From: Zygnema cylindricum
Lineage: Eukaryota > Streptophyta > Zygnematophyceae > Zygnematales > Zygnemataceae
Direction: 5' to 3'
Assembly: GCA_037447655.1 (NCBI GenBank)
Contig: JBBHKE010002632.1
Coordinates: 62,001 to 126,000 of the forward strand
DNA: 64,000 bases
Under the pieces are notes generated by a model. The model made no database searches. It had not been told where the DNA came from and saw only the letters and a list, made by a program, of their open reading frames with translations. Below are positions 1 through 64,000 of this stretch, one piece after another (within the stretch, counting starts at the first letter, position 1; each line of letters begins with the position of its first letter). The position numbers and the translations under genes are program-made.

Positions 1-1212
1 TATCGGCTACTTATCGGCGATAAGACCGATAGCGATATATCGTACCAATATATCGATTATCGGGTCCCCGAAAAAAGGCCCATATCGGTTATTGGCAAAT
101 CCTTACCGATTCACAACACTAATAATTGGTTTCCAAATGTCGGTGAAGGTGCCACCGACATTTTGTTCAAATTGGGGATCCTACGGTCGTTGAATTCTAA
201 CGAATCTTTAGCTGGACCGGCCGAAAGGTTGCAAACGAATGAAAAGCTTGGAAATGTCCAACTCTTATGTATTGTACACCGATAGTCAATATAAGTTTTA
301 ATGTTTTTTTTCGCCTCTTAAAACATTTTTTTTACGTACAAACATATCATTTTTTAGATCTTATGGTCGCGATAGAATGTTAAGATTTTCAATTTCCGAT
401 TTTATGATCTTAAATTGAAAATCGGACAAAAGTGTACAGAGAAAAGATATTTTATGTGGCGGAAAATTTATTAACACTAAAAGCAATATACGGTGTGGCT
501 CCACACAAAGCGGAGGCCGCGATGGCGCATGTCGATTATTCAATCAATTGCTTTTGTTAGAGATGTGAGCTATAGCGAAATCTAAGTCTCGCCATACTTT
601 GACATGACTGATTGGCTCCTAGTTGATTGACAAATAATTGGCACGTGGGAAGAGAAAATACAAAGCAATTAGGACCTCGTCGCCGTGTCTAGATCTCAAG
701 ATGAAGTTTCATGGTAACAGAATCAGAAAAAACGTATTCATGACGCTGTCTGGATGTGCTAATAAAGCGTCCTCGAGTCGAGGAGATAGTTTTGGAGCAT
801 AGTTGTCTCGTACGAATACTACGCACGATACGCATTTAATGATGAAAAATATGTTATAAAATGCGTACTTGACTATATACTTGTACATTTCCATACATTT
901 TTTGACTTTTGAAAGTTTCAAATTTTAAATTTATGATATGGCATACGCTAAAAAAAGGTGAAGTGAAAAAACAAGCGACATGACAACCACGGCGCTGAGT
1001 TAGCAACCAAGCTCTTGTACAAGTGACCAAGCTTCTTTGACGGTAGTTGATGAACCAACGACGAAGCGGTATCACCGTTGAACTACTGTAGGGACCAGCG
1101 ACCAGGTTGCTTCGTCGCTGATTCAACATGGTTTTATTATAACATGTCAATAATGAAAAAATACAAGTTCACATGGAAGAGAAAAAAACCATCTTTCTAT
1201 TGACTTGCAAAT
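1..1212. other. Intergenic AT-rich DNA, no gene recognised
   Basis: No convincing coding exon was seen. The first 120 bases are rich in TATCG/CGATA words and end in ACAACACTA. A similar TATCG-rich stretch ending in ACAACACTA lies at about 50440-50560, so this is probably an edge of a dispersed repeat. The short open frames here have no family resemblance and no splice support. Confidence 0.5.
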
Positions 1213-3122
1213 GTTACACCATGCGAACTACCATGGACTCTTCATAACTGATATCCCTACTCTTGTGTAACAATATAAGATTGCTAAAGACCCACACCAT
1301 AACTTTGGCCCTATTAGCTCTGAGCTTGTTTCTTTTCTAAGAGTGAATATAGTCATAGGTTGACCAATTCCTCTCACCTGCGCTGGCAACTGAGCATTGG
1401 GCGAGGATTCTAATAGCTACCTTCTACAAGATCAAGGTGACGCCTCCAAACTCATGCCGCCATTTCCACCCTTGCATTTTCCTAACACAAGCTTTCGTTA
1501 CATCCCTTCCAAAAACACCCTCGAAACCTCTATATTTAGACAACTCAACGCGGGCCTCTGTTTACTCCTCCACATTTGGTTACATTTTTTCAAGCATTGT
1601 CTCAAAGCCTTCCATTATTATCGCATTTTTATTCTGCCCATAGGTAACACTTTGGTACTCGGGATCGAATACAAAGTCGGCGGCATACATGGGACTATGA
1701 GCCATCTCCCATCTGCCCATGAACGTCTCTAGTTCTTCCAATACCTGTAGGGCTTCATAATTTTTTTCACCTCCATCAATAGATAACTTAGGTACAAACA
1801 AACCAACGGTATAAAAACTATTATAAACCTTCCCCACGTTGGGGGCCACTTTATCACACTCCCTCATTGGTCGCACCACCAGCTTTAAAACTACCATAGC
1901 CTCTGTCACTCTCATCCAAAATGTTGGGCTCAAAATGTGATCTTTAATCTTTAGCCCCTCGATCTTGTATGCTTCCTTACCCATCCAGTACTTCTAACTG
2001 TCATCAAACATCTAAGCGGTCTTTCACTTGTAAAAATCTTTCGAGCATAACGAAATTTGTCGCAAACCTCGTCTTTCTAGGTTTCAACAGCCGAAGTGCA
2101 AAAAAAAATTTGAACATGGCAGCACTCATGTTATGATTGGTAATAAATTTTAGCACCTCTTTTGCCTCTCGGACATGTGTTGAAATAAATGGCAACTTGA
2201 CCCAATCCTCCAACAGTAAGTCCAATACGTGGGCCGCGCATGGCCTTTAGGTGATCGAAGGGTATTTACTCACGAGCAATGAGGCTTCAGCCTTGTTTAC
2301 AGGGGCAGAATTTGTCACAGCTTACACCATATTCTCGACCCCTATTGCAAGAACTACCTTTTCTAACACCTTACAAACGTAATCTACATCTTTAATTTTC
2401 CCACTAATGTCTTCCGTCGTGAAAAACATGTCACCCTTGGGGGTTACAGCTAGAATGTTAAGCAGAGGCTTGTCATCAAGTGTTGCCCATCCATATGATG
2501 TGATCAAGTCACCGGTGGCTTCTAGCGTCGCCATGTAGCTCGCCAAGTCTTGTTTTACAGTTGCCTTTGTCTTTGCCAAGAGCCGAGTTCTCATGGCATT
2601 TTTGTGAGGGAACTTGTAACAACCCCACATCTCCCTGGTCTTCTTAACTGTTCCCTTAAAATAGGGGTCATATTATAGTGGGAATGGCAAGCCGTTGGCA
2701 AAGAAAGCCTTGTCCAATGCTACATCTACCTCTTTCTTGTTATGCCTTTGAAATAATTTGGTTATTGTTGTTTGAACACCTTATGCCTTATTGCTCTAGC
2801 TAGATCCACCAAGACACACATTGAGATAATCCAAATCAGATATAACACGTCTCTCAATTTTCGATGTAGTAAACTCCTCTTTCACCTCGTCCGGACATAA
2901 ATGGCAAGCTCTAATTCCTCCACTCTTCACTTTCCCAAGAAGGTGGTTTCTAATCCTAGTTGCTTGACCATTGTATTCGAAGTTGTAGTAGATATATATA
3001 CATATTCGGTTGTTTCCAAGTAGCCCCCCGTCTGGAGCCTTAACATGCTCCCACTCTATTCTGCGAGTTCTAAGCATGGATGCTTCTGGTGAGGTCCGCG
3101 AAAGCGTTGAAGGCGGTTCCAA
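1213..3122 (-). pseudogene. Decayed hAT-superfamily transposase (BED - DUF659 - hAT dimerisation)
   Basis: Read on the minus strand, the translation gives hAT domains in the normal order. A BED-like zinc finger is at about 3000-2860 (EYNGQATRIRNHL, then the CHLCPDEVKEEF region). A DUF659-type RNase-H-fold segment is at about 2690-2322 (GWATLDD, then LLNILAVTPKGDMFF). The conserved hAT middle is at 2225-2004 (MDLLLEDWVKLPF, RFATNFVMLERFL) and continues to 1580. The hAT C-terminal dimerisation block is at about 1370-1213 (ERNWSTYDYIHS, then NRAKVMVWVFSN), with its own stop at 1213-1215. Several stops and frame changes break the frame, for example around 2790, 2690 and 1430. In the family this protein cuts and pastes DNA, but this copy cannot encode a full enzyme. 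Terminal inverted repeats and an 8-bp target duplication were not identified. Confidence 0.85.
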
Positions 3123-3562
3123 TGGTACCTTTACTGATTGCTTCTATTGCATCTTCAATAGCAGCTTCTTGTTCAAAGAGGCCCTTTCTGCAAAAATTCA
3201 AACATCGGTCGCGCAATTGGTGCAACATCCATTTTTTTTAAATTCCGTACATTTTTCCATACAGCGAAAAATTAAACAAATTTTACGAAAAATACAAAAG
3301 TCACGATTACTACTTAGTTTTTGAGAAAAAGTCCAAATCCGTATGAATAAGACAACTAGGTTTAAGAGCCGTCGTGTATGGTGAGGAAGCCTACGACGTC
3401 TTCGGTGCGCACTAAAATATTTCACACCAATCAGGAATCGATCTTTCGGACGACTTTCGAATGGCATTTTACATTCGGTCTCTCATCTTTCCATTGCCGT
3501 TGTCTGATTGACGAAATGATAAGTGTTTACGAAGGTATAGTGTGAATTGCTGCGGTATAGTA
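3123..3562. other. Spacer between hAT relic and TA-flanked element
   Basis: Nothing coding was recognised. The stretch presumably contains the 5' end and terminal repeat of the hAT element, but neither could be defined by eye. Confidence 0.4.
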
Positions 3563-4147
3563 CAACGCAAATCGTTATTAACGTTATGAACTCTATATCG
3601 GTGCCCACAAATTTTGATTCCAAAACCTAAAATAGAATTGATAATACTAAATTTTCCTTTTCGTTAGTTACGGTTCTAAAGAATTAGCGTTCATAATTCT
3701 AATTTATGATATCATTGAAAAGTGTGGTGTACAGACGTGTCAGTCTGTACAAAAAGGTACTTTATTAAGTAAAAAAGTACGAAACATGGATCAAAACAAT
3801 CGCGATCGCATGTAAAACTACGCTCAGAATAAGAGACATAATAAGATCGTACCTATTTTAGTGTAAAGATATGTTTGGCATAATATTTATTTGCGCGAAC
3901 ACCCAAATTAGAGTTATGAAAAAATTAGAGTCAAAAGACGCGATAGTGTACGATTTGTCAGATTTTGTACTTTTATCTATTATACTGTGAAGATCCTGAT
4001 GGCAAATACGTTGTACCAAAATTAGAATAAATGATTAATTAGTATTAAACATTTTTTTCAAAAAAATTGAAAATCGTAATTAGTGTTAATAACGCTAATT
4101 ATTTTTTAACGCTAATAATTTCTCAACGCTTATAATGATTCACAGTG
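3563..4147. mobile_element. TA-flanked inverted-repeat element (MITE-like), copy 1
   Basis: The left end reads CAACGCAAATCGTTATTAAC. The right end, reverse-complemented, reads CACTGTGAATCATTATAAGC. The two are imperfect inverted repeats, and TA flanks both sides (3561-3562 and 4148-4149). The inner sequence (TATGAACTCTATATCGGTGCC and beyond) is shared with 5717 onward and with the element at 62095. There is no transposase. TA duplication suggests the Tc1/mariner superfamily, but that assignment is inference. Confidence 0.7.
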
Positions 4148-4149
4148 TA

Positions 4150-5714
4150 CTGTACTCTGTGAATCGTTATTAGCGTCGCTGTTTATCACAGGCGGCTTTT
4201 TTTTACACTCCATTTAATGAACGCAGACTTAGGGTGGACTTCCATTAGCCAAAAAGTGGGGTTTTTACTGATGGCCGTACCGTTTCGTACAAGTTCGTAC
4301 ATATATTTTTTTTTTCAACGAAAACAACATTACACAAAATTGTCTAAGGTTGTAGGCATCAAATAGGACCGTCCGATTCAATTACACTTTTTATCTGTGA
4401 CGCCACGTTACTAACCCTACAGTTTTTTAAGACCGTGCACAGTGAGGAAAGTTCTCGAATACAGAACGTGTAAAAATAGGCCGTGTGGAACGGGTAAAAA
4501 AAATGCACGATGAGCGCGCACGTATGTGCGTACACGTTGCAAGGGCCATGTGCCTTCCGCCAGGGTGGCTGCGAATCCGCAAAAATTATCGCGTCACGCT
4601 CACACCATCAAAGTTTGACGCCGCCTTTTTGTCGTTGCATTTTGAAATTTTATGTAGTACATTAAATGCCCTCTGCATGAGTCATTAATCATCTCCGCTG
4701 GTACAAATGTTATCTTCGCTGGTATAGATATTACCTTTCGCTCGTACAGATATTGCGTTCTGACATTGCATTTGAAGATTCTTTTAAGATTTTAAGCATT
4801 GAATATTAACTTACGTGATACCAACTAGAATGAGCCACGCACGTTTACAGATGCGACCTAATGGAAGGCACGCCCTTCAGTAAAATTTTCCGTACAATTA
4901 CTGGGAAGCCTAATGGAAGTCCACCCTTACTCACTTTAGCCAATAAAAAACACACAATTAGAGCATTGTTCCATTAGGCGGTCGCAGTAAACGTCGAAAA
5001 TTCGTTTACTGAAGCGACCGTTCCATTGTGTCGGGTCAGTAACCGACATTTTATTTGCGTAGCACAGTTTTATTGGTCCACGTTGTAGATGAACGTGATT
5101 CTGGTAATCTTTACAGAATCTTTGAAAGCAAGTTGCGACCACACATTTTTATCAACGAAGGTAAAAAGTGACTTGTACGACGTATTGAATAAAATTTGTA
5201 CGGGTGGATGAAACTTAGGATTTGTAAAAACGTACGAAAATATCAGAATGGTTAGTGGATGGGGACAGACGTGTGAAATATCCTCCGTCAAAGATTTTCT
5301 TGCGGCTTCTGGTGGCCTCGAATCCTCCCTAGCGGAAGGCACATGTCATGTGCGACGTGTACCCACCTGGTCGCGCGGTCGTCGTAGATATTTGTTCACT
5401 TTTCCACGAGGCACGATGCAATTCGTTCAGGCGTTGAGAATTGACCTACTCGGGGTCACTTGTTGCGAACTGAAAGTGTCAGACGATGTCATATCCGATT
5501 ATGCATCCGAAGGTCCACATTAACGCCCATACACATGGAGAATCAAATTCCTCATTCAGTAGCCTTATTTTTCTGACATTTTTTTTTTTTTGGTACGGCA
5601 CTGTACGAAATAGTACGGCTTTCAGTAAACAACGTCATTTTTCCCCTAATGGAACCTTGCCCTTATAAAAACGCCGCAAATGAAGGCAATTCAAATGTTT
5701 CAAACGACCAACTG
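4150..5714. other. Intergenic, degenerate dispersed repeats, no gene
   Basis: A second inverted-repeat end (TGTGAATCGTTATTAGCG) starts at about 4158 immediately after copy 1, with no matching partner seen. A motif near 4855-4930 (TAATGGAAG, CCCTTCAGTAAA, CCGTACA) recurs in diverged form at about 38690-38760 and 5610-5660, so it is a dispersed repeat. Open frames at 4485-4688 and 5248-5523 show no family resemblance. Confidence 0.4.
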
Positions 5715-5716
5715 TA

Positions 5717-6300
5717 CACAGTGAATCGTTGTTAGCGTTATGAACTCTATATCGGCACCCCCAAATTTTGATTCCCGAACCTGAAATAGAATTAAAAATA
5801 CTAAATTTTCCCTTACGCTAATTACCGTTCTAAAAAATTAGCCTTTATAATTCTAATTTATGATTTTATTGAATAGTGTGGTGTACAAACGTGTCTGCCG
5901 CTACATCACGGTACTTCACTAAATAAAAATATAAGGAACATGACTGGAACTTAAGTCGATCGCACGTGAAACTGCGGTTGCAATACAATTGAAAACGAGT
6001 TTGCAACAGTCCGTTCGCATACGTTGAAATGTAATTTTTTCAGGTAACCAATGTGAACTAATAACATGTAAATATGCGAAAAAAAAACAAATGTTACGTT
6101 GCGAAACTGTAGACTTCTAACCATGCAGAAAACTGAGTGAATGTTCACGCCAATTCCTTGTCGATTCACTCTATTGAGGATCCATCAAAACAATTGGGGT
6201 AAAAACTTACTCTATTTCGGGATCAAGGAAGAAACTCAACGCTGAAAAAAGACCTGCTCACGACAAGCTCGACATATTAGAGTTTAATTTCACCCTAAAA
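5717..6300. mobile_element. TA-flanked inverted-repeat element, copy 2, right end not found
   Basis: The left end after TA (5715-5716) reads CACAGTGAATCGTTGTTAGC and continues into the TATGAACTCTATATCGGCACC block seen in copy 1 and at 62095. Homology with copy 1 runs to about 5990. No matching right end was found, so the end coordinate is approximate and the copy looks truncated. Confidence 0.5.
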
Positions 6301-6689
6301 TGGGTTATGTTTTATAAACTGCCAACAAATTAGAGTTAGGACGAGTACATATTAGAGTAAACACACAGTATTTAGGATTGAATGCATGACACGCCTTCGA
6401 ATTCAGAAACGATAAAATCAAACGGCAAATACGGCCAAAACACAGAAAAATAAAATAATATATATATATATATATATACGAATCCCAGCCACACCCTTTT
6501 TTTGTACAGGATAACTCGTGAACCTCGCGATTCCAATTTGTTAAAATGACGCCATTTTTTTGGGCAAGATGCCAGTCGGTGTTCCGCCGCCTCCTGCACA
6601 TTTACGAGACAAATCCGCCTGCCGCCATGTCATGGAGGAACGCTCCTTTTTTTACGGGGAATGACGAAATGAATGCGTAAGTTCGATCT

Positions 6690-8530
6690 CGCTCCCTCTC
6701 TCTCTCCCTCTCCCACATCTCGTCAATCGCCCTCTCCCTCACTCTCTCACTCTCTCTCTCTTCTTCTCCCTCTCTATCCCTCACTTTCTTCCTCTTCTTA
6801 CTCTCCATCTCCCTCCCTCTTCTTACTCTCCCTCTCCCTCTCTTTTTCTCACACTCTCTCCCCCCCCCCTCTCTCTCTCCCACCTTTTCCCACTCTCCCT
6901 CTCCACCAATCTCTCCCATTCCCACTCTCTCTCCAGCTCAATCTGCAACTCCTTTACGCTCTGCCCCTCTCTCGCTCTCTCTCTCTCCCTCTCAATCGAC
7001 CTCTCCCTCACTCTCCTCTCTCATCTTCTCCCTCTCTCTCCCTATCTCTCTCCCTCTTATTACTCTCCATCTCCAACTCCCTTTCCCACTCTCTCTCCCT
7101 CCCTCCCTCTCTCTCTCTCCTCTTCTCACTCTCCCTCTCCTTCAATCTCTCCCATTCCTACTCTCTCTCCAGCTCAATCTGCCACTCCCTAACGCTCTGC
7201 CTCTCTCTCGCTCTCTCTTTCTCCCTCTCAATCGACCTCTCCCTCACTCTCCTCTCTCATCCTTTCCCTCTCTCCCCCTCTTTCTCTCCCTCTTCTTATT
7301 CTCCAGCTCCATCTCTCTTTCCCACTCTCTCTCCCTCCCCCACTCTCTCTCCTCTTCCTACTCTCCCTCTCCCCTAGTCTCTCCCATTCCCACTCTCTCT
7401 CCCTCTCAATCAACCTCTCCTTCACGCTCCCTCTCTTTTCCTCTCCCTCCCTCTCCCTCTTACTATTCTCCATCTCCCACTCCATCTCTCTTTCCCACTC
7501 TCTCTCCCTCCCCTTTTATCTCTCCCCCTTTTGTTTTTTTAATATATATCTAAATTGACTTTCCATATTGTCACATTCTAGGAAGTGGAGGGCCAGGGAT
7601 TAAGCGAACAACAACATAGTAAAAGGAGTTATTACTTCTTAAATTTTGCTTTAGGCGGTAGAATTTCATGTATAAGTCTTAAACGTGAGGATTATTGTAG
7701 AGTTAGAGATATTTGTAATAGATAGCGAACAATTACAAGTTATGGAGATGTTAGATGAATAATGGATAGGGATTAGTGGGAAATTATCATTCTATTTAGG
7801 AAAAAATTGTATAGGTTTTCTATAATGAAAATTAGCCCGCCTGTGTTTTGTGTTAAATGCATCCTTATATTGTTTTTGTGCATCTTACCTATCCCCTTTC
7901 CACCCAAATTAATATTTCTCTCTCTTTCTCACTCTCTCTCTCTCCCCCTCTCTCTCTCTCTCTCCTCTTTCCACTCTCCCTCTCCTTCAATCTCTCCCAT
8001 TCCCACTCTCTCTCCAGCTCTATCTGCCGCTCCTTAACGCTATGCCTCTCCCTCTCTCTCTCTCCCTTTCAATCGACCTCTCCCCATCGCGCTCCCTCAC
8101 CCTCTCTCTCTCTCTCTCCCTCTTAATCGACCTCTCCCTAACTCTCCTCTCTTTTCCTCTCCCTCTCTCTTTCCCTCTTCTTACTCTCCATCTCCTTCTC
8201 TTTTTCCAACTCTCTTTCTCTCCCCCTCTCTCTCTCTCCTCTTCCCACTCTTCCTCTCCCCCAATCTCTTCCAATCTCACTCTCTCTCCAACTCAATCTG
8301 CCGCTCCTTAACGCTATGCCTCTCCCTCTCTCTCTCTCCCTTTCAATCGACCTCTCCCCACCGGCTCCCTCGCCCTCTCTCTCTCTCTCTCCCTCTCAAT
8401 TTACCTCTCCCTAACTCTCCTCTCCCTTCCTCTCCCTCTCTCTCCATCTCTCTCTCCCCCTTTTTACTCTCTCTCTCCCTCTTCTTACACTCTACCTCCC
8501 TCTTTTGTGAGGCAGATTCGTCATTCACTT
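6690..8530. repeat. CT-rich minisatellite with higher-order units
   Basis: Nearly pure (CTCTCC)n-like DNA is punctuated by a recurring phrase, AATCTGCCGCTCC followed by TAACGCT and TGCC, and by CAATCGACCTCTCCC. The phrase occurs near 6940, 7175, 8015 and 8290, giving higher-order units of roughly 235-285 bp with an interruption of unique AT-rich DNA at about 7530-7915. Long open frames here (poly Ser/Leu/Pro) are artefacts of composition. The reverse complement of the same phrase forms the block at 9292-10125. Confidence 0.85.
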
Positions 8531-8872
8531 TGTAATGTTAACATTATGTTCACCTAAGCATACTCCATTTCCCGCACCTTATTATCCGCATCTCAAGTCA
8601 TACACACATGAATATAAATAAAGGCATCACATTGGAAATTATAAAAATGGCAAAACATGTTAGCACGGGTAAAACTGTCAATATATTATCCCAAAACCAA
8701 ATACAAATATAAATTCTGGTATGCCTCAAAAGGAGAAGGGCTACTACACTTCAAAAACTGTCTATAATAATCTATTTGAAGTATCAATACAATTCGTAGT
8801 CTATCATTAAAGTACCCTTTCTAAACTACGGTTGTGGAAAAAAAAACAATAAATATAATTCTATTACATTCT
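8531..8872. other. AT-rich spacer downstream of unrecognised ORF
   Basis: No repeat or gene was recognised. It is probably the 3' flank of the minus-strand exon ending at 8873. Confidence 0.4.
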
Positions 8873-10331
8873 TCAAATCTCACTGCCACTAATGCCTCCC
8901 TCGTTTAAAATGGTGTCTTGGTGACTGTCTGCCCCTCCAATGTTTTGGAGGAATTCTCTAGCCCTTGGGCAAGGAGCTTCTACTTCCTCGCCGTCGAAAT
9001 GATTGAAACGGTGGAAGTCTTCGATAAATTCGTTCTGTACAATTGTCACCGATGCAGCTTCCTTCCTTCCTCTTCCTGGAAATGCTTTGGTAACCACCAC
9101 CGATCTTCTCCCAAAACCCGAGGAAGAGAGCGTCCTTGATGTTTCTCGTATCCCCGCAAGCGTCGATCCCCTTTCGATCCACCATCGCTTAGCCTTCATG
9201 TACCCTGTTTAGAAGAAACGATTAAGAAAAAAAAATCAGATTGTGTGATAGTTTTGGATAATTTTTTACCCTAAAAACAGGGAAACAGTATTCAGCGAGA
9301 GAGAGAGAGAGAGGGCGAGGGGGCCGAATGAGGAGAGGTCGATTGAGAGGGAAGAAGAGAGAGGGAGAGGCACACCGTTAGGGAGCGGCAGATTGAGCTG
9401 GAGAGAGAGTGGGATTGGGAGAGATTGGGGGAGATGGAAGTGGGAAGAGAGAGAGAGAGTGGGAAAGAGAGAGGGAGATAGAGAGTAAGAAGAGGGAGAG
9501 ATAGAGGGAGAGAGAGGGAAAGGAAGTGAGAGGAGAGTGAGGTAGAGGTCGATTGAGAGGGAGAGAGAGAGAGGGAGAGGCAGAGTGTTAGGGACCAGCA
9601 AATTGAGCTCGAGAGAGAGTGGGAATGGGAGAGATTGGGGGAGAGGGAGAGTGGGAAGAGGAGAAAGAGAGTGGGGGGAAGGGAGAGAGAGTGGGAAAGA
9701 GAGGGACATGGAGGGTAAGAAGAGGGAGAGAGAGAGGGAGAGGGAGAGAAAAGACAGTTAGAAAAAGGTCAATTGAGAGGGAGAGAGAGAGAGGGCGAGG
9801 GAGCCAGATGGGGCGAGGGAGCCAGATGGGGAGAGGCCGATTGAAAGGGAGAGAGAGAGGGAGAGGCAGAGCGTTAGGGAGCGGCAGATTGAGCTGGAGA
9901 GAGAGTGGGAATGGGAGAGATTTGGGGAGAGGGAGAGTGGGAAGAGGAGGGAGAGAGAGAGGGGAAGGGAACGAGAGTGGGAAAGAGAAAGGGAGATGGA
10001 GAGTAAGAAAGAGGGAGAGAGAGAGGGAGAGAGAGGGAGAGGATGGGAGAGGGGAGTTAGAGAGAAGGCGAGGCAGATTGAAAATGAGAGAGAGAGAGGG
10101 AGAGGTAGAAAAAAAAAATGTATTAAAACAGACAATCGTCAGGAAAAAGGAGAAAAACACCGTCTGTAAAGAGGGGGTTAAATGACAAAGATAAAAATTA
10201 AATTAAAATTATGCGATCAGAACGTTTGACAAAAAGAGGTAAAAAAAAAACTTACGCGTACTACAAATTCCTGTAAAATGTTCCGGAAACTTCTTCATCA
10301 TCCTCGAAATGAGACTCTTCTCCCCGTTTAT
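8873..10331 (-). CDS. Unrecognised spliced ORF, 3' end, cut by a copia LTR
   Basis: Last exon 9204-8873: it is preceded on the minus strand by a good acceptor (TTTCTTCTAAACAG), is open for 109 codons and ends in TGA. An upstream exon fragment 10331-10256 ends at a donor (ACGC|GTAAGT). Joined across a 1051-nt intron the phase fits (C+GG) and the frame stays open, passing through MKKFPEHFTGICST, YMKAKRWWIERG, then an acidic C-terminus. The intron is filled by the CT-rich (sense) minisatellite. The exon fragment stops exactly at the copia LTR edge at 10332. I do not recognise the protein. It could be a host gene or part of another transposon. Matching phase at both splice sites is the main support. 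Confidence 0.4.
9292..10125. repeat. GA-rich minisatellite, inverted relative to the 6.7-8.5 kb block
   Basis: (GAGAGG)n-like DNA carries the reverse complement of the phrase in the other block: GGAGCGGCAGATTGAGCTGG occurs at about 9385 and 9885, with a variant near 9600. The spacing of about 210-280 bp matches the partner block. The two blocks form a large inverted repeat around a spacer of about 0.75 kb. Confidence 0.85.
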
Positions 10332-10562
10332 TGTATGATCTTGAGTAAAAGACACTCACTCTTAATAATTCACAAAACATAAATCATTACACAACGGAAG
10401 CTCATAAAAGACAAGAAGAATGTTCAGCCAAAAAGATTTATAAGTGTTCTTGGCCGAAGCCTCTTTACATCATCTCTCTTCTCTCTTCTCCCTCTTCTCT
10501 CTCCTCTTTAAATAATCTCTTACTCCAAGATTAATCCTCTATGATTCAATCATATAAGATTC
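10332..10562 (-). mobile_element. Partial copia LTR (3' LTR of the gag-only copy)
   Basis: It starts TGTATGATCTTGAG and matches 12178-12402 closely (shared CATAAATCAT, AAGTGTTCTTGGCCGAAGCC, CTTTACATCATCTCTCTTC, ATTAATCCTCTATGATTCAA). Homology stops after AAGATT, so the distal LTR half is missing. In element orientation it ends ...CATACA, as expected for the CA end of an LTR. Confidence 0.75.
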
Positions 10563-10699
10563 AACCTACTAAAAATAGCTGTCTGTTGAACTAAGGCAGC
10601 CATGGATCAACCTCTCTCTCTTTCCTTCAGTGACTACAGCAAGTATGGGGGCTAGAGAGCGGAGGTGGAGGCAGGCTGTCCGTCCTTTTTTTTTTTCTT

Positions 10700-12133
10700 T
10701 TATAAAAACATATTTAAACCTAGAAAATACTCTAGAAATCTATAAATTTCAACACACTCTTTCTCCAAATTTCCTTCACTACTTACCGAATCAAAGGTAA
10801 GATTAAGAACCGGAAAATCATCACCGGTTTCATTACCATAGTCAAAGTAATTTGCATTACCGAAACCACGACCACCACCGCGGCCTCCTCCTCGGCCGCC
10901 ACCTCGGGCACCTCTATCACTTCCTCTACCTCCTCTTCCACTTCCGTAATCTCCACTCTTTGCGTAACATTGAGGAATCGTATGCCCCCACTTACCGCAA
11001 AAATGACATTGCTTATCCTTATCCGGACAAGATGAAGACAAATGTCCAAGCCGGTTACACCGGTAGCATGTCACATTGGAAAGATCGGAAGGGACTTTCG
11101 GTGGACGACCTTGATCCCTCTTGTTGCCTCGGCCGCCACCACCACCTCTCGGGCCACCTCCTCTACCACCTCCTCTTCCACCGGCATAGTTAAGATCCGA
11201 GGTTTCGAGAGTAGTAGAGTTGAGAACTCCTCCTCCTCCACTTGAAGAAGTCGATGGAGTTCCCTCCAATATTTTGATAAAATTGACGGTGAATCCAAAA
11301 GTGTTATCCGCCTTCACTCGTAAAATAGCTTTAAGATGCGAAAGCTTCTCCGGTAAAGCATTAAGAAAAACGCTTAACTTATCCGCATCTAAAATAACTC
11401 GACCATTGTTGATTAATTGCTCGAGTATAATATTGAAGCGCTTCACGGCATCATCCATCAATTCATTTGACTTGATTTTAAAATTCATAAAGTCCGTATA
11501 AACATATTGACCCTTGTTCTAAACGCCTTTCTAATATTTCTCCTCAAGTGCTTGCCAACACTCATGGGCCGTGCCGTGAGCAAGGAAATGATCAAGCACG
11601 GAAGAAGTGCAATTTTTCATCAAACTGGTCGTTGCTGCAATATCCTTCAACCTCTATTTAGCACGTGCTTTACTCTCGAGTGGCATTTTCTCTTCTCCAT
11701 TGACAATCCTCCAAAGCTTCTTGAGAATAAGTTAGCCTGAAATAAACTTCTTCCAAACAGCATAATTTGTGCCATTAAAGGCCACATATTTCCCCGACAT
11801 ATTATAATTTTCTTCGTTTTCCAATCCTTCGTCAAACTCAGACTCTTCTTCTTCTATCTTCGACTTTCCTTTCTTAATCCTCTCTTTTCTCTCACTCTCA
11901 TTAGCTCCTCCAATGAATGGATCGGTAGCCGGAAAGGAAATGTTTTCTTTGCTCTCACTCGGTTGAGTTTGAAATCGGGAATCTACATATCTCATAAGTG
12001 TATCAAACATTTCTTCAAATTTTCTCTCCGTATTCCGGGTCTCCTCAAATTGAGAACACGAAAAAGTAAACTCTCTTGCTCTCTCTGAAGTCGACATGGG
12101 GGAAGGAGTATTTCTATTCTTGTTCCTCCCCAT
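10700..12133 (-). pseudogene. Ty1/copia gag with two CCHC zinc knuckles, internal stops
   Basis: One reading frame from ATG at 12133 to the stop near 10700 encodes a copia-type Gag, broken by about four in-frame stops between 11731 and 11500. The N-terminal half is acidic and basic (SERAREF, NYNMSGKYVAFNGTNYAVWKKF, typical of copia Gag). The C-terminal half has a Gly/Arg-rich linker and two zinc knuckles, CYRCNRLGHLSSSC and CHFCGKWGHTIPQC. After the FPVLNLTFDSVSS tail the frame jumps to unrelated sequence, because protease, integrase and RT are deleted in this copy. The second gag copy at 16020-15385 is about 95% similar by eye. Confidence 0.85.
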
Positions 12134-12157
12134 GCGCTCTCTCTCTCTATCTCCAAA

Positions 12158-12177
12158 GCACTAGCTCCGATACCAAT
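12158..12177 (-). other. Copia primer-binding site
   Basis: Directly inside the LTR edge the element strand reads TTGGTATCGGAGCTAGTGC. This matches the classic copia primer site complementary to the 3' end of initiator Met-tRNA (TGGTATCAGAGC), with one mismatch in the core. Confidence 0.75.
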
Positions 12178-12816
12178 TGTAGGATCTTGAGCAAAAGACA
12201 TTCACTCAAAATAATTCACAAAACATAAATCATTTACATAGCGAAAGCTCATAAAAGACAAGAGGAATATTGAGCCAAAAAGAATTATAAGTGTTCTTGG
12301 CCGAAGCCTCTTTACATCATCTCTCTTCTCTCTCTTCTCTCTTCTCTTTAACTTATCTCTTACTCCAAGATTAATCCTCTATGATTCAATCATATAAGAT
12401 TTAATACTCTGCACAAATACATTGCTGCCTATATACTCGCTACTCCGTATTAAGAGACAACAAGGTATGACAAGCAAAACTTAGCGTAGCGACAAAGTCT
12501 GTCCCTAGGTGACTGTGCACTCTTCAATGAAAGTTCCACGAAGGAAGGCGCACGCGCTTTCTTCCTTCGAAACATCTAACTCCAAACATTGACTTTACAC
12601 TTGTCACTTCACGAACACACCTGCACGCAAATTGAAACACCTGCGCACGAAACAAACAAGTGACGCGAAACGAAATAGAACATTTCGTTCGCGGATATCA
12701 AAAGTACCGTCGCGAAACAACGTAGTACTTTTTGTATGATGACGCGACACTTCGCGTCAAGCACACAAATGTTGGTATGACGTTTCGCGAAATGTCACGA
12801 AAACGACAATAACCCA
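12178..12816 (-). mobile_element. Full copia LTR, shared by two tandem copies
   Basis: On the + strand it begins TGTAGGATCTTG and ends ...ATAACCCA. In element orientation it runs TGGGTTATTGTCG ... GATCCTACA, so it has TG/CA ends, 639 bp. It is bounded by a primer-binding site on one side (12177-12158) and a polypurine tract on the other (AAGAGGGGGA on the element strand, 12821-12830). It therefore serves as 5' LTR for the gag-only copy and 3' LTR for the pol-bearing copy. Confidence 0.7.
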
Positions 12817-12832
12817 ATAATCCCCCTCTTAT
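12817..12832 (-). other. Copia polypurine tract
   Basis: Element strand AAGAGGGGGATTATT lies immediately before the LTR start. Position and composition are those expected for the plus-strand primer of reverse transcription. Confidence 0.6.
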
Positions 12833-12892
12833 TGTCGGAATCACCAAACTCTTCAAAATAATCCAAGTTTTGGTCGCCCCCTCTCAAATACA

Positions 12893-15800
12893 TCATGCGT
12901 AGCTGCTTTCGTCAGCAAAATTTGCTACCTCTTTTTTTGTCAGTACGTAGGAATATATAATCTCGTTCGCCGTAACTAAATCTCTTACAAAATGCCATTG
13001 GATCCTGATGTGTTTCGTCCTCTTGTGAAACACAAGATTTTTCGCCAACGCAATCGAACTCATGCTGTCAAAATAAATCGTCATACAACCAATAGGAATG
13101 CTTAACTCACGTAACATCTCCTTAATCTGAATCGAAGCCTTAGCTACATGACACGCAGCCATATACTCAGATTCTGTGGAACTCAACGCAACTGTAGGTT
13201 ATAGCCTAGAACTCCACAAGATCGCGGCAACTCCAAAAATAAATGCATACCCATTTAAAAACGCAGTTTCCACGTCCATTTGATGGACGTATTTCTTCCC
13301 CATTGCTGCAAGTGCAATAATAATTCGTAGTGAGTCGAACTTCAACACGGGAGCATAAGTCTCCTTAAAATCAATTCCCTCACGTTGTTGGAACCCCTTA
13401 CAAGCAAGTCTCGCCTTGTACTTAATTTTCTCACCCAAAGCTCTAGTTTTGGTCTTAAAGACCCACTTTGCATCAATCGCCTTTTTGCCCTCCGGTAATT
13501 TCACTTCCTCAAAAGTTGGATTATCAACCACCGATTTAAATTATTTCTCCCACGCTGGTTTCCACTTACTCTCCCAGTCGATCGAACTCCTTGCCTCGAC
13601 ATAAGATTGAGGGTCGCAGGTCATATTTTCCGTAAGTGATTGCTACAAAAGAAACTCAGTCTCTTTATGATCGGAAAGAAAATAATGTGAATTCGATGCA
13701 TTTTCCCCTTTTCGATCGTAAGTAAGTTTCTCTGGTTTCTTCCCCTTTGTAATCGGAGAGCTCCTTCTAATATCTTGCTCCTCCTCCTTCTCCTCTTTCT
13801 CTTCCTCGGATTCAATTTCAATTTCCTTCTCACTCAATTTAGAACTCGATTTAGAGCTTTGAGATTTCCGAATGTTCGAAGGCACACGGGAATCCAAATA
13901 TCCGTCACTCTTTCTTTCAAATTCAATTTCAACCTATTTTCCCAATTTCTATTTTTGAGTTTTTGCATTCGGTTCCTCATCGTATTCCAAACCCCTAATG
14001 AACGGATAATTCTTAATTTCACTCTCATAAAAATCCAAATTCTCTTTAAATTTCCCCACGGAATTCATGGCGGATTTGAGATCCTCATGAAAATCCACAT
14101 TCCGAGATTCCTCCACGGTGTGACGAGCCGGATCATAAACTCGGTACAAATTCCCCTTCGCCCTATAACCAACAAAAATTCCCGGCCAACACCTTGGTGC
14201 AAGTTTCTCTTTCCTCTTAATTGATTCCACATAAACTGTTGCATGACATCCCCAAATTCTCAAATGATGAACCCTGGGCACTCTCCCACTCCATAACTCC
14301 TCAGGTGTTTTACTTCCAGAAACCGAAGTGAGTCTTTGGTTTGAAATATAATTCGCTGTAAGAATCGCATTTCCCCACAAAAAAATCTCTGGTCCAGAGC
14401 TATGAACCATCGCACGGACCATTTCTTGTAAGATACGATTCTTCCTCTCGGCCACTCTATTTGACTCCGGAGAATAAGGAGCCGCGAATTGATGCCTTAT
14501 CCCCCACTCCTTACAATACCCCTCAAAAGCAACAAACTCCTCTCCATTGTCCGAACAAATGGACTTAAGCTTCTTATCAATTTGCCTCTCAGCCATTACA
14601 TGCCATTCTTTAAATTTGTCAAATGCATCCGATTTCTTTTTCAATTAATACACCCATGACTTCCAAGAGAAGTCATCAACAATTACCAAAGTATACTTAT
14701 TACCTCCAATTGTCTCGTGTTTAATATGTCCACAAAGATCGATGTGGACAACCTCCAAAGGACTTTGAGCTCGATGCTATGGGATTTCCGAATTTGACGT
14801 CCTTTGCTACATCCTCCGCATCCGTTCACCTTCTCACCGGATGCAAGGTCCAAACCCCTCACCGAAGAATGACGAATCATCTTTTTCAAATTTACCTCGG
14901 ATGTGTGACACATCCGATGATGCCATAAGGTAAGATCACCTTTCAACTCTGAAATTTGATATGAAATTCCCTCGGTGGGAACTTTAGATTTCGGCCTCCT
15001 CCATAAGAGCCGACTATGATTCGCATCCGTTACAACTCCTTCTCCAATTACATTCCCCTTCTCATTCCAAATTTCAATAGATTGATCTCCTCTCGCAAGT
15101 AAGCTTCCACCACTCTTTTGGATTTGTGGAACGCTTAACAAATTAACCGAACCGTCCGGAATATATAGAGTATTTTGTAGACGATACTCCGTCAATCTCT
15201 CTTTCCCATCATTATCCCATGAAAGAAGATCAAGCCGAACCGTGCCAACCGTACCAACCGAAATGACATGGCCGCTTGCAACCGTAGTAAACTTTGGAAC
15301 CGTAAGTTCCCTCATGACATCAAACTAGGTGGCATCCGTGCAAACATGATGAGATGCCCCCATATCAATAATCCACTCTTTCTCCTAATTTCCTCCACTA
15401 CTTACTGAATCAAGGGTAAGATTAAGAACCGGAAACTCATCACCGGTTTCATTACCATAGTCAAAGTAATTTACATTACCGTAACCACGACCACTACCGC
15501 GGCCTCCTCCTCGGCCGCCACCTCGGGCGCCTCTATCACCTCGTCTACCTCCTCTTCCACTTCCGGAATCTCCACTCTTTGCATAACATTGAGAGATCGT
15601 ATGCCCCCACTTACCGCAAAAATTACATTGCTTGTCCTTATCCAAACAAGATGAAGACAAATGTCCAAGCCGGTTACACCTGTAGCATGTCACATTGGAA
15701 AGATCCGAAGGGACCTTCGGTGGACGACCTTGATCCCTCTTGTTGCCTCGCCGCCACCACCACCTCTCGGGCCACCTCCTCTACCACCTCCTCTACCACC

Positions 15801-16040
15801 GGCATAGTTAAGATCCGGGGTTTCGGGAGTAGTAGAGTTGAGAACTCCTCCTCCTCCACTTGAAGAAGCCGATGGAATTCCCTCCGACATTTTGATAAAA
15901 TTGACGGTGAATCCGAAGGTGTTATCCGCTTTCGCTCGTAAAATAACTTTAAGATGCAAAAGCCTCTCCGGTAAAGCATTAAGAAAAACACTTAACTTAT
16001 CCGCATCCAAGATAACTTGGCCATTGTTGATTAATTGCCC
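12893..16040 (-). pseudogene. Ty1/copia gag(partial)-protease-integrase-RT-RNase H, internally deleted
   Basis: Order on the minus strand: Gag C-half with two zinc knuckles (16020-15385, one frameshift near 15760); protease start with altered active site (DMGAS where D-S/T-G is expected) between two stops at about 15390-15310; GAG-pre-integrase (LWHHRMCHTSEVNLKKM) at about 14940-14800; integrase core with SDNGEEF and YSPESNRVAERKNR (14644-13949); acidic linker; RT start (AKWVFKTKTRALG, YKARLACKGFQQREG, FKETYAPVLKFDSLR) at 13531-13260. Here QMDVETAFLNG jumps straight into the RNase H region (GYAFIFG, then SSTESEYMAACHVAK), so most of RT, including the YVDD box, is deleted. RNase H ends at 12893 with KRTKHIRIQWHFVRDLV. 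It is a defective copy in the normal copia gene order. Confidence 0.9.
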
Positions 16041-16270
16041 TTGTCCACTCCAATTTTTTTCATATTGATTTATCCCAACTTAATAAGCTTCTAACGTGTT
16101 TGGGTTACGTTGTTTAAATGTATCTAGGATGATCCGTGCTCTATCTGACTCACTATATTGTGGGGGGGTTTTTATTCCTATATTGCTATCGTCATCTTTT
16201 GAATGAACAATATATTGACAGTTTCCAAATGCGATCCCTCAAACAATACTAGGTAAAATTTGGAAAATTC
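16041..16270 (-). pseudogene. Coding-like relic upstream of the copia junction
   Basis: Where gag homology ends (about 16040), the minus-strand frame continues open, with two stops, through IVHSKDDSNIGIKTPPQY, ESDRARIILDTFKQRNPN and GINQYEKNWSG. This is not the Gag sequence found at the same place in the other copy. It may be the interrupted ORF whose 3' exons lie at 10331-8873, or another element. The family was not recognised. Confidence 0.3.
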
Positions 16271-16474
16271 CCTTACGCCAAAAAAACAATGAAAAAAAAA
16301 CAAATTATGAAGAAGAAAAAATAAATAAACAGAATAAGAAAAAAATAATAAGAAAAACCTTTAAAAAAAATTCATTCAAAAGAAAGGAGTAGAAAGAAAA
16401 ACAAGTGTAGGAATAAAAAATGATGAAATAAAAAAAAGAAAAAAAAAGGAAAAAAAACAAAAACGAAATAGAAA

Positions 16475-16602
16475 ACTGTAAGATTTAGGGTTAGGTTGTA
16501 GGAGTTAGGGTTAGGCTGTAAGATTTAGGGTTAGGCTGTAAGATTTAGGGTTACGTTGTAGGATTTAGGGTAAGGCTGAGGATTTGGGGTTACGCTCTAA
16601 GA
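16475..16602 (+). repeat. Interstitial telomere-like tandem repeat
   Basis: Five to six copies of a unit of about 20 bp, GTAAGATTTAGGGTTAGGCT, with small variations. Every unit contains TTTAGGG, the plant/green-algal telomere heptamer, followed by TTAGG. It lies in non-coding DNA next to an A-rich stretch at 16280-16470. Confidence 0.75.
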
Positions 16603-18420
16603 ATAAGCTCGTTTTAACACCAGATACGTTAAAACGTAAATCAAAACCTATGGTTAAAGCGTAGGTAATAGATAGATTAACGTACGTTCTTTTTTAATTA
16701 CGTTTCAAAACAATACAATTTGAAACGTAATGATTTGCGCTACATACTGAGAAAAAGTTGGTTCATTTTAGATCGTACGAAATTCGCGCGGAGAGTTAAT
16801 GTACATTGAAGTGTACGTAGCGTACGGAATTTGTGCGAAGAGATAATTTACATTGGAGAGTACGAGATTGAATATTACCACATACGGACATCAGCGAGAA
16901 GAGTAAATTTTCATTTAAAATTACGGAATTTCACTTTCGACGGTACGCAGATAGACAAATAGCGTCACATTTTGGAGAAAGGGTGAAGTTCCATTGGATC
17001 AAAAGTGAGGTTGTTTACATAAATTCAGACCTCTCCGTACTACGCCGTACTTCTTATTATTTTCTTTAACGGAAACAACATTACAAAAAATCTTGCCAAT
17101 ATTCTCTAAAATTATGGGAGTTAACAATGACCGCTGGATGTTTTTTAGCGAAGCATTCGCTCTGAAATTTTTTGTAAATTGTGATGTACCAAGCAAGGTA
17201 CATCACAAATTAGATTTTTTTTTTATCCATGACATGTTGGATAATGAGCATACGTGTCAAGATGGCAACCAACGGAAATCAAAAAAATTTGCACACGATA
17301 TGCTGGTGTGAAAAGTTTGTTTTGTGCGTGCGTGTTGTTTCGTGCGTACACAATGTTTCTTGGGTACAGTACGCTACTCTAATGCTATCTTGATTTACTG
17401 TGGAGGTTCGAATTGATTTGGGAATTGTGGGAGTTATGGTACTAATTGTTTTGGGATGTACGTTATTGTTTGAGTGGCGCGAACATAGCGTAAGGAAAGG
17501 TACACAATATGTAAATGTACGGCGGATCGCGAAGCTATCCGATCTGGAATGTTTTTGAAGAAGTACGCCGCCGGTACGGACTAATTTGGATGGAGTGATG
17601 TCATTTCGCCAAGAGGATTTTGGTGATTATGCTTCACGACATCAAGGGTGTCGAATAAGAGCTATGGACGGCGACGACGTCAGTTTGGTGAAGGACGCGA
17701 AATCGCGTCCATCACATGATATTTATTTTGGACGGTCTAGATTCGTTTGACGGAATTCGTAAGACTTGTAAATATTTAGCAATGTTTTGTCCTGTGTATT
17801 AATTATTAGTGTAGATCTCAGGTACACTCACATTAATTGACGTAGTTGATTGATTACGTACGGCTGGTATGCCTCCGTACAGTTAGTAGTAAAGTGTAGT
17901 GTATATTTGTAGGACTTAGTCATTTTTAGACTAAGGAACTTTTGGACAGAAACTGTTTCTACTCCTTTTTGGGAATTTCATCTGAGAATTACTCTCACTT
18001 GTATTGGCAGAATTATCTGAAATTTTGCATGTGTGTTCCTCCTTGTACTGGAAATATTGTGGCAAATTTTCAGACCTATTGTGTTTCTAGTTTGCTTGGG
18101 GCTTCATTGTGAAGTTGGTCAGATTTATCAAAGTTCTGGCAGACTGTTTTTTTGCAACTTTGACTGGGTGATGTGGGAATTATGGCTGGTATATTTATAT
18201 GAGAATTTGTGGGAATACTAAGTGGCTTAGAAACTATGTGATTGTGTAGTTTCAGCTTGGTTTGTTAATTCAGTAGAATTCTGAGTGGAATCATAGTAGG
18301 CTGTTTTGGGGTAGTCTGTGTTCCTTCCCAGGGTACATTCATGGGTGAAAATGGCTATGAACAACACGATATACCCATTCAAAAATCCAACAAAAATTAC
18401 AAACAAAACGTCGTAACGCA
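16603..18420. other. Non-coding stretch, probably DCP2 intron 4 or downstream
   Basis: No exon was recognised on either strand, in particular none matching the next DCP2 segment expected after exon 4. There is moderate G+T-rich sequence at 17300-18250 with no repeat partner in the window. Confidence 0.4.
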
Positions 18421-18424
18421 CTTT

Positions 18425-18545
18425 AGTCACGCTATTTCTTTTGGCGCCAGTTCGTCACACTATTTTTGTAAGCGCCCATTCGTCACACTATTTTTGTAAG
18501 CGCCCATTCGTCACACTATTTCTGGCAACGCTCATTCGTCACGCA
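18425..18545 (+). repeat. 28-bp tandem repeat, about four copies
   Basis: The unit is CGCCCATTCGTCACACTATT plus TTTGTAAG, repeated about four times with the outer copies diverged (GGCGCCAGTTCGTCACAC; CGCTCATTCGTCACGC). It lies about 170 bp beyond the DCP2 exon 4 donor, so it is probably intronic. Confidence 0.8.
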
Positions 18546-18714
18546 AAAAAACATAAACCTTAAAAAAATGAGGTGGCATCTGACAAGGCGTATTTAGAAA
18601 AGCTATGTAGCAAAAAAAATAGTACTGCTCTGGAAAAATAGAGACAACTCAACAGATGATACTCTAAAAGTCATGAAAGTAAAAATAGAAAAAGAAAAAA
18701 AAAAAACAACTTAC

Positions 18715-21700
18715 CTCTCGAATAGCACATTTATCGTCTTCCTCATCTTTGTTTTTTTTTCCTTTCGGGAAACCCCAACTGGCTCCCGCTTTCCATCCCT
18801 TCACCAAAAGACACTGAACCCCACCTCCAAAAAAGCTTGTAAATATATATATAAAAACGACTTATAAAACATCAGTGAAATAAAAGATAGAGTAATCATT
18901 ACCAATTAAGTTGCTCGGCTTTAAATTCCATTGACTACTCCACATTATACTATACCATGTAATGAATGGCTTAGTACCGCTTAATTGTACTGATCGCTCA
19001 TGTAAGAGTACAGAAATTGCAATATGACAAACCGTTCAATAAAATATACCGACTACTGTAAGCAAACCAAGGAGTCCACAATATGAACGCTTTGCCCACT
19101 TACTACTAAAGCAAATAGCATAACTTTGCTCCAAAAGTATAAAAACGCCAACGACATTCTTTACATACCATATCACGATTTTAGGAATCATGATGAGTAA
19201 TTAGTATAATAATGTGATGTTTAAATTTGAAAGCAATGAGTCCACTACACCATGTATCATTATTAGGGTTAATAACACTATGCAGTGCCCCAAAAATTAG
19301 CCCTTGAACCTATAATAGTATTTATTAACTACTATTTAATAGTATTAATGAAAACTATTTTTAAAGTTCCGGAAAGTTTGTGTCAATCCATAAAGATTTG
19401 TCCGTTCTGGTGCAAAATTTGTCATTGTGACATCATATAACGACCGAGAAACCATGCAAAGTTCACAGTTCCATTTTCAGTCGAGCGAATAACCTGGACA
19501 AAAACCTACCAAGAAATATGAACACTACAAAATATAAATGTGTGACCTGAAAATTAACACTATTTAACGTCTTTTCGTCAAAATATTGTACATATTTACG
19601 CTATTTTGACTCCCTTAGTGAATAAGCATAAACATTTACATTAACATGCAGGGGTCTTATAAACGTAACTTATTTCGCATACAAAATCAGTAAACAATGT
19701 GGCCATGTTCTAGCGTCGAGTTAAACGTGATTTTTACGATTTTTCTGCAAGCACACACCACGTGGATATCGCAGATAACATTTTCGTGTTTCTGAGGCTC
19801 CAATACTATCCACATCGACAAAATTTATATACTCGTTTTACTTCACATTCCATTTACACTATTTTTCCAACTAGAACTGATAAGTCGGGTTGGGGTTTAC
19901 ACGAAAGGTAACAAATAAAGTGTAAAAGTAACTTTATGTGTTAGAAATGAACAATTGGTGGTAAAAGACCATAATGCGCTGACATAATGTATGTCATATT
20001 ATATGAAAATATATCTTATGACACAGACCTGATTGGGTTAGCATCACTTCTGACAGATTGTGTGGCTTGCACCTAAATTAGCATTAACGCCACACAAAAT
20101 AAAGTTACTTCATTTTAAAGAATATTTATACCCAGTAACACTAAAACATATTTTCCTTTATAACATGTATTTATGAATACAATAAAAACAAAAAGTGGAA
20201 AGATACTTAAAACTTCAATTCAGCACTGACTTAGGCTAGCAACTGCATAACATAAACAATACCCGGATAGAAGCAGTCCAAAAAGGTGTGTATTTGACGA
20301 GGTTAAGTTTAATTTACGGAAGCTATTGGATGTCCAAGCAAAATTCACTAGTTGGAGAAAAAAACAAAAAGACGACTGGCCCAGTACAACATGAGCGGCA
20401 CTACACCGCGAATCGTAATTAGAGTAAATTACTCTAATTCGGTCGCTCAAAATTTCGACTCTATGACATCAAATAGAGTAAATGATTCTATTTTTTTCAT
20501 TATTCTAATTTAAGTAAGGTTTAATTGGCGTAAAAAATTGTAATATAGGTTCGTTTTAAATAGTGTGGAGTACGGACAACGTCTGACCGTGAAAAATTGT
20601 AGTTTTTAAGTGAAAAGGTACATTTTGATGATTTAAAAGAGTCACTTTTGCACGTGAAATCGCAATAAACAAAAAGACTAAATCACATCGGAAAAAGCCG
20701 TTTGCATCCATGTCGTCCGTCGACAGCATCGTCGTCATTGTGTACATTTACCTTAATATCCATGCTAAAATTTTATAGTACAACGACAAAAATACGTGTT
20801 TGCCTTTATTTCCGTAACAAGTTTGTAACAGTTGTTCGACGTTTCGCGTATTCATTTAAAATAGGGAACTTAGCACCAATTTCATAAAAAATGTATTATA
20901 ATATAGGATCGCGCCTGTTTTAGAGTAAATATTAATTATAAGAAAACCCGACTTACCAAAATGACCCTTGAAAGGAGTAACTTTTAACTGTAATATGGGT
21001 TTCTAACCATGATGGCACATGAAATAGAGTAACCATATTGACAAAAATATAATAAATTTACAACATTTGGTGTGGGTGATATATGTCGTGAGGTATCGCC
21101 AAATGCGGGCTGACCTCACAAAATGTAATATTCATGGACCAATCAAAATCACTCTTTCTTTGTCTAATCACAACCGGTCTTTTTTTTTGTTTGTTCACTT
21201 TGGAATTTGATAACCACCGCCATCTTGACTGCGCCGCCATCCGGAAATTCTCTCCAGTTTTTCAGCAAAGATCAATGAAAGTCACGCTTACTTTTTCACC
21301 ACCATGGATCGTACGTCGCCCACGTCATCTCTTTCTTGCTATCTGCTTAATTTCTTAGGGTGGTTATATTTTAAGGGTTTTGTTGTTCGAAATGGCGAAG
21401 AATTTACTTCCAGCGAACTCCACCAATGATGACGAGGCAAGATCCTCCTCTCTTAATGCAGTGGTCGAATATGATATGTCAGAAGTAACAGCCAAAAATA
21501 GAAGGGAAGACAACGAAGGAAACTGGAAAAATATCAAAACACAAAATTGGGAAAGAAAACTTAAAAGACAAAACAGAGTTATTTGTCTAATTATCTGTCT
21601 AATTATCTGGGTAATTTTTTGTCTATTTTAACCTATCTAATTCTCTATCTAATCTAATTTACTATATACTCTAATTATCTATCTAATCTCGTTTCTAATC

Positions 21701-24700
21701 TAATCTAATTATCTGTCTATTTATCTGTCAAATTATCTGTCCAATTATGTGTAAAATTATCTAATCTAATTATCCAATCTAATAATCTGTCTAATTACTT
21801 GTGTAATTATCTCTTTAATTATCTGTCCAATTATCTGTCAATTTATCTAATCAATTTCGTGTTTCTGAGGCTCCAATACTATCCACATCGACAAAATTTA
21901 TATACTCGTTTTACTTCACATTCCATTTACACTATTTTTCCAACTAGAACTGATAAGTCGGGTTGGGGTTTACACGAAAGGTAACAAATAAAGTGTAAAA
22001 GTAACTTTATGTGTTAGAAATGAACAATTGGTGGTAAAAGACCATAATGCGCTGACATAATGTATGTCATATTATATGAAAATATATCTTATGACACAGA
22101 CCTGATTGGGTTAGCATCACTTCTGACAGATTGTGTGGCTTGCACCTAAATTAGCATTAACGCCACACAAAATAAAGTTACTTCATTTTAAAGAATATTT
22201 ATACCCAGTAACACTAAAACATATTTTCCTTTATAACATGTATTTATGAATACAATAAAAACAAAAAGTGGAAAGATACTTAAAACTTCAATTCAGCACT
22301 GACTTAGGCTAGCAACTGCATAACATAAACAATACCCGGATAGAAGCAGTCCAAAAAGGTGTGTATTTGACGAGGTTAAGTTTAATTTACGGAAGCTATT
22401 GGATGTCCAAGCAAAATTCACTAGTTGGAGAAAAAAACAAAAAGACGACTGGCCCAGTACAACATGAGCGGCACTACACCGCGAATCGTAATTAGAGTAA
22501 ATTACTCTAATTCGGTCGCTCAAAATTTCGACTCTATGACATCAAATAGAGTAAATGATTCTATTTTTTTCATTATTCTAATTTAGGTAAGTTTAATTAG
22601 CGTAAAAAATTGTAATATAGGTTCGTTTTAAATAATGTGGAGTACAGACGACGTTCGACCATGCAAAATTGTACACCGCGAATCGTTATTAGTGTCAAAG
22701 TCACTAATTTGGGTTTTTAAAATTTTAATTTTTTTCCGAAGTTAGTATACATGATTTTCGAAAATAAAATAGCAACGCTATTTAAGGACGTGGACCATAA
22801 TCTGCCACGTCTCTCGCACTAAATTAGAATCAATAACACTAATTTTTTTTTTACGCTATTCAAACTTTGACACTAATAACGATTCGCCGTGTACTTTTTT
22901 AAGTAAAAAGGTACAAATAATGATTTAAAAGAATCGTGCTCGCACGTGAAATCGCACTAAACGAAAAATCAATCACATCAAAAAAAAACTGTTCGCATAA
23001 CTCTCGTCCGTCGACAGCATCGTCGTCAGAGTGAACATTAACTGACATTCAGCGCGACAAATAATACTAACGTCATACTGACGTCAAAACTATACGGACT
23101 GACAGATTTTGTACGTCTACGTAATTTAGTGTTCATAACTTCAGCGCGGATAATTATTGCCGACATAACCCAATATAGAGTACTTAAATAAATTAGAGTA
23201 AACTTCCTCTGTGAAAAAGTTCTATCACATAAATTAGAGTTCATTACTCTAATTGTTTTTTTTTGTTTTTTTACTCTAATTTTTTCATTACTCTAAATAC
23301 GATTCGCAGTGTACAGATTTTTTACATTCAATAATTTTGCTTTTCTGCTGAGCATAAAAGAACGGTTGGTAAAAGTACATCGTGCAAAATATTTTAATGA
23401 AAATGGAAAATGGTCATAGTAGTCAATATGATCCAGGAAAAAGAAAATAGAGGATTAAAAAAAAATGGAACAGAATCGAAAAAAAAAAACAAGGATAAAT
23501 CTTTCATACCTTATCACAAGTCTCGTTCAATATAATCGCACCCGTAGTAGGCACCTGAAACTTATACGATGTAAAATCCTTAAATATATTATCTACTTGG
23601 CTAATATAAGGTTGAAGGCTCGCACATTTTTGAAACACTTCGAAACTGGTTAAGGAAGCGTGAAAAACATATCTGATTGGTCCTTGAAAGGATTAGGCCA
23701 TGAACTCTCATCCTTTCCAGCCTTTCCCCTCCCCCCCCCTCACTCTTCCCTTTCCTCCCTCCCCTCCTGTCTCCCACATCCTCACCCTCACCCTCTTCCC
23801 CCTCTCTCCCATATTTCCAAATGCTAGTAAACATTCGGCTGAACAGATAATGCGTTAAATTCTCTGAGACTAAAATTTTAAAGACAAATATCTTCTCTCC
23901 CCTCTTCCCTCTCCCCACCCCCTCCCACCTCACCCTCTTCTCTTTCAATTTTCAGTTTCCAGTGAAATCAGAAACATTCAAAAGGATTGAAAGGATACTT
24001 AAAGCACTGAATTCTCTAAGATTGAAAGATTTGAGGGATGAATCTTGTTCTCGAGTGTTATCTTCGTAGAACCAGTGAGCTTGTTCTATGAGGAACAAAA
24101 TCCGTTCAAATGATTGAAGTTCCTCTAGTGGAACATTAAGTACAAACCGGCTGCCCAAAAAAAAAAAAAAAAGAGGGGCATGAGGAAGGGATGAAAAAGA
24201 TAACAAGGAAAATAAAAAGAAAATGGGCGAAAGTGAACAGTATATTACTAATTATAGAACAAACGACAAAGGCTTGCAGACATGAGTTAGTGTGTAATGT
24301 CAGTTTTTCAAAAAAATTGCAAGTATTTGAGTTTTTTGGGATCTGGGATGTCTTTAAAATGAAATCTAAGAAAAGAATGTATGAACATTCTAAAACAGTC
24401 AAAATTATCAAAATGATCGAAGTACAGATGCTATTACAAAAAGAAGATATGCTTGAAACATGAAAAAGATAAAATAAAAACAAAAATCATAATCAGGGGA
24501 AAGAGACTGAGAAGGAGAGAAAAAGGAAAGGGAGAAAAAAAAAGAGGCTGAAAAGGCAAGTAGAGAGAGAAATGGAGGGACGGGAAAGGAAAGATATAAT
24601 GGGGCAGAGAAGGGGACAGAAGAGAGGAGATGAGGGATGCAAACATAAAAGAGGCCAGATGCACGGAGGAAAAAAGAGAAGACCGAGAGTTAGTTTCAGG

Positions 24701-26466
24701 TTTAAATTATTTATGAATTTCTATCGTTTTTAGAATGCTCTAAGTTTTTGTCAGAGTTTTCTGCAAATTTTCAGGTTTTATGAGGGTTTTCTAAAGGCTT
24801 GTAGGATAATTAGGGTTTCCTGCAACTCTTCAGAGTTTGTTAAGGTTCTCTAGGAATTTTAGGGTTTGATAGGTTTAAAAAATGTCATGTATGGGACGAT
24901 CTCCACAGTGAGACGAAAAATGACAAATTTCGGATTTCAAGCTTGAAACCCCAAAGAAATGAATGCCACAAGAATGATTTTCCACTAAATACTAGGGAAA
25001 AAAAATCTTAACACATAAAGACCAACAAAAACCTAATTGTTAATTTCAGTACAAGTTTCAGGACTTGATGTTCAAGGTTCCGCACAACAGTTACCATCAA
25101 GAAAACCATATTAAAAACACAAAAGTCAACGTATGAAAAGAATTCAAGACAGAAGTGATGACGGGAGAAAGAGAGGGGGAGGCAGAGGGAGAGGGAGAGG
25201 GGAGGGGGAGGGGGAGGCAGAGAGAGAGGGAGAGGGAGCGGGAGATTGAGAGGGAGAGGAAGGGGGTTAGGGAGAGGGAGAGGGAGAGGGAGAGGGAAAG
25301 GGAGAGAAAGGGAGAGGGGGAGCGAGAGAGAGTGAGAGAATTGAAGTAATCCACGTCAATGAACTGTCAAATTGTTACACACACAAAAGGAAAAAACAAA
25401 TGTATTTCACACTAGTAATTGTGCCCAATTCTTAAAGCAATATCTGGATAGCGTATGTGAAAATAAAACGGTTCTATCCACCCTAATAACTGTACCTGTT
25501 TTGCCAATCGCAAAGCGAATATTCGACCGGAGCCCGAACTTGCACCTGTCACAAGAGCCGTTTTTCCAGCCACACTAAAAAAGGTGACGTCATCTGAAGC
25601 AAGACCAGCCATGGAAATAAAAGAAACGTAGTACTTATTACTTGTTGGAACTTATTTTAACTTATTTTAACTCATTGGAGCCTATTTTTTTCTTTAATAG
25701 GATTTTCGCTGTCAATTTTGGCAACTTTGTGGCGTGAAAAATACTAATGTATTGGTCGAATAGGAACTTTAGAATATTAAAAAAAAAAAAAAAAAAATTA
25801 TTGTTCTTCAATTGTCGGTTTTGTATTTATCTCGGGAAAAACATGGAGGATGTGTAAGAGAGAGAGAGAGAGTTAGAAAGAGAGAGAGCGAGAGAGAGAG
25901 AGAGAGAGTTTGAGAGCGGCGGGAGAGAGGGAGAGTGGGGTAGGGGAGAATACAGGGAAGGCGTGAGCGAGTGACAGAAGAAGGATAAAGTGGGAGATTG
26001 ACAGAGAGAATGTATATATGTACACAGTGTGAGAAAGACGTGCAAATAAAGAAAGCATGAGAAAAGCATAAAAGAGAGAGGGGAAAAAGAGAAGGGACGA
26101 AAGAGACAATGGTTGACGGGTAAAAGAACGATGTGTGCGGAGGGAGAGGTCTTGAGAGACTCAGTGTACGAAGAGAGAAAGAAACCAACAAACACCCATA
26201 TAGAGAAAGAAAGAGATCGCGGGAAAGAGCAGGAGGGGGGGCTAGAGAGCTAGAGAGGAAGAGACGGACAGAGAAAGAAAGAGAGAGATAGAGAGAGAGA
26301 TGTATTATTACCTGCAAAGATCATCTAATAAGTCCTGTGAGGGATACCGATTCTTTGCTCCTCTTTGCGGAGATGTTTGCGGTGGTTTTGATTGAGTATT
26401 TCGCTGTTTTGTCGGCGTTTTGCGACCTCCTGGTAAAGGTTGCTGAGTTTGTGTAAAAGCTGCCAT
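18715..26466 (-). CDS. DCP2: mRNA-decapping enzyme DCP2, exons 1-4 (partial)
   Basis: DCP2 removes the 5' cap of mRNA in cytoplasmic decay. Exons: E1 26466-26312 (51 codons plus 2 nt, ends DLLDDLC), E2 24150-23999, E3 23637-23510, E4 18813-18715. All junctions are GT-AG and the phases fit exactly, giving 178 residues. Residues about 46-110 form the DCP2 box-A domain ([44 protein letters not shown]). Residues 111-145 continue it ([24 protein letters not shown]). Residues 146-178 start the Nudix fold ([20 protein letters not shown]). The Nudix box G-x5-E-x7-RE is present through R177-E178, and the remaining catalytic EExG must be in exon 5, which I could not find down to position 1. Introns are 2161, 361 and 4696 nt. 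The start was chosen as the only in-frame ATG. The Q/P-rich first 40 residues are not conserved. Confidence 0.93.
19782..20595. repeat. Direct duplication, copy 1 (partner at 21855)
   Basis: It matches 21855-22668 at a constant offset of 2073 bp. From TTTCGTGTTTCTGAGGC to about 20511 the two copies look identical. After that they remain alignable but diverge at roughly one base in ten. It lies in DCP2 intron 3. The right part carries the left end of a TA-flanked element (20404 onward). Confidence 0.9.
20404..20640. mobile_element. TA-flanked inverted-repeat element, left part (empty-site allele)
   Basis: The left end CACCGCGAATCGTAATTAGA follows TA at 20402-20403. It is homologous to the complete element at 22477-23311 but lacks the nested insertion found there, and its right terminal repeat was not found. 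The end coordinate is approximate. Confidence 0.6.
21583..21855 (+). repeat. Degenerate TAATTATCTGTC tandem repeat
   Basis: About 270 bp of short units of 8-16 bp built on CTAATTATCTGT, ending precisely where the second duplication copy begins (TTTCGTGTTTCTGAGG). It is intronic in DCP2. Confidence 0.75.
21855..22668. repeat. Direct duplication, copy 2 (partner at 19782)
   Basis: See the partner at 19782. The junction on the left is the ATCTGT tandem array. On the right, homology passes into the TA-flanked element at 22477 and resumes after the nested insertion (22674-22891), to about 23030 in diverged form. Confidence 0.9.
22477..23311. mobile_element. TA-flanked inverted-repeat element with both ends, host of a nested copy
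   Basis: The left terminal repeat CACCGCGAATCGTAATTAGA and the right one (reverse complement CACTGCGAATCGTATTTAGA) match over about 20 bases with two differences. TA flanks are at 22475-22476 and 23312-23313. Without the nested insertion the element is about 615 bp. No transposase coding. Confidence 0.75.
22674..22891. mobile_element. Nested TA-flanked inverted-repeat element, 218 bp
   Basis: The ends are CACCGCGAATCGTTATTAGT and (reverse complement of the right end) CACGGCGAATCGTTATTAGT, a terminal repeat of about 27 bp with one mismatch, flanked by TA at 22672-22673 and 22892-22893. The related locus at about 20597 shows the site without the insertion, which directly confirms that this is a mobile insertion. 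Confidence 0.88.
23710..23945. repeat. Pyrimidine-rich low-complexity (CCCTC-like) in DCP2 intron 2
   Basis: C/T-rich runs at 23725-23815 and 23895-23945 within the 361-nt intron between exons 2 and 3. On the transcribed strand this is purine-rich, so it is not the acceptor polypyrimidine tract. Confidence 0.7.
24480..24680. repeat. Purine-rich low-complexity (GA/GGA) in DCP2 intron 1
   Basis: G/A-rich degenerate microsatellite. The apparent ORF here is compositional. Confidence 0.65.
25155..25345. repeat. (GGGAGA)n-like purine microsatellite in DCP2 intron 1
   Basis: About 190 bp of GGGAGAGGGAGA-type repeat; CT-rich on the transcribed strand. Confidence 0.85.
25496..25612 (-). pseudogene. 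Single N-terminal exon of a short-chain dehydrogenase/reductase
   Basis: A minus-strand ATG opens a 39-codon frame ending exactly at a good donor (GCAAAACAG|GTACAG). It encodes [17 protein letters not shown], the NAD(P)-binding start of the SDR Rossmann fold (TGxxxGxG). The usual Ile of TGASSGIG is Ser here; the glycines are kept. It lies inside DCP2 intron 1 on the same strand. No second SDR exon (GAxV, NNAG or YxxxK regions) was seen anywhere downstream, so it is either a captured gene fragment or the first exon of a nested gene with very distant exons. Confidence 0.6.
25855..26311. repeat. (GA)n-rich low-complexity beside the DCP2 exon 1 donor
   Basis: GAGAGA-rich DNA abuts the splice donor of exon 1 at 26311. 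In the pre-mRNA the intron therefore starts with a CU-rich stretch of about 450 nt. ORFs here are compositional. Confidence 0.8.
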
Positions 26467-27500
26467 AATTTTTACAAAGTCTATAGTTGCTAGAAAAGAT
26501 ATTCTAATATATATTTCTTCAGAAAAAAACTAGGAAAACTTTGTGAAAAAATAACCTACTTCACGATGCGAAGAAATGTTTTGTCTTAGCTTTAAAGAGC
26601 TATATTTGCCGTTCAACGATGTTGCATGTGTGTTCATAAAACAAAAAATGGAGAGTGAAAAGTATGAATGTGAAAGATACTTAAAAATAGAAGAAATTGA
26701 ATGAAAGAAAGATTGCAAGAAAAAAAATATGAACGTTGTTATAAGGGATGTGATGTATTTGTCGTTAAGAATGGTTTTGGATCGTCAACAATTAAAGTGC
26801 AGGAGCTAAAGAGAGGGGTAAGGAAAGAAGGAGAGTGGAAGAAGATAAAGAGAAAGAGAGAAAGAAAACTCCGTTGTGTTCTGGATGAACACAAATAGGT
26901 TTGGAATTAGGTTTGAAATGAGAACAAATTAGGGTTTGGAAGTTGAAAACTTTTTAGTTGTCACATCGACCAATAAAAGTAGAGATGAGTAGTTTTTGAA
27001 AGTATCGGCAATCAAGTCTTACAAGAATGAAATACAGAATAAGTGTTATTAATTTGAGCTTTTACTAGGTTTCTATATTTATTAGGGTTTGCACAGTGGC
27101 TAACTTCGAATCCTAAGACCTAAAGATGACATGCCATGGGAAGTGACTAACGAACTTTTCCACTCATCCAGTATTGAAATCCTGATCTGAACTAACCAAC
27201 CGTGCGGTAAGTTATAACATTGGGATATTATTCGAACTAAACGATACCGTGCATTATTGCTTTTGCACCCCCGTTTAAGTCATAATGTCATATTGTTTAT
27301 GTGCACACTTGTCCAAGTTTGATCCGACGGTCACTATGGAGTTCCGAGATCTTTACCGTCCGATTGTGCATGAGGAGAACGATTGAAGCATAGGTCAAAC
27401 CGCGCGTAAACGCTAAATTAGGTGGACCGGTTATGTACGCGTATTATACGTGTTTTACAAGTTTGAAGTGGCGAATCCGAAAACAAACATTATTAATTTA
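26467..27500. other. DCP2 upstream region, no gene recognised
   Basis: This presumably holds the DCP2 5' UTR and promoter. No clear TATA box or second gene could be supported. A Lys/Glu-rich plus-strand frame at 26701-26898 is compositional. Confidence 0.4.
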
Positions 27501-27506
27501 TTACTA

Positions 27507-27684
27507 CACCGCGCATCGTTATTATCGTTTAGGATTTATCAATGTTAATGCGAAATAAGAATTAATAATATTGACGTGGCTTATTGTAGCCCACTTCCTT
27601 AAATAGTATTGTTAACACTTCTGGGATTTTTGGCCAAAAAAAGTCGCGACCGAATTAGTGTTTCTAACTCTAATAACGACGGTG
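27507..27684. mobile_element. TA-flanked inverted-repeat element, short diverged copy
   Basis: The left end CACCGCGCATCGTTATTATC follows TA (27505-27506). The right end (CTAATAACGACGGTG) is an imperfect complement and is followed by CA rather than TA. The interior resembles the 53598-53795 copy (shared TTTTTGGCCA and AGTCGC/AGTAGC regions). Confidence 0.55.
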
Positions 27685-27804
27685 CACACGATGTAGTTTT
27701 ACCAAAAGTGCGCCTTTATCTACCCAAAAACAAAAAATAGTGTTAATGATAGCTTAGCACCAATTCTTAGTAAAGGGTTTTTTTCAACGCAAATTCATAA
27801 ACTA

Positions 27805-28346
27805 CACCGCCAATCGTTATTAGCGTGTAAGTTTTTTTAGCGTATAAAAATAATTACCGTGGTGTACGCTATTTAAGAATTTGAAAATTCTGGAAAAAAT
27901 CATACATTCTAATTGTTTGGTTATGGTAATTTGGATCTTTGAAAAAAAAAATGTCGGCCGCGAACATGCTTACACTAATATAGGTATACGTACAAAATCT
28001 GACAAATCGTACACAAATCGTACATTCACACAGTCGAAACGCGGCTGTCGGACGAATATGTGCGAGCGGGATTTTTTACGACCTGGTTTTTTTTCCTTTT
28101 TAGAACGCACATTCTCATGCGTCCGCGGTTACTAAAACTAATTTATTGTACTTTTTAACACTTTAAAAGGTACATTTATGTATGGTCTGACATTGACCGT
28201 ACACCACTCTATTTAAGAGACAACGTACTAAAAATAACCCTAAATAGAATAAAGAAAAAAATAGAATGAACTACACTAATAGAGAATAAAAAATAAAAAA
28301 AGCGGGACGGAATTAGCGTACACAACGCTAATAACGATTGGCGGTG
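27805..28346. mobile_element. TA-flanked inverted-repeat element, 542 bp, perfect ends
   Basis: CACCGCCAATCGTTATTAGC at the left and its exact reverse complement at the right, flanked by TA (27803-27804, 28347-28348). It contains an 84-codon open frame at 27881-28135 with no recognisable domain, so it is probably non-autonomous. Confidence 0.85.
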
Positions 28347-28349
28347 TAG

Positions 28350-29039
28350 TTGAAATAGTATCAATTCGAGAATTACGGTTTTATTGACCCAAAAACATCA
28401 ATTAGTGTCAATACAACTAATTCATAAGTAAAAAATCAAAGTTTTTTTGCCAAAAACCATAAACTACTGTAGTGCTAACAACATTAATTCATAAATAGAG
28501 GCGATTTGTTTTGACCCAAAAACTCATAAAATGCCGGTGTTAACAGAATATAATCAAGTGGCCCACAATGATCCAAGTGGCAAAACACAATTTATTGCAG
28601 CTAATATTAAATCCATAATTCAAACATAATCCATAATTTCACCATAGCTTTGGCGTAGCTAGTTATAGTTTAATTAATTAATTAACTTATTTATTTATTA
28701 ACGCTAACAATTCACTTATTTGTAATAAGTGATGGGTGGTATACTAACCTTATATTAAATTTTTGTTCAGCACAAACCCTGGAGTACATTGCTTTTTGCT
28801 TTTTACTTTTTACTTTTTGCTTTTTCTTTTTTTTTCTGCATTTTTTTTATTTTTGCTCTTTACATTGCTTTTTTTTTTTCATTTCAATACATCATTAAAG
28901 GAGACTTAAAAAAAATTAAAGTTTCTATAAGGAAAAGTTTGGACACGGAGGATTCAACAAACAATGGAAAAAAACTTGTGGTTCCTGAGATTTTGACCAA
29001 AAATAAATATTTCCGACTTTTCATGTGTGTAACGGTTGT
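28350..29039. other. AT-rich intergenic DNA
   Basis: No gene. Degenerate repeats of the AATTAGTGTCAATA type resemble sequence flanking the element at 27805. Confidence 0.4.
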
Positions 29040-29235
29040 CATGGGTTAGGCGGAGGGGTAAGGGGGAGGGGAGAGAAAGGGAGGTGCAGGGAGGGGAAAG
29101 CAGGGGAGAAAATACGAGAGGCGAGTGAAAGGAGGGGAAGGGAGGAGAGGGGAGGAGAGGGGAGGAGAGAGGAGGAGAGGGGAGAGGGGAGGGGAGGGGA
29201 AAGGAGGGAAGGGAAAAAAGATAGGAGAGTAAGGA
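29040..29235. repeat. (GGGGAGGAGA)n-like purine repeat
   Basis: About 190 bp of G/A-rich short tandem repeat. ORFs on both strands across it are artefacts. Confidence 0.8.
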
Positions 29236-31102
29236 GAGGTTTGGCAGGTAAGTGGATGGGATTTGTAATCTACTGTGTACTCCTTTTTTAATCATTTTTT
29301 CTTTGTAATTGTTATGTCAAGCTATTTTTTTTTGGCGTAGGGACATTGGAGTAACTACTTAGTACTTACATTTGCATTAGAGGAGAGAAAATTGTTACCA
29401 TCTTGTCTTCCCTTTTTATTTCTGTTCCTTTTTTGTAGTCATGGTCAAGATTTTGTTTTACATAGGAACTCACAACAGTCAACTTCTTCCTCATTTTTAC
29501 TTTTTTCTTTTTTGTCAGTTCATTCATGGTTGTACTTTTTCTTTAGCGTAATACTTTAACTTTTATTGTAAAAGATCACCAATAATATATCGTACAATCA
29601 AATGCTCGTTGGGCTTACAGATCCTAGGAGATTTTGCTATTTGTTTTTAAAACAAGGTTGTCCACATTCGTTTTTAAATCATGTCAAATTATGAATTCCT
29701 GACAAATTACAATCACAGTACATTAGTCTCAGTCTCATCTTGTGGTTAGTCCTACAATTTAAGTTGGAACCGTACAGTCAATTACTGTAAAAGTTATATG
29801 AAGTTTACAATTTACTCAAGTTCAAGTTACAAAACAATGGTAAATTTCGATAATGTAATTACCCTAGGTGTGTGTGTTTTTAGATATTTGATATGAATTG
29901 TCTCTTTCACGTCATCTTTAAAAAAAAAAAAAAACCTGTCAAAAAAATTAACAATAACAATAATAATAAAATAATAAAATAAAATATACTTCTTGTAGCT
30001 TCAGTAACTAACATTTTTGGGAAACAGTAAACTATGTACAAGATCCCAAAGTTTGCCAGCAATTTAACTTTTTCTATTAACATTCAAAACAAGTGAAAGA
30101 TGTCTTCATTATTTATTCAACATACGGGGATTGAGACTGATACAAATACAATGGAAAGGTCCAATGTCAAAATAAGTAGTTTTTTTAAAAGTCACACTTG
30201 GGCATGAGTTTGAAAATTGGAATTTTTAACAATTCGTGACTTATAGTTGCGGTTGGGAACACCTTGTAACCTTTATTGTGGCCTAAAATGTATCTTCAAA
30301 AGTAATCTATGGTTAAAAAATGGCCAAAAAAAATCAAAAATGGCACATTCATCACTTCAAGCTTGCAGAGTATCTGGTCATGTTTTTGGCATTTAATAAG
30401 GCTTACTAGAAAGGACGATCATGTTTTTTGCCTGCTATTAAGTTTTTGAGAAAGGAAAGAATAGGGCCAACAAATGAAAGGTGTGGTAAGATCCCTAATT
30501 TCCTATCCTAATGGCTACATTATAGAGCGCATGCTTATATTGTTACAATGGTTTGATAGTATTGCAAGACCATGGGAAAGTCGCTATGGTTTTCATTTTC
30601 TAAGTTTAAATCCGCAACAGAACAGATCAGCACTTTTTATATTCCCGGATAGAGTCCGACTGGAAGGAAATCTAGAGGACGACATTTGAAACAAGTTTTT
30701 GACACATTTAAAACAGGTTTGTGACACGTTTAAAACAAGTTTTTGAATTACTTTATATCGTAGTTTTGTTAAACACCAAAAATGTGTAAAACAAAACAAT
30801 TGTCTGGATATATGGGAACCAAAGAGAATGGATAAAAAGGAAATTCCAAATTGAGTGGGCAGGTAAACATGGGCAGGTAAAAATTCCAAACTTCTTCAAC
30901 ACTTAATGCCAAAATTTCAAAAGAGCTTAATTAGCTGTAAGTAACCATTTTTCCATTTTACACGTCCAGACTTGCCAAGCCAATTTGCAAGGCAGCTGGT
31001 AATCAATTACAGCAGTTCTACCTGTCAAAAAGTGCTGTCATTTACTCTACATCCTAATAGCTTCCTGGTCTAATGCTTACTATCTAATCTCCCTTAACAA
31101 AT
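29236..31102. other. Downstream flank of PGK, no gene recognised
   Basis: AT-rich unique sequence with homopolymer runs. No exon, repeat array or RNA gene could be supported. Confidence 0.4.
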
Positions 31103-34100
31103 TTAAGCAGCTACCAAAGCATCATCAAGTGCAGCAACACCTGGCAACACCTTTCCTTCTAGAAGCTCCAAGGAAGCACCTCCACCGGTAGAGATGTGGC
31201 TCATCTTCTCGGCAAGACCGACCTTCTCCACAGCAGCAACAGAGTCTCCTCCTCCAATGATAGTGGTCACACCCTTCTCGCTCAACTCGGCCAACTTCTT
31301 TGCAACAGTCTGGATAGAAAAAGACAAAACAACAAACATCAGGACAAAGTCTGGATAGAAAAAAACAAAACAACAAACATCAGGACAAATGATAAAATGA
31401 CAGTAGCTACACCAATTGACTTAAGTGCAAACAAACCTATCAGGTAATCAAAATCAAAAAAAAATCGAAACAAACAAATTTAGCACACTACATTTTAATT
31501 GTATGTAAATATGTTAAGATAGCGACTCAATTGAACAGCAAAATGATAATGAATATCAAAGCCGCCATCACAATAAATGATCCATTGTCAGGTCAATGAC
31601 TCACCTCAGTTCCGACAGCGAATTTGTCGAACTCGAACACTCCCATAGGTCCGTTCCAGATGACAGTCTTGGTGGTATCCAAGGCCTCATTGAAGGTCTT
31701 GATGGCATCAGGGCCAATGTCAAGTCCCATCCAGCCATCGGGAATGGCAGTGGCAGCAACAGTCTGTTAATTTGCACAAAGAAACAATCAAGGTAAGACA
31801 AAATAAGAAGGCAGAAGGTAAACAGAAGCATCGAAAACAACAAGCTCTCTGATCTGCCACTCAAGCCTCCCTGGAAAACTGAAAATTTAAATTATAAACT
31901 TGTTTCAATTCAAAAACAGTGCAAAAAAAAAGATAAGAATAGCATAGTCGAAAAAGATAAAGCTTTTCCATCTGTAGCAAAAGTCTTTCTGAGAATCTTT
32001 AAACTTCAATTTTTGCAAACATAAAGTGTGAATCAAAGAGTAAATGACAACAGTGTCAAATAAAATTTTGAAACCATAGTTTGGAAGGCTACCTTGGCTT
32101 CAGCATCAGGGGCGAACTTGTCAGCCACAACGACATCAGTGGGAAGCAAAAGTTGGACACCCTTCTCTGCGGCCTTCTTCATCAGGGAAGAAGCAAGCTC
32201 CAACTTGTCTTCCTCAACAAGGGAGGATCCGACACTCAAACCCTGGGCCTTGTAGAAGGTGAAGATCATGCCTCCTCCGAGAATGAGGATGTCAACCTTC
32301 TCAAGAAGAGACTCAATAACTCCAATCTTGGAGGACACCTTGGAACCACCAACAATGGCAGCAAAAGGGCGGACGGGGTTGGAGACAGCACCATCCAGGT
32401 AGTCAAGCTCCTGCAATTCAAACGCAAGCTCAAAAATAATAAGTTGAGAACAGAAAAAGTCAGCATACAACAGCATAAGCAAAAAAATAATAACATAACA
32501 AACGATAAAAAACACACACAGACAGCACAGCTCAAACATAACAAGGTAAAGAACGGGGAAAAAAAAGGAACGACAGCACAGCCAAAAATAAGGTGAAGAA
32601 TTGGAAAAAGGCATACAGCATCATAGCTCAAAATATGTAGGCGAAGGATAGAAACAAAGTCAAGACTGCAAAATGAAATTAAGACTGCAAAGAACTAAAA
32701 ATGCATGTTAGCGATGTTTTGCCCAGCACAAATGGCCAATGCCACATGGGCCTACAACGGTGCATCTTAAAAATAATAATGTGAAGAACGAGAACCCAGT
32801 TAAGACTGCATAACATAAGTAACTTGTGAAACCCATCAAACTGCCGAGACCCACCTTCTGCAACAAGAATCCGGCGACTGATGGCTTCAAGAACTCAGTA
32901 ACACCGGCAGTGGAGGCGTGAGCCCTGTGAGCTGTACCGAAAGCATCGTTAACAAAGAGATCAGCATTTTCTGCCAGGGCCTTGGCATGAGAAGCAACAT
33001 TCTTCTCCTCCTCAGGGTAAAATCGGACATTCTCAAGGAGGAGGACACCGCCGTTAGGCAATGCGGCAACCTTCTCTGCGACTTCTGGGCCAATCGAGTC
33101 GTCAGCTTTCACGATCTGCAATAAACATCGGCAGATGAAGCAATTATTGAGAAATTCACACACCAAACAAGAACATAAACCAAAATCTATCACGCACAGA
33201 AATTAAGATATTATACACAATCAATAAAAAACATTTGAATTTGCATTTCCTTCAATGAATGAAATGCAGCGATCACAATTAGATTTGGAATGTAAGTGGT
33301 TTAATTAGGGATCGAGTACACCCACTTGTAATATAACAACAAACAAACCTTCTAATGATTGAGTAAACAGTGTAGTCCATTGCTGAAAGGGATATTACAG
33401 GCATTTCACTAATTTTAGCTGATTGGCAAAGTAGGCTTACATCGAATCCAAGCAACTCAGAAATACGGGCAACAAGAGGGGTAAGGCGGAACTTCTCGGT
33501 GACACCCTTGGGTCGGCCCTGCAAATCAAGAGAGTGGTGACGTCAATCACTGATACTTCCGATTGGTTAATAAAAAAAACCATAATTCTAGAATACGATC
33601 TCATAGAATAGCACCAAAACAAAAACAGCTTATCATCCTTTCCATAGAGGTATAGCATACACGGCAGAGTGAAACAGTGAAAGAAATATCCTTCAGAATG
33701 CAATCTCATGGAATGGCACCAAAAAAAGAATCAAATGCCCTGTTCAAGCGGTTGACACATCAAGAGATCAGAAAAATAATCACATTTGCCACAAATCGGC
33801 AGGAAAGTGAACCTTGAAAGAGAGAAAGTTGCAGAGAAGTAAAAACTTACAAGATGGCTGGACAGAAGGACCTTGGCGCCCTTCTCAACAAGGTACTTGA
33901 TGGTAGGGATGGCAGCTCGGATACGGGTATCATCGGTGATGTTGAAGTCAGCATCCAGAGGAACATTCAAATCAGCTCGGACGAGCACACGTTTTCCTTT
34001 AAGATCAGCCTCGGTTAAATCACCTACGCTCTTCTTTGCCATGGAAACGACAGCACGGGTTCCCTTTCCAGCCTTTGCAACGTGTGCAGCAACTGTGGAA

Positions 34101-34303
34101 ATGAGATCGTGCTCAACTTCGAAGATGTTGTTGAACTTTTGCATATCTTTCCTACCGGCAACAAAGCCATTGTAGGAAAGAAGGTTACCGGAACGAGCAG
34201 CAGCTTTCACGGAAACGCGGGCGCTTCCGGATGTAGCTTTAGCGGAAGTTGCGATTCCGGAGAAAGCGGCGACTCCAGTAAACGTAGCTGTAGCGGCAGC
34301 CAT
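31103..34303 (-). CDS. PGK1: Plastid phosphoglycerate kinase, complete, six exons
   Basis: PGK interconverts 3-phosphoglycerate + ATP and 1,3-bisphosphoglycerate + ADP; a plastid copy serves the Calvin cycle. Exons: 34303-33851, 33518-33441, 33115-32855, 32410-32093, 31763-31605, 31309-31103. All have GT-AG introns and lie in phase 0, so every exon is a whole number of codons; the product is 491 aa. Residues 1 to about 85 form an Ala/Ser/Lys-rich extension ([20 protein letters not shown]) consistent with a plastid transit peptide. The enzyme starts near [12 protein letters not shown], with the PGK signature [10 protein letters not shown] at about 107-116. Other landmarks are [50 protein letters not shown] and the nucleotide-binding [13 protein letters not shown], then [17 protein letters not shown]. 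No lesions. The start ATG has a good context (AGCAATGGC). Confidence 0.97.
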
Positions 34304-34395
34304 TGCTACTGTATTTGATTGATTGACGTCGGTTTCGTTACAAACGTTTGCAGCAGATTTGCTGGTAGCAAGTATGTCAGAGGAGAGAGCAAGAT

Positions 34396-34406
34396 GGATT
34401 ATATGT
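34396..34406 (-). promoter_or_regulatory. TATA-like element of PGK
   Basis: The minus strand reads ACATATAATCC about 95 bases upstream of the PGK ATG, a plausible TATA-box position for a short 5' UTR. Confidence 0.4.
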
Positions 34407-34759
34407 CAACAAGACGCTCCTGAAATGTTCTTGTACTTGCCATACGACTGAATCGGACGGTCTAGATGTGTCCCGTAAAGTATGGCGAAGATTGAACTGG
34501 ATCTGTGAGGTTGAGACTGGAGCTTCATCGAGCGGTGAAGATCTGACGAGAGAAAAAGGTCGATGATCGATTGGACCTGGTCATTATTATCAAGCTTTCA
34601 CATGTGAAAAGATATTGCTGTTTCTTGTAACTGTTAACAGCGACGTTGTGAACATGGATAATAGTCCTCTTATCCGCGAGGCTGATGGTTGACGAATGAG
34701 CAGGCGATTTGGCTATTGTGGAAGTTCGGATCGCTTGGAATCTTGAGCATGCATTATTG

Positions 34760-34768
34760 ACACGTGGC
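34760..34768. promoter_or_regulatory. G-box (CACGTGGC) upstream of PGK
   Basis: ACACGTGGC lies about 460 bp upstream of the PGK start. CACGTG is the bZIP/bHLH G-box common in plant light-regulated promoters. Function here is inferred from position only. Confidence 0.35.
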
Positions 34769-34839
34769 GAGAGCGGCCGCGGTTTCAGAGGCGTCCAGTG
34801 CCACGAGTTGGAGCTGAGGATCTTCAGGAGCAGGTTCGC

Positions 34840-35220
34840 CACACATGGGAAGAATGTGGCTTACAGCCAATCATAATTCTGAAAAAGTGCTCATATTATA
34901 CCACTTATGGATAATATTCGTTTCATTACGAAATAAGTAGAACAATTGTCAGACTTATCGCTTTTCTCAGTTTCTGTACTCTCAGAAGATTCGATGGGGT
35001 CACCCCGTCACAGTGATTGAATTGCCACATGGAACATAGGAGCCACAAATCTGGTATTCCACGTCATCAGCTCAAGATTCTGGAAATTCGATACCTGTAC
35101 TAAGCCGTTCCTTTAGAATCTTTACAAAATCTTCTGCAGTATTGTACTGTAGAGTACAGTACATTATTTAAAATTTTTAACGCATATCACTCCGACGTAG
35201 TGCTTGTCCTTTTCATTGAG
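34840..35220. other. PGK upstream intergenic region
   Basis: No gene. An open frame at 34842-34525 on the minus strand overlaps the promoter region and has no family resemblance. Confidence 0.4.
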
Positions 35221-35262
35221 CTACAGTACAGTACAGTACAGTACTGTACTGTTTCGGTACTC
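35221..35262. repeat. (CAGTA)n microsatellite with palindromic centre
   Basis: CAGTACAGTACAGTACAGTA runs straight into TACTGTACTGT, so the array is its own inverted repeat. Confidence 0.8.
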
Positions 35263-35429
35263 ATAGATGTCCGTACAAAGCCGCACTAATGAAACACCGT
35301 ACAGTATTGAATTACTGGTACACTGGAAAGAAAGGAAAAAGTAGACTGTCAAATTCAGTTCCACAATAACTGAAAGCATAACTGAGATCAAACTATTTCA
35401 GTTATTTACAAAATCTACCATGTAACACT

Positions 35430-35565
35430 GAACGAGAGGGGAGAGGAGAGGGAGAAGGGAGAGGGAGAAGGGAGAGGGAGAAGGGAGAGGGAGAAGGGAG
35501 AGGGAGAAGGGAGAGGGAGAAGGGAGAGGGGGAGGGGGGAGAGGAGAGGGGAGAAGGAAAAAGGG
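35430..35565. repeat. 13-bp purine minisatellite (GGGAGAAGGGAGA)
   Basis: About eight near-perfect copies of the 13-bp unit, with a diverged G-rich edge on the right. The proline/serine/leucine ORFs on the minus strand are artefacts. Confidence 0.85.
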
Positions 35566-36139
35566 AGGGGTGGAGGGAGAATGATGGAAGGTGTGCACAC
35601 AAGAACAAGAAATGAAGGTATGCACATTTGGAAGCAGATATAGGAATTAAATGTAGTATGAAGTCAATTAATAAACAAACAAACAATTAAACAACCAAAT
35701 AAAATAAATATATTTAAGAAATTGCTGATAAAATCTTTCTAACATGCACAGTTGAGAATGTGCCTGTTTTTTTTTCTCACTTTTTTTTTCTACTTTTTTT
35801 CGTGTACATAATGGTGACAATTGAGTCTTTTGTTTGAAAAAAACTCATTACAAATGTAGGCTTTTAGAAAAGTTTGATTTTTTTTTTCTTTATGGAACAG
35901 TCTCGTTGACTTGGTAATTTTATTTTTTAAAAGACATAACTATCCTTGCTTCCATGAAAATATGTTAAGTTTCAACTACAGCAGTTAGCGTACTTTGTTT
36001 ATGTGAAAATTATTGTTCGAAGTTTTATTTATCCACGTTAATAATAGTGTGTAATCTAGGTTTGAAGAATCTACGTTTATTCGTTTAAAATATTTGGTCA
36101 AGAAAATTCTTTCTGACATTGAGCTAGTTCTATTTCTTG

Positions 36140-36690
36140 CCTTCTTGTACATCCACACTAAATAAAGTGGATCGTGCCAAAAATGATGCTTTGCCCTCTC
36201 TTAAGACCACACTAAATAATGTGTACTGTTTCAGACAAAGTACCTGCTCTCTCTAAAATCCACACCAAATTCTGTGTGTCTTTTGAGACAAGTCATGTTG
36301 CCCTCGGTCGACGACTTATTGTGTTTCTCTGAAATCCACATTAAATAATGTGGATTGTGTCACTCAAGATTTTTTTCTGCCCACTCTTAGATCCACTAAG
36401 TACTGTGTGCCTTTGCAGACGGATATATTGCCTTCTCTTTTGTCCACACTAATTAATGTGTGTTGCTTCAGACAAGATATTTTGTCCTCTCTTACATCTA
36501 CACTAAATACTTTGTAGAACTTAAGATATTTTGCCCCCTCTTACATCCACACTAAATACTGCGTAGTACTTAAGATAACATATTTTGTCCTCTCTTACAT
36601 CCACACTAAATATTTCCTGTGGTTGTCTTTCAGACAAGGTATTTTGCCCTCCCTTCAATCCACACTTAATATTGTGTAGGGTTGTCTTCA
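36140..36690 (+). repeat. Degenerate satellite, units of about 55-65 bp, each with a small inverted repeat
   Basis: Nine to ten diverged units of the pattern TTGCCCTCTCTTACATCC then ACACTAAATA-TGTGT then CAGACAAG. Each unit contains CCACAC...GTGTGG-like complementary arms around CTAAATA. Confidence 0.75.
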
Positions 36691-37611
36691 AACTGGGGCA
36701 TAATGAATACTGTAAACCACACTATTTATGTGACTTCAAAAATAAATAAAAACACAAAATTGTCAAAAGATCAAGAACTTCAAAGAAAAAAAAAAGGTCA
36801 TATTCTCAAAATTGTAAGAAAGTGCTGGTCAAGGGAGAACAGGGAGGGACAGAGCGGAAGGGGGAGGGAGGAGGAGAATGAGGGAGAGAGGAGGGAGATG
36901 GAGCGTAAGGACGACATGGAAAAGCAAACGTGGGGTTTTTTTATTTGTTTTTTATTGTGGTTTTTTTAGGTTAGTTGGATGAGTTTTCAAAAAAGACAAA
37001 AAGTTTGACATTTGTTTCTGATAATTAAAAGTACAGAATGTCACGGCACCTTCTGAAAAAGGAGAGTAAATCATCCGTAATCTTGAAAAAAAGAATATTA
37101 ACAATCTTATTAGTAAATTATTTATTTATTTATTTATTTTATCGAATATTCCTGTTATCATATTTTGAAACAAATTCTTCTGAAAAATTGACCAAAATAT
37201 TTATTTTTATATTGAACTGCTTATTACTTTTTAAGTTCCAACAAACAATTTTTGAAGTAAAAAAAGGGATATACCGTTTTTTTGCCACTTATCCAGGATG
37301 AGATACGAGTGCATAGTAATATCTGGTCTTAATATTATTGCTTAGATCAAATCTTTAATATACTACTAACAAAATCTTCAAATTTATAACCTAAAATTAT
37401 TTATTGAATCAGTTCCGAATTCGTCTGGGTGGATATTACATTAAGGTGCAAGTGATATATTGACAATGTATTGGTATTGTTTGGTATCAAAAGACATAAT
37501 TGGTTTCCTTAGTATGAAGCACATGATAAATTTCTCGAAAACTGATTGGATTTTATTGGACAAACTGAATTGTTCATATCCAAATAATCAACCAAGTTGT
37601 TCTTGTGATAA

Positions 37612-38610
37612 AAGTTTAGATATTCCAAGTATATAATGTAGCTTAGGTTCTCCAAGTACATTATGCAGCTTAGATTCTCCAAGTATATAATGTAGCTTAG
37701 ATACTCCAAGTATATAATGTAGCTTAGATTCTCCAAGTATGTAATGTAGCTTAGATTCTCCAAGTATATAATGTAGCGTAAATTCTCGAAGTATATATTG
37801 CAGCTTAGATTCTCCAAGTATATAATGTACCTCCGGTTCTCCAAGTATATATTTTAGCTTAGATTCTCCAAGTATATAATGTAGCTTAGGTTCTCCAAGT
37901 ATATAATGTAGCTTAGGTTCTCCAAGTATATAATGTAGCTTAGATTTTCTAAGTATATAATGTAGCTTAGATTTCCAAGTATGTAATGCAACTTAGATTC
38001 TCCAAGTTTATAATGCAGCTTAGAATCTCCAAGTATATAATGTATATTAGATTCTCCAACTATGTAATGTATCTCAGGTTCTCCAAGCTCCAAGTATGTA
38101 ATGTAGCGTAAATTCTCCAAGTTTATAATGCAGCTTAGAATCTCCAAGTATATAATGTAGCTTAGGTTCTCCAAGTATTTAATGTAGCGAAAATTCTCCA
38201 AGTATATACTGCAGCTTATATTCTCCAAGTATATGCTGCAGCTTATATTCTCCAAGTTTATAATGCAGCTTAGAATCTCCAAGTATAAAATGTATCTTAG
38301 ATTCTCCAAGTATATGATGTAGCTCAGGTTCTCCAAGTATATAAAGTAGCTCAGGTTCTCCAAGTATATGATGTAGCTCAGATTCTCCAAGTATATAATG
38401 TAGCGTATATCCTCCAGATTCTCCAAGTATTTAATACAGCTTAGTTTCTCCAAGTTTCAATGCAGTTTAGATTCTCCAAGTATATAATGGCATAAATTCT
38501 CCAAGTATATGTTGTAGCTTAGATTCTCCAAGTATATGATTAGCTCAGATTCTCCAAGTATATAATGTAGCTTAGATTCTCCAAGTATATAATATAGCTC
38601 AGATTCTTGC
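37612..38610. repeat. 27-bp minisatellite, about 37 copies, coding-compatible on the minus strand
   Basis: The unit includes CTCCAAGTATATAATGTAGC followed by TTAGATT. At 27 bp it equals nine codons, and on the minus strand it reads as repeats of YLENLSYII. Two long open frames result (38453-37854, 199 codons; 37844-37509, 111 codons). No signal peptide, splice support or unique flanking domain was found, so I treat it as non-coding until shown otherwise. Confidence 0.85.
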
Positions 38611-39152
38611 ATTCTGCAACGCTAAATAACCAGTAAAGCTCTAATAACCGGCTTTTTTTAGTATTTCTTGACCCGACCTGATGGAAGACACGGCCATCAG
38701 TAAACGTATCCGTACAGTTACTGAATCTGGCTTGTGGAAGTCCGGCCTTATATTGTTTTACATAATTTCTTTCCTTATGTCCTTGATCTCATAGTATGGT
38801 AGATGTCACAAAAGTCAAAATCTCATCAATCCGAATCCAACAATTTTTTTAAGACCGCGTTTACCCGGCTGTTCCCGATATATATATATATTTTTTTTTA
38901 ATCACTTTGCCGAATCTGGCTTGTCCCCAAAATTTGGCACCTGAATCCATTCCATATCCGAAGCGGTCGGTTGTGTACGGATCAGTTACGGATTTTGGTA
39001 CCCGATTATGACCTCTGCAGTATGGCCATGTAGTATCGAGACTTTTCTTGTGTTGCTCTTGATATTACAAAATATTGAAGAAATTAACCGCAGTAAAAAA
39101 AAAATAGGGTACGGCTGGGTAAGCAAAAAACATTGAAAATTGAAGGTTTTGT
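38611..39152. other. Flank of the gypsy-type element, no gene
   Basis: Contains a diverged copy of the TAATGGAAG/CAGTAAA/CCGTACAG dispersed repeat (about 38690-38760) and a short TA microsatellite near 38880. Confidence 0.4.
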
Positions 39153-39156
39153 AGGT

Positions 39157-40075
39157 TGTCATGCCGTAAGATGTCAGCGGGTATTGTGGTTAAATCGGGT
39201 ACTAATTGAAGTTTCGGTGACGTGACAGGTTCATATCCGAGGGTACAACTAGAGATTCGTACGGGACAAAGGTCGGAATATACTCTCGTACAGTACCACG
39301 GGAACACGATGTGAAATCAGGGTGGAACTGGACCGCGGTACGGCATCAGACGTCAGGAATTCAAACGGCTACAAACCTGACAGGTGTTTGAAGTCATGAA
39401 CCCTTGGAGGTTCATGCATCATTTTTGCTTAGCTTAGGGAGGGTTTTTATCCTCGAGGTGTAGATGTAAGGCAGTCCGAGGTGGCCACGCAGCGGTCGTC
39501 TCTTGAAACTGGCAGCGTTTTAACATATAAACCTGCCTACTCAAAGACATGTAGGAATTAGTGTAGCCGTACGGATTAGTGAAAGCATAGGATAAATGCC
39601 ATTTGGCGAGATAGTAACTTTTGCAAATTAAGTACGGGAATCCAACATTGGAAGGTTGTCCTTTTCTGACAAGCATTATTCTCGGGATTTGTCGAACTCA
39701 GTGACAGGCTAGTTTTTGAGTTAAGGTTTTTTCCTTTTTCAGACCCATAGTTTTATGCTAGTGATTGTCTCTGAGTTTTTTCCTTCTCTTTGTACTAAGA
39801 CCTTACCTAATCTACCGGCGCAAGCCAGCCTGCAAGGTTTCCCTCCATACTATCTTCTACTTGCTGTGATTTGTGAGTTGTGTCTGTGGATTTGGTGTTT
39901 TCTTGCTGTCTGGACGCTGACCGTACGGGCTGGTACTCACCTTGTCTGGCCTTGGAGGAATACCGATTATCTCGGCTCTTTCATCCGGCTAAGGAAGGGT
40001 TCTTACCAGCTCATTGGACTCCTGTAGGGAATATTGATGACTTCAGGGCCTAGTGGCTACTATCGCAAATATTCC
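39157..40075 (+). repeat. Terminal repeat segment A1
   Basis: Matches A2 (48616 onward) at a constant offset of 9459 with about 1% substitutions, up to GTCGCAAA/ATTCC. Unlike A2 it is not followed by the B segment but by the internal region. Small ORFs inside it (39434-39676, 39755-40027) are mirrored in A2 and are not considered genes. Confidence 0.92.
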
Positions 40076-40437
40076 CGTACTTAATTTGTTTCTTTCTAAT
40101 TTTCTTTATTCCTTTTGTCAATTGTTTTCTTTCTGTCTAGTTTATTTTCATTCGTTTCGTTTCTAATTTTCTTTATTCCTGGTATCTTCTGTCTAGTTTG
40201 AATTGAATTTGTTGAAATTAAATTAAAAATAAAAGAAAAAAAAAGAAAAAAAATAAGTATAATATTTTTGTTATGCTTTGATTCCATTTTATTTGTTGCC
40301 TACTTTGTTTTTAAGTTGCTGAATTTGAGATTGTTGAACTGTCCGGTATCGTTTTCTCTTCTTTCTTCCTTCCGGATTAACTCACTCAGAAAACCTAGAA
40401 AACTTGAAAACTCATAAAAAAAAAAAAAACCTAAGTA

Positions 40438-40475
<38 letters not shown>

Positions 40476-41281
40476 TTAGGTTGCACGAATTATCACGAAA
40501 ATTCTCATTGCTTTATAGACGGGCAGAGCGTGGCATAGTGCTGATGCGCGTGCCCTAACATGCTACTAACTACGTTGGTATTCTGAGCTGTGATCTCTTT
40601 CTGACGATTCGGAATTGGAGGGAGGTTGGAGCATCGCTGGGAGACCTTACCGATCGCTCCAAGTGAGTAATCGGGTCCTTGTGGTTGTAGACGCGTGATA
40701 GGTTGTTAAGCGCGATAACCTAGAGGGGTTAGGATCCGACCAAAGGCTGTGCCTTCCTTTCCACATAGGCATTGTGGTTGCATTTTCTTTAGATGTGACC
40801 GTGATTGGTCTTGGATAGCGACTTCTTGTCTATTACATCTGGCCTTGTTGGGCCAGTATAATTTCTTGTTTTATTTCATCTGGCCTTGTGGGCCTTAGAT
40901 AGTTTCATGTTTTCTACATCTGGCCTTGTGGGCCTTGAATAGTTTCCTGTTTTATTAAATCTGGCCACAAGTGGCCTTACATAAGTGACATGTTTCTTCT
41001 TGGAGTGGCTTGAAGTGACTTATTGTGGTATTGCTTAGATCTGGTTGTGACAAGCCTTGTTAGGGGTGTTCACGATTAGACTAACCCCTGTGATACATAA
41101 TAGATCAAATCGTTTGGGGGTGCTTGGTTGCGTGGGTTCTTGTTTGCTTGAATTTAAAGACTTCCTGTGTGACGTGTGACGTGATCAATAGATCTGGCAG
41201 TGGGCATATGCCCACTGACCTTGAGTAGGGTTTGACATCTAGTTGCATCCGGAGAGGACGACCGGACTACTGTCTGTTTAC
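40076..41281 (+). other. Leader of the gypsy-type element
   Basis: Non-coding. It contains T-rich repeats (TTTCTAATTTTCTTTATTCC twice, near 40090 and 40160), an (AT)n microsatellite at 40441-40471, and about four units of roughly 46 bp built on ATCTGGCCTTGTGGGCC at 40825-40985. A weak primer-site candidate TGGTATTCTGAGC lies near 40578. No clear tRNA-primer site adjoins A1. Confidence 0.5.
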
Positions 41282-43000
41282 ATGCCAACAGACTGGAACA
41301 ATTTACCGTTTCCAACCGGTACCACTAAGAGCTCCAGTTTTTACTGTGGACCAGATCGGGATTTGATTCCCGCCCGCTCACCTCCTTTCCAGCTTTTAGG
41401 TCATACTGGTCAGTCTGCTCAGTCTCATTTTACGGGTTCACCTGACTCTAGATCTGGTATTACCAGCACGTATAGATCTACTTCATCTGTCTCCTCATCC
41501 TCTTCCCATAGCTGAGGGGAAGATTCAGACATAGACTCCCTTGATATCCGGGATCTAAATCTACCACCTTCGCTTTTTCCTTTGAGCGAAAATATACACA
41601 CTAACTCCGATTCCTATTTTGTGGATATGGCCTCGTCCATAGACAGCGGAGGAGGTAGAAATCAGTTTTGTTTTTCGGGTCTCAAGGACACTATGTCCTT
41701 GTCACATTTTCGAATGCTTTTTGATACCGAGATGCGCGATCCAGCATTCCGGTATCAAGACCGTTATGATTTACGGGTTGCTTTTTCGTTACTTGGGCGA
41801 TACCTTAGGGGATCTGTCCTATCTCTATATACACGAAAATATGCGGCAATTTGTGTTATGACAGAATTGGCACCCGCATATTCTGGATCTTTAGCCATAA
41901 CAGGCAACCCAGAAATTCTTTTCCAAGTTGTTGTACCCGCAGAATTCTTTTCCAAGTTGTTGTACCCGCAGTTTATGACTCAGGCAACAAAATTTCACCT
42001 AAAATACCTGAGGTCCCTCATCAGTTCGCCGTTGCGGCTCGGGTTGGATTTCCGGCCCGCCCTGCAATGTTGGTTCCTTTAAGGGATCCAGTATCATTTG
42101 TTTTCGGTTTATTACAGGAAGAGTACCGAATGCAGAACCCCCATCAAGTTAAAGAACTAATGAATTTCGAACGTCGCCCAGGCGAAACCGCCCCGGCATT
42201 GCGGGCGCGTATAGAAACATTACGCGAAGCACTCGCAGAGGCAGTTCAGAAATTTGTGGGGCAATTTCCCACCCAATCTCGACGTTTCATTCAAAGCCAT
42301 TTGACTGAGGCATATGGCCTCAAATTTACCTTCGAGCAGGCTGCAGAGTATGCCGTACGGTATGAAATGCAGACCAGCTGGTGGGACGCTCATGAGCGAC
42401 CCAAATCTTCTCCTAATACAAACCCGAATCCTAATCCTAATCCACGCAACCCATGGCCCAATACGAGACCCCTAAGGGCTCCAGCCATGGGAACATTACC
42501 AACAACCCCCTGGTGTTCGTATATGCTTTCGATGTGGTAACAGCGGTCACGACGCACGCGGCTGTCCGGATAAGACTGCCACGTGTACTCATTGTAATCA
42601 AACGGGTCATTATGTACATCGATGTCACATTAAGAATCCCGATTTCAGTTATCAAAATCAAATCAAAAACGGCGGTATACCTGCTCGATCGGCAAAATTG
42701 GTTACTCCACCCAAGGGGGTAGAGAAAGACAACCCTCCAAAAATCAGTAGTAGGGATCGAGAGAAAGCCCAGATGCAAGCTACCGTGGCGACCATGATGA
42801 AAGAACAGTTTGCCGCGCTTATGGCGCAGGTCAAACCGCAATTAACTGGAATGGCTCGAACCGTGGTCCATATGCCCTCTTTCGCTGGGCGATCTCTTCG
42901 GGGGTTCGCTGTTCAAGAGCGGGCAGCTCAGTTTAAAGGGACTCCCGATCATAATCGCGAGTCAAAATCCATTAACACACGTATTCCACTATCATTTGCT
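41282..43000 (+). pseudogene. gag of the gypsy-type element, double CCHC zinc knuckle
   Basis: The first ATG in the usable frame is at 41282. The frame has a stop at 41513, continues through a capsid-like region (MSLSHFRMLFDTEMRDP, then LLQEEYRMQNPHQVKELMNF and RRFIQSHLTEAYGLKF), and ends with two zinc knuckles at about 42520-42620, CFRCGNSGHDARGC and CTHCNQTGHYVHRC. Two frame changes occur. One is caused by a 29-bp tandem duplication at about 41914-41971 (AATTCTTTTCCAAGTTG repeated). The second lies in an Asn-Pro repeat near 42430. The family role is packaging of element RNA. Confidence 0.8.
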
Positions 43001-43612
43001 AAAGAACCCCGCTCACCGATTCCAGAAACATCCTCTAGCATCACCGCTAAAGCATTAACAATCCTAGAGAGGAGCATACAAGACACTTATAAGGTCAAAG
43101 AACGTTTGTCAATCTTGTCCACCATGCTCCTCGAGTTGGATATCAACGAAAAACATGTAGATCTTACTCCTTCAGCGTTTGCGTTACAGGCATTACAAAA
43201 CCATCGTCATGCTCTCTCCCTTCAAGCTATTACTTTTGAAGAGCGTTCTAGCCTCACTCCTCACATCAGTTTTCTAGATAACAAATTGGGCGTGTTCACA
43301 GTGAATGGGTTTGCTCCGGCACTTCCTCTCATGGATACAGGCGCAAAGCCAATTATCCTCGGTTTAGATTTTGCAATCAAAATAGGTCTTACGGCAAAAA
43401 AGCTACAACCCACTACCACACGTCTGTTGACTTCCGTAGGTACCACAGAACCGGTCCTCGGAATTACAAAGGAATCAGTCTGTTTCCAATTTCAGAGTCA
43501 GTCAGAGATAAATTTAGCACAAATATATGCCCACGCCTTCGTCACCAAGTGTAGTGATTATGAATGCCTTGTCGGCCAAGACGTAATTTTCCGCGTAGGG
43601 GGTGGGGGTTGA
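43001..43612 (+). pseudogene. Aspartic protease of the gypsy-type element
   Basis: In frame with the zinc-knuckle part of Gag. The active-site motif is LMDTGAKPII at about 43330, followed by a pepsin-fold-like C-terminal half ending DYECLVGQDVIF. The frame ends in a G-run at 43597-43608 (GGGGGTGGGGG), where it passes to the next frame, either by frameshift or as damage. It would process the polyprotein. Confidence 0.75.
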
Positions 43613-45131
43613 TATGCACGATCAAACATTTTCGTACAGACCGAACAACTTTTCGGAACGTAAAATTTGCTTACCCCTTATCTCGGCCCGGCAACCCATG
43701 CCTACCACGGCCCATTCGGCGCTGGTCTTGCCAGCCTATGCCGCAGTTGGCATAGTTGCAGACATCCTTGAATCTCTAACAGCGGATGAAATCTCACCAG
43801 ATTCCTCGAGTTTACCAGAATTATTTAGTACACCCGGATTTACCATTGACTCTTCAAATTTTGACCGACTATATCAATTTACTATACCAATTCCCTTATC
43901 TAGTATTCCAGATCCACCCTCCATTACGATAGATCCTTCCGAGTTCTTGCCCATTAAATGGACACCGATCATTTTACAACCTCACCAAAACGGTCTCGTT
44001 ATCTTAGACCTTTTTGCAGGAATAGGGACTTCACTTCTTTCTTGCCTTCGGAACGGTCTTCTGATAAAGCATTACTATTCCGTAGATATTGACCCCTTGG
44101 CTAGACGCGCTCAGTTGCAACACTGTCAGGTCTTGCACGAACATTATCCTCATCTATTACCCCAGTCTACGTTTCACGATATGCATTCGGCGTTGCCACA
44201 AGATATCCGGCTAATAGGAAATCACAATTTAATGGAATTGGAACCAATTGATCTCCTCATTGCCGGATGGGAATGTTAGGGTATGTCTAGGGCCGGGAAA
44301 GGTTTAGGTCTCGCAGATCCGCGTACTAAGCTGTTCTTCGAGGTGGTTCGTCTGATCCACTTCTTCCAAAAACTGGATCGTTCTTTCGGATACATCCCAG
44401 AAAATATCGCAGCTTATAATGATCCCCGACCCACGGTTCTCGCAGATTACAAACGCATTGAATCATTGATTGGACCACCGTTAATTATCGATGCCGCACG
44501 CCACGGTTCGTTGGCCCACCGGGTTCGTTCCAAGTGGACTAACCTGGTGGACATGGGTCGGCTCCGAGAAGCTAACCTCGCTGTCCGACCACCTAACCTT
44601 TCCATTCAGGATGCACTTCTTCCATTTCATAAGGTCCAGACATGTATACAGACAGACTATCCTCCTGCATTTGGTCTTAACATCCCGGGCCAACCACTAC
44701 GTGCACTGCCTACACTAGTTGCATATCCACATTCTCACGCATACTCACATAATGGACCGGACATGCTTCAGAATACTCATACAGGCAGCTTAGAAAAACC
44801 TACTGCCGCAGAACGAGAACATCTTTTACATTTCATCTCAGGCACCATTGCTGCTCCAGGACTCACCGAGCGGCAGCGTTGCATCTTACTCGGTCGAGTC
44901 ATGGACCCCCAATCATTGTCATTCGTCTTTGGCATGGGGTTTGCAGCTAGCCGATACGCACAGAAGAATCCTTCTCAATCACCTAGGGGGGGCATTCACC
45001 ATTTAAACATACAGCATCCAAATCCTCACCCTCTCTTTGGGGTACAACTTTTCAGCTCGATCTTTTTCCTTTCCCCGCTAAGTCTGACACAGATCACACT
45101 GTTTATGATTTTTTGGACCCTAGTCACATGA
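43602..45131 (+). pseudogene. DNMT-type C5-cytosine methyltransferase domain embedded in the retrotransposon
   Basis: One frame with a single TAG at 44277-44279. C5-methyltransferase motifs appear in order: motif I VILDLFAGIGTS (SAM binding, about 43998), motif II-like YYSVDIDPLARRAQ, IDLLIAGWEC at motif IV (catalytic Cys present, Glu instead of Pro before it, stop directly after), GMSRAGKGLGLADPR, RTKLFFEVVRLIHFF, motif VI FGYIPENIA, motif VIII-like HGSLAHRVRSKWTNL, and a C-terminal LTERQRCILLGRVMD like motifs IX-X. In the family the enzyme transfers methyl from SAM to C5 of cytosine in DNA. The domain lies between protease and RT of the same polyprotein. The stop inside motif IV makes this copy inactive unless it is read through. 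Confidence 0.88.
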
Positions 45132-45268
45132 GTTGGTCTCTCCCAGCATACACGGCCGCTAGATCTCAGGTACCGGTACGGACATCACCACACTGGACAG
45201 CTGCATTTCCGTCTAGAAATTGGCATCACGCAGTAAATTGTTTGCATCAGCTTCTTGTCGAGTAAGAG

Positions 45269-46134
45269 TTGGGTCACTCCTTGATAGCAGATGAACAGCT
45301 GGCATTTGCACAAGCCATGGAAGCTATGACCATTAACACGCCTGAAAAACTGACATGGAAATTCGGAACTGGACTGACAGAAACTGAACACGGACTGTTA
45401 AATGAAGTCAAACCGAAACGTAGACGCATTTGCTTTCTCCGTGAAAGACTCAGGTCGACACACCACTTACAAAATGTCTATTGACTTGGAAGATGACAGA
45501 CCTATATTTAAGCCCAAGCATCGCCTATCCGAAACTGAATGGGAATCTGTGGACAAACGATGCGCAGAGTTAGAAGAGGCAGGTCTGATTTAAAGGTCCG
45601 ATTCCACCTTTGCGGCTCCTACCGTCATGCCTCGCAAGAAAGACGCGGAGGGGAATTTTACAGAACGTCGCATGTGTGGGGACTATCGAGAACTGAATTC
45701 ACGTACAATCCAAGACCGACATCCAATGCCCTTGGCCGAGGACATTTTTGATCACATGGGCGGAGCTAAATATTTTAGCATCACAGGGATTTAATCAGAT
45801 CGAAATAGAGGAAAAAGATCGACACAAAACTGCATTTTGGGGTAGTGACGGACATTGGGAATGGGCGGTTATGCCTTTTGGACTGAAAAATGCACCAGCA
45901 GTATTCCAGAAAGTCATGGACTCAGTTTTGGGGGGATGTAAGTTTGCCCGTTGCTCTATTGACGATCTAATCATCGCTTCAGCCTCTATAAAGGAACATG
46001 CAGTGCATATAGAGTGGGTGTTGAAGGAATTAAAAAAGGTAGGACTTAAATGTCATCCTGCCAATGTACCTTTGGGGCCGAAGGGGTTCCATGCCTTGGG
46101 CACTTTATCTCATCTGAGGGAATTACTCCACTAG
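45269..46134 (+). pseudogene. Reverse transcriptase of the gypsy-type element
   Basis: The pre-RT linker DDRPIFKPKHRLSE and WESVDKRCAELEEAGLI is followed by a stop at 45591, then RT blocks FAAPTVMPRKKDAEG, RRMCGDYRELNSRTIQDR, PMPLAEDIFDHMGGAKYFS, a small deletion and frame change near 45775, GFNQIEIEEKDRHKTAFWG, MPFGLKNAPAVFQKVMDSVL. The catalytic box reads SIDDLII where Y-[IV]-D-D is expected, so the tyrosine is lost. A further frame change lies at about 46060. The order and spacing are those of Ty3/gypsy RT. Confidence 0.9.
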
Positions 46135-47984
46135 AAGTCAAAGTGGAAGCAATTAGTAAACTACCGGCCCCAACTGATTTGACTAGCTTGCGTGCATTTC
46201 TGGGGTTAGCCAATTATTACCGACGGTTTGTTCCTAGTTTCAGCACACTTGCATCTCCATTAAATGAACTCTTGAAGAAATCTGTCCCGTTCACGTGGGG
46301 ACCCTCTCAGATCGAGGCATTTCAGGGATTAAAGGACGCACTGTCCACCGCTCCTATTCTTCGTCCCCCGAATCATAAGTTGCCATTTTGCCTACAGACG
46401 GACTTTGGTAAGCCCGGTATTGCAGCCATCCTAACTCAGCGTGAACTCACAGGTGAGGAATATGTGGTGGCTTATGCCAGTCGGAGCAACAACCAAGCGG
46501 AGTCAAATTACAGTAGTTATGAGGGGGAGTGCGTTGCCGTAGTTTGGGGTATTGTGCATTTCCGACATTACCTCTATGGCAAGCCTTTTACCCTTCTTAC
46601 TGACCATCAACCGTTGCATTCGCTCATGACCAATGACAAGCTATCCGGCAAATTAGCCCGTTGGGCTCTTATTTTACAGAAATATGATATGGAAAATATT
46701 CACCGACCCGGGCTCCTCAGCTTGAATGCCGACGGGCTTTCCAGGAATCCTTTGCCCTACTCCATTGATAATGGGGTTCGACAAGATTTTGAGGGCGAAA
46801 CGGTTGCCTCCCTATCGGCTGGAGCGCATCTGATCTACAATTTTTCCGCACCTACATATCATAAAACTGAACACGATCCATGGCGGGACAGCCCTTTGAT
46901 CTTTTTCCTATCCACTCAGTCTTTTCGGGCGGGCACCGTACAAATGGAAGAGGAGCGTGTTCGTAAGAGAGCCCAGAGTTACTTGTGGATGGGGGGCTCA
47001 CTTATTCGTCTTCTCTCGGATGGAAGTCACCGGCACTTCCCACGACCGATGGAACGACTATCACTTATTAACCAGATTCATACTGACCTTAGACACTATG
47101 GCACCAAACGGACTTTGAGCTTGGTACAAGCACGGTACTGGTGGTTCGGCATGCAGGCTGATGTGGCGGCTGTGTTGCAGGAATGCAGCACCTGTGACCG
47201 GCTACGAACTTCATTTTCTAACCGACAGACCTCCCTTCAGTCCTTGCCTATTCGGGGTCTCTTTTACAGGTGGTCGTGTGATCTTGCAAGTCCGTTTCCC
47301 ATTTCTCGAAGGGGCAAGCAGTACATTATGATTATGATCGAAAATTTCAGCAAATGAGTGGAAGTTGTGGCCCTTTCACAAAAAACTGCCAAACTCACCA
47401 CGGCAGCTTTCAAAGAGCATGTGCTTCTCCGATATGGAGCCCCCGCAGAAGTACTTACCGACCAAGGAACCGAGTTCCGCGGTGAATTTCAGGAGATGCT
47501 GGACGAGGCGTTAATCGATCACCGACGGACGAGCCGAGATCATCCTCAAGCAGACGGTTTGGCAGAGAGAGCTGTACAAACCTTTAAGCGTGCTTTGCGT
47601 AAACATTGCTTGGAAAAACAGATTACAGTGTGGGATGAATCATTGGGATATATTGTCATGGGTTATCGCATGTCTGTACAGGCCAGCCTGGCAAATTTCA
47701 GCCCCTATTATGTGTTGTTTGGTCGAAAACCACTATTAGGAAGGAATGTACAGAAAGCCGCGAGCTTACCTCTACCTCTTATGTCTGATTCTTTGTTTTT
47801 GGAAGAACTAACTAACCGAGCGTTGCTTTTTGCTAGAGAAATGCCCATGGCTTTTGAAAACCTGCAGATTGCCCAACATCGCGACTCCTTACGGTTTGCG
47901 ACGACTCGCAGTGGCAGCTACCGACCACAAACAAAAACCCTTTCGGGTGGGGGATTACGTTTATTTGCGACGGCAAACTTTTGA
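46050..47984 (+). pseudogene. RNase H and DDE integrase of the gypsy-type element
   Basis: One frame with a TGA at 47355. The RT thumb (LRAFLGLANYYRRFVPSF) precedes RNase H (FCLQTDFGKPGIAAILTQ, YASRSNNQAESNYSSYEGE, LLTDHQPLHSLM, GLLSLNADGLSR). The integrase zinc-binding region (HTDLRHYGTK, YWWFGMQADVAAVLQECSTC) and catalytic core follow: first Asp in WSCDLASPF, second in TDQGTEFRGEF, Glu in QADGLAERAVQTFKRA. The stop sits between the first and second catalytic Asp. A frame change near 47925 leads into the C-terminal domain. This is a DDE integrase, not a tyrosine recombinase. Confidence 0.92.
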
Positions 47985-48351
47985 TACACTCGACACGAAT
48001 GTGTCAGCTCACATCTTGAGGATAACAAAAATCAACCCCAATGGATTATTAAGCCTACAAGGGGCCGACACGCGAACATTGCGGGAGCATTCGAAAAATT
48101 GCGCCCCTTGCTATCTTCCCGATCTTTCCCACAGCATGGACCCGTGGCGGATGCCAATTACCGAGGCCATTGAGTGCCAATTTTGCCGGCGGTCTGATGG
48201 AGAAACGTTAATGCTCCTATGTGACTATTGCAATCTGGGATTCCATATAGAGTGTTTGGTTCCACCTCTACACACTATCCCGGCTGGACAGTGGTTTTGC
48301 CACGGGTGTCGCGATATACCAGCTGTCCTTACCAGCTCCCCCGCAGGCTAA
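47925..48351 (+). CDS. Integrase C-terminus with PHD finger
   Basis: The frame continues from the integrase after a frame change: FRVGDYVYLRRQTFD is the usual SH3-like integrase tail, followed by a linker and a C4HC3 PHD finger at about 48175-48309. The ligands visible are CQFC, then CDYC, then HIEC, then WFCHGC, with the conserved Trp before the last pair. It ends at TAA 48349-48351, seven bases before a G-run. Many gypsy elements (chromoviruses) carry a chromodomain here; a PHD finger would be an alternative histone-reading module for targeting (inference). Confidence 0.85.
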
Positions 48352-48354
48352 GGA

Positions 48355-48368
48355 GCTGGGGGGGGGGG
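48355..48368 (+). other. Polypurine tract candidate (poly-G)
   Basis: AGCT then eleven G directly precede segment B1. Position suggests the plus-strand priming tract, although nearly pure G is unusual. Confidence 0.45.
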
Positions 48369-48613
48369 AATTACATCCTTACTTACCTGATCTTGTCTTG
48401 TCTTTTATTTTTTTGCTAAGTCCATGTGTTCGGAATAATTTGCTTGTTTTTCGGGCATATTCATTTATTATTTCTTGCAGTATATATGCTTTGTACTCCG
48501 ATTGTGGTCACAAATACTGTACATATGTAATGGTCATTCATTTTCTGGTGTTTATCGGTGACCCACGCGGGATGTGATGCATGCCATTCACGATTGTACT
48601 GTCATGCACGACA
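48369..48613 (+). repeat. Terminal repeat segment B1
   Basis: 245 bp matching B2 at about 96% (CATCCTTACTTACC ... GTCATGCACGACA). It is followed by GC and then A2. The B1-A2 junction CACGACAGCTGTCATG holds a perfect 10-bp palindrome, GACAGCTGTC. Confidence 0.9.
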
Positions 48614-48615
48614 GC

Positions 48616-49771
48616 TGTCATGCCGTAAGACGTCAGCGGGTATTGTGGTTAAATCGGGTACTAATTGAAGTTTCGGTGACGTGACAGGTTCATATCCGAG
48701 AGTACAACTAGAGATTCGTACGGGAAAAAGGTCGGAATATACTCTCGTACAGTACTACGGGAACACGATGTGAAATCAGGGTGGAACTGGACCGCGGTAC
48801 GGCATCAGACGTCAAGAATTCAAACGGCTACAAACCTGACAGGTGTTTGAAGTCATGAACCCTTGGAGGTTCATGCATCATTTTTGCTTAGCTTAGGGAG
48901 GGTTTTTATCCTCGAGGTGTAGATGTAAGGCAGTCCGAGGCGGCCACGCAGCGGTCGTCTCTTGAAACTGGCAGCGTTTTAACATATAAACCTGCCTACT
49001 CAAAGACATGTAGGAATTAGTGTAGCCGTACGGATTAGTGAAAGCATAGGATAAATGCCATTTGGCGAGATAGTAACTTTTGCAAATTAAGTACGGGAAT
49101 CCAACATTGGAAGGTTGTCCTTTTCTGACAAGCATTATTCTCGGGATTTGTCGAACTCAGTGACAGGCTAGTTTTTGAGTTAAGGTTTTTTCCTTTTTCA
49201 GACCCATAGTTTTATGCTAGTGATTGTCTCTGAGTTTTTTCCTTCTCTTTGTACTAAGACCTTACCTAATCTACCGGCGCAAGCCAGCCTGCAAGGTTTC
49301 CCTCCATACTATCTTCTACTTGCTGTGATTTGTGAGTTGTGTCTGTGGATTTGGTGTTTTCTTGCTGTCTGGACGCTGACCGTACGGGCTGGTACTCACC
49401 TTGTCTGGCCTTGGAGGAATACCGATTATCTTGGCTCTTTCATCCGGCTAAGGAAGGGTTCTTACCAGCTCATTGGACTCCTGTAGGGAATATTGATGAC
49501 TTCAGCCCCTAGTGGCTACTGTCGCAAAATTCCATCCTTACTTACCCGATATTGTTTGTCTTTTATTTCCTTGCTAAGTCCAGGTGTTCGGAATAATTTG
49601 CTTGTTTTTCGGGCATATTCATTTATTATTTCTTGCAGTATATATGCTTTGTACTCTGATTGTGGTCACAAATACTGTACATATGTAATGGTCATTCATT
49701 TTCTGGTGTTTATTGGTGACCCACGCGGGATGTGATGCATGCCATTCACGATTGTACTGTCATGCACGACA
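48616..49771 (+). repeat. Terminal repeat A2 plus B2 (uninterrupted unit)
   Basis: The uninterrupted A+B unit, about 1156 bp, with TG...CA ends. It shows what the A1/B1 unit looks like without the coding region between A and B: ...TCGCAAAATTCCATCC.... If A+B is an LTR this is the intact one. Confidence 0.85.
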
Positions 49772-49775
49772 AGGT

Positions 49776-51260
49776 GCGTACCACTAAAATATAGTAATGT
49801 ACTGTAGTGTCCATACTATCGAACATTATTGTACTTTGTACTCTTGGTATTCGTGGAAGAAAACGAGTGTAGGAAGAGCGATGTAATTTTGTACTTATTC
49901 ATGTACGGGCGGGTACGGGTTATCTTGAGAAATTAAGTTTTGGTTAGCTTTTTTTTGTGTAAACGCGTACCGGGTAACAATTTAGGAGCGTGCAATAACT
50001 CGGTCGGATTTTGTGTGTTCAGATTTTGAAAAAAAAAAAAATCTCGGATTCGGGTATTTGAAATTTTGACTTTTATGACCCCTACCTTGTAAGATGTGTA
50101 AAGTACAATACCTGTTTTCGCGTGCTGTGTATCGAGGGCCCCTTGCCGGTATTTGATATTCACTTTTGGTACTTGATAATCGATGAGTCGTCTTGATATA
50201 TCTTGAAGCCCAATATCGCAATGTTTTCCCAATATATCTGCTGGATATGCAAATAAATTTATACCGCTATATATCAAAGCAACGTTGAGTTCCAAAAAAA
50301 ATTCAAAAGCTCCCTCTCCCCCCCAACCCTGGTGGCGCGCCTTGAACCATCCGAGGGGGAGAGGGGGGGGGGGGGATCTTTAGTACGATTTACTGTACAC
50401 AATTTCCGTACTAAATCTATACGAACACCAACCTCCACCAAATATATCGCGATAATTCGAGCCCGGAGCGATATATCGAGCCCTCTGACCGTTCGATATG
50501 CGATATGTCGAATATCGAATTTATCGCGATAAGTTTTTACCCGATACACAACACTACTGATTACATTGCTGTGAATCCAAAAAAAAGGCAACAAATTTGG
50601 GTGCCAATTGTGCACATGTAGCCTATTTGTACACATGTGCACAAATAAAACTATGTTCTCCACTTTGCAATCAGTCTGAGTTAGGTCGTGTGGTTCTTGA
50701 TGGTTTATAGAAAGCATCGGACGGCTGATTTAATACCCACAACGACAACAAAAATGGACATCTAAGCCACATACGAGCGTCACTTTAGTACGCAATAGAA
50801 ATTTGCTCAAACATATATCTGCAAACGTGATTCCGGCACCTCTTAAAATATTGTCAAATGAGCTATAAAATACAGTAGATAATATTGATTGTATGGTGTT
50901 ATCGTGATTAACCTATTTTTCATCCATTCCAAAGATAGTGTCCCTATTAAGTAAAGGTTCCTCGAAGATTACCGCCTCGGCTACATTTCCGTAATCGCGT
51001 GTATGTATCCGAGTTTGTGATGTGCGGAGTGGGAGTAACTTGGGACGAAAATCAGTACGCATACGCTTGGAATAGTCAATTTGGAGTACATATTTTTAAT
51101 AAAAAGTGTACACATATTTTTAGTACAACGAGTACGCTTTCTTTTAGTACAACGAGTGCACATATTTCTAGTACAGTGAACACACATATTTTTAGTACAA
51201 CGAGTACACATATTTTTCCCATACGGCATTGCATATGGGCATGGCAACAGTACAGCCTTC
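49776..51260. other. Intergenic, no gene recognised
   Basis: Holds a G-homopolymer (about 50362-50374) and a TATCG/CGATA-rich stretch at 50440-50545 resembling the first 120 bases of the window. An array-like set of GTACA-TATTTTTAG words occurs at 51090-51215. Open frames here lack any family resemblance. Confidence 0.4.
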
Positions 51261-51269
51261 AACGCTACT

Positions 51270-51805
51270 ACATTAGTGTTAGTAACACTAATTCAACGCA
51301 TTAAATACTAAACCTTGAACCTAAAATAGAATTCGTACTTTTAATTTCTGCGTAAGTTTATATAAGTATGGTTTGATTAGTGTCAATTACTCCAGTTTTG
51401 ACTGTTTTTTGTTGGTGTAGTGTACAAGTTGTGGCAGTCCGTACTAAAACTGCTCTTTAATTATACAAACGTTCTCTTTAATTACACAAACGTACAGAAA
51501 AAGTGTCATATAACGGCGTCGAACGGGAAAGTGAGTGAGTTAAGGTGGAAAGTCACACTCAGATTTGATTCTTAGTAATGTACACAAGCGAAAATCGCGC
51601 TAACCTGTTCTCATATGTTCAAAACGTCGACTATGTGAACATAGGTCATATCGGCTACAACATAGAAATGTGATCCAAATTAGTGTTATATGTATAAATT
51701 AGCGTTATTTTTGTTGGCTTAGACCCTTGAACGCAAAATAGAATTAAAAACATTTTTTTTGTCTTTACTCTAATAATTTCTATACACTAATAGTGATTCA
51801 CGGTG
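51270..51805. mobile_element. TA-flanked inverted-repeat element, left end degraded
   Basis: The right end CACTAATAGTGATTCACGGTG is followed by TA (51806-51807). The interior (CCTTGAACCTAAAATAGAATT) matches copies 1 and 2. The left side (ATTAGTGTTAGTAACACTAA) lacks the terminal dozen bases. Confidence 0.5.
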
Positions 51806-51819
51806 TAGATTCCAAGGAA

Positions 51820-52230
51820 CGAGATTACCCTCACTAAGACCTCATAGATTAGATAGTCCCATATGGGGGAGATTTTCGGATCTTTTGACAAGTCCTCCGA
51901 CAAATTCTTTCACGATTATTCCGTTGCGCAAATTTTTTTTATTATTCCAGAGGTCTGGGGCTCCACCATCAAGCTTTTTGGTTGCTTCTGCTACTAATGT
52001 GTATTAGTTGTCCTTCAACGAGTTCAAACCGTTACCCTCCTTCGGCATAGTATAATGGCAAAGGCAAGATCTCCCAAATCTTCCACCAAGGAATCCGGTC
52101 CACATCCATGACCTTTGCGGTTACGAAAATTAGCTTGTCAGGGTTGTCGGTAATCTAGTGTAGGTTTCACCTCTCGTATGGACAATTATCACAAGTAGTC
52201 AGTAAGATTAGTACTTGTGTCATTAAGGTA
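51820..52230 (-). pseudogene. Unidentified coding-like relic
   Basis: On the minus strand a broken frame reads ITDNPDKLIFVTAKVMDVDR, then PWWKIWEILPLPLYYAEGG, and in a neighbouring frame GAPDLWNNKKNLRNGIIVKE. Amino-acid content and persistence of the frame suggest a decayed gene or transposon ORF. I do not recognise the family. Confidence 0.25.
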
Positions 52231-52234
52231 GATG

Positions 52235-53260
52235 GTTGTGTTACTTTTGGTAACTAATCGTTTTGGTAGAGTTTTCTTGTTTTTTTATTTTTTTAAATTT
52301 CGAGCATTTTTTAATGTTATTTTTGTTGTTTCCCCCCTTTACGCCCTGAAGGCTACTCTATCACAAGTGGTGTAATAAATTGGATCTTGATTTTTAACTT
52401 TATGGAAGTTAATGATTTGTACGTGAGTCTAGTGCATAGATGTAGAGTGGATTTAACATTGTGTTTTTTGTGCGGACAAACAAAGTATAAGAATGTTTTT
52501 ATGATATGCATACTTATTCTTCATATGCCGTGCACACCACTTATCCTAAGATGGCTACACCTTCATCCATTACCCTTATCCTAATATATTAGATTCTGAC
52601 ATAGACAAGGAGAAAGGGTTTTTTTAACAACGATTTGGACAAACGCTCAAGAAATAAATCATCTATTGGCCTTTTTTCCGGCAAATAGTGCCATGACAAT
52701 TATTGCTATAGTTAGTCAACTGATATCCATGTAATCATCCCATCTATGGTGATCTAAATTTCCGACATTTTACTTGATAGGATCGATGTGTAACGACCGA
52801 CAATATCAAAGTACTCACAAAGTACTCAAATGACATATTAAAGCATCAATGACATAATCAGATTAACTTTAGTTTTTCACCACATAAACACTCTCCCTCT
52901 TAGGGTGTGTTCCCATTTGTTAAAGTAAGGGTTTTTTATTGTCTTTGTCATCCAAAACATAGCTCGTTGCGAGATAATTTCCTGCCGTACCAAAAAATGG
53001 TGAAAACTATGGTACAATTTGCGTCATCTTGAAAAGTAAAATGTTCCGCAGCTTGTCGTCTTGCTCTCTTCGACCCACTGCCACGTCAAGAAACGTCATC
53101 TTCAAACTTTATCTGAAAATGAATCGCAAGTCGATTTTATTTGAAGTAACGGTTGAACAACAAATAGGATTATGTGTTTGTGTGTGTTGTAAAATTTTAA
53201 AACATTTTTACAAAGCACGAGTTTACAAAAAAAAATTTTGCAACCTGACTTTTTTCCGTA
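52235..53260. other. Intergenic, nothing recognised
   Basis: AT-rich; short frames only; no repeat partner seen. Confidence 0.4.
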
Positions 53261-53263
53261 CAG

Positions 53264-53580
53264 GTGCCGCATAAGGATCTCGAGCAGCAGCTGCCATTTC
53301 ACAAAAGCGAAGTATATGAAGACACCTCTCTCCCTCTCCCTCTCCCTCTATCAATTTTATCTCTCACTTTTTGGAGCAAAACAAGACAATATTGGTATGC
53401 AATGAAAGAGCTTTGGAAAATGATTCTTTTGAATACCTTTGGTCATATTTTGATGGCAAGAGGAATGAGAAAAGTTGAAAAAACGGAATCGAGAAGCCAT
53501 GGCCGAAAGTTTTTGAATCAATGTCATCGATATAAGCACATGAGCATGACTACGTAACGTCGTCGACCCGAAGTATCTAC
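53264..53580. repeat. Dispersed repeat, inverted partner at about 62800
   Basis: ACAATATTGGTATG followed by AATGAAAGA-CTTTG, preceded by a TCCCTCTC-rich tract, recurs in inverted orientation at about 62810-62890. The plus-strand frame across it (TRQYWYAMKELW) has a counterpart TRQYWYEMKDL in the partner. Confidence 0.6.
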
Positions 53581-53597
53581 AATGTCACCAAAAACTA

Positions 53598-53795
53598 CAC
53601 CTCTCATATTTACTAGCGTTAACGATTTATTAGTGTTAGTGCAAAATTAAAATGAATAATAGTAATTTAGTGCAAGGAGACGGGGCAGATTGTAGTCCTT
53701 GTCCTTCCATAATGTTGTTAACTCTATTTTATGATTTTTGGCCAGAAAAAGTAGCAACAGACTTAGTGTTATTGACACTAATAACGATGAGAGGT
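53598..53795. mobile_element. TA-flanked inverted-repeat element, CACCTCTCAT variant
   Basis: The ends are CACCTCTCAT and (reverse complement) ACCTCTCATCGTTATTAGTG, flanked by TA (53596-53597, 53796-53797). The interior resembles the 27507 copy. Confidence 0.6.
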
Positions 53796-53799
53796 TAGG

Positions 53800-54921
53800 C
53801 ATCTACAACTGTCACTATATTGCAAACTTCAAAAATTGTCGCGAGTTCTATAATTGTCTACAACCGTCACAAATTGTACCCAAATCTACAATCACATTTT
53901 AAAGTAACAATTTCGTTTTCGAACATGGGAACACTCTGAAAATAAGTACGAGAGTTTTCACTAAAAAATAAAGTAACAAGTCTAAATTAAGGCTACATGG
54001 GAACATAGCCATACTCTATCTTACTTCGCTATTTAGTCTACAAAACCAGTAAAAAGCAAAACAACTCCGACCAAGCGAGGGTCAAGCATACACCTCAAAC
54101 CGACACCTTGTACAGGACCTAAATATGTACTAAACACTTAAAAAGTTGAAATTAAACTGTTACCGTAGAACCATTCAAACCGTCCGTACAAACTAATAAA
54201 TATAGACACGAACCGAATCGCCGAACTTTTACGTTAACCTTAACCAATTCGATAAAGCGGTTAACCCTCCCGATTCCACAATATTACTTATTGATATATG
54301 ATAAATAGGTTCAGGGAGTCATGTCGGGAAAGACAACTTTTGATTACCGCGTTTTCACCAATGAGAGATAATCCCTTCATTTTCAATAGCCCATGTCCTT
54401 CTGTGCACACTAGTGAAAATAATGTTGTTTACGTTTTGCATAGGCATATTATACTCCACATTAAAAATTTGGTTTAGTAACGCAAAATACATGGTCACCA
54501 ACTTCGCAAAAAATGGCACTCACACATATTAACATAAACACATTAATATAGCATGAAAATCAACAAAACTGTATAGGACAACAAATCATATTTTAAATTC
54601 AGTAGCCACACTATAAAAGTATTGGAAACAACATTCAGTTGTGAGAGGACGAAAACAGAACCAAATTTTGATTCAGTTAAATCCAACGATTCAAATCAAA
54701 CTTTTTGGTAAAAATTGGCCACTTTATTATTGCACAATCTCATGCCCAGAAAATGACAGAAATATATCACATCACTCGAGGTCACTGGTCTTTGAGTCTT
54801 AAAGAGACGATATAGGCCGATTTACCAACCATCACCCACCTCACCAAAACCTATAAAAAACTAGAAAATGATTGGAAAACTAGACAAAAAAGCGGAACAA
54901 AAACAGAGCACATGAAAGACT
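53800..54921. other. Downstream flank of the acid phosphatase gene
   Basis: No gene or repeat recognised. It contains the 3' UTR and terminator region of the minus-strand phosphatase. Confidence 0.4.
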
Positions 54922-57900
54922 TCAAGGACAGAAACTAGGCTTCTTTGGTCCACAAGTGGAATATTTGTTCACAAGGTCAAATGAATCTCCAACAACACCT
55001 CCAGCAACTTGGTTGCGGTACCTGTCAATTTAACAAAGTCCAAGCAAGAAATTTCAGTAGATTACAAATGGGATAAGACAATTGACATCACTACTCTGTT
55101 GTGAAACCAATATTTTAGTGACGAATGTATCGCTATTAGTGTTAATATTATTTTCGCCGCTTCAAACATCACTTACCCGTACATACTTGTCCGACTTTTA
55201 ATTTCAGACAACCAATCGGAAGCTAAGAATCTTACCTTTGAATCGCAACCGTCAGATCGACAATCAGACAAGTGTGTACGGAGAAAATAGGTTTTAAAGG
55301 ACAAAAAAAACATTAACACTAATAGCGATTCACGTTGGACCAACAAAATACGAATCCGAAAGCATTGTATTTAATCTCGAGATTTGAAATCTCATGAAAG
55401 CAATTTATCAATATTGCAATTATTAGTCGTAATGCCCATACAACCCCAACAAAAGCTAATACACAATTAGTAATAATACAAATAATGTAGATTAATAGTC
55501 AATCAACAATATTCAGTAATCGGCACAAAACCATTTCGTAATATATATATATATTTCCATTGTGTAATTAGTAAAACTTACCATGTGTATTTAGCGTTGG
55601 TGGCATTCATAATCTCAAAAGTGGCATGTCCAAAAGTCAATTCGCGGTAAGCACTATACTCGGGTTGAGGATTCAAGAATCTGCGAAAAAATCAAAGCAA
55701 AAACGCCGAAATGAGTAAAAAAAAAAAATACAAATACAAATTCAATAAAGAGTAGACATACAAGAGGAACCAAAACAATAAACAAAGCAGACGAAAAAAA
55801 GAGGGAAAGCGAAAAAACTTAGTTATAGAGTGAAATAGTGTAGAAACGTACGGCCCAGCAATTCCTTCCACGTTGCCTCCGTCACCGACTGTCACGTAGA
55901 TGGGTCCGCAAGGGTTCAGACGCATATTGTAGACGGGGTGACTCCTCTCATAGGCGTGCACGTGTCCCGCGATCACAATATCGGTGGTAGCGTTGTACAA
56001 ATAAGGCTCGTACCAGGTTCGGAGAGGTTCGCCCTAAGATTCCGTACATACATAGAACAGGTCAAACAAAATTTCAGAATCTCTGTTGCAGTGAAAAAAA
56101 TCGATGCCTTTAATTCCTAATTGTATGCAGTTGTACGGTAAACAAATTGTACGGTAGAAATTTGTAAGGTAAAGAAATTGTACGGTACACAAATTGTACG
56201 TTCCAATGCAAAATATTTTCATACACAAATCATTGTTTCGTATTCTAAAATCAATGTAACTTTTCCGTGCGCAATCTATATATCAAATTACAAAATTGCA
56301 GAATTACATAAAACATACATCATCAATATCCACACATTAACAAATATAAGCCTCTACATATACAGACATTCGTAAATAACTACAGACATGTACAGAAATA
56401 ATATTCAAAATTAAAATAAAGTTTGAAATTTGATTTACTTACCTCGAGATAATGACTCCTGTCAGAGTTGTACCAGGGAGCATGCATAAAAACAATCAAC
56501 CAGGGAGTGGCAGAGCGGTTAAACTTGCAGAGATCCTCCTTCAGCCAGTAGTCCTGCCATACAATAACAATAATAATAACAATAATAATAACAATAATTA
56601 TTAGAAAAACAGCAATTTAGCTTAAGAAACAAACAAAAAAAAAGGAAAAAAAAAAAAAAAACATCGTCGTTTGTATCGAATTTGTTTAGTAATCTGACCA
56701 AGTAATCAAATGATCAGATCATCACATCACACAATCTTTATCTACAATAATTACAGTAAATTATTAAAAAAGATAAGCAAAAAAAAAGTAGAAAACAAAC
56801 CTGGTGAGTGTATTTGGAGAATGAGGAGTAGCTGGCAATTCCGATAATATGAGCGGGGCCGATATCCAAAGAATAGAAAATGGGGGATTTCGCAGCCCAT
56901 GTTCTTGTGGAGTAGGATTTAGTGTCCATATACTGAAAAATCCCAAACCAGAGACTTAATTTCAGTTCAAAAGTACATCTTTTTTTCTTACACAATTCTG
57001 CGGAATTCTGTCGATTCCAGAAAGCGACACATTGATTACAGAAAACCAAAAAAAATCAATCAAAGCAAAGGCCTCTTCTTCACAAGATGAGTGTCTCCTA
57101 AGAAAAACCCAAATGTATTCTTGATGCTCAAGGTCAAGAACTGAAAACTTCTGAAACTGAAAACACAGAAACATAATTTTCACCTGATCAACCATGAACG
57201 GATTGTTGTCGATAAGTCCGGGAATTCGCGCAGTGTAAGCCTTGTAGGGTTCAATTTCATTCCAAGCGTTAACAAATTCATTTTCGTGGTTTCCGGGAAT
57301 AAAGGCGGTAGGCTGCATTGCATTACAGAATCCACTAAAGAATTAAGTACAAAAAAGAAAAAAGGTGGATTACTGACAGACTTTTAAGGCTTTTAAAAAA
57401 AAACCGATTACCCACAAAATGCTACATTACAAAATCCACCAAGGAATTAGAGACAAAAAAATAGGATGGAGCACTGACAGTTCATAAGAATCATAATACC
57501 GCCAAATCAGCAAAAATAGGAAAGGAAGACATCAACACGAAGACAATAACAAAACCAACAACGACACCGACAAAGTAGACAACACCGACAAAATTTACAA
57601 AGGGAAAGGGAGAGGGAGAGGGAGAGGGAGAGGGAAAAAATGCGTACGGTATAGGCGAAAAGCTTCTGGGCAAGTCGTGCCCAAGAGTCCCATCTCACTC
57701 CTCCGATACCACAGGTCTGGTGGCCGAGGTCGTTGACACCATCCCATGGGGTGCACGTACGGGAGGCATAGGTATCAGCTGCAAGGGGGAACGAGAGAGA
57801 AGTGGAAGAGAAAGAGAGGGTGAGAGGAAGAGGGAAAGAGGAAGAGGAAAAGAGAAAGGTAGAGGGAGAGGGAGTAGATCTAAGGTAATTAAATTCACAA

Positions 57901-60900
57901 AATTACTAATAAAATTAGTAATAATGACAAAATGAAGAGAATTGTGACATCGCAAATACTGATTTTAGAAATCTAAGCAAATGAAATTATTCAAATAACT
58001 TATATTGATGCCATAGATAGTGAAAGGATTAATATAGGAAAATGCAAATAATGGGTATTTGAGTGATACACGTTGAGACTTTGAAGTCTGTTGACAGATT
58101 CGGTTACAAATTTACCGAATGTAATGAATAAAATAATTAAATTGCCAAATTAAAATACATATGTCAGAATACACAATCACACTTGGTATACTAATAATAA
58201 GGGTGAAAATAGTCACATTTGGTACATTCAAAAGAGTACACATAGTCATACTCGGTAACAATGGTATGAGTGTAAATAGTCATATGTGGTCCAATCAAAA
58301 GAGTGCAAGTAATCATATTTGGAAACAGTGCCATGAGTGCACATAAATGTATGAGTGCAAATGGTCACCGTAGTTGAGATCGGCGGCGAAAAGGACAAGG
58401 TCCACGTCAGCAGCCTTCATTCTGTCGTATGTGATACTGGCATTGGCGGTTTGTCCAACATCGGCTGAAATGTAAAAAGGAAAAACAAAAACAAAAAGAA
58501 TGAGGACAAAAGGAGAAAAAGAGTAGAAAAAGGGTTTCACAAAAGACAACTGTGGGAAAACATAAAGGCATTTATGAAAAACATACCCATAAGACCGAAC
58601 AAAATGCTCGAATCTCCTTTCTTTGGTAGAGATTTGAAGTCAAAAATTCGTCCATACCCTCGAACTCGGTAGTAATATACGGTGGAGGGCATCAAAGGGC
58701 CAATAAGACATTTGAAAATAAATCCGGAGGTATATTGTCCCACGAATCCCTTGGCATATGTGTATTTCTTTCCATCACAGCTGTTTCAAAAAAAAAAATC
58801 CATGAAAAAGTTGAATTCAATTGGACAACCAAAATTTGTTTTCGGTACAATAGTTTAACAGTTATTCAGACATCTGTTGGGATTTTTAGAGAATTTAGTT
58901 TCCAGAATTATCTAAATTTCAAGAGTTAAAACAATTAAATAATGTTTTACCTCGCTCTGCTTGAGAATTTCGCGGGATTGGTTCCATAGTACACAATTCC
59001 CTTTCCGGAGGCTTTGGGAGTTGTGAAACCGACAAAAATGAAAGATCCGTTTCGTACGGCAGGGAAAAGTCCAATCTGCTCCGCGACAAAAAACGGCCAG
59101 CAAAGTCAACAGAAGGAAAAAACAAAATAGTCATGAAATTGGAAATGGTAATCGACAAGAAAACGAAAGGGCATCCGTACGACAGAAAATGGACAGTTTT
59201 AATTTACCACAAAATCCAGAAAAAGAAGAGGGAAAAAAGCATGTTCCATTACTAAATGAAAAATGTACTGGAAAAAAAGGCATTAAAAAAAGTATCTTCT
59301 TTGAAAAACAGCATACAAAAGGGATATTTTCTGAAAAAAGGCATACAAAAGGGATCTTTTCTGAAAAAAGGCATTAAAAAAAGGTATCTTTTCTGAAAAA
59401 GCATAAAAAAAGGGATCTTTTTTTGACAGGAGACCAACCAATATACTGAAAAGTAAGAAACAATATAAATGAAATAAACCAGGAAAGGGAGGGAAAAGAA
59501 AGGGGTAGAAAGGAGAGGGTAGAAAAGTTTATTATTGAATTGAATTTGAACATTCTCATACTAAATTATTTACTTTACCAAAACTGTAAAAATTATGAAA
59601 TCTAGGTGCAAATTTAAATATCCGACCGAAATTATTTTGTTTCATATTTCAAACAATCTTTTTTTGGCATAAAAAAATCATTATCATTTTTCTACCAAAA
59701 GAAGTGACCGATTATCCAAAACAAACTGTCCAAAATAAAATAATAAAACAAAAGTATCCAGATAAAAAAAACAAAGAGAAAACAAAAAGAAAAAAACCCA
59801 GAAATCTGATTTTGTAAATTGTTAGAGGAAAAAGGATAACAAGTTCCCTCTCTCTCCCACCCTCCCTCCCTTTCCCTCTCTTCCCTTTCCCTCTCTTCCC
59901 TTTCCCTCTCTCTCTCCCTCCCTTTACCTGCTCAGGCTTATTGGTGGTCGTCTGGTGTCCCTCAGAGAGAGGCACCTCCGGCCCAGTGAAGGGAGGGGTG
60001 AAGGGAGGCCTTGACAGGTACGGATCTGGCAGCAAATCGTACACCGTACCTGCCGTACAGAAACATGTACGGAAAGCAAAAGGTCATGCACCCACAAATC
60101 TGAGCACGGACAAAAGAAACAGGCAGGCTGTGCACGACAGAAAATTGTGGGGTGAAATTATTAATTAAGTGGTGGCGAATAATGACTGAGATACTTCTAC
60201 AACATAAAATTGTGACGTGACAAAGAAAAATGGTGACGTGTCAAAAAATGGAAAATGAGGGTGAAGAGAGAGTAGAAAACTGAGAGAGACGTGACAAATG
60301 TAAAATAAAGGAGACGTGACAGAGCTGAACTGGTAGTGACGTGACAAATGGAAATTCTGAGTGCAAATTGGAGTGTGATGAGACACGTGTCAACTGAGGG
60401 TGACGTGACGAATATAGATGGAAAGTGACGTCATAAATAGAAGCTAGGAGAGACTTAAGGGGTACAAATGGCTGCTTCTGTCGGAAAGCTAGATATATGA
60501 AACAAGAGCGACGTGACAAAACCTTTATTTTTTATATTATTTATTGTTTATACAAACTTTATTTTTTATGTAACAATACTCTTTGTTTTCTTAAGCAAAA
60601 GTTTACATTTAATGATTTGAAAATTAGGATAGCATGGGACTAAGATAGAAAAATTTAATTTTATTATATTTCTCTACAAAAATATTACTAGTATATACAC
60701 CAAATAACGACGTTGAGAAATAATTTTGAAAATATTTTTTTACATACTTGCTAGAATAATGATTCTTGATAAAACAAAAGGAGTCTGAGAAAAACCCACA
60801 TAAAAAAAAACCCAAAAAAAAAAAAAAAAAACCCACTAAGGAAAAAAGGTCAAAAACCCCAAAAAAATATATAAACATGTGTATATATTACCAACTGGTG

Positions 60901-60976
60901 GGGAAGAAAGGGTGACGTCAGCAAAAGCTGACGAAAAAATGGCGGCGAAAGAAGCCAAAGCCAATAGAGCCGCCAT
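54922..60976 (-). CDS. PAP: Secreted purple acid phosphatase, complete, twelve exons
   Basis: A metallophosphoesterase that releases phosphate from organic esters, probably outside the cell. Exons: 60976-60892, 60049-59928, 59075-58951, 58780-58587, 58464-58369, 57778-57648, 57312-57184, 56932-56801, 56553-56443, 56033-55852, 55680-55582, 55021-54922. The sum is 1506 nt, 501 aa, all GT-AG, with phases consistent. Residues 1-19 are a clear signal peptide ([19 protein letters not shown]). About 70-170 is the fibronectin-like N-domain ([24 protein letters not shown]). The metallophosphatase domain has all ligand motifs: D177 in ADVGQT, D204 and Y207 in ADLNY, GNHE at 258-261, H362 in [16 protein letters not shown] with H399 and H401. 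Both the first and second motifs have Ala where Gly usually precedes Asp. Asn-x-Ser/Thr sites fit secretion. The closest PAP subtype was not determined. Confidence 0.96.
55115..55340. mobile_element. TA-family inverted-repeat element in phosphatase intron 11
   Basis: ATCGCTATTAGTGTTAAT at the left and its complement ATTAACACTAATAGCGATTC at the right, about 225 bp apart, lie inside the intron between exons 11 and 12. The outer ends are diverged and the TA flanks are unclear. Confidence 0.5.
57595..57640. repeat. (GGGAGA)n beside the exon 6 donor of the phosphatase
   Basis: A short purine microsatellite begins about 8 bases into the intron on the transcribed strand (CU-rich in RNA). A second purine-rich tract is at 57785-57880 next to the acceptor of the same exon. 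Confidence 0.75.
59275..59425 (+). repeat. 30-bp tandem repeat in phosphatase intron 2
   Basis: About five copies of AAAAGGCATACAAAAGGGAT plus CTTTTCTGAA, becoming diverged at both ends. Confidence 0.85.
59850..59927. repeat. (CCCTCT)n microsatellite directly after the exon 2 donor
   Basis: TTTCCCTCTCTTCC-type repeat abuts the donor of phosphatase exon 2 at 59927. Confidence 0.75.
60205..60520 (+). repeat. TGACGTGACAAA-type repeats in phosphatase intron 1
   Basis: At least seven spaced copies of GACGTGACAAA/GACGTGTCAA and one TGACGTCA, at intervals of roughly 20-50 bp. Each contains an ACGT core. Confidence 0.7.
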
Positions 60977-61045
60977 GGTTTCCTTCTTAGTAAAGGAATG
61001 CAAGCGAAAAGGAAGAATTTACGGTCAGACGATTAGCCGCAGTCC

Positions 61046-61057
61046 AGATTATATAGT
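61046..61057 (-). promoter_or_regulatory. TATA box of the acid phosphatase
   Basis: The minus strand reads CACTATATAATC about 75 bases upstream of the ATG at 60976, a good TATA consensus at the expected distance for a short leader. Confidence 0.55.
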
Positions 61058-61059
61058 GG

Positions 61060-62092
61060 TGTACGAAACCATGTGTAGATGTCACACTGTCACGATGTCA
61101 CGCTGTCACGCTGTTACGTAAGCATCTGCGAGGATCTGGCCTAAAGAAAATACTGCCACGTAGGATGCAGCTTCGGATGTCATAAAGCGTCACAATACGC
61201 GCGTACAGTTTCTAGGATCTGGTTCCCTTTTGAGGTCCTACGGCCTATGATAGAGTGACACGTAGCAGGTACTATTTTATAGAACAGTGGCGCACCTGTT
61301 ATATAGTACACGTGTACCACGGATCGATTCAATCGGAATACAAAAATGCACACCTGTAAGATGCTTCCGTACGGACGCGCCAATCGAAGCGCTGCGATTT
61401 TAAAAATGAACTGATGCGAACCATTTTCATTTTGTCACGTCACGATGGTACCTTCGAATAAACTGCAGCTGTACCGGAAATTTGGCATATTTTGCACAAA
61501 CGGTCAAAACTTGAGAGGACCATTTGCTTGTCGTTTTGTGTAGAGCTGTTTTCTGGGCAAAGCTCGGAGATTAACTGTATGGGTGTGCACTGTGCAGAAC
61601 TACAGTACAGTATTTCCGAGATGGAATTTGTCTTTCCGACGTTTTAAGTTTCTAACACGTGTATGTGACGTCATCTTTTTCAAAAAAATCATGCTGGCTG
61701 CCCCGCCTCCAGTTCTCTAGGGGTTGCTTCTACGTAACGACAAAAAATGTCTTGATACGTTACGGCCGGGAATCTTCTGAACAGAGAGAGATTACAGTCG
61801 CCACGTAGCCGTCATCTATTGCAATTTTGACTTTCTCTCATGTACGGACGACATGTCACAGATAACGATGAGAGTCCTTTTTTGTGTACTCTGACTTTTT
61901 GGTCCCTTTCGGAATTCAAATGACCACCTAGATAAGAACAAAAACAGACCAAAAGAGGTATATTCCCAAGGTATATCTGTCAATTTTTAGGGTTTTTTAC
62001 AGATGTACCTTTCTATGTTACTACCTAAAATGAGAAGTTTCCTGCCTAGCTTCGACCGACATTTAGAAATGTGGACGTTTCTTCTTCATCAC
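61060..62092. other. Upstream region of the phosphatase, no gene recognised
   Basis: Likely promoter region. It begins with short TGTCACGC/ATGTCACG repeats (61080-61115). No coding exon on either strand. Confidence 0.4.
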
Positions 62093-62094
62093 TA

Positions 62095-62293
62095 CACCGC
62101 GCATCGTTAATAGCGTTATGAACTCTATATCGGCGCCCCAAAATTTTGACATCAATACTTTAAATAGAACAAACTACACTATTTAAGGGCGTGGACCATA
62201 ATCTGCCACGTCTCCAGGTACTAAATTAGAATAAATGACGCTAATTTTTTCTTTACACTAATTATTTCTCAACGCTAATAACGATTCGCAGTG
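62095..62293. mobile_element. TA-flanked inverted-repeat element, 199 bp
   Basis: CACCGCGCATCGTTAATAGC at the left and (reverse complement of the right) CACTGCGAATCGTTATTAGC, flanked by TA (62093-62094, 62294-62295). The interior TATGAACTCTATATCGGCGCC matches copies 1 and 2. Confidence 0.85.
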
Positions 62294-62439
62294 TAGCAGC
62301 CAAAAAAGTGGTACACGTCAGCTACTGACTCAGCAGCATAGAGGAGACTATGCCCTTGGGGCTTGGACGTCACCCTCTGATTAGCAAAGACTATAAGTAC
62401 CTTCTCTAGCCTCGAAAAAAGCATTGGAATCTAAAAGGA

Positions 62440-62970
62440 GGTGTCCCCATGTAATAGGTACTTTGATAAAATATTTTGGACTGTAGTGAAGATTCGCCGT
62501 ACTATTTTGAAGAGCGTCCCTATGTGCGATAATGAAATAGGAACTTTGAAATGTGACGGTTGTAAACGCTGTGACGATTGAAGACGACTACGAAACCAAC
62601 GACAGTTGTAGACGTCTAAATTTTTGTGAAATTGTAGATGTTTGGGGTTTGGTGACAATGTGACGTCACGCTAACTTGTGACAACGTCGACGTCACTGAT
62701 ATATCATAACTTTCCACCATGGTTTCACGGTTTCGTTTTTTCTACTTTTCTCACTCGAGTTGCCATTAAATAAAAACCTAAAATTGTGAAAAAAAAAAAT
62801 CAAAGATCTTTCATTTCATACCAATATTGTCGTGTCTCATTCGAAAAAGTGTGTGATAAAAGCGATAGTGTGAGAGGGAGAGAGGAGAGGCGACAACGCT
62901 GAAAAATTATGGGAAGGACCCATGAATGGAAGTGGAGGTTCGAGACCCCTGTAAATTTTTTTCCGTACAT
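62440..62970. repeat. Dispersed repeat, inverted partner at about 53264
   Basis: Contains CATACCAATATTGTCGTG and a GAGAGGGAGAG tract in the opposite orientation to the copy at 53330-53410. Boundaries were not defined precisely. Confidence 0.5.
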
Positions 62971-62979
62971 GCGCGTGAC

Positions 62980-64000
62980 GGGCACGGAGAAAAATAGCGA
63001 GTCCACTCCCTCGTCCAAAATTTTTCCCACTCGTGTGGTGCGTGCGTGGGTCGTTTTTCATTCGCTATTTGAGCGGTACTTTAACTAAAAACACCCCCTC
63101 GAGGTGACTTTGGATGAAGTTTTTTGATGGGCTGGATTCTCTTGCCCAGGGGGGCATAAGTTTTTCTCAAAGTTCCTTGAATTTTAGGGCAAAACGACAG
63201 AGAAAAGATAGAGAAAGTCGTGTGAATTGTTATTTTTTATGGCGGACAACGTTCGAAAGTGCGACACATTTTTTACCGGTTGTCAGAATATTTCCCAAGT
63301 CAAAGTTGTTCGACAGATTAACCATCAACTCCAATCTTAACGGTATGTAACTTGTACTAATCTATACTTAAAATGTACATTTTTTGCCAAGATGACGAAA
63401 CTAATTGCGCGCAGCAAAATATGTCACTACGATTAGCAATTTACAAAAATATTAACAATAATAGCCATACAGAATGTAGTTGATGGAAGTGTTGTACATT
63501 ACCTTTGTCCGGGCTTTCCAAAGGTATGATGTCTAAATAACAATTACTGTACTCTACTGTAAGTGCAAAGAAAAAATCAATTTTCAATGAATGAGCAGGC
63601 GGTGCAAAGAAAAAATCAAATTTCCATGAATGAGCAGGCGAGGCTGAATCTACAAATGCTCAAAACTGTTAGTTCTAGCGTCCAGTCGTAAAATATAAAA
63701 GACACATATAACCGTTCTGCAGTTCACACTAAAGCACAAAACCATTTATGAAAAGGAATTGAATATCGCAATGACTATTTTGGTTGAGCGCTGTCACTCA
63801 TGTCAATTTGTCAAAGATTATACATTTGAAGTACACATAGGTACAAGTTAAGCACCGTTGAGTTTAAATTTGATGGTCAATCTGTTGAGCAGTTTGACTT
63901 TCAAAATATTATAACAACCAGTTAAAATTTTGTCGCGCTTGTGAAAGTCGATCGTCATAACATAATCATAAATTCACACGGTCGGTCAAGATTTACTGTA
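62980..64000. other. Intergenic to window end
   Basis: No gene. A 39-bp direct tandem duplication (GTGCAAAGAAAAAATCAA ... AATGAGCAGGCG) lies at about 63565-63642. Confidence 0.5.

Follow-up and report, generated by a model that had tools for sequence, protein, structure and literature searches.

Why should a retrotransposon carry a C5-cytosine methyltransferase, a kind of enzyme that hosts use to silence such elements through DNA methylation? The question is raised by positions 43602..45131 of the window, by which we mean the whole stretch of 64,000 nucleotides analysed here. Our explanation, held as a whole with moderate confidence, is a gypsy-type element of a green alga, probably a streptophyte, which captured a DNMT3-type methyltransferase, would methylate its own cDNA or chromatin, may be steered by a PHD finger and would insert with permuted LTRs.

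Positions 39157-49771 of the window hold a single Ty3/gypsy-type retroelement on the plus strand, to which all features given below belong. Pfam searches of its ORFs found a reverse transcriptase (RT), an RNase H, an integrase zinc domain and a C-terminal PHD finger, as well as an aspartyl protease and an integrase core below the cut-offs; the polyprotein order is gag - protease - methyltransferase - RT - RNase H - integrase - PHD finger. The gag region (41582..42540) is named by its place, as it consists of ORFs only, with broken frames and no Pfam gag match, and two CCHC zinc-knuckle motifs (42524..42625) were read by eye, without a profile match. The ORF at 42698..43612 harbors the protease at about 43298-43465 (PF13650, E=0.0077, below the Pfam cut-off), and the methyltransferase stretch (43602..45131) has its catalytic domain at about 43977-44990. 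A reverse transcriptase piece (45748..46131; PF00078, 1e-16) is followed by the RT end, RNase H and integrase zinc domain (46050..47357; PF17917, 1.7e-34, and PF17921, 1.4e-13), an integrase core piece (47358..47984; PF00665 (rve), 1.1e-4, below the cut-off in the broken window piece) and the PHD finger 3' of the integrase (48175..48309; PF00628, 4.2e-11). The low scores of protease and integrase core count against our explanation. The PR-RT-RH-IN order with a DDE integrase is that of Ty3/gypsy elements; plain LTRs at both ends, which also belong to that definition, are replaced by split repeats (A ... B-A-B). The copy found in the window is dead. Its methyltransferase is split into two ORFs of the same frame, 43602-44279 and 44283-45131, by a TAG (44277-44279) directly after the motif-IV cysteine, the frame changes between protease and methyltransferase, and both RT and integrase are split. 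The earlier note had placed the domain in line between protease and RT; the position is correct, while the stop and the frame changes break the line.

Several other features of the window were noted. A phosphoglycerate kinase gene lies in exons at 32036-34303 (minus strand), the first exon with a long, plastid-like-looking N-terminal extension, which suggests that the host is green, and a copia-type element at 10755-16038 (minus strand) has direct repeats 93.7% alike, gag, a zinc knuckle and integrase pieces. Two 826-base direct repeats (19776-22673) are 98.5% alike; the 1.2 kb that separate them contain no long ORF, and no clear target duplication was seen. A 27-base repeat array (37461-38522) is found just upstream of the retroelement.

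The host genome (352.8 Mb, 2689 contigs) was searched with the first half of the methyltransferase domain, and at least 152 matches to this query were found (150 of 1516 candidates scored). Twenty of these were read in detail, all found by the domain itself, so the share of relatives without the domain cannot be read from them. The protease lies upstream of the domain in 20/20 fetched copies and the RT downstream in 18/20, C866 and C46 being cut off; a PHD finger is present in 17/20 (only partial in C2053), and in C9 an insert of roughly 1 kb separates RT from integrase. The fixed place in all 20 rules out a private insertion, the outcome that the earlier note had named as its refutation, and the search for intact copies that it proposed yielded one copy in which one uninterrupted reading frame spans 2395 codons and the A repeats are identical. 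A genome query with PF00145 produced 782 candidates, of which 123 were scored; at least 123 matches exceeded the cut-off, with two match patterns by eye. The sole place of the second pattern that was read, C544 (L052 and L053, G000:C544:127300-133250), represents a second gypsy lineage, in which a methyltransferase precedes the RT and the C-terminus is PHD-like. In the viral contigs and other genome contigs searched there were no copies of the retroelement, and three viral loci carried other methyltransferases. As a separate observation, the protein P0012 (870 aa) is a cytosine methyltransferase of phage-like type that seems to be split by an intein (PF14890) exactly at the motif-IV cysteine.

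The repeats of the element are arranged as A1 ... B1-A2-B2, which is the repeat order of PAT/DIRS elements. Repeat A1 (39157..40070) begins TGTCATGC, ends at the primer site and is 98.8% identical to A2 (48616..49528); B1 (48369..48613) is 96% identical to B2 (49529..49771), which ends GCACGACA. A purine-rich tract (48352..48368) immediately precedes B1, with a G run here in 13/13 copies printed, and the B1/A2 junction reads GACA-GC-TGTC (48610..48619), exactly so in 10/14 copies with B-A-B. The right-end B-A-B is found in 14/21 copies, and C605 shows B with a portion of A. Three copies (C783, C2577 and C2053) lack the full B-A-B but carry A on the left and B on the right, and C866, C46 and C1042 are truncated or rearranged. 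The left part of copy C1798 (L035) contains a reversed A repeat from a different family of this same element, which indicates nested or adjacent insertions.

The outer ends are TGTC...GACA, and in the window the four bases AGGT stand directly before the TGTC end (39153..39156) and again after 49771 (49772..49775). Target duplications were judged in the 13 copies that have both the start of A and the end of B: 8 have an exact 4-bp duplication, 3 more agree in 3 of 4 bases and 2 have none. Among canonical copies with both outer ends (n=10), the duplication is exact in 7/10 (AGGT in the window, TTGG in C1344, ACTC in C704, AAGT in C742, AAGG in C829, CCCT in C1915, TTGT in C1063), and the last three bases agree in 3/10 (C2573, C449 and C78). 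The internally deleted form C2053 has GTGG on both sides. No target duplication was found for C783 and C2577, and these two copies, with A on the left and B on the right, speak against our explanation. A plain LTR pair (39157-40075 and 48616-49533) was also considered and rejected: it leaves no target duplication, and the second repeat gives the right outer ends.

A putative primer-binding site at the A1 end (40071..40088) is the reverse complement of a segment within A1 (39624..39641) over 18/18 nt. Such a self-complement of 14-21 nt occurs in 8/10 copies, with four different letter sets, and control stretches from the same elements reach at most 9-13 nt (10 nt is the longest in 72 control stretches of the window copy). 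It was missed in C704, where the A1 end was misplaced in the test, and in C78, an old copy. This complementarity between the A1 end and the middle of A1 is what a self-primed element would show. A tRNA primer was rejected, since TGG is missing from the start of the site and the self-complement is present instead.

These borders suggest how the split repeats may arise. If the G run marks the start of B and the primer site the end of A, B-GC-A would be the LTR of ordinary reverse transcription. A DNA copy would be made by ordinary self-primed LTR reverse transcription with this LTR, its two ends would be joined, and the integrase would then cut the joined product at GACA-GC-TGTC inside the LTR. 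Opening at this point would give A-internal-B-GC-A-B, by which two ordinary LTRs become split repeats, and the model predicts that the A2/B2 joint is newly made in each cycle. This joint differs in 14/14 copies, also within a family and in length. Between families, whose A and B sequences are unlike in any case, such differences carry little weight, and the single-letter difference between C2573 and C829 may be a mutation. Two copies have lost the end of A2 right up to B2: over 200 bases in C1407 and almost 600 in C9. Against the model, random cutting should also give the order A-B-GC-A-internal-B, which is seen in 0/15 copies with an A start on the left.

The same repeats could instead be inherited as in DIRS/PAT elements, with a transcript from A1 into B2, a B1-A2 splint that restores the ends, and a circle that is inserted by the integrase and not by a tyrosine recombinase. 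The split direct repeats, in an order equal to that of PAT-like elements, fit this scheme, as does the absence, in the 15 copies with an A start, of the other order, which joined LTR ends would also yield if cut at random; the main text of PMC5890265 says the same of the repeats of KnitGypsy-Dnmt3, an element discussed below. The tyrosine recombinase and lack of target duplication that mark DIRS/PAT elements were not found: Pfam on the ORFs gave integrase domains, and there are 4-bp duplications. Against the scheme, an A2/B2 joint copied from RNA should be constant within a family, yet it varies there even in length, the A2 ends of C1407 and C9 are cut far back, and the left border of B1 at the G run and the right border of A1 at the primer site resemble those of an LTR. 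We regard DIRS/PAT-like inheritance as unlikely. Our own reading, of a gypsy lineage that writes and reads its own chromatin marks and inserts an end-joined copy opened at GACA-GC-TGTC, so that the split repeats would be permuted LTRs, is tentative, though we rate it higher. The use of abutted ends is familiar from circle-forming insertion sequences. The anatomy suggests a new insertion route, no description of an end-joined route for LTR elements having been found in the portion of the literature searched, and it provides a testable account of how split direct repeats arise in an element with a DDE integrase.

The identity of the methyltransferase was approached by profile, structure and motif. 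With both halves joined by an X at the stop, PF00145 matched with E=7.2e-11 and 42.5 bits, against a curated cut-off of 22, over residues 134-254 only; the second half alone gave E=0.065 and the first half alone no DNA_methylase match up to E=1 in Pfam. The DNMT-type domain that the earlier note saw at 43602..45131 is thus confirmed when read through the stop, and all motifs that it listed (the SAM-binding motif I, GWEC, ENI and the tail) were found. In a search of PDB sequences the top matches were DNMT3A/3B (E 5e-9), with HhaI much lower (E 0.008), and the DNMT3A/3B catalytic domain is the best solved match by sequence and fold. The window copy has motif I (ILDLFAGIGT), the motif-IV cysteine in GWEC, ENI, AHRVRSKWTNL and a motif-X-like tail, in the order I-IV-VI-VIII-X and not rearranged as in DRM. 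Motif I is readable in all copies and damaged in a few old ones, and the EN of motif VI is present in 19/21. In the tree, which includes only two DNMT3 pieces and no DNMT1/CMT/DRM rows, the element methyltransferases form their own clade (100/99), whose sister is without resolution. Together, profile, fold and motifs support the prediction of a DNMT3-type C5-cytosine methyltransferase inside a gypsy polyprotein.

Motif IV is altered. GWEC (44265..44279 with the stop in the window) occurs in 21/21 copies, so that the cysteine is kept and glutamate stands in place of the proline of the PC usual in C5-methyltransferases, a departure that counts against our explanation; the codon next to the motif is a stop in the window copy and in C2573. 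The database relatives P0002, P0008 and P0009 have WEC and P0003 has WDC, five prokaryotic relatives aligned have PC, and the second gypsy lineage at C544 in the same genome has GWPC. Hence most of the clade has an acidic residue next to the nucleophile, where proline is usual. The change might mark a shift to a use other than methylating element DNA, such as RNA methylation or a non-catalytic role. The constancy of GWEC and the acidic residue in all four database relatives, against GWPC in C544, would agree with such a shift, as would the yeast assay in which the Klebsormidium enzyme gave no methylation (PMC5890265, main text). We find this doubtful, since the catalytic cysteine (21/21), the EN of motif VI (19/21) and the SAM motif are kept and the change leaves the nucleophile in place. 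A GWEC lineage and a lineage with the canonical motif in one genome offer a clean natural comparison for the function of the captured enzyme.

Traces of methylation were sought by comparing the repeats within an element, in 25 pairs from 15 copies. Per C site, the C/T differences came to 0.052 at CG, 0.0515 at CHG and 0.031 at CHH, a 1.7-fold excess at CG and CHG over CHH (p=0.0006 and p=0.004, respectively). Other changes at CG equalled those at CHH, and CHG tended to more other changes (p=0.05). The CpG o/e ratio of 0.86 within the element, against 0.87 outside it, shows no depletion. The C/T excess fits methylation of inserted copies by whichever enzyme, that of the host just as well. In our reading of the element as a writer of its own marks, the methyltransferase would travel with the RT and methylate new cDNA or the chromatin of the insertion site de novo, and self-methylation of new copies by the predicted enzyme is plausible. 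That methylation limits excision, as the earlier note supposed, finds no support in these data. For KnitGypsy-Dnmt3, the main text of the report by De Mendoza and colleagues (PMC5890265) describes silent copies methylated in CHG and CHH. It also describes that the enzyme gave no methylation in yeast, which weighs against our explanation, a result that the authors called inconclusive; human DNMT3B failed there too.

The solved fingers nearest to the element PHD are those of PHF12, BAZ2B and KDM5, with ATXR5 among the first fifteen. Several of these are readers of H3 unmethylated at K4, and the element finger lacks the tryptophan used by K4me3 readers. The finger may thus read the histone H3 tail and steer the integrase; in chromoviruses, a chromodomain stands at this place. 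According to a Zygnema genome preprint (PMC9915684), one PHD family is at least nine-fold larger in a 360-Mb strain. Elements of this type could, as a guess, explain that enlargement if the host is the same.

Selective constraint was estimated by pairwise Nei-Gojobori dN/dS over 21 copies, in bins of dS 0.5-1, 0.15-0.5 and 0.02-0.15. Of 210 pairs, 89 entered the methyltransferase counts, the dropped ones having saturated dS (between main families), dS under 0.02 or too few codons; the pairs are not independent. The methyltransferase medians were 0.100 (21 pairs), 0.210 (47 pairs) and 0.386 (21 pairs) from the far to the near bin. The corresponding values were 0.087, 0.126 and 0.128 for RT, 0.092, 0.115 and 0.152 for RNase H, 0.069, 0.201 and 0.249 for integrase, 0.095, 0.199 and 0.535 for PHD (the last from 3 pairs), and 0.131, 0.321 and 0.447 for the linker before the methyltransferase. 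Higher values in close pairs are expected from decay after insertion. Methyltransferase and PHD are therefore under selective constraint in related copies, the methyltransferase about as strongly as RT in the most distant bin and more weakly in the nearer ones, and the methyltransferase domain was kept while the elements multiplied. That it is a host-gene fragment inserted by chance and useless to the element, as the broken window copy might suggest, is highly improbable given its same place in 20/20 fetched copies, dN/dS near 0.1 and long open frames.

How does this element compare with known systems? Its core, a DNMT3 captured by a gypsy element, has been known since 2018 in one alga, Klebsormidium. 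The portion of the literature searched held no earlier description of the PHD finger, the altered motif IV or the repeat anatomy. None of the literature matches listed (titles and abstract starts) dealt with gypsy elements that combine split repeats with an integrase or that bear PHD fingers, and on gypsy DNMTs after 2018 these matches offered a comment in one 2025 paper (PMC12344493) and nothing else. The present element shows that the capture of a DNMT by gypsy elements is more than one alga's curiosity, being here abundant, under selection and apparently old, and a methyl writer is paired with a histone-reading finger in one transposon.

Self-primed gypsy elements of the Tf1/sushi type are similar in that their primer site is complementary to a segment lying further upstream in the transcript itself, whereas the integrase ends of the present element appear inside the LTR-like unit. 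The catalytic domain of DNMT3A/3B shares the motif order I to X and is the best solved match, but the element has GWEC for SPC, about 25% identity and no match to ADD or PWWP. The 2018 report mentioned in the earlier note exists (PMC5890265), and its main text describes KnitGypsy-Dnmt3 of Klebsormidium nitens, which, compared by description only, is similar in its DNMT3-type domain in the Pol ORF of a charophyte gypsy LTR element, its DIRS-like repeat arrangement and its purifying selection; that text contains none of the terms PHD, zinc finger, target site, primer binding, self-prim and proline. It also describes SymbioDIRS-Dnmt3, which methylates CG in yeast, and SymbioLINE-Dnmt, both from dinoflagellates. 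These are likewise retrotransposons with a captured cytosine methyltransferase, but they are built on DIRS and LINE backbones and not on that of a gypsy element with a DDE integrase.
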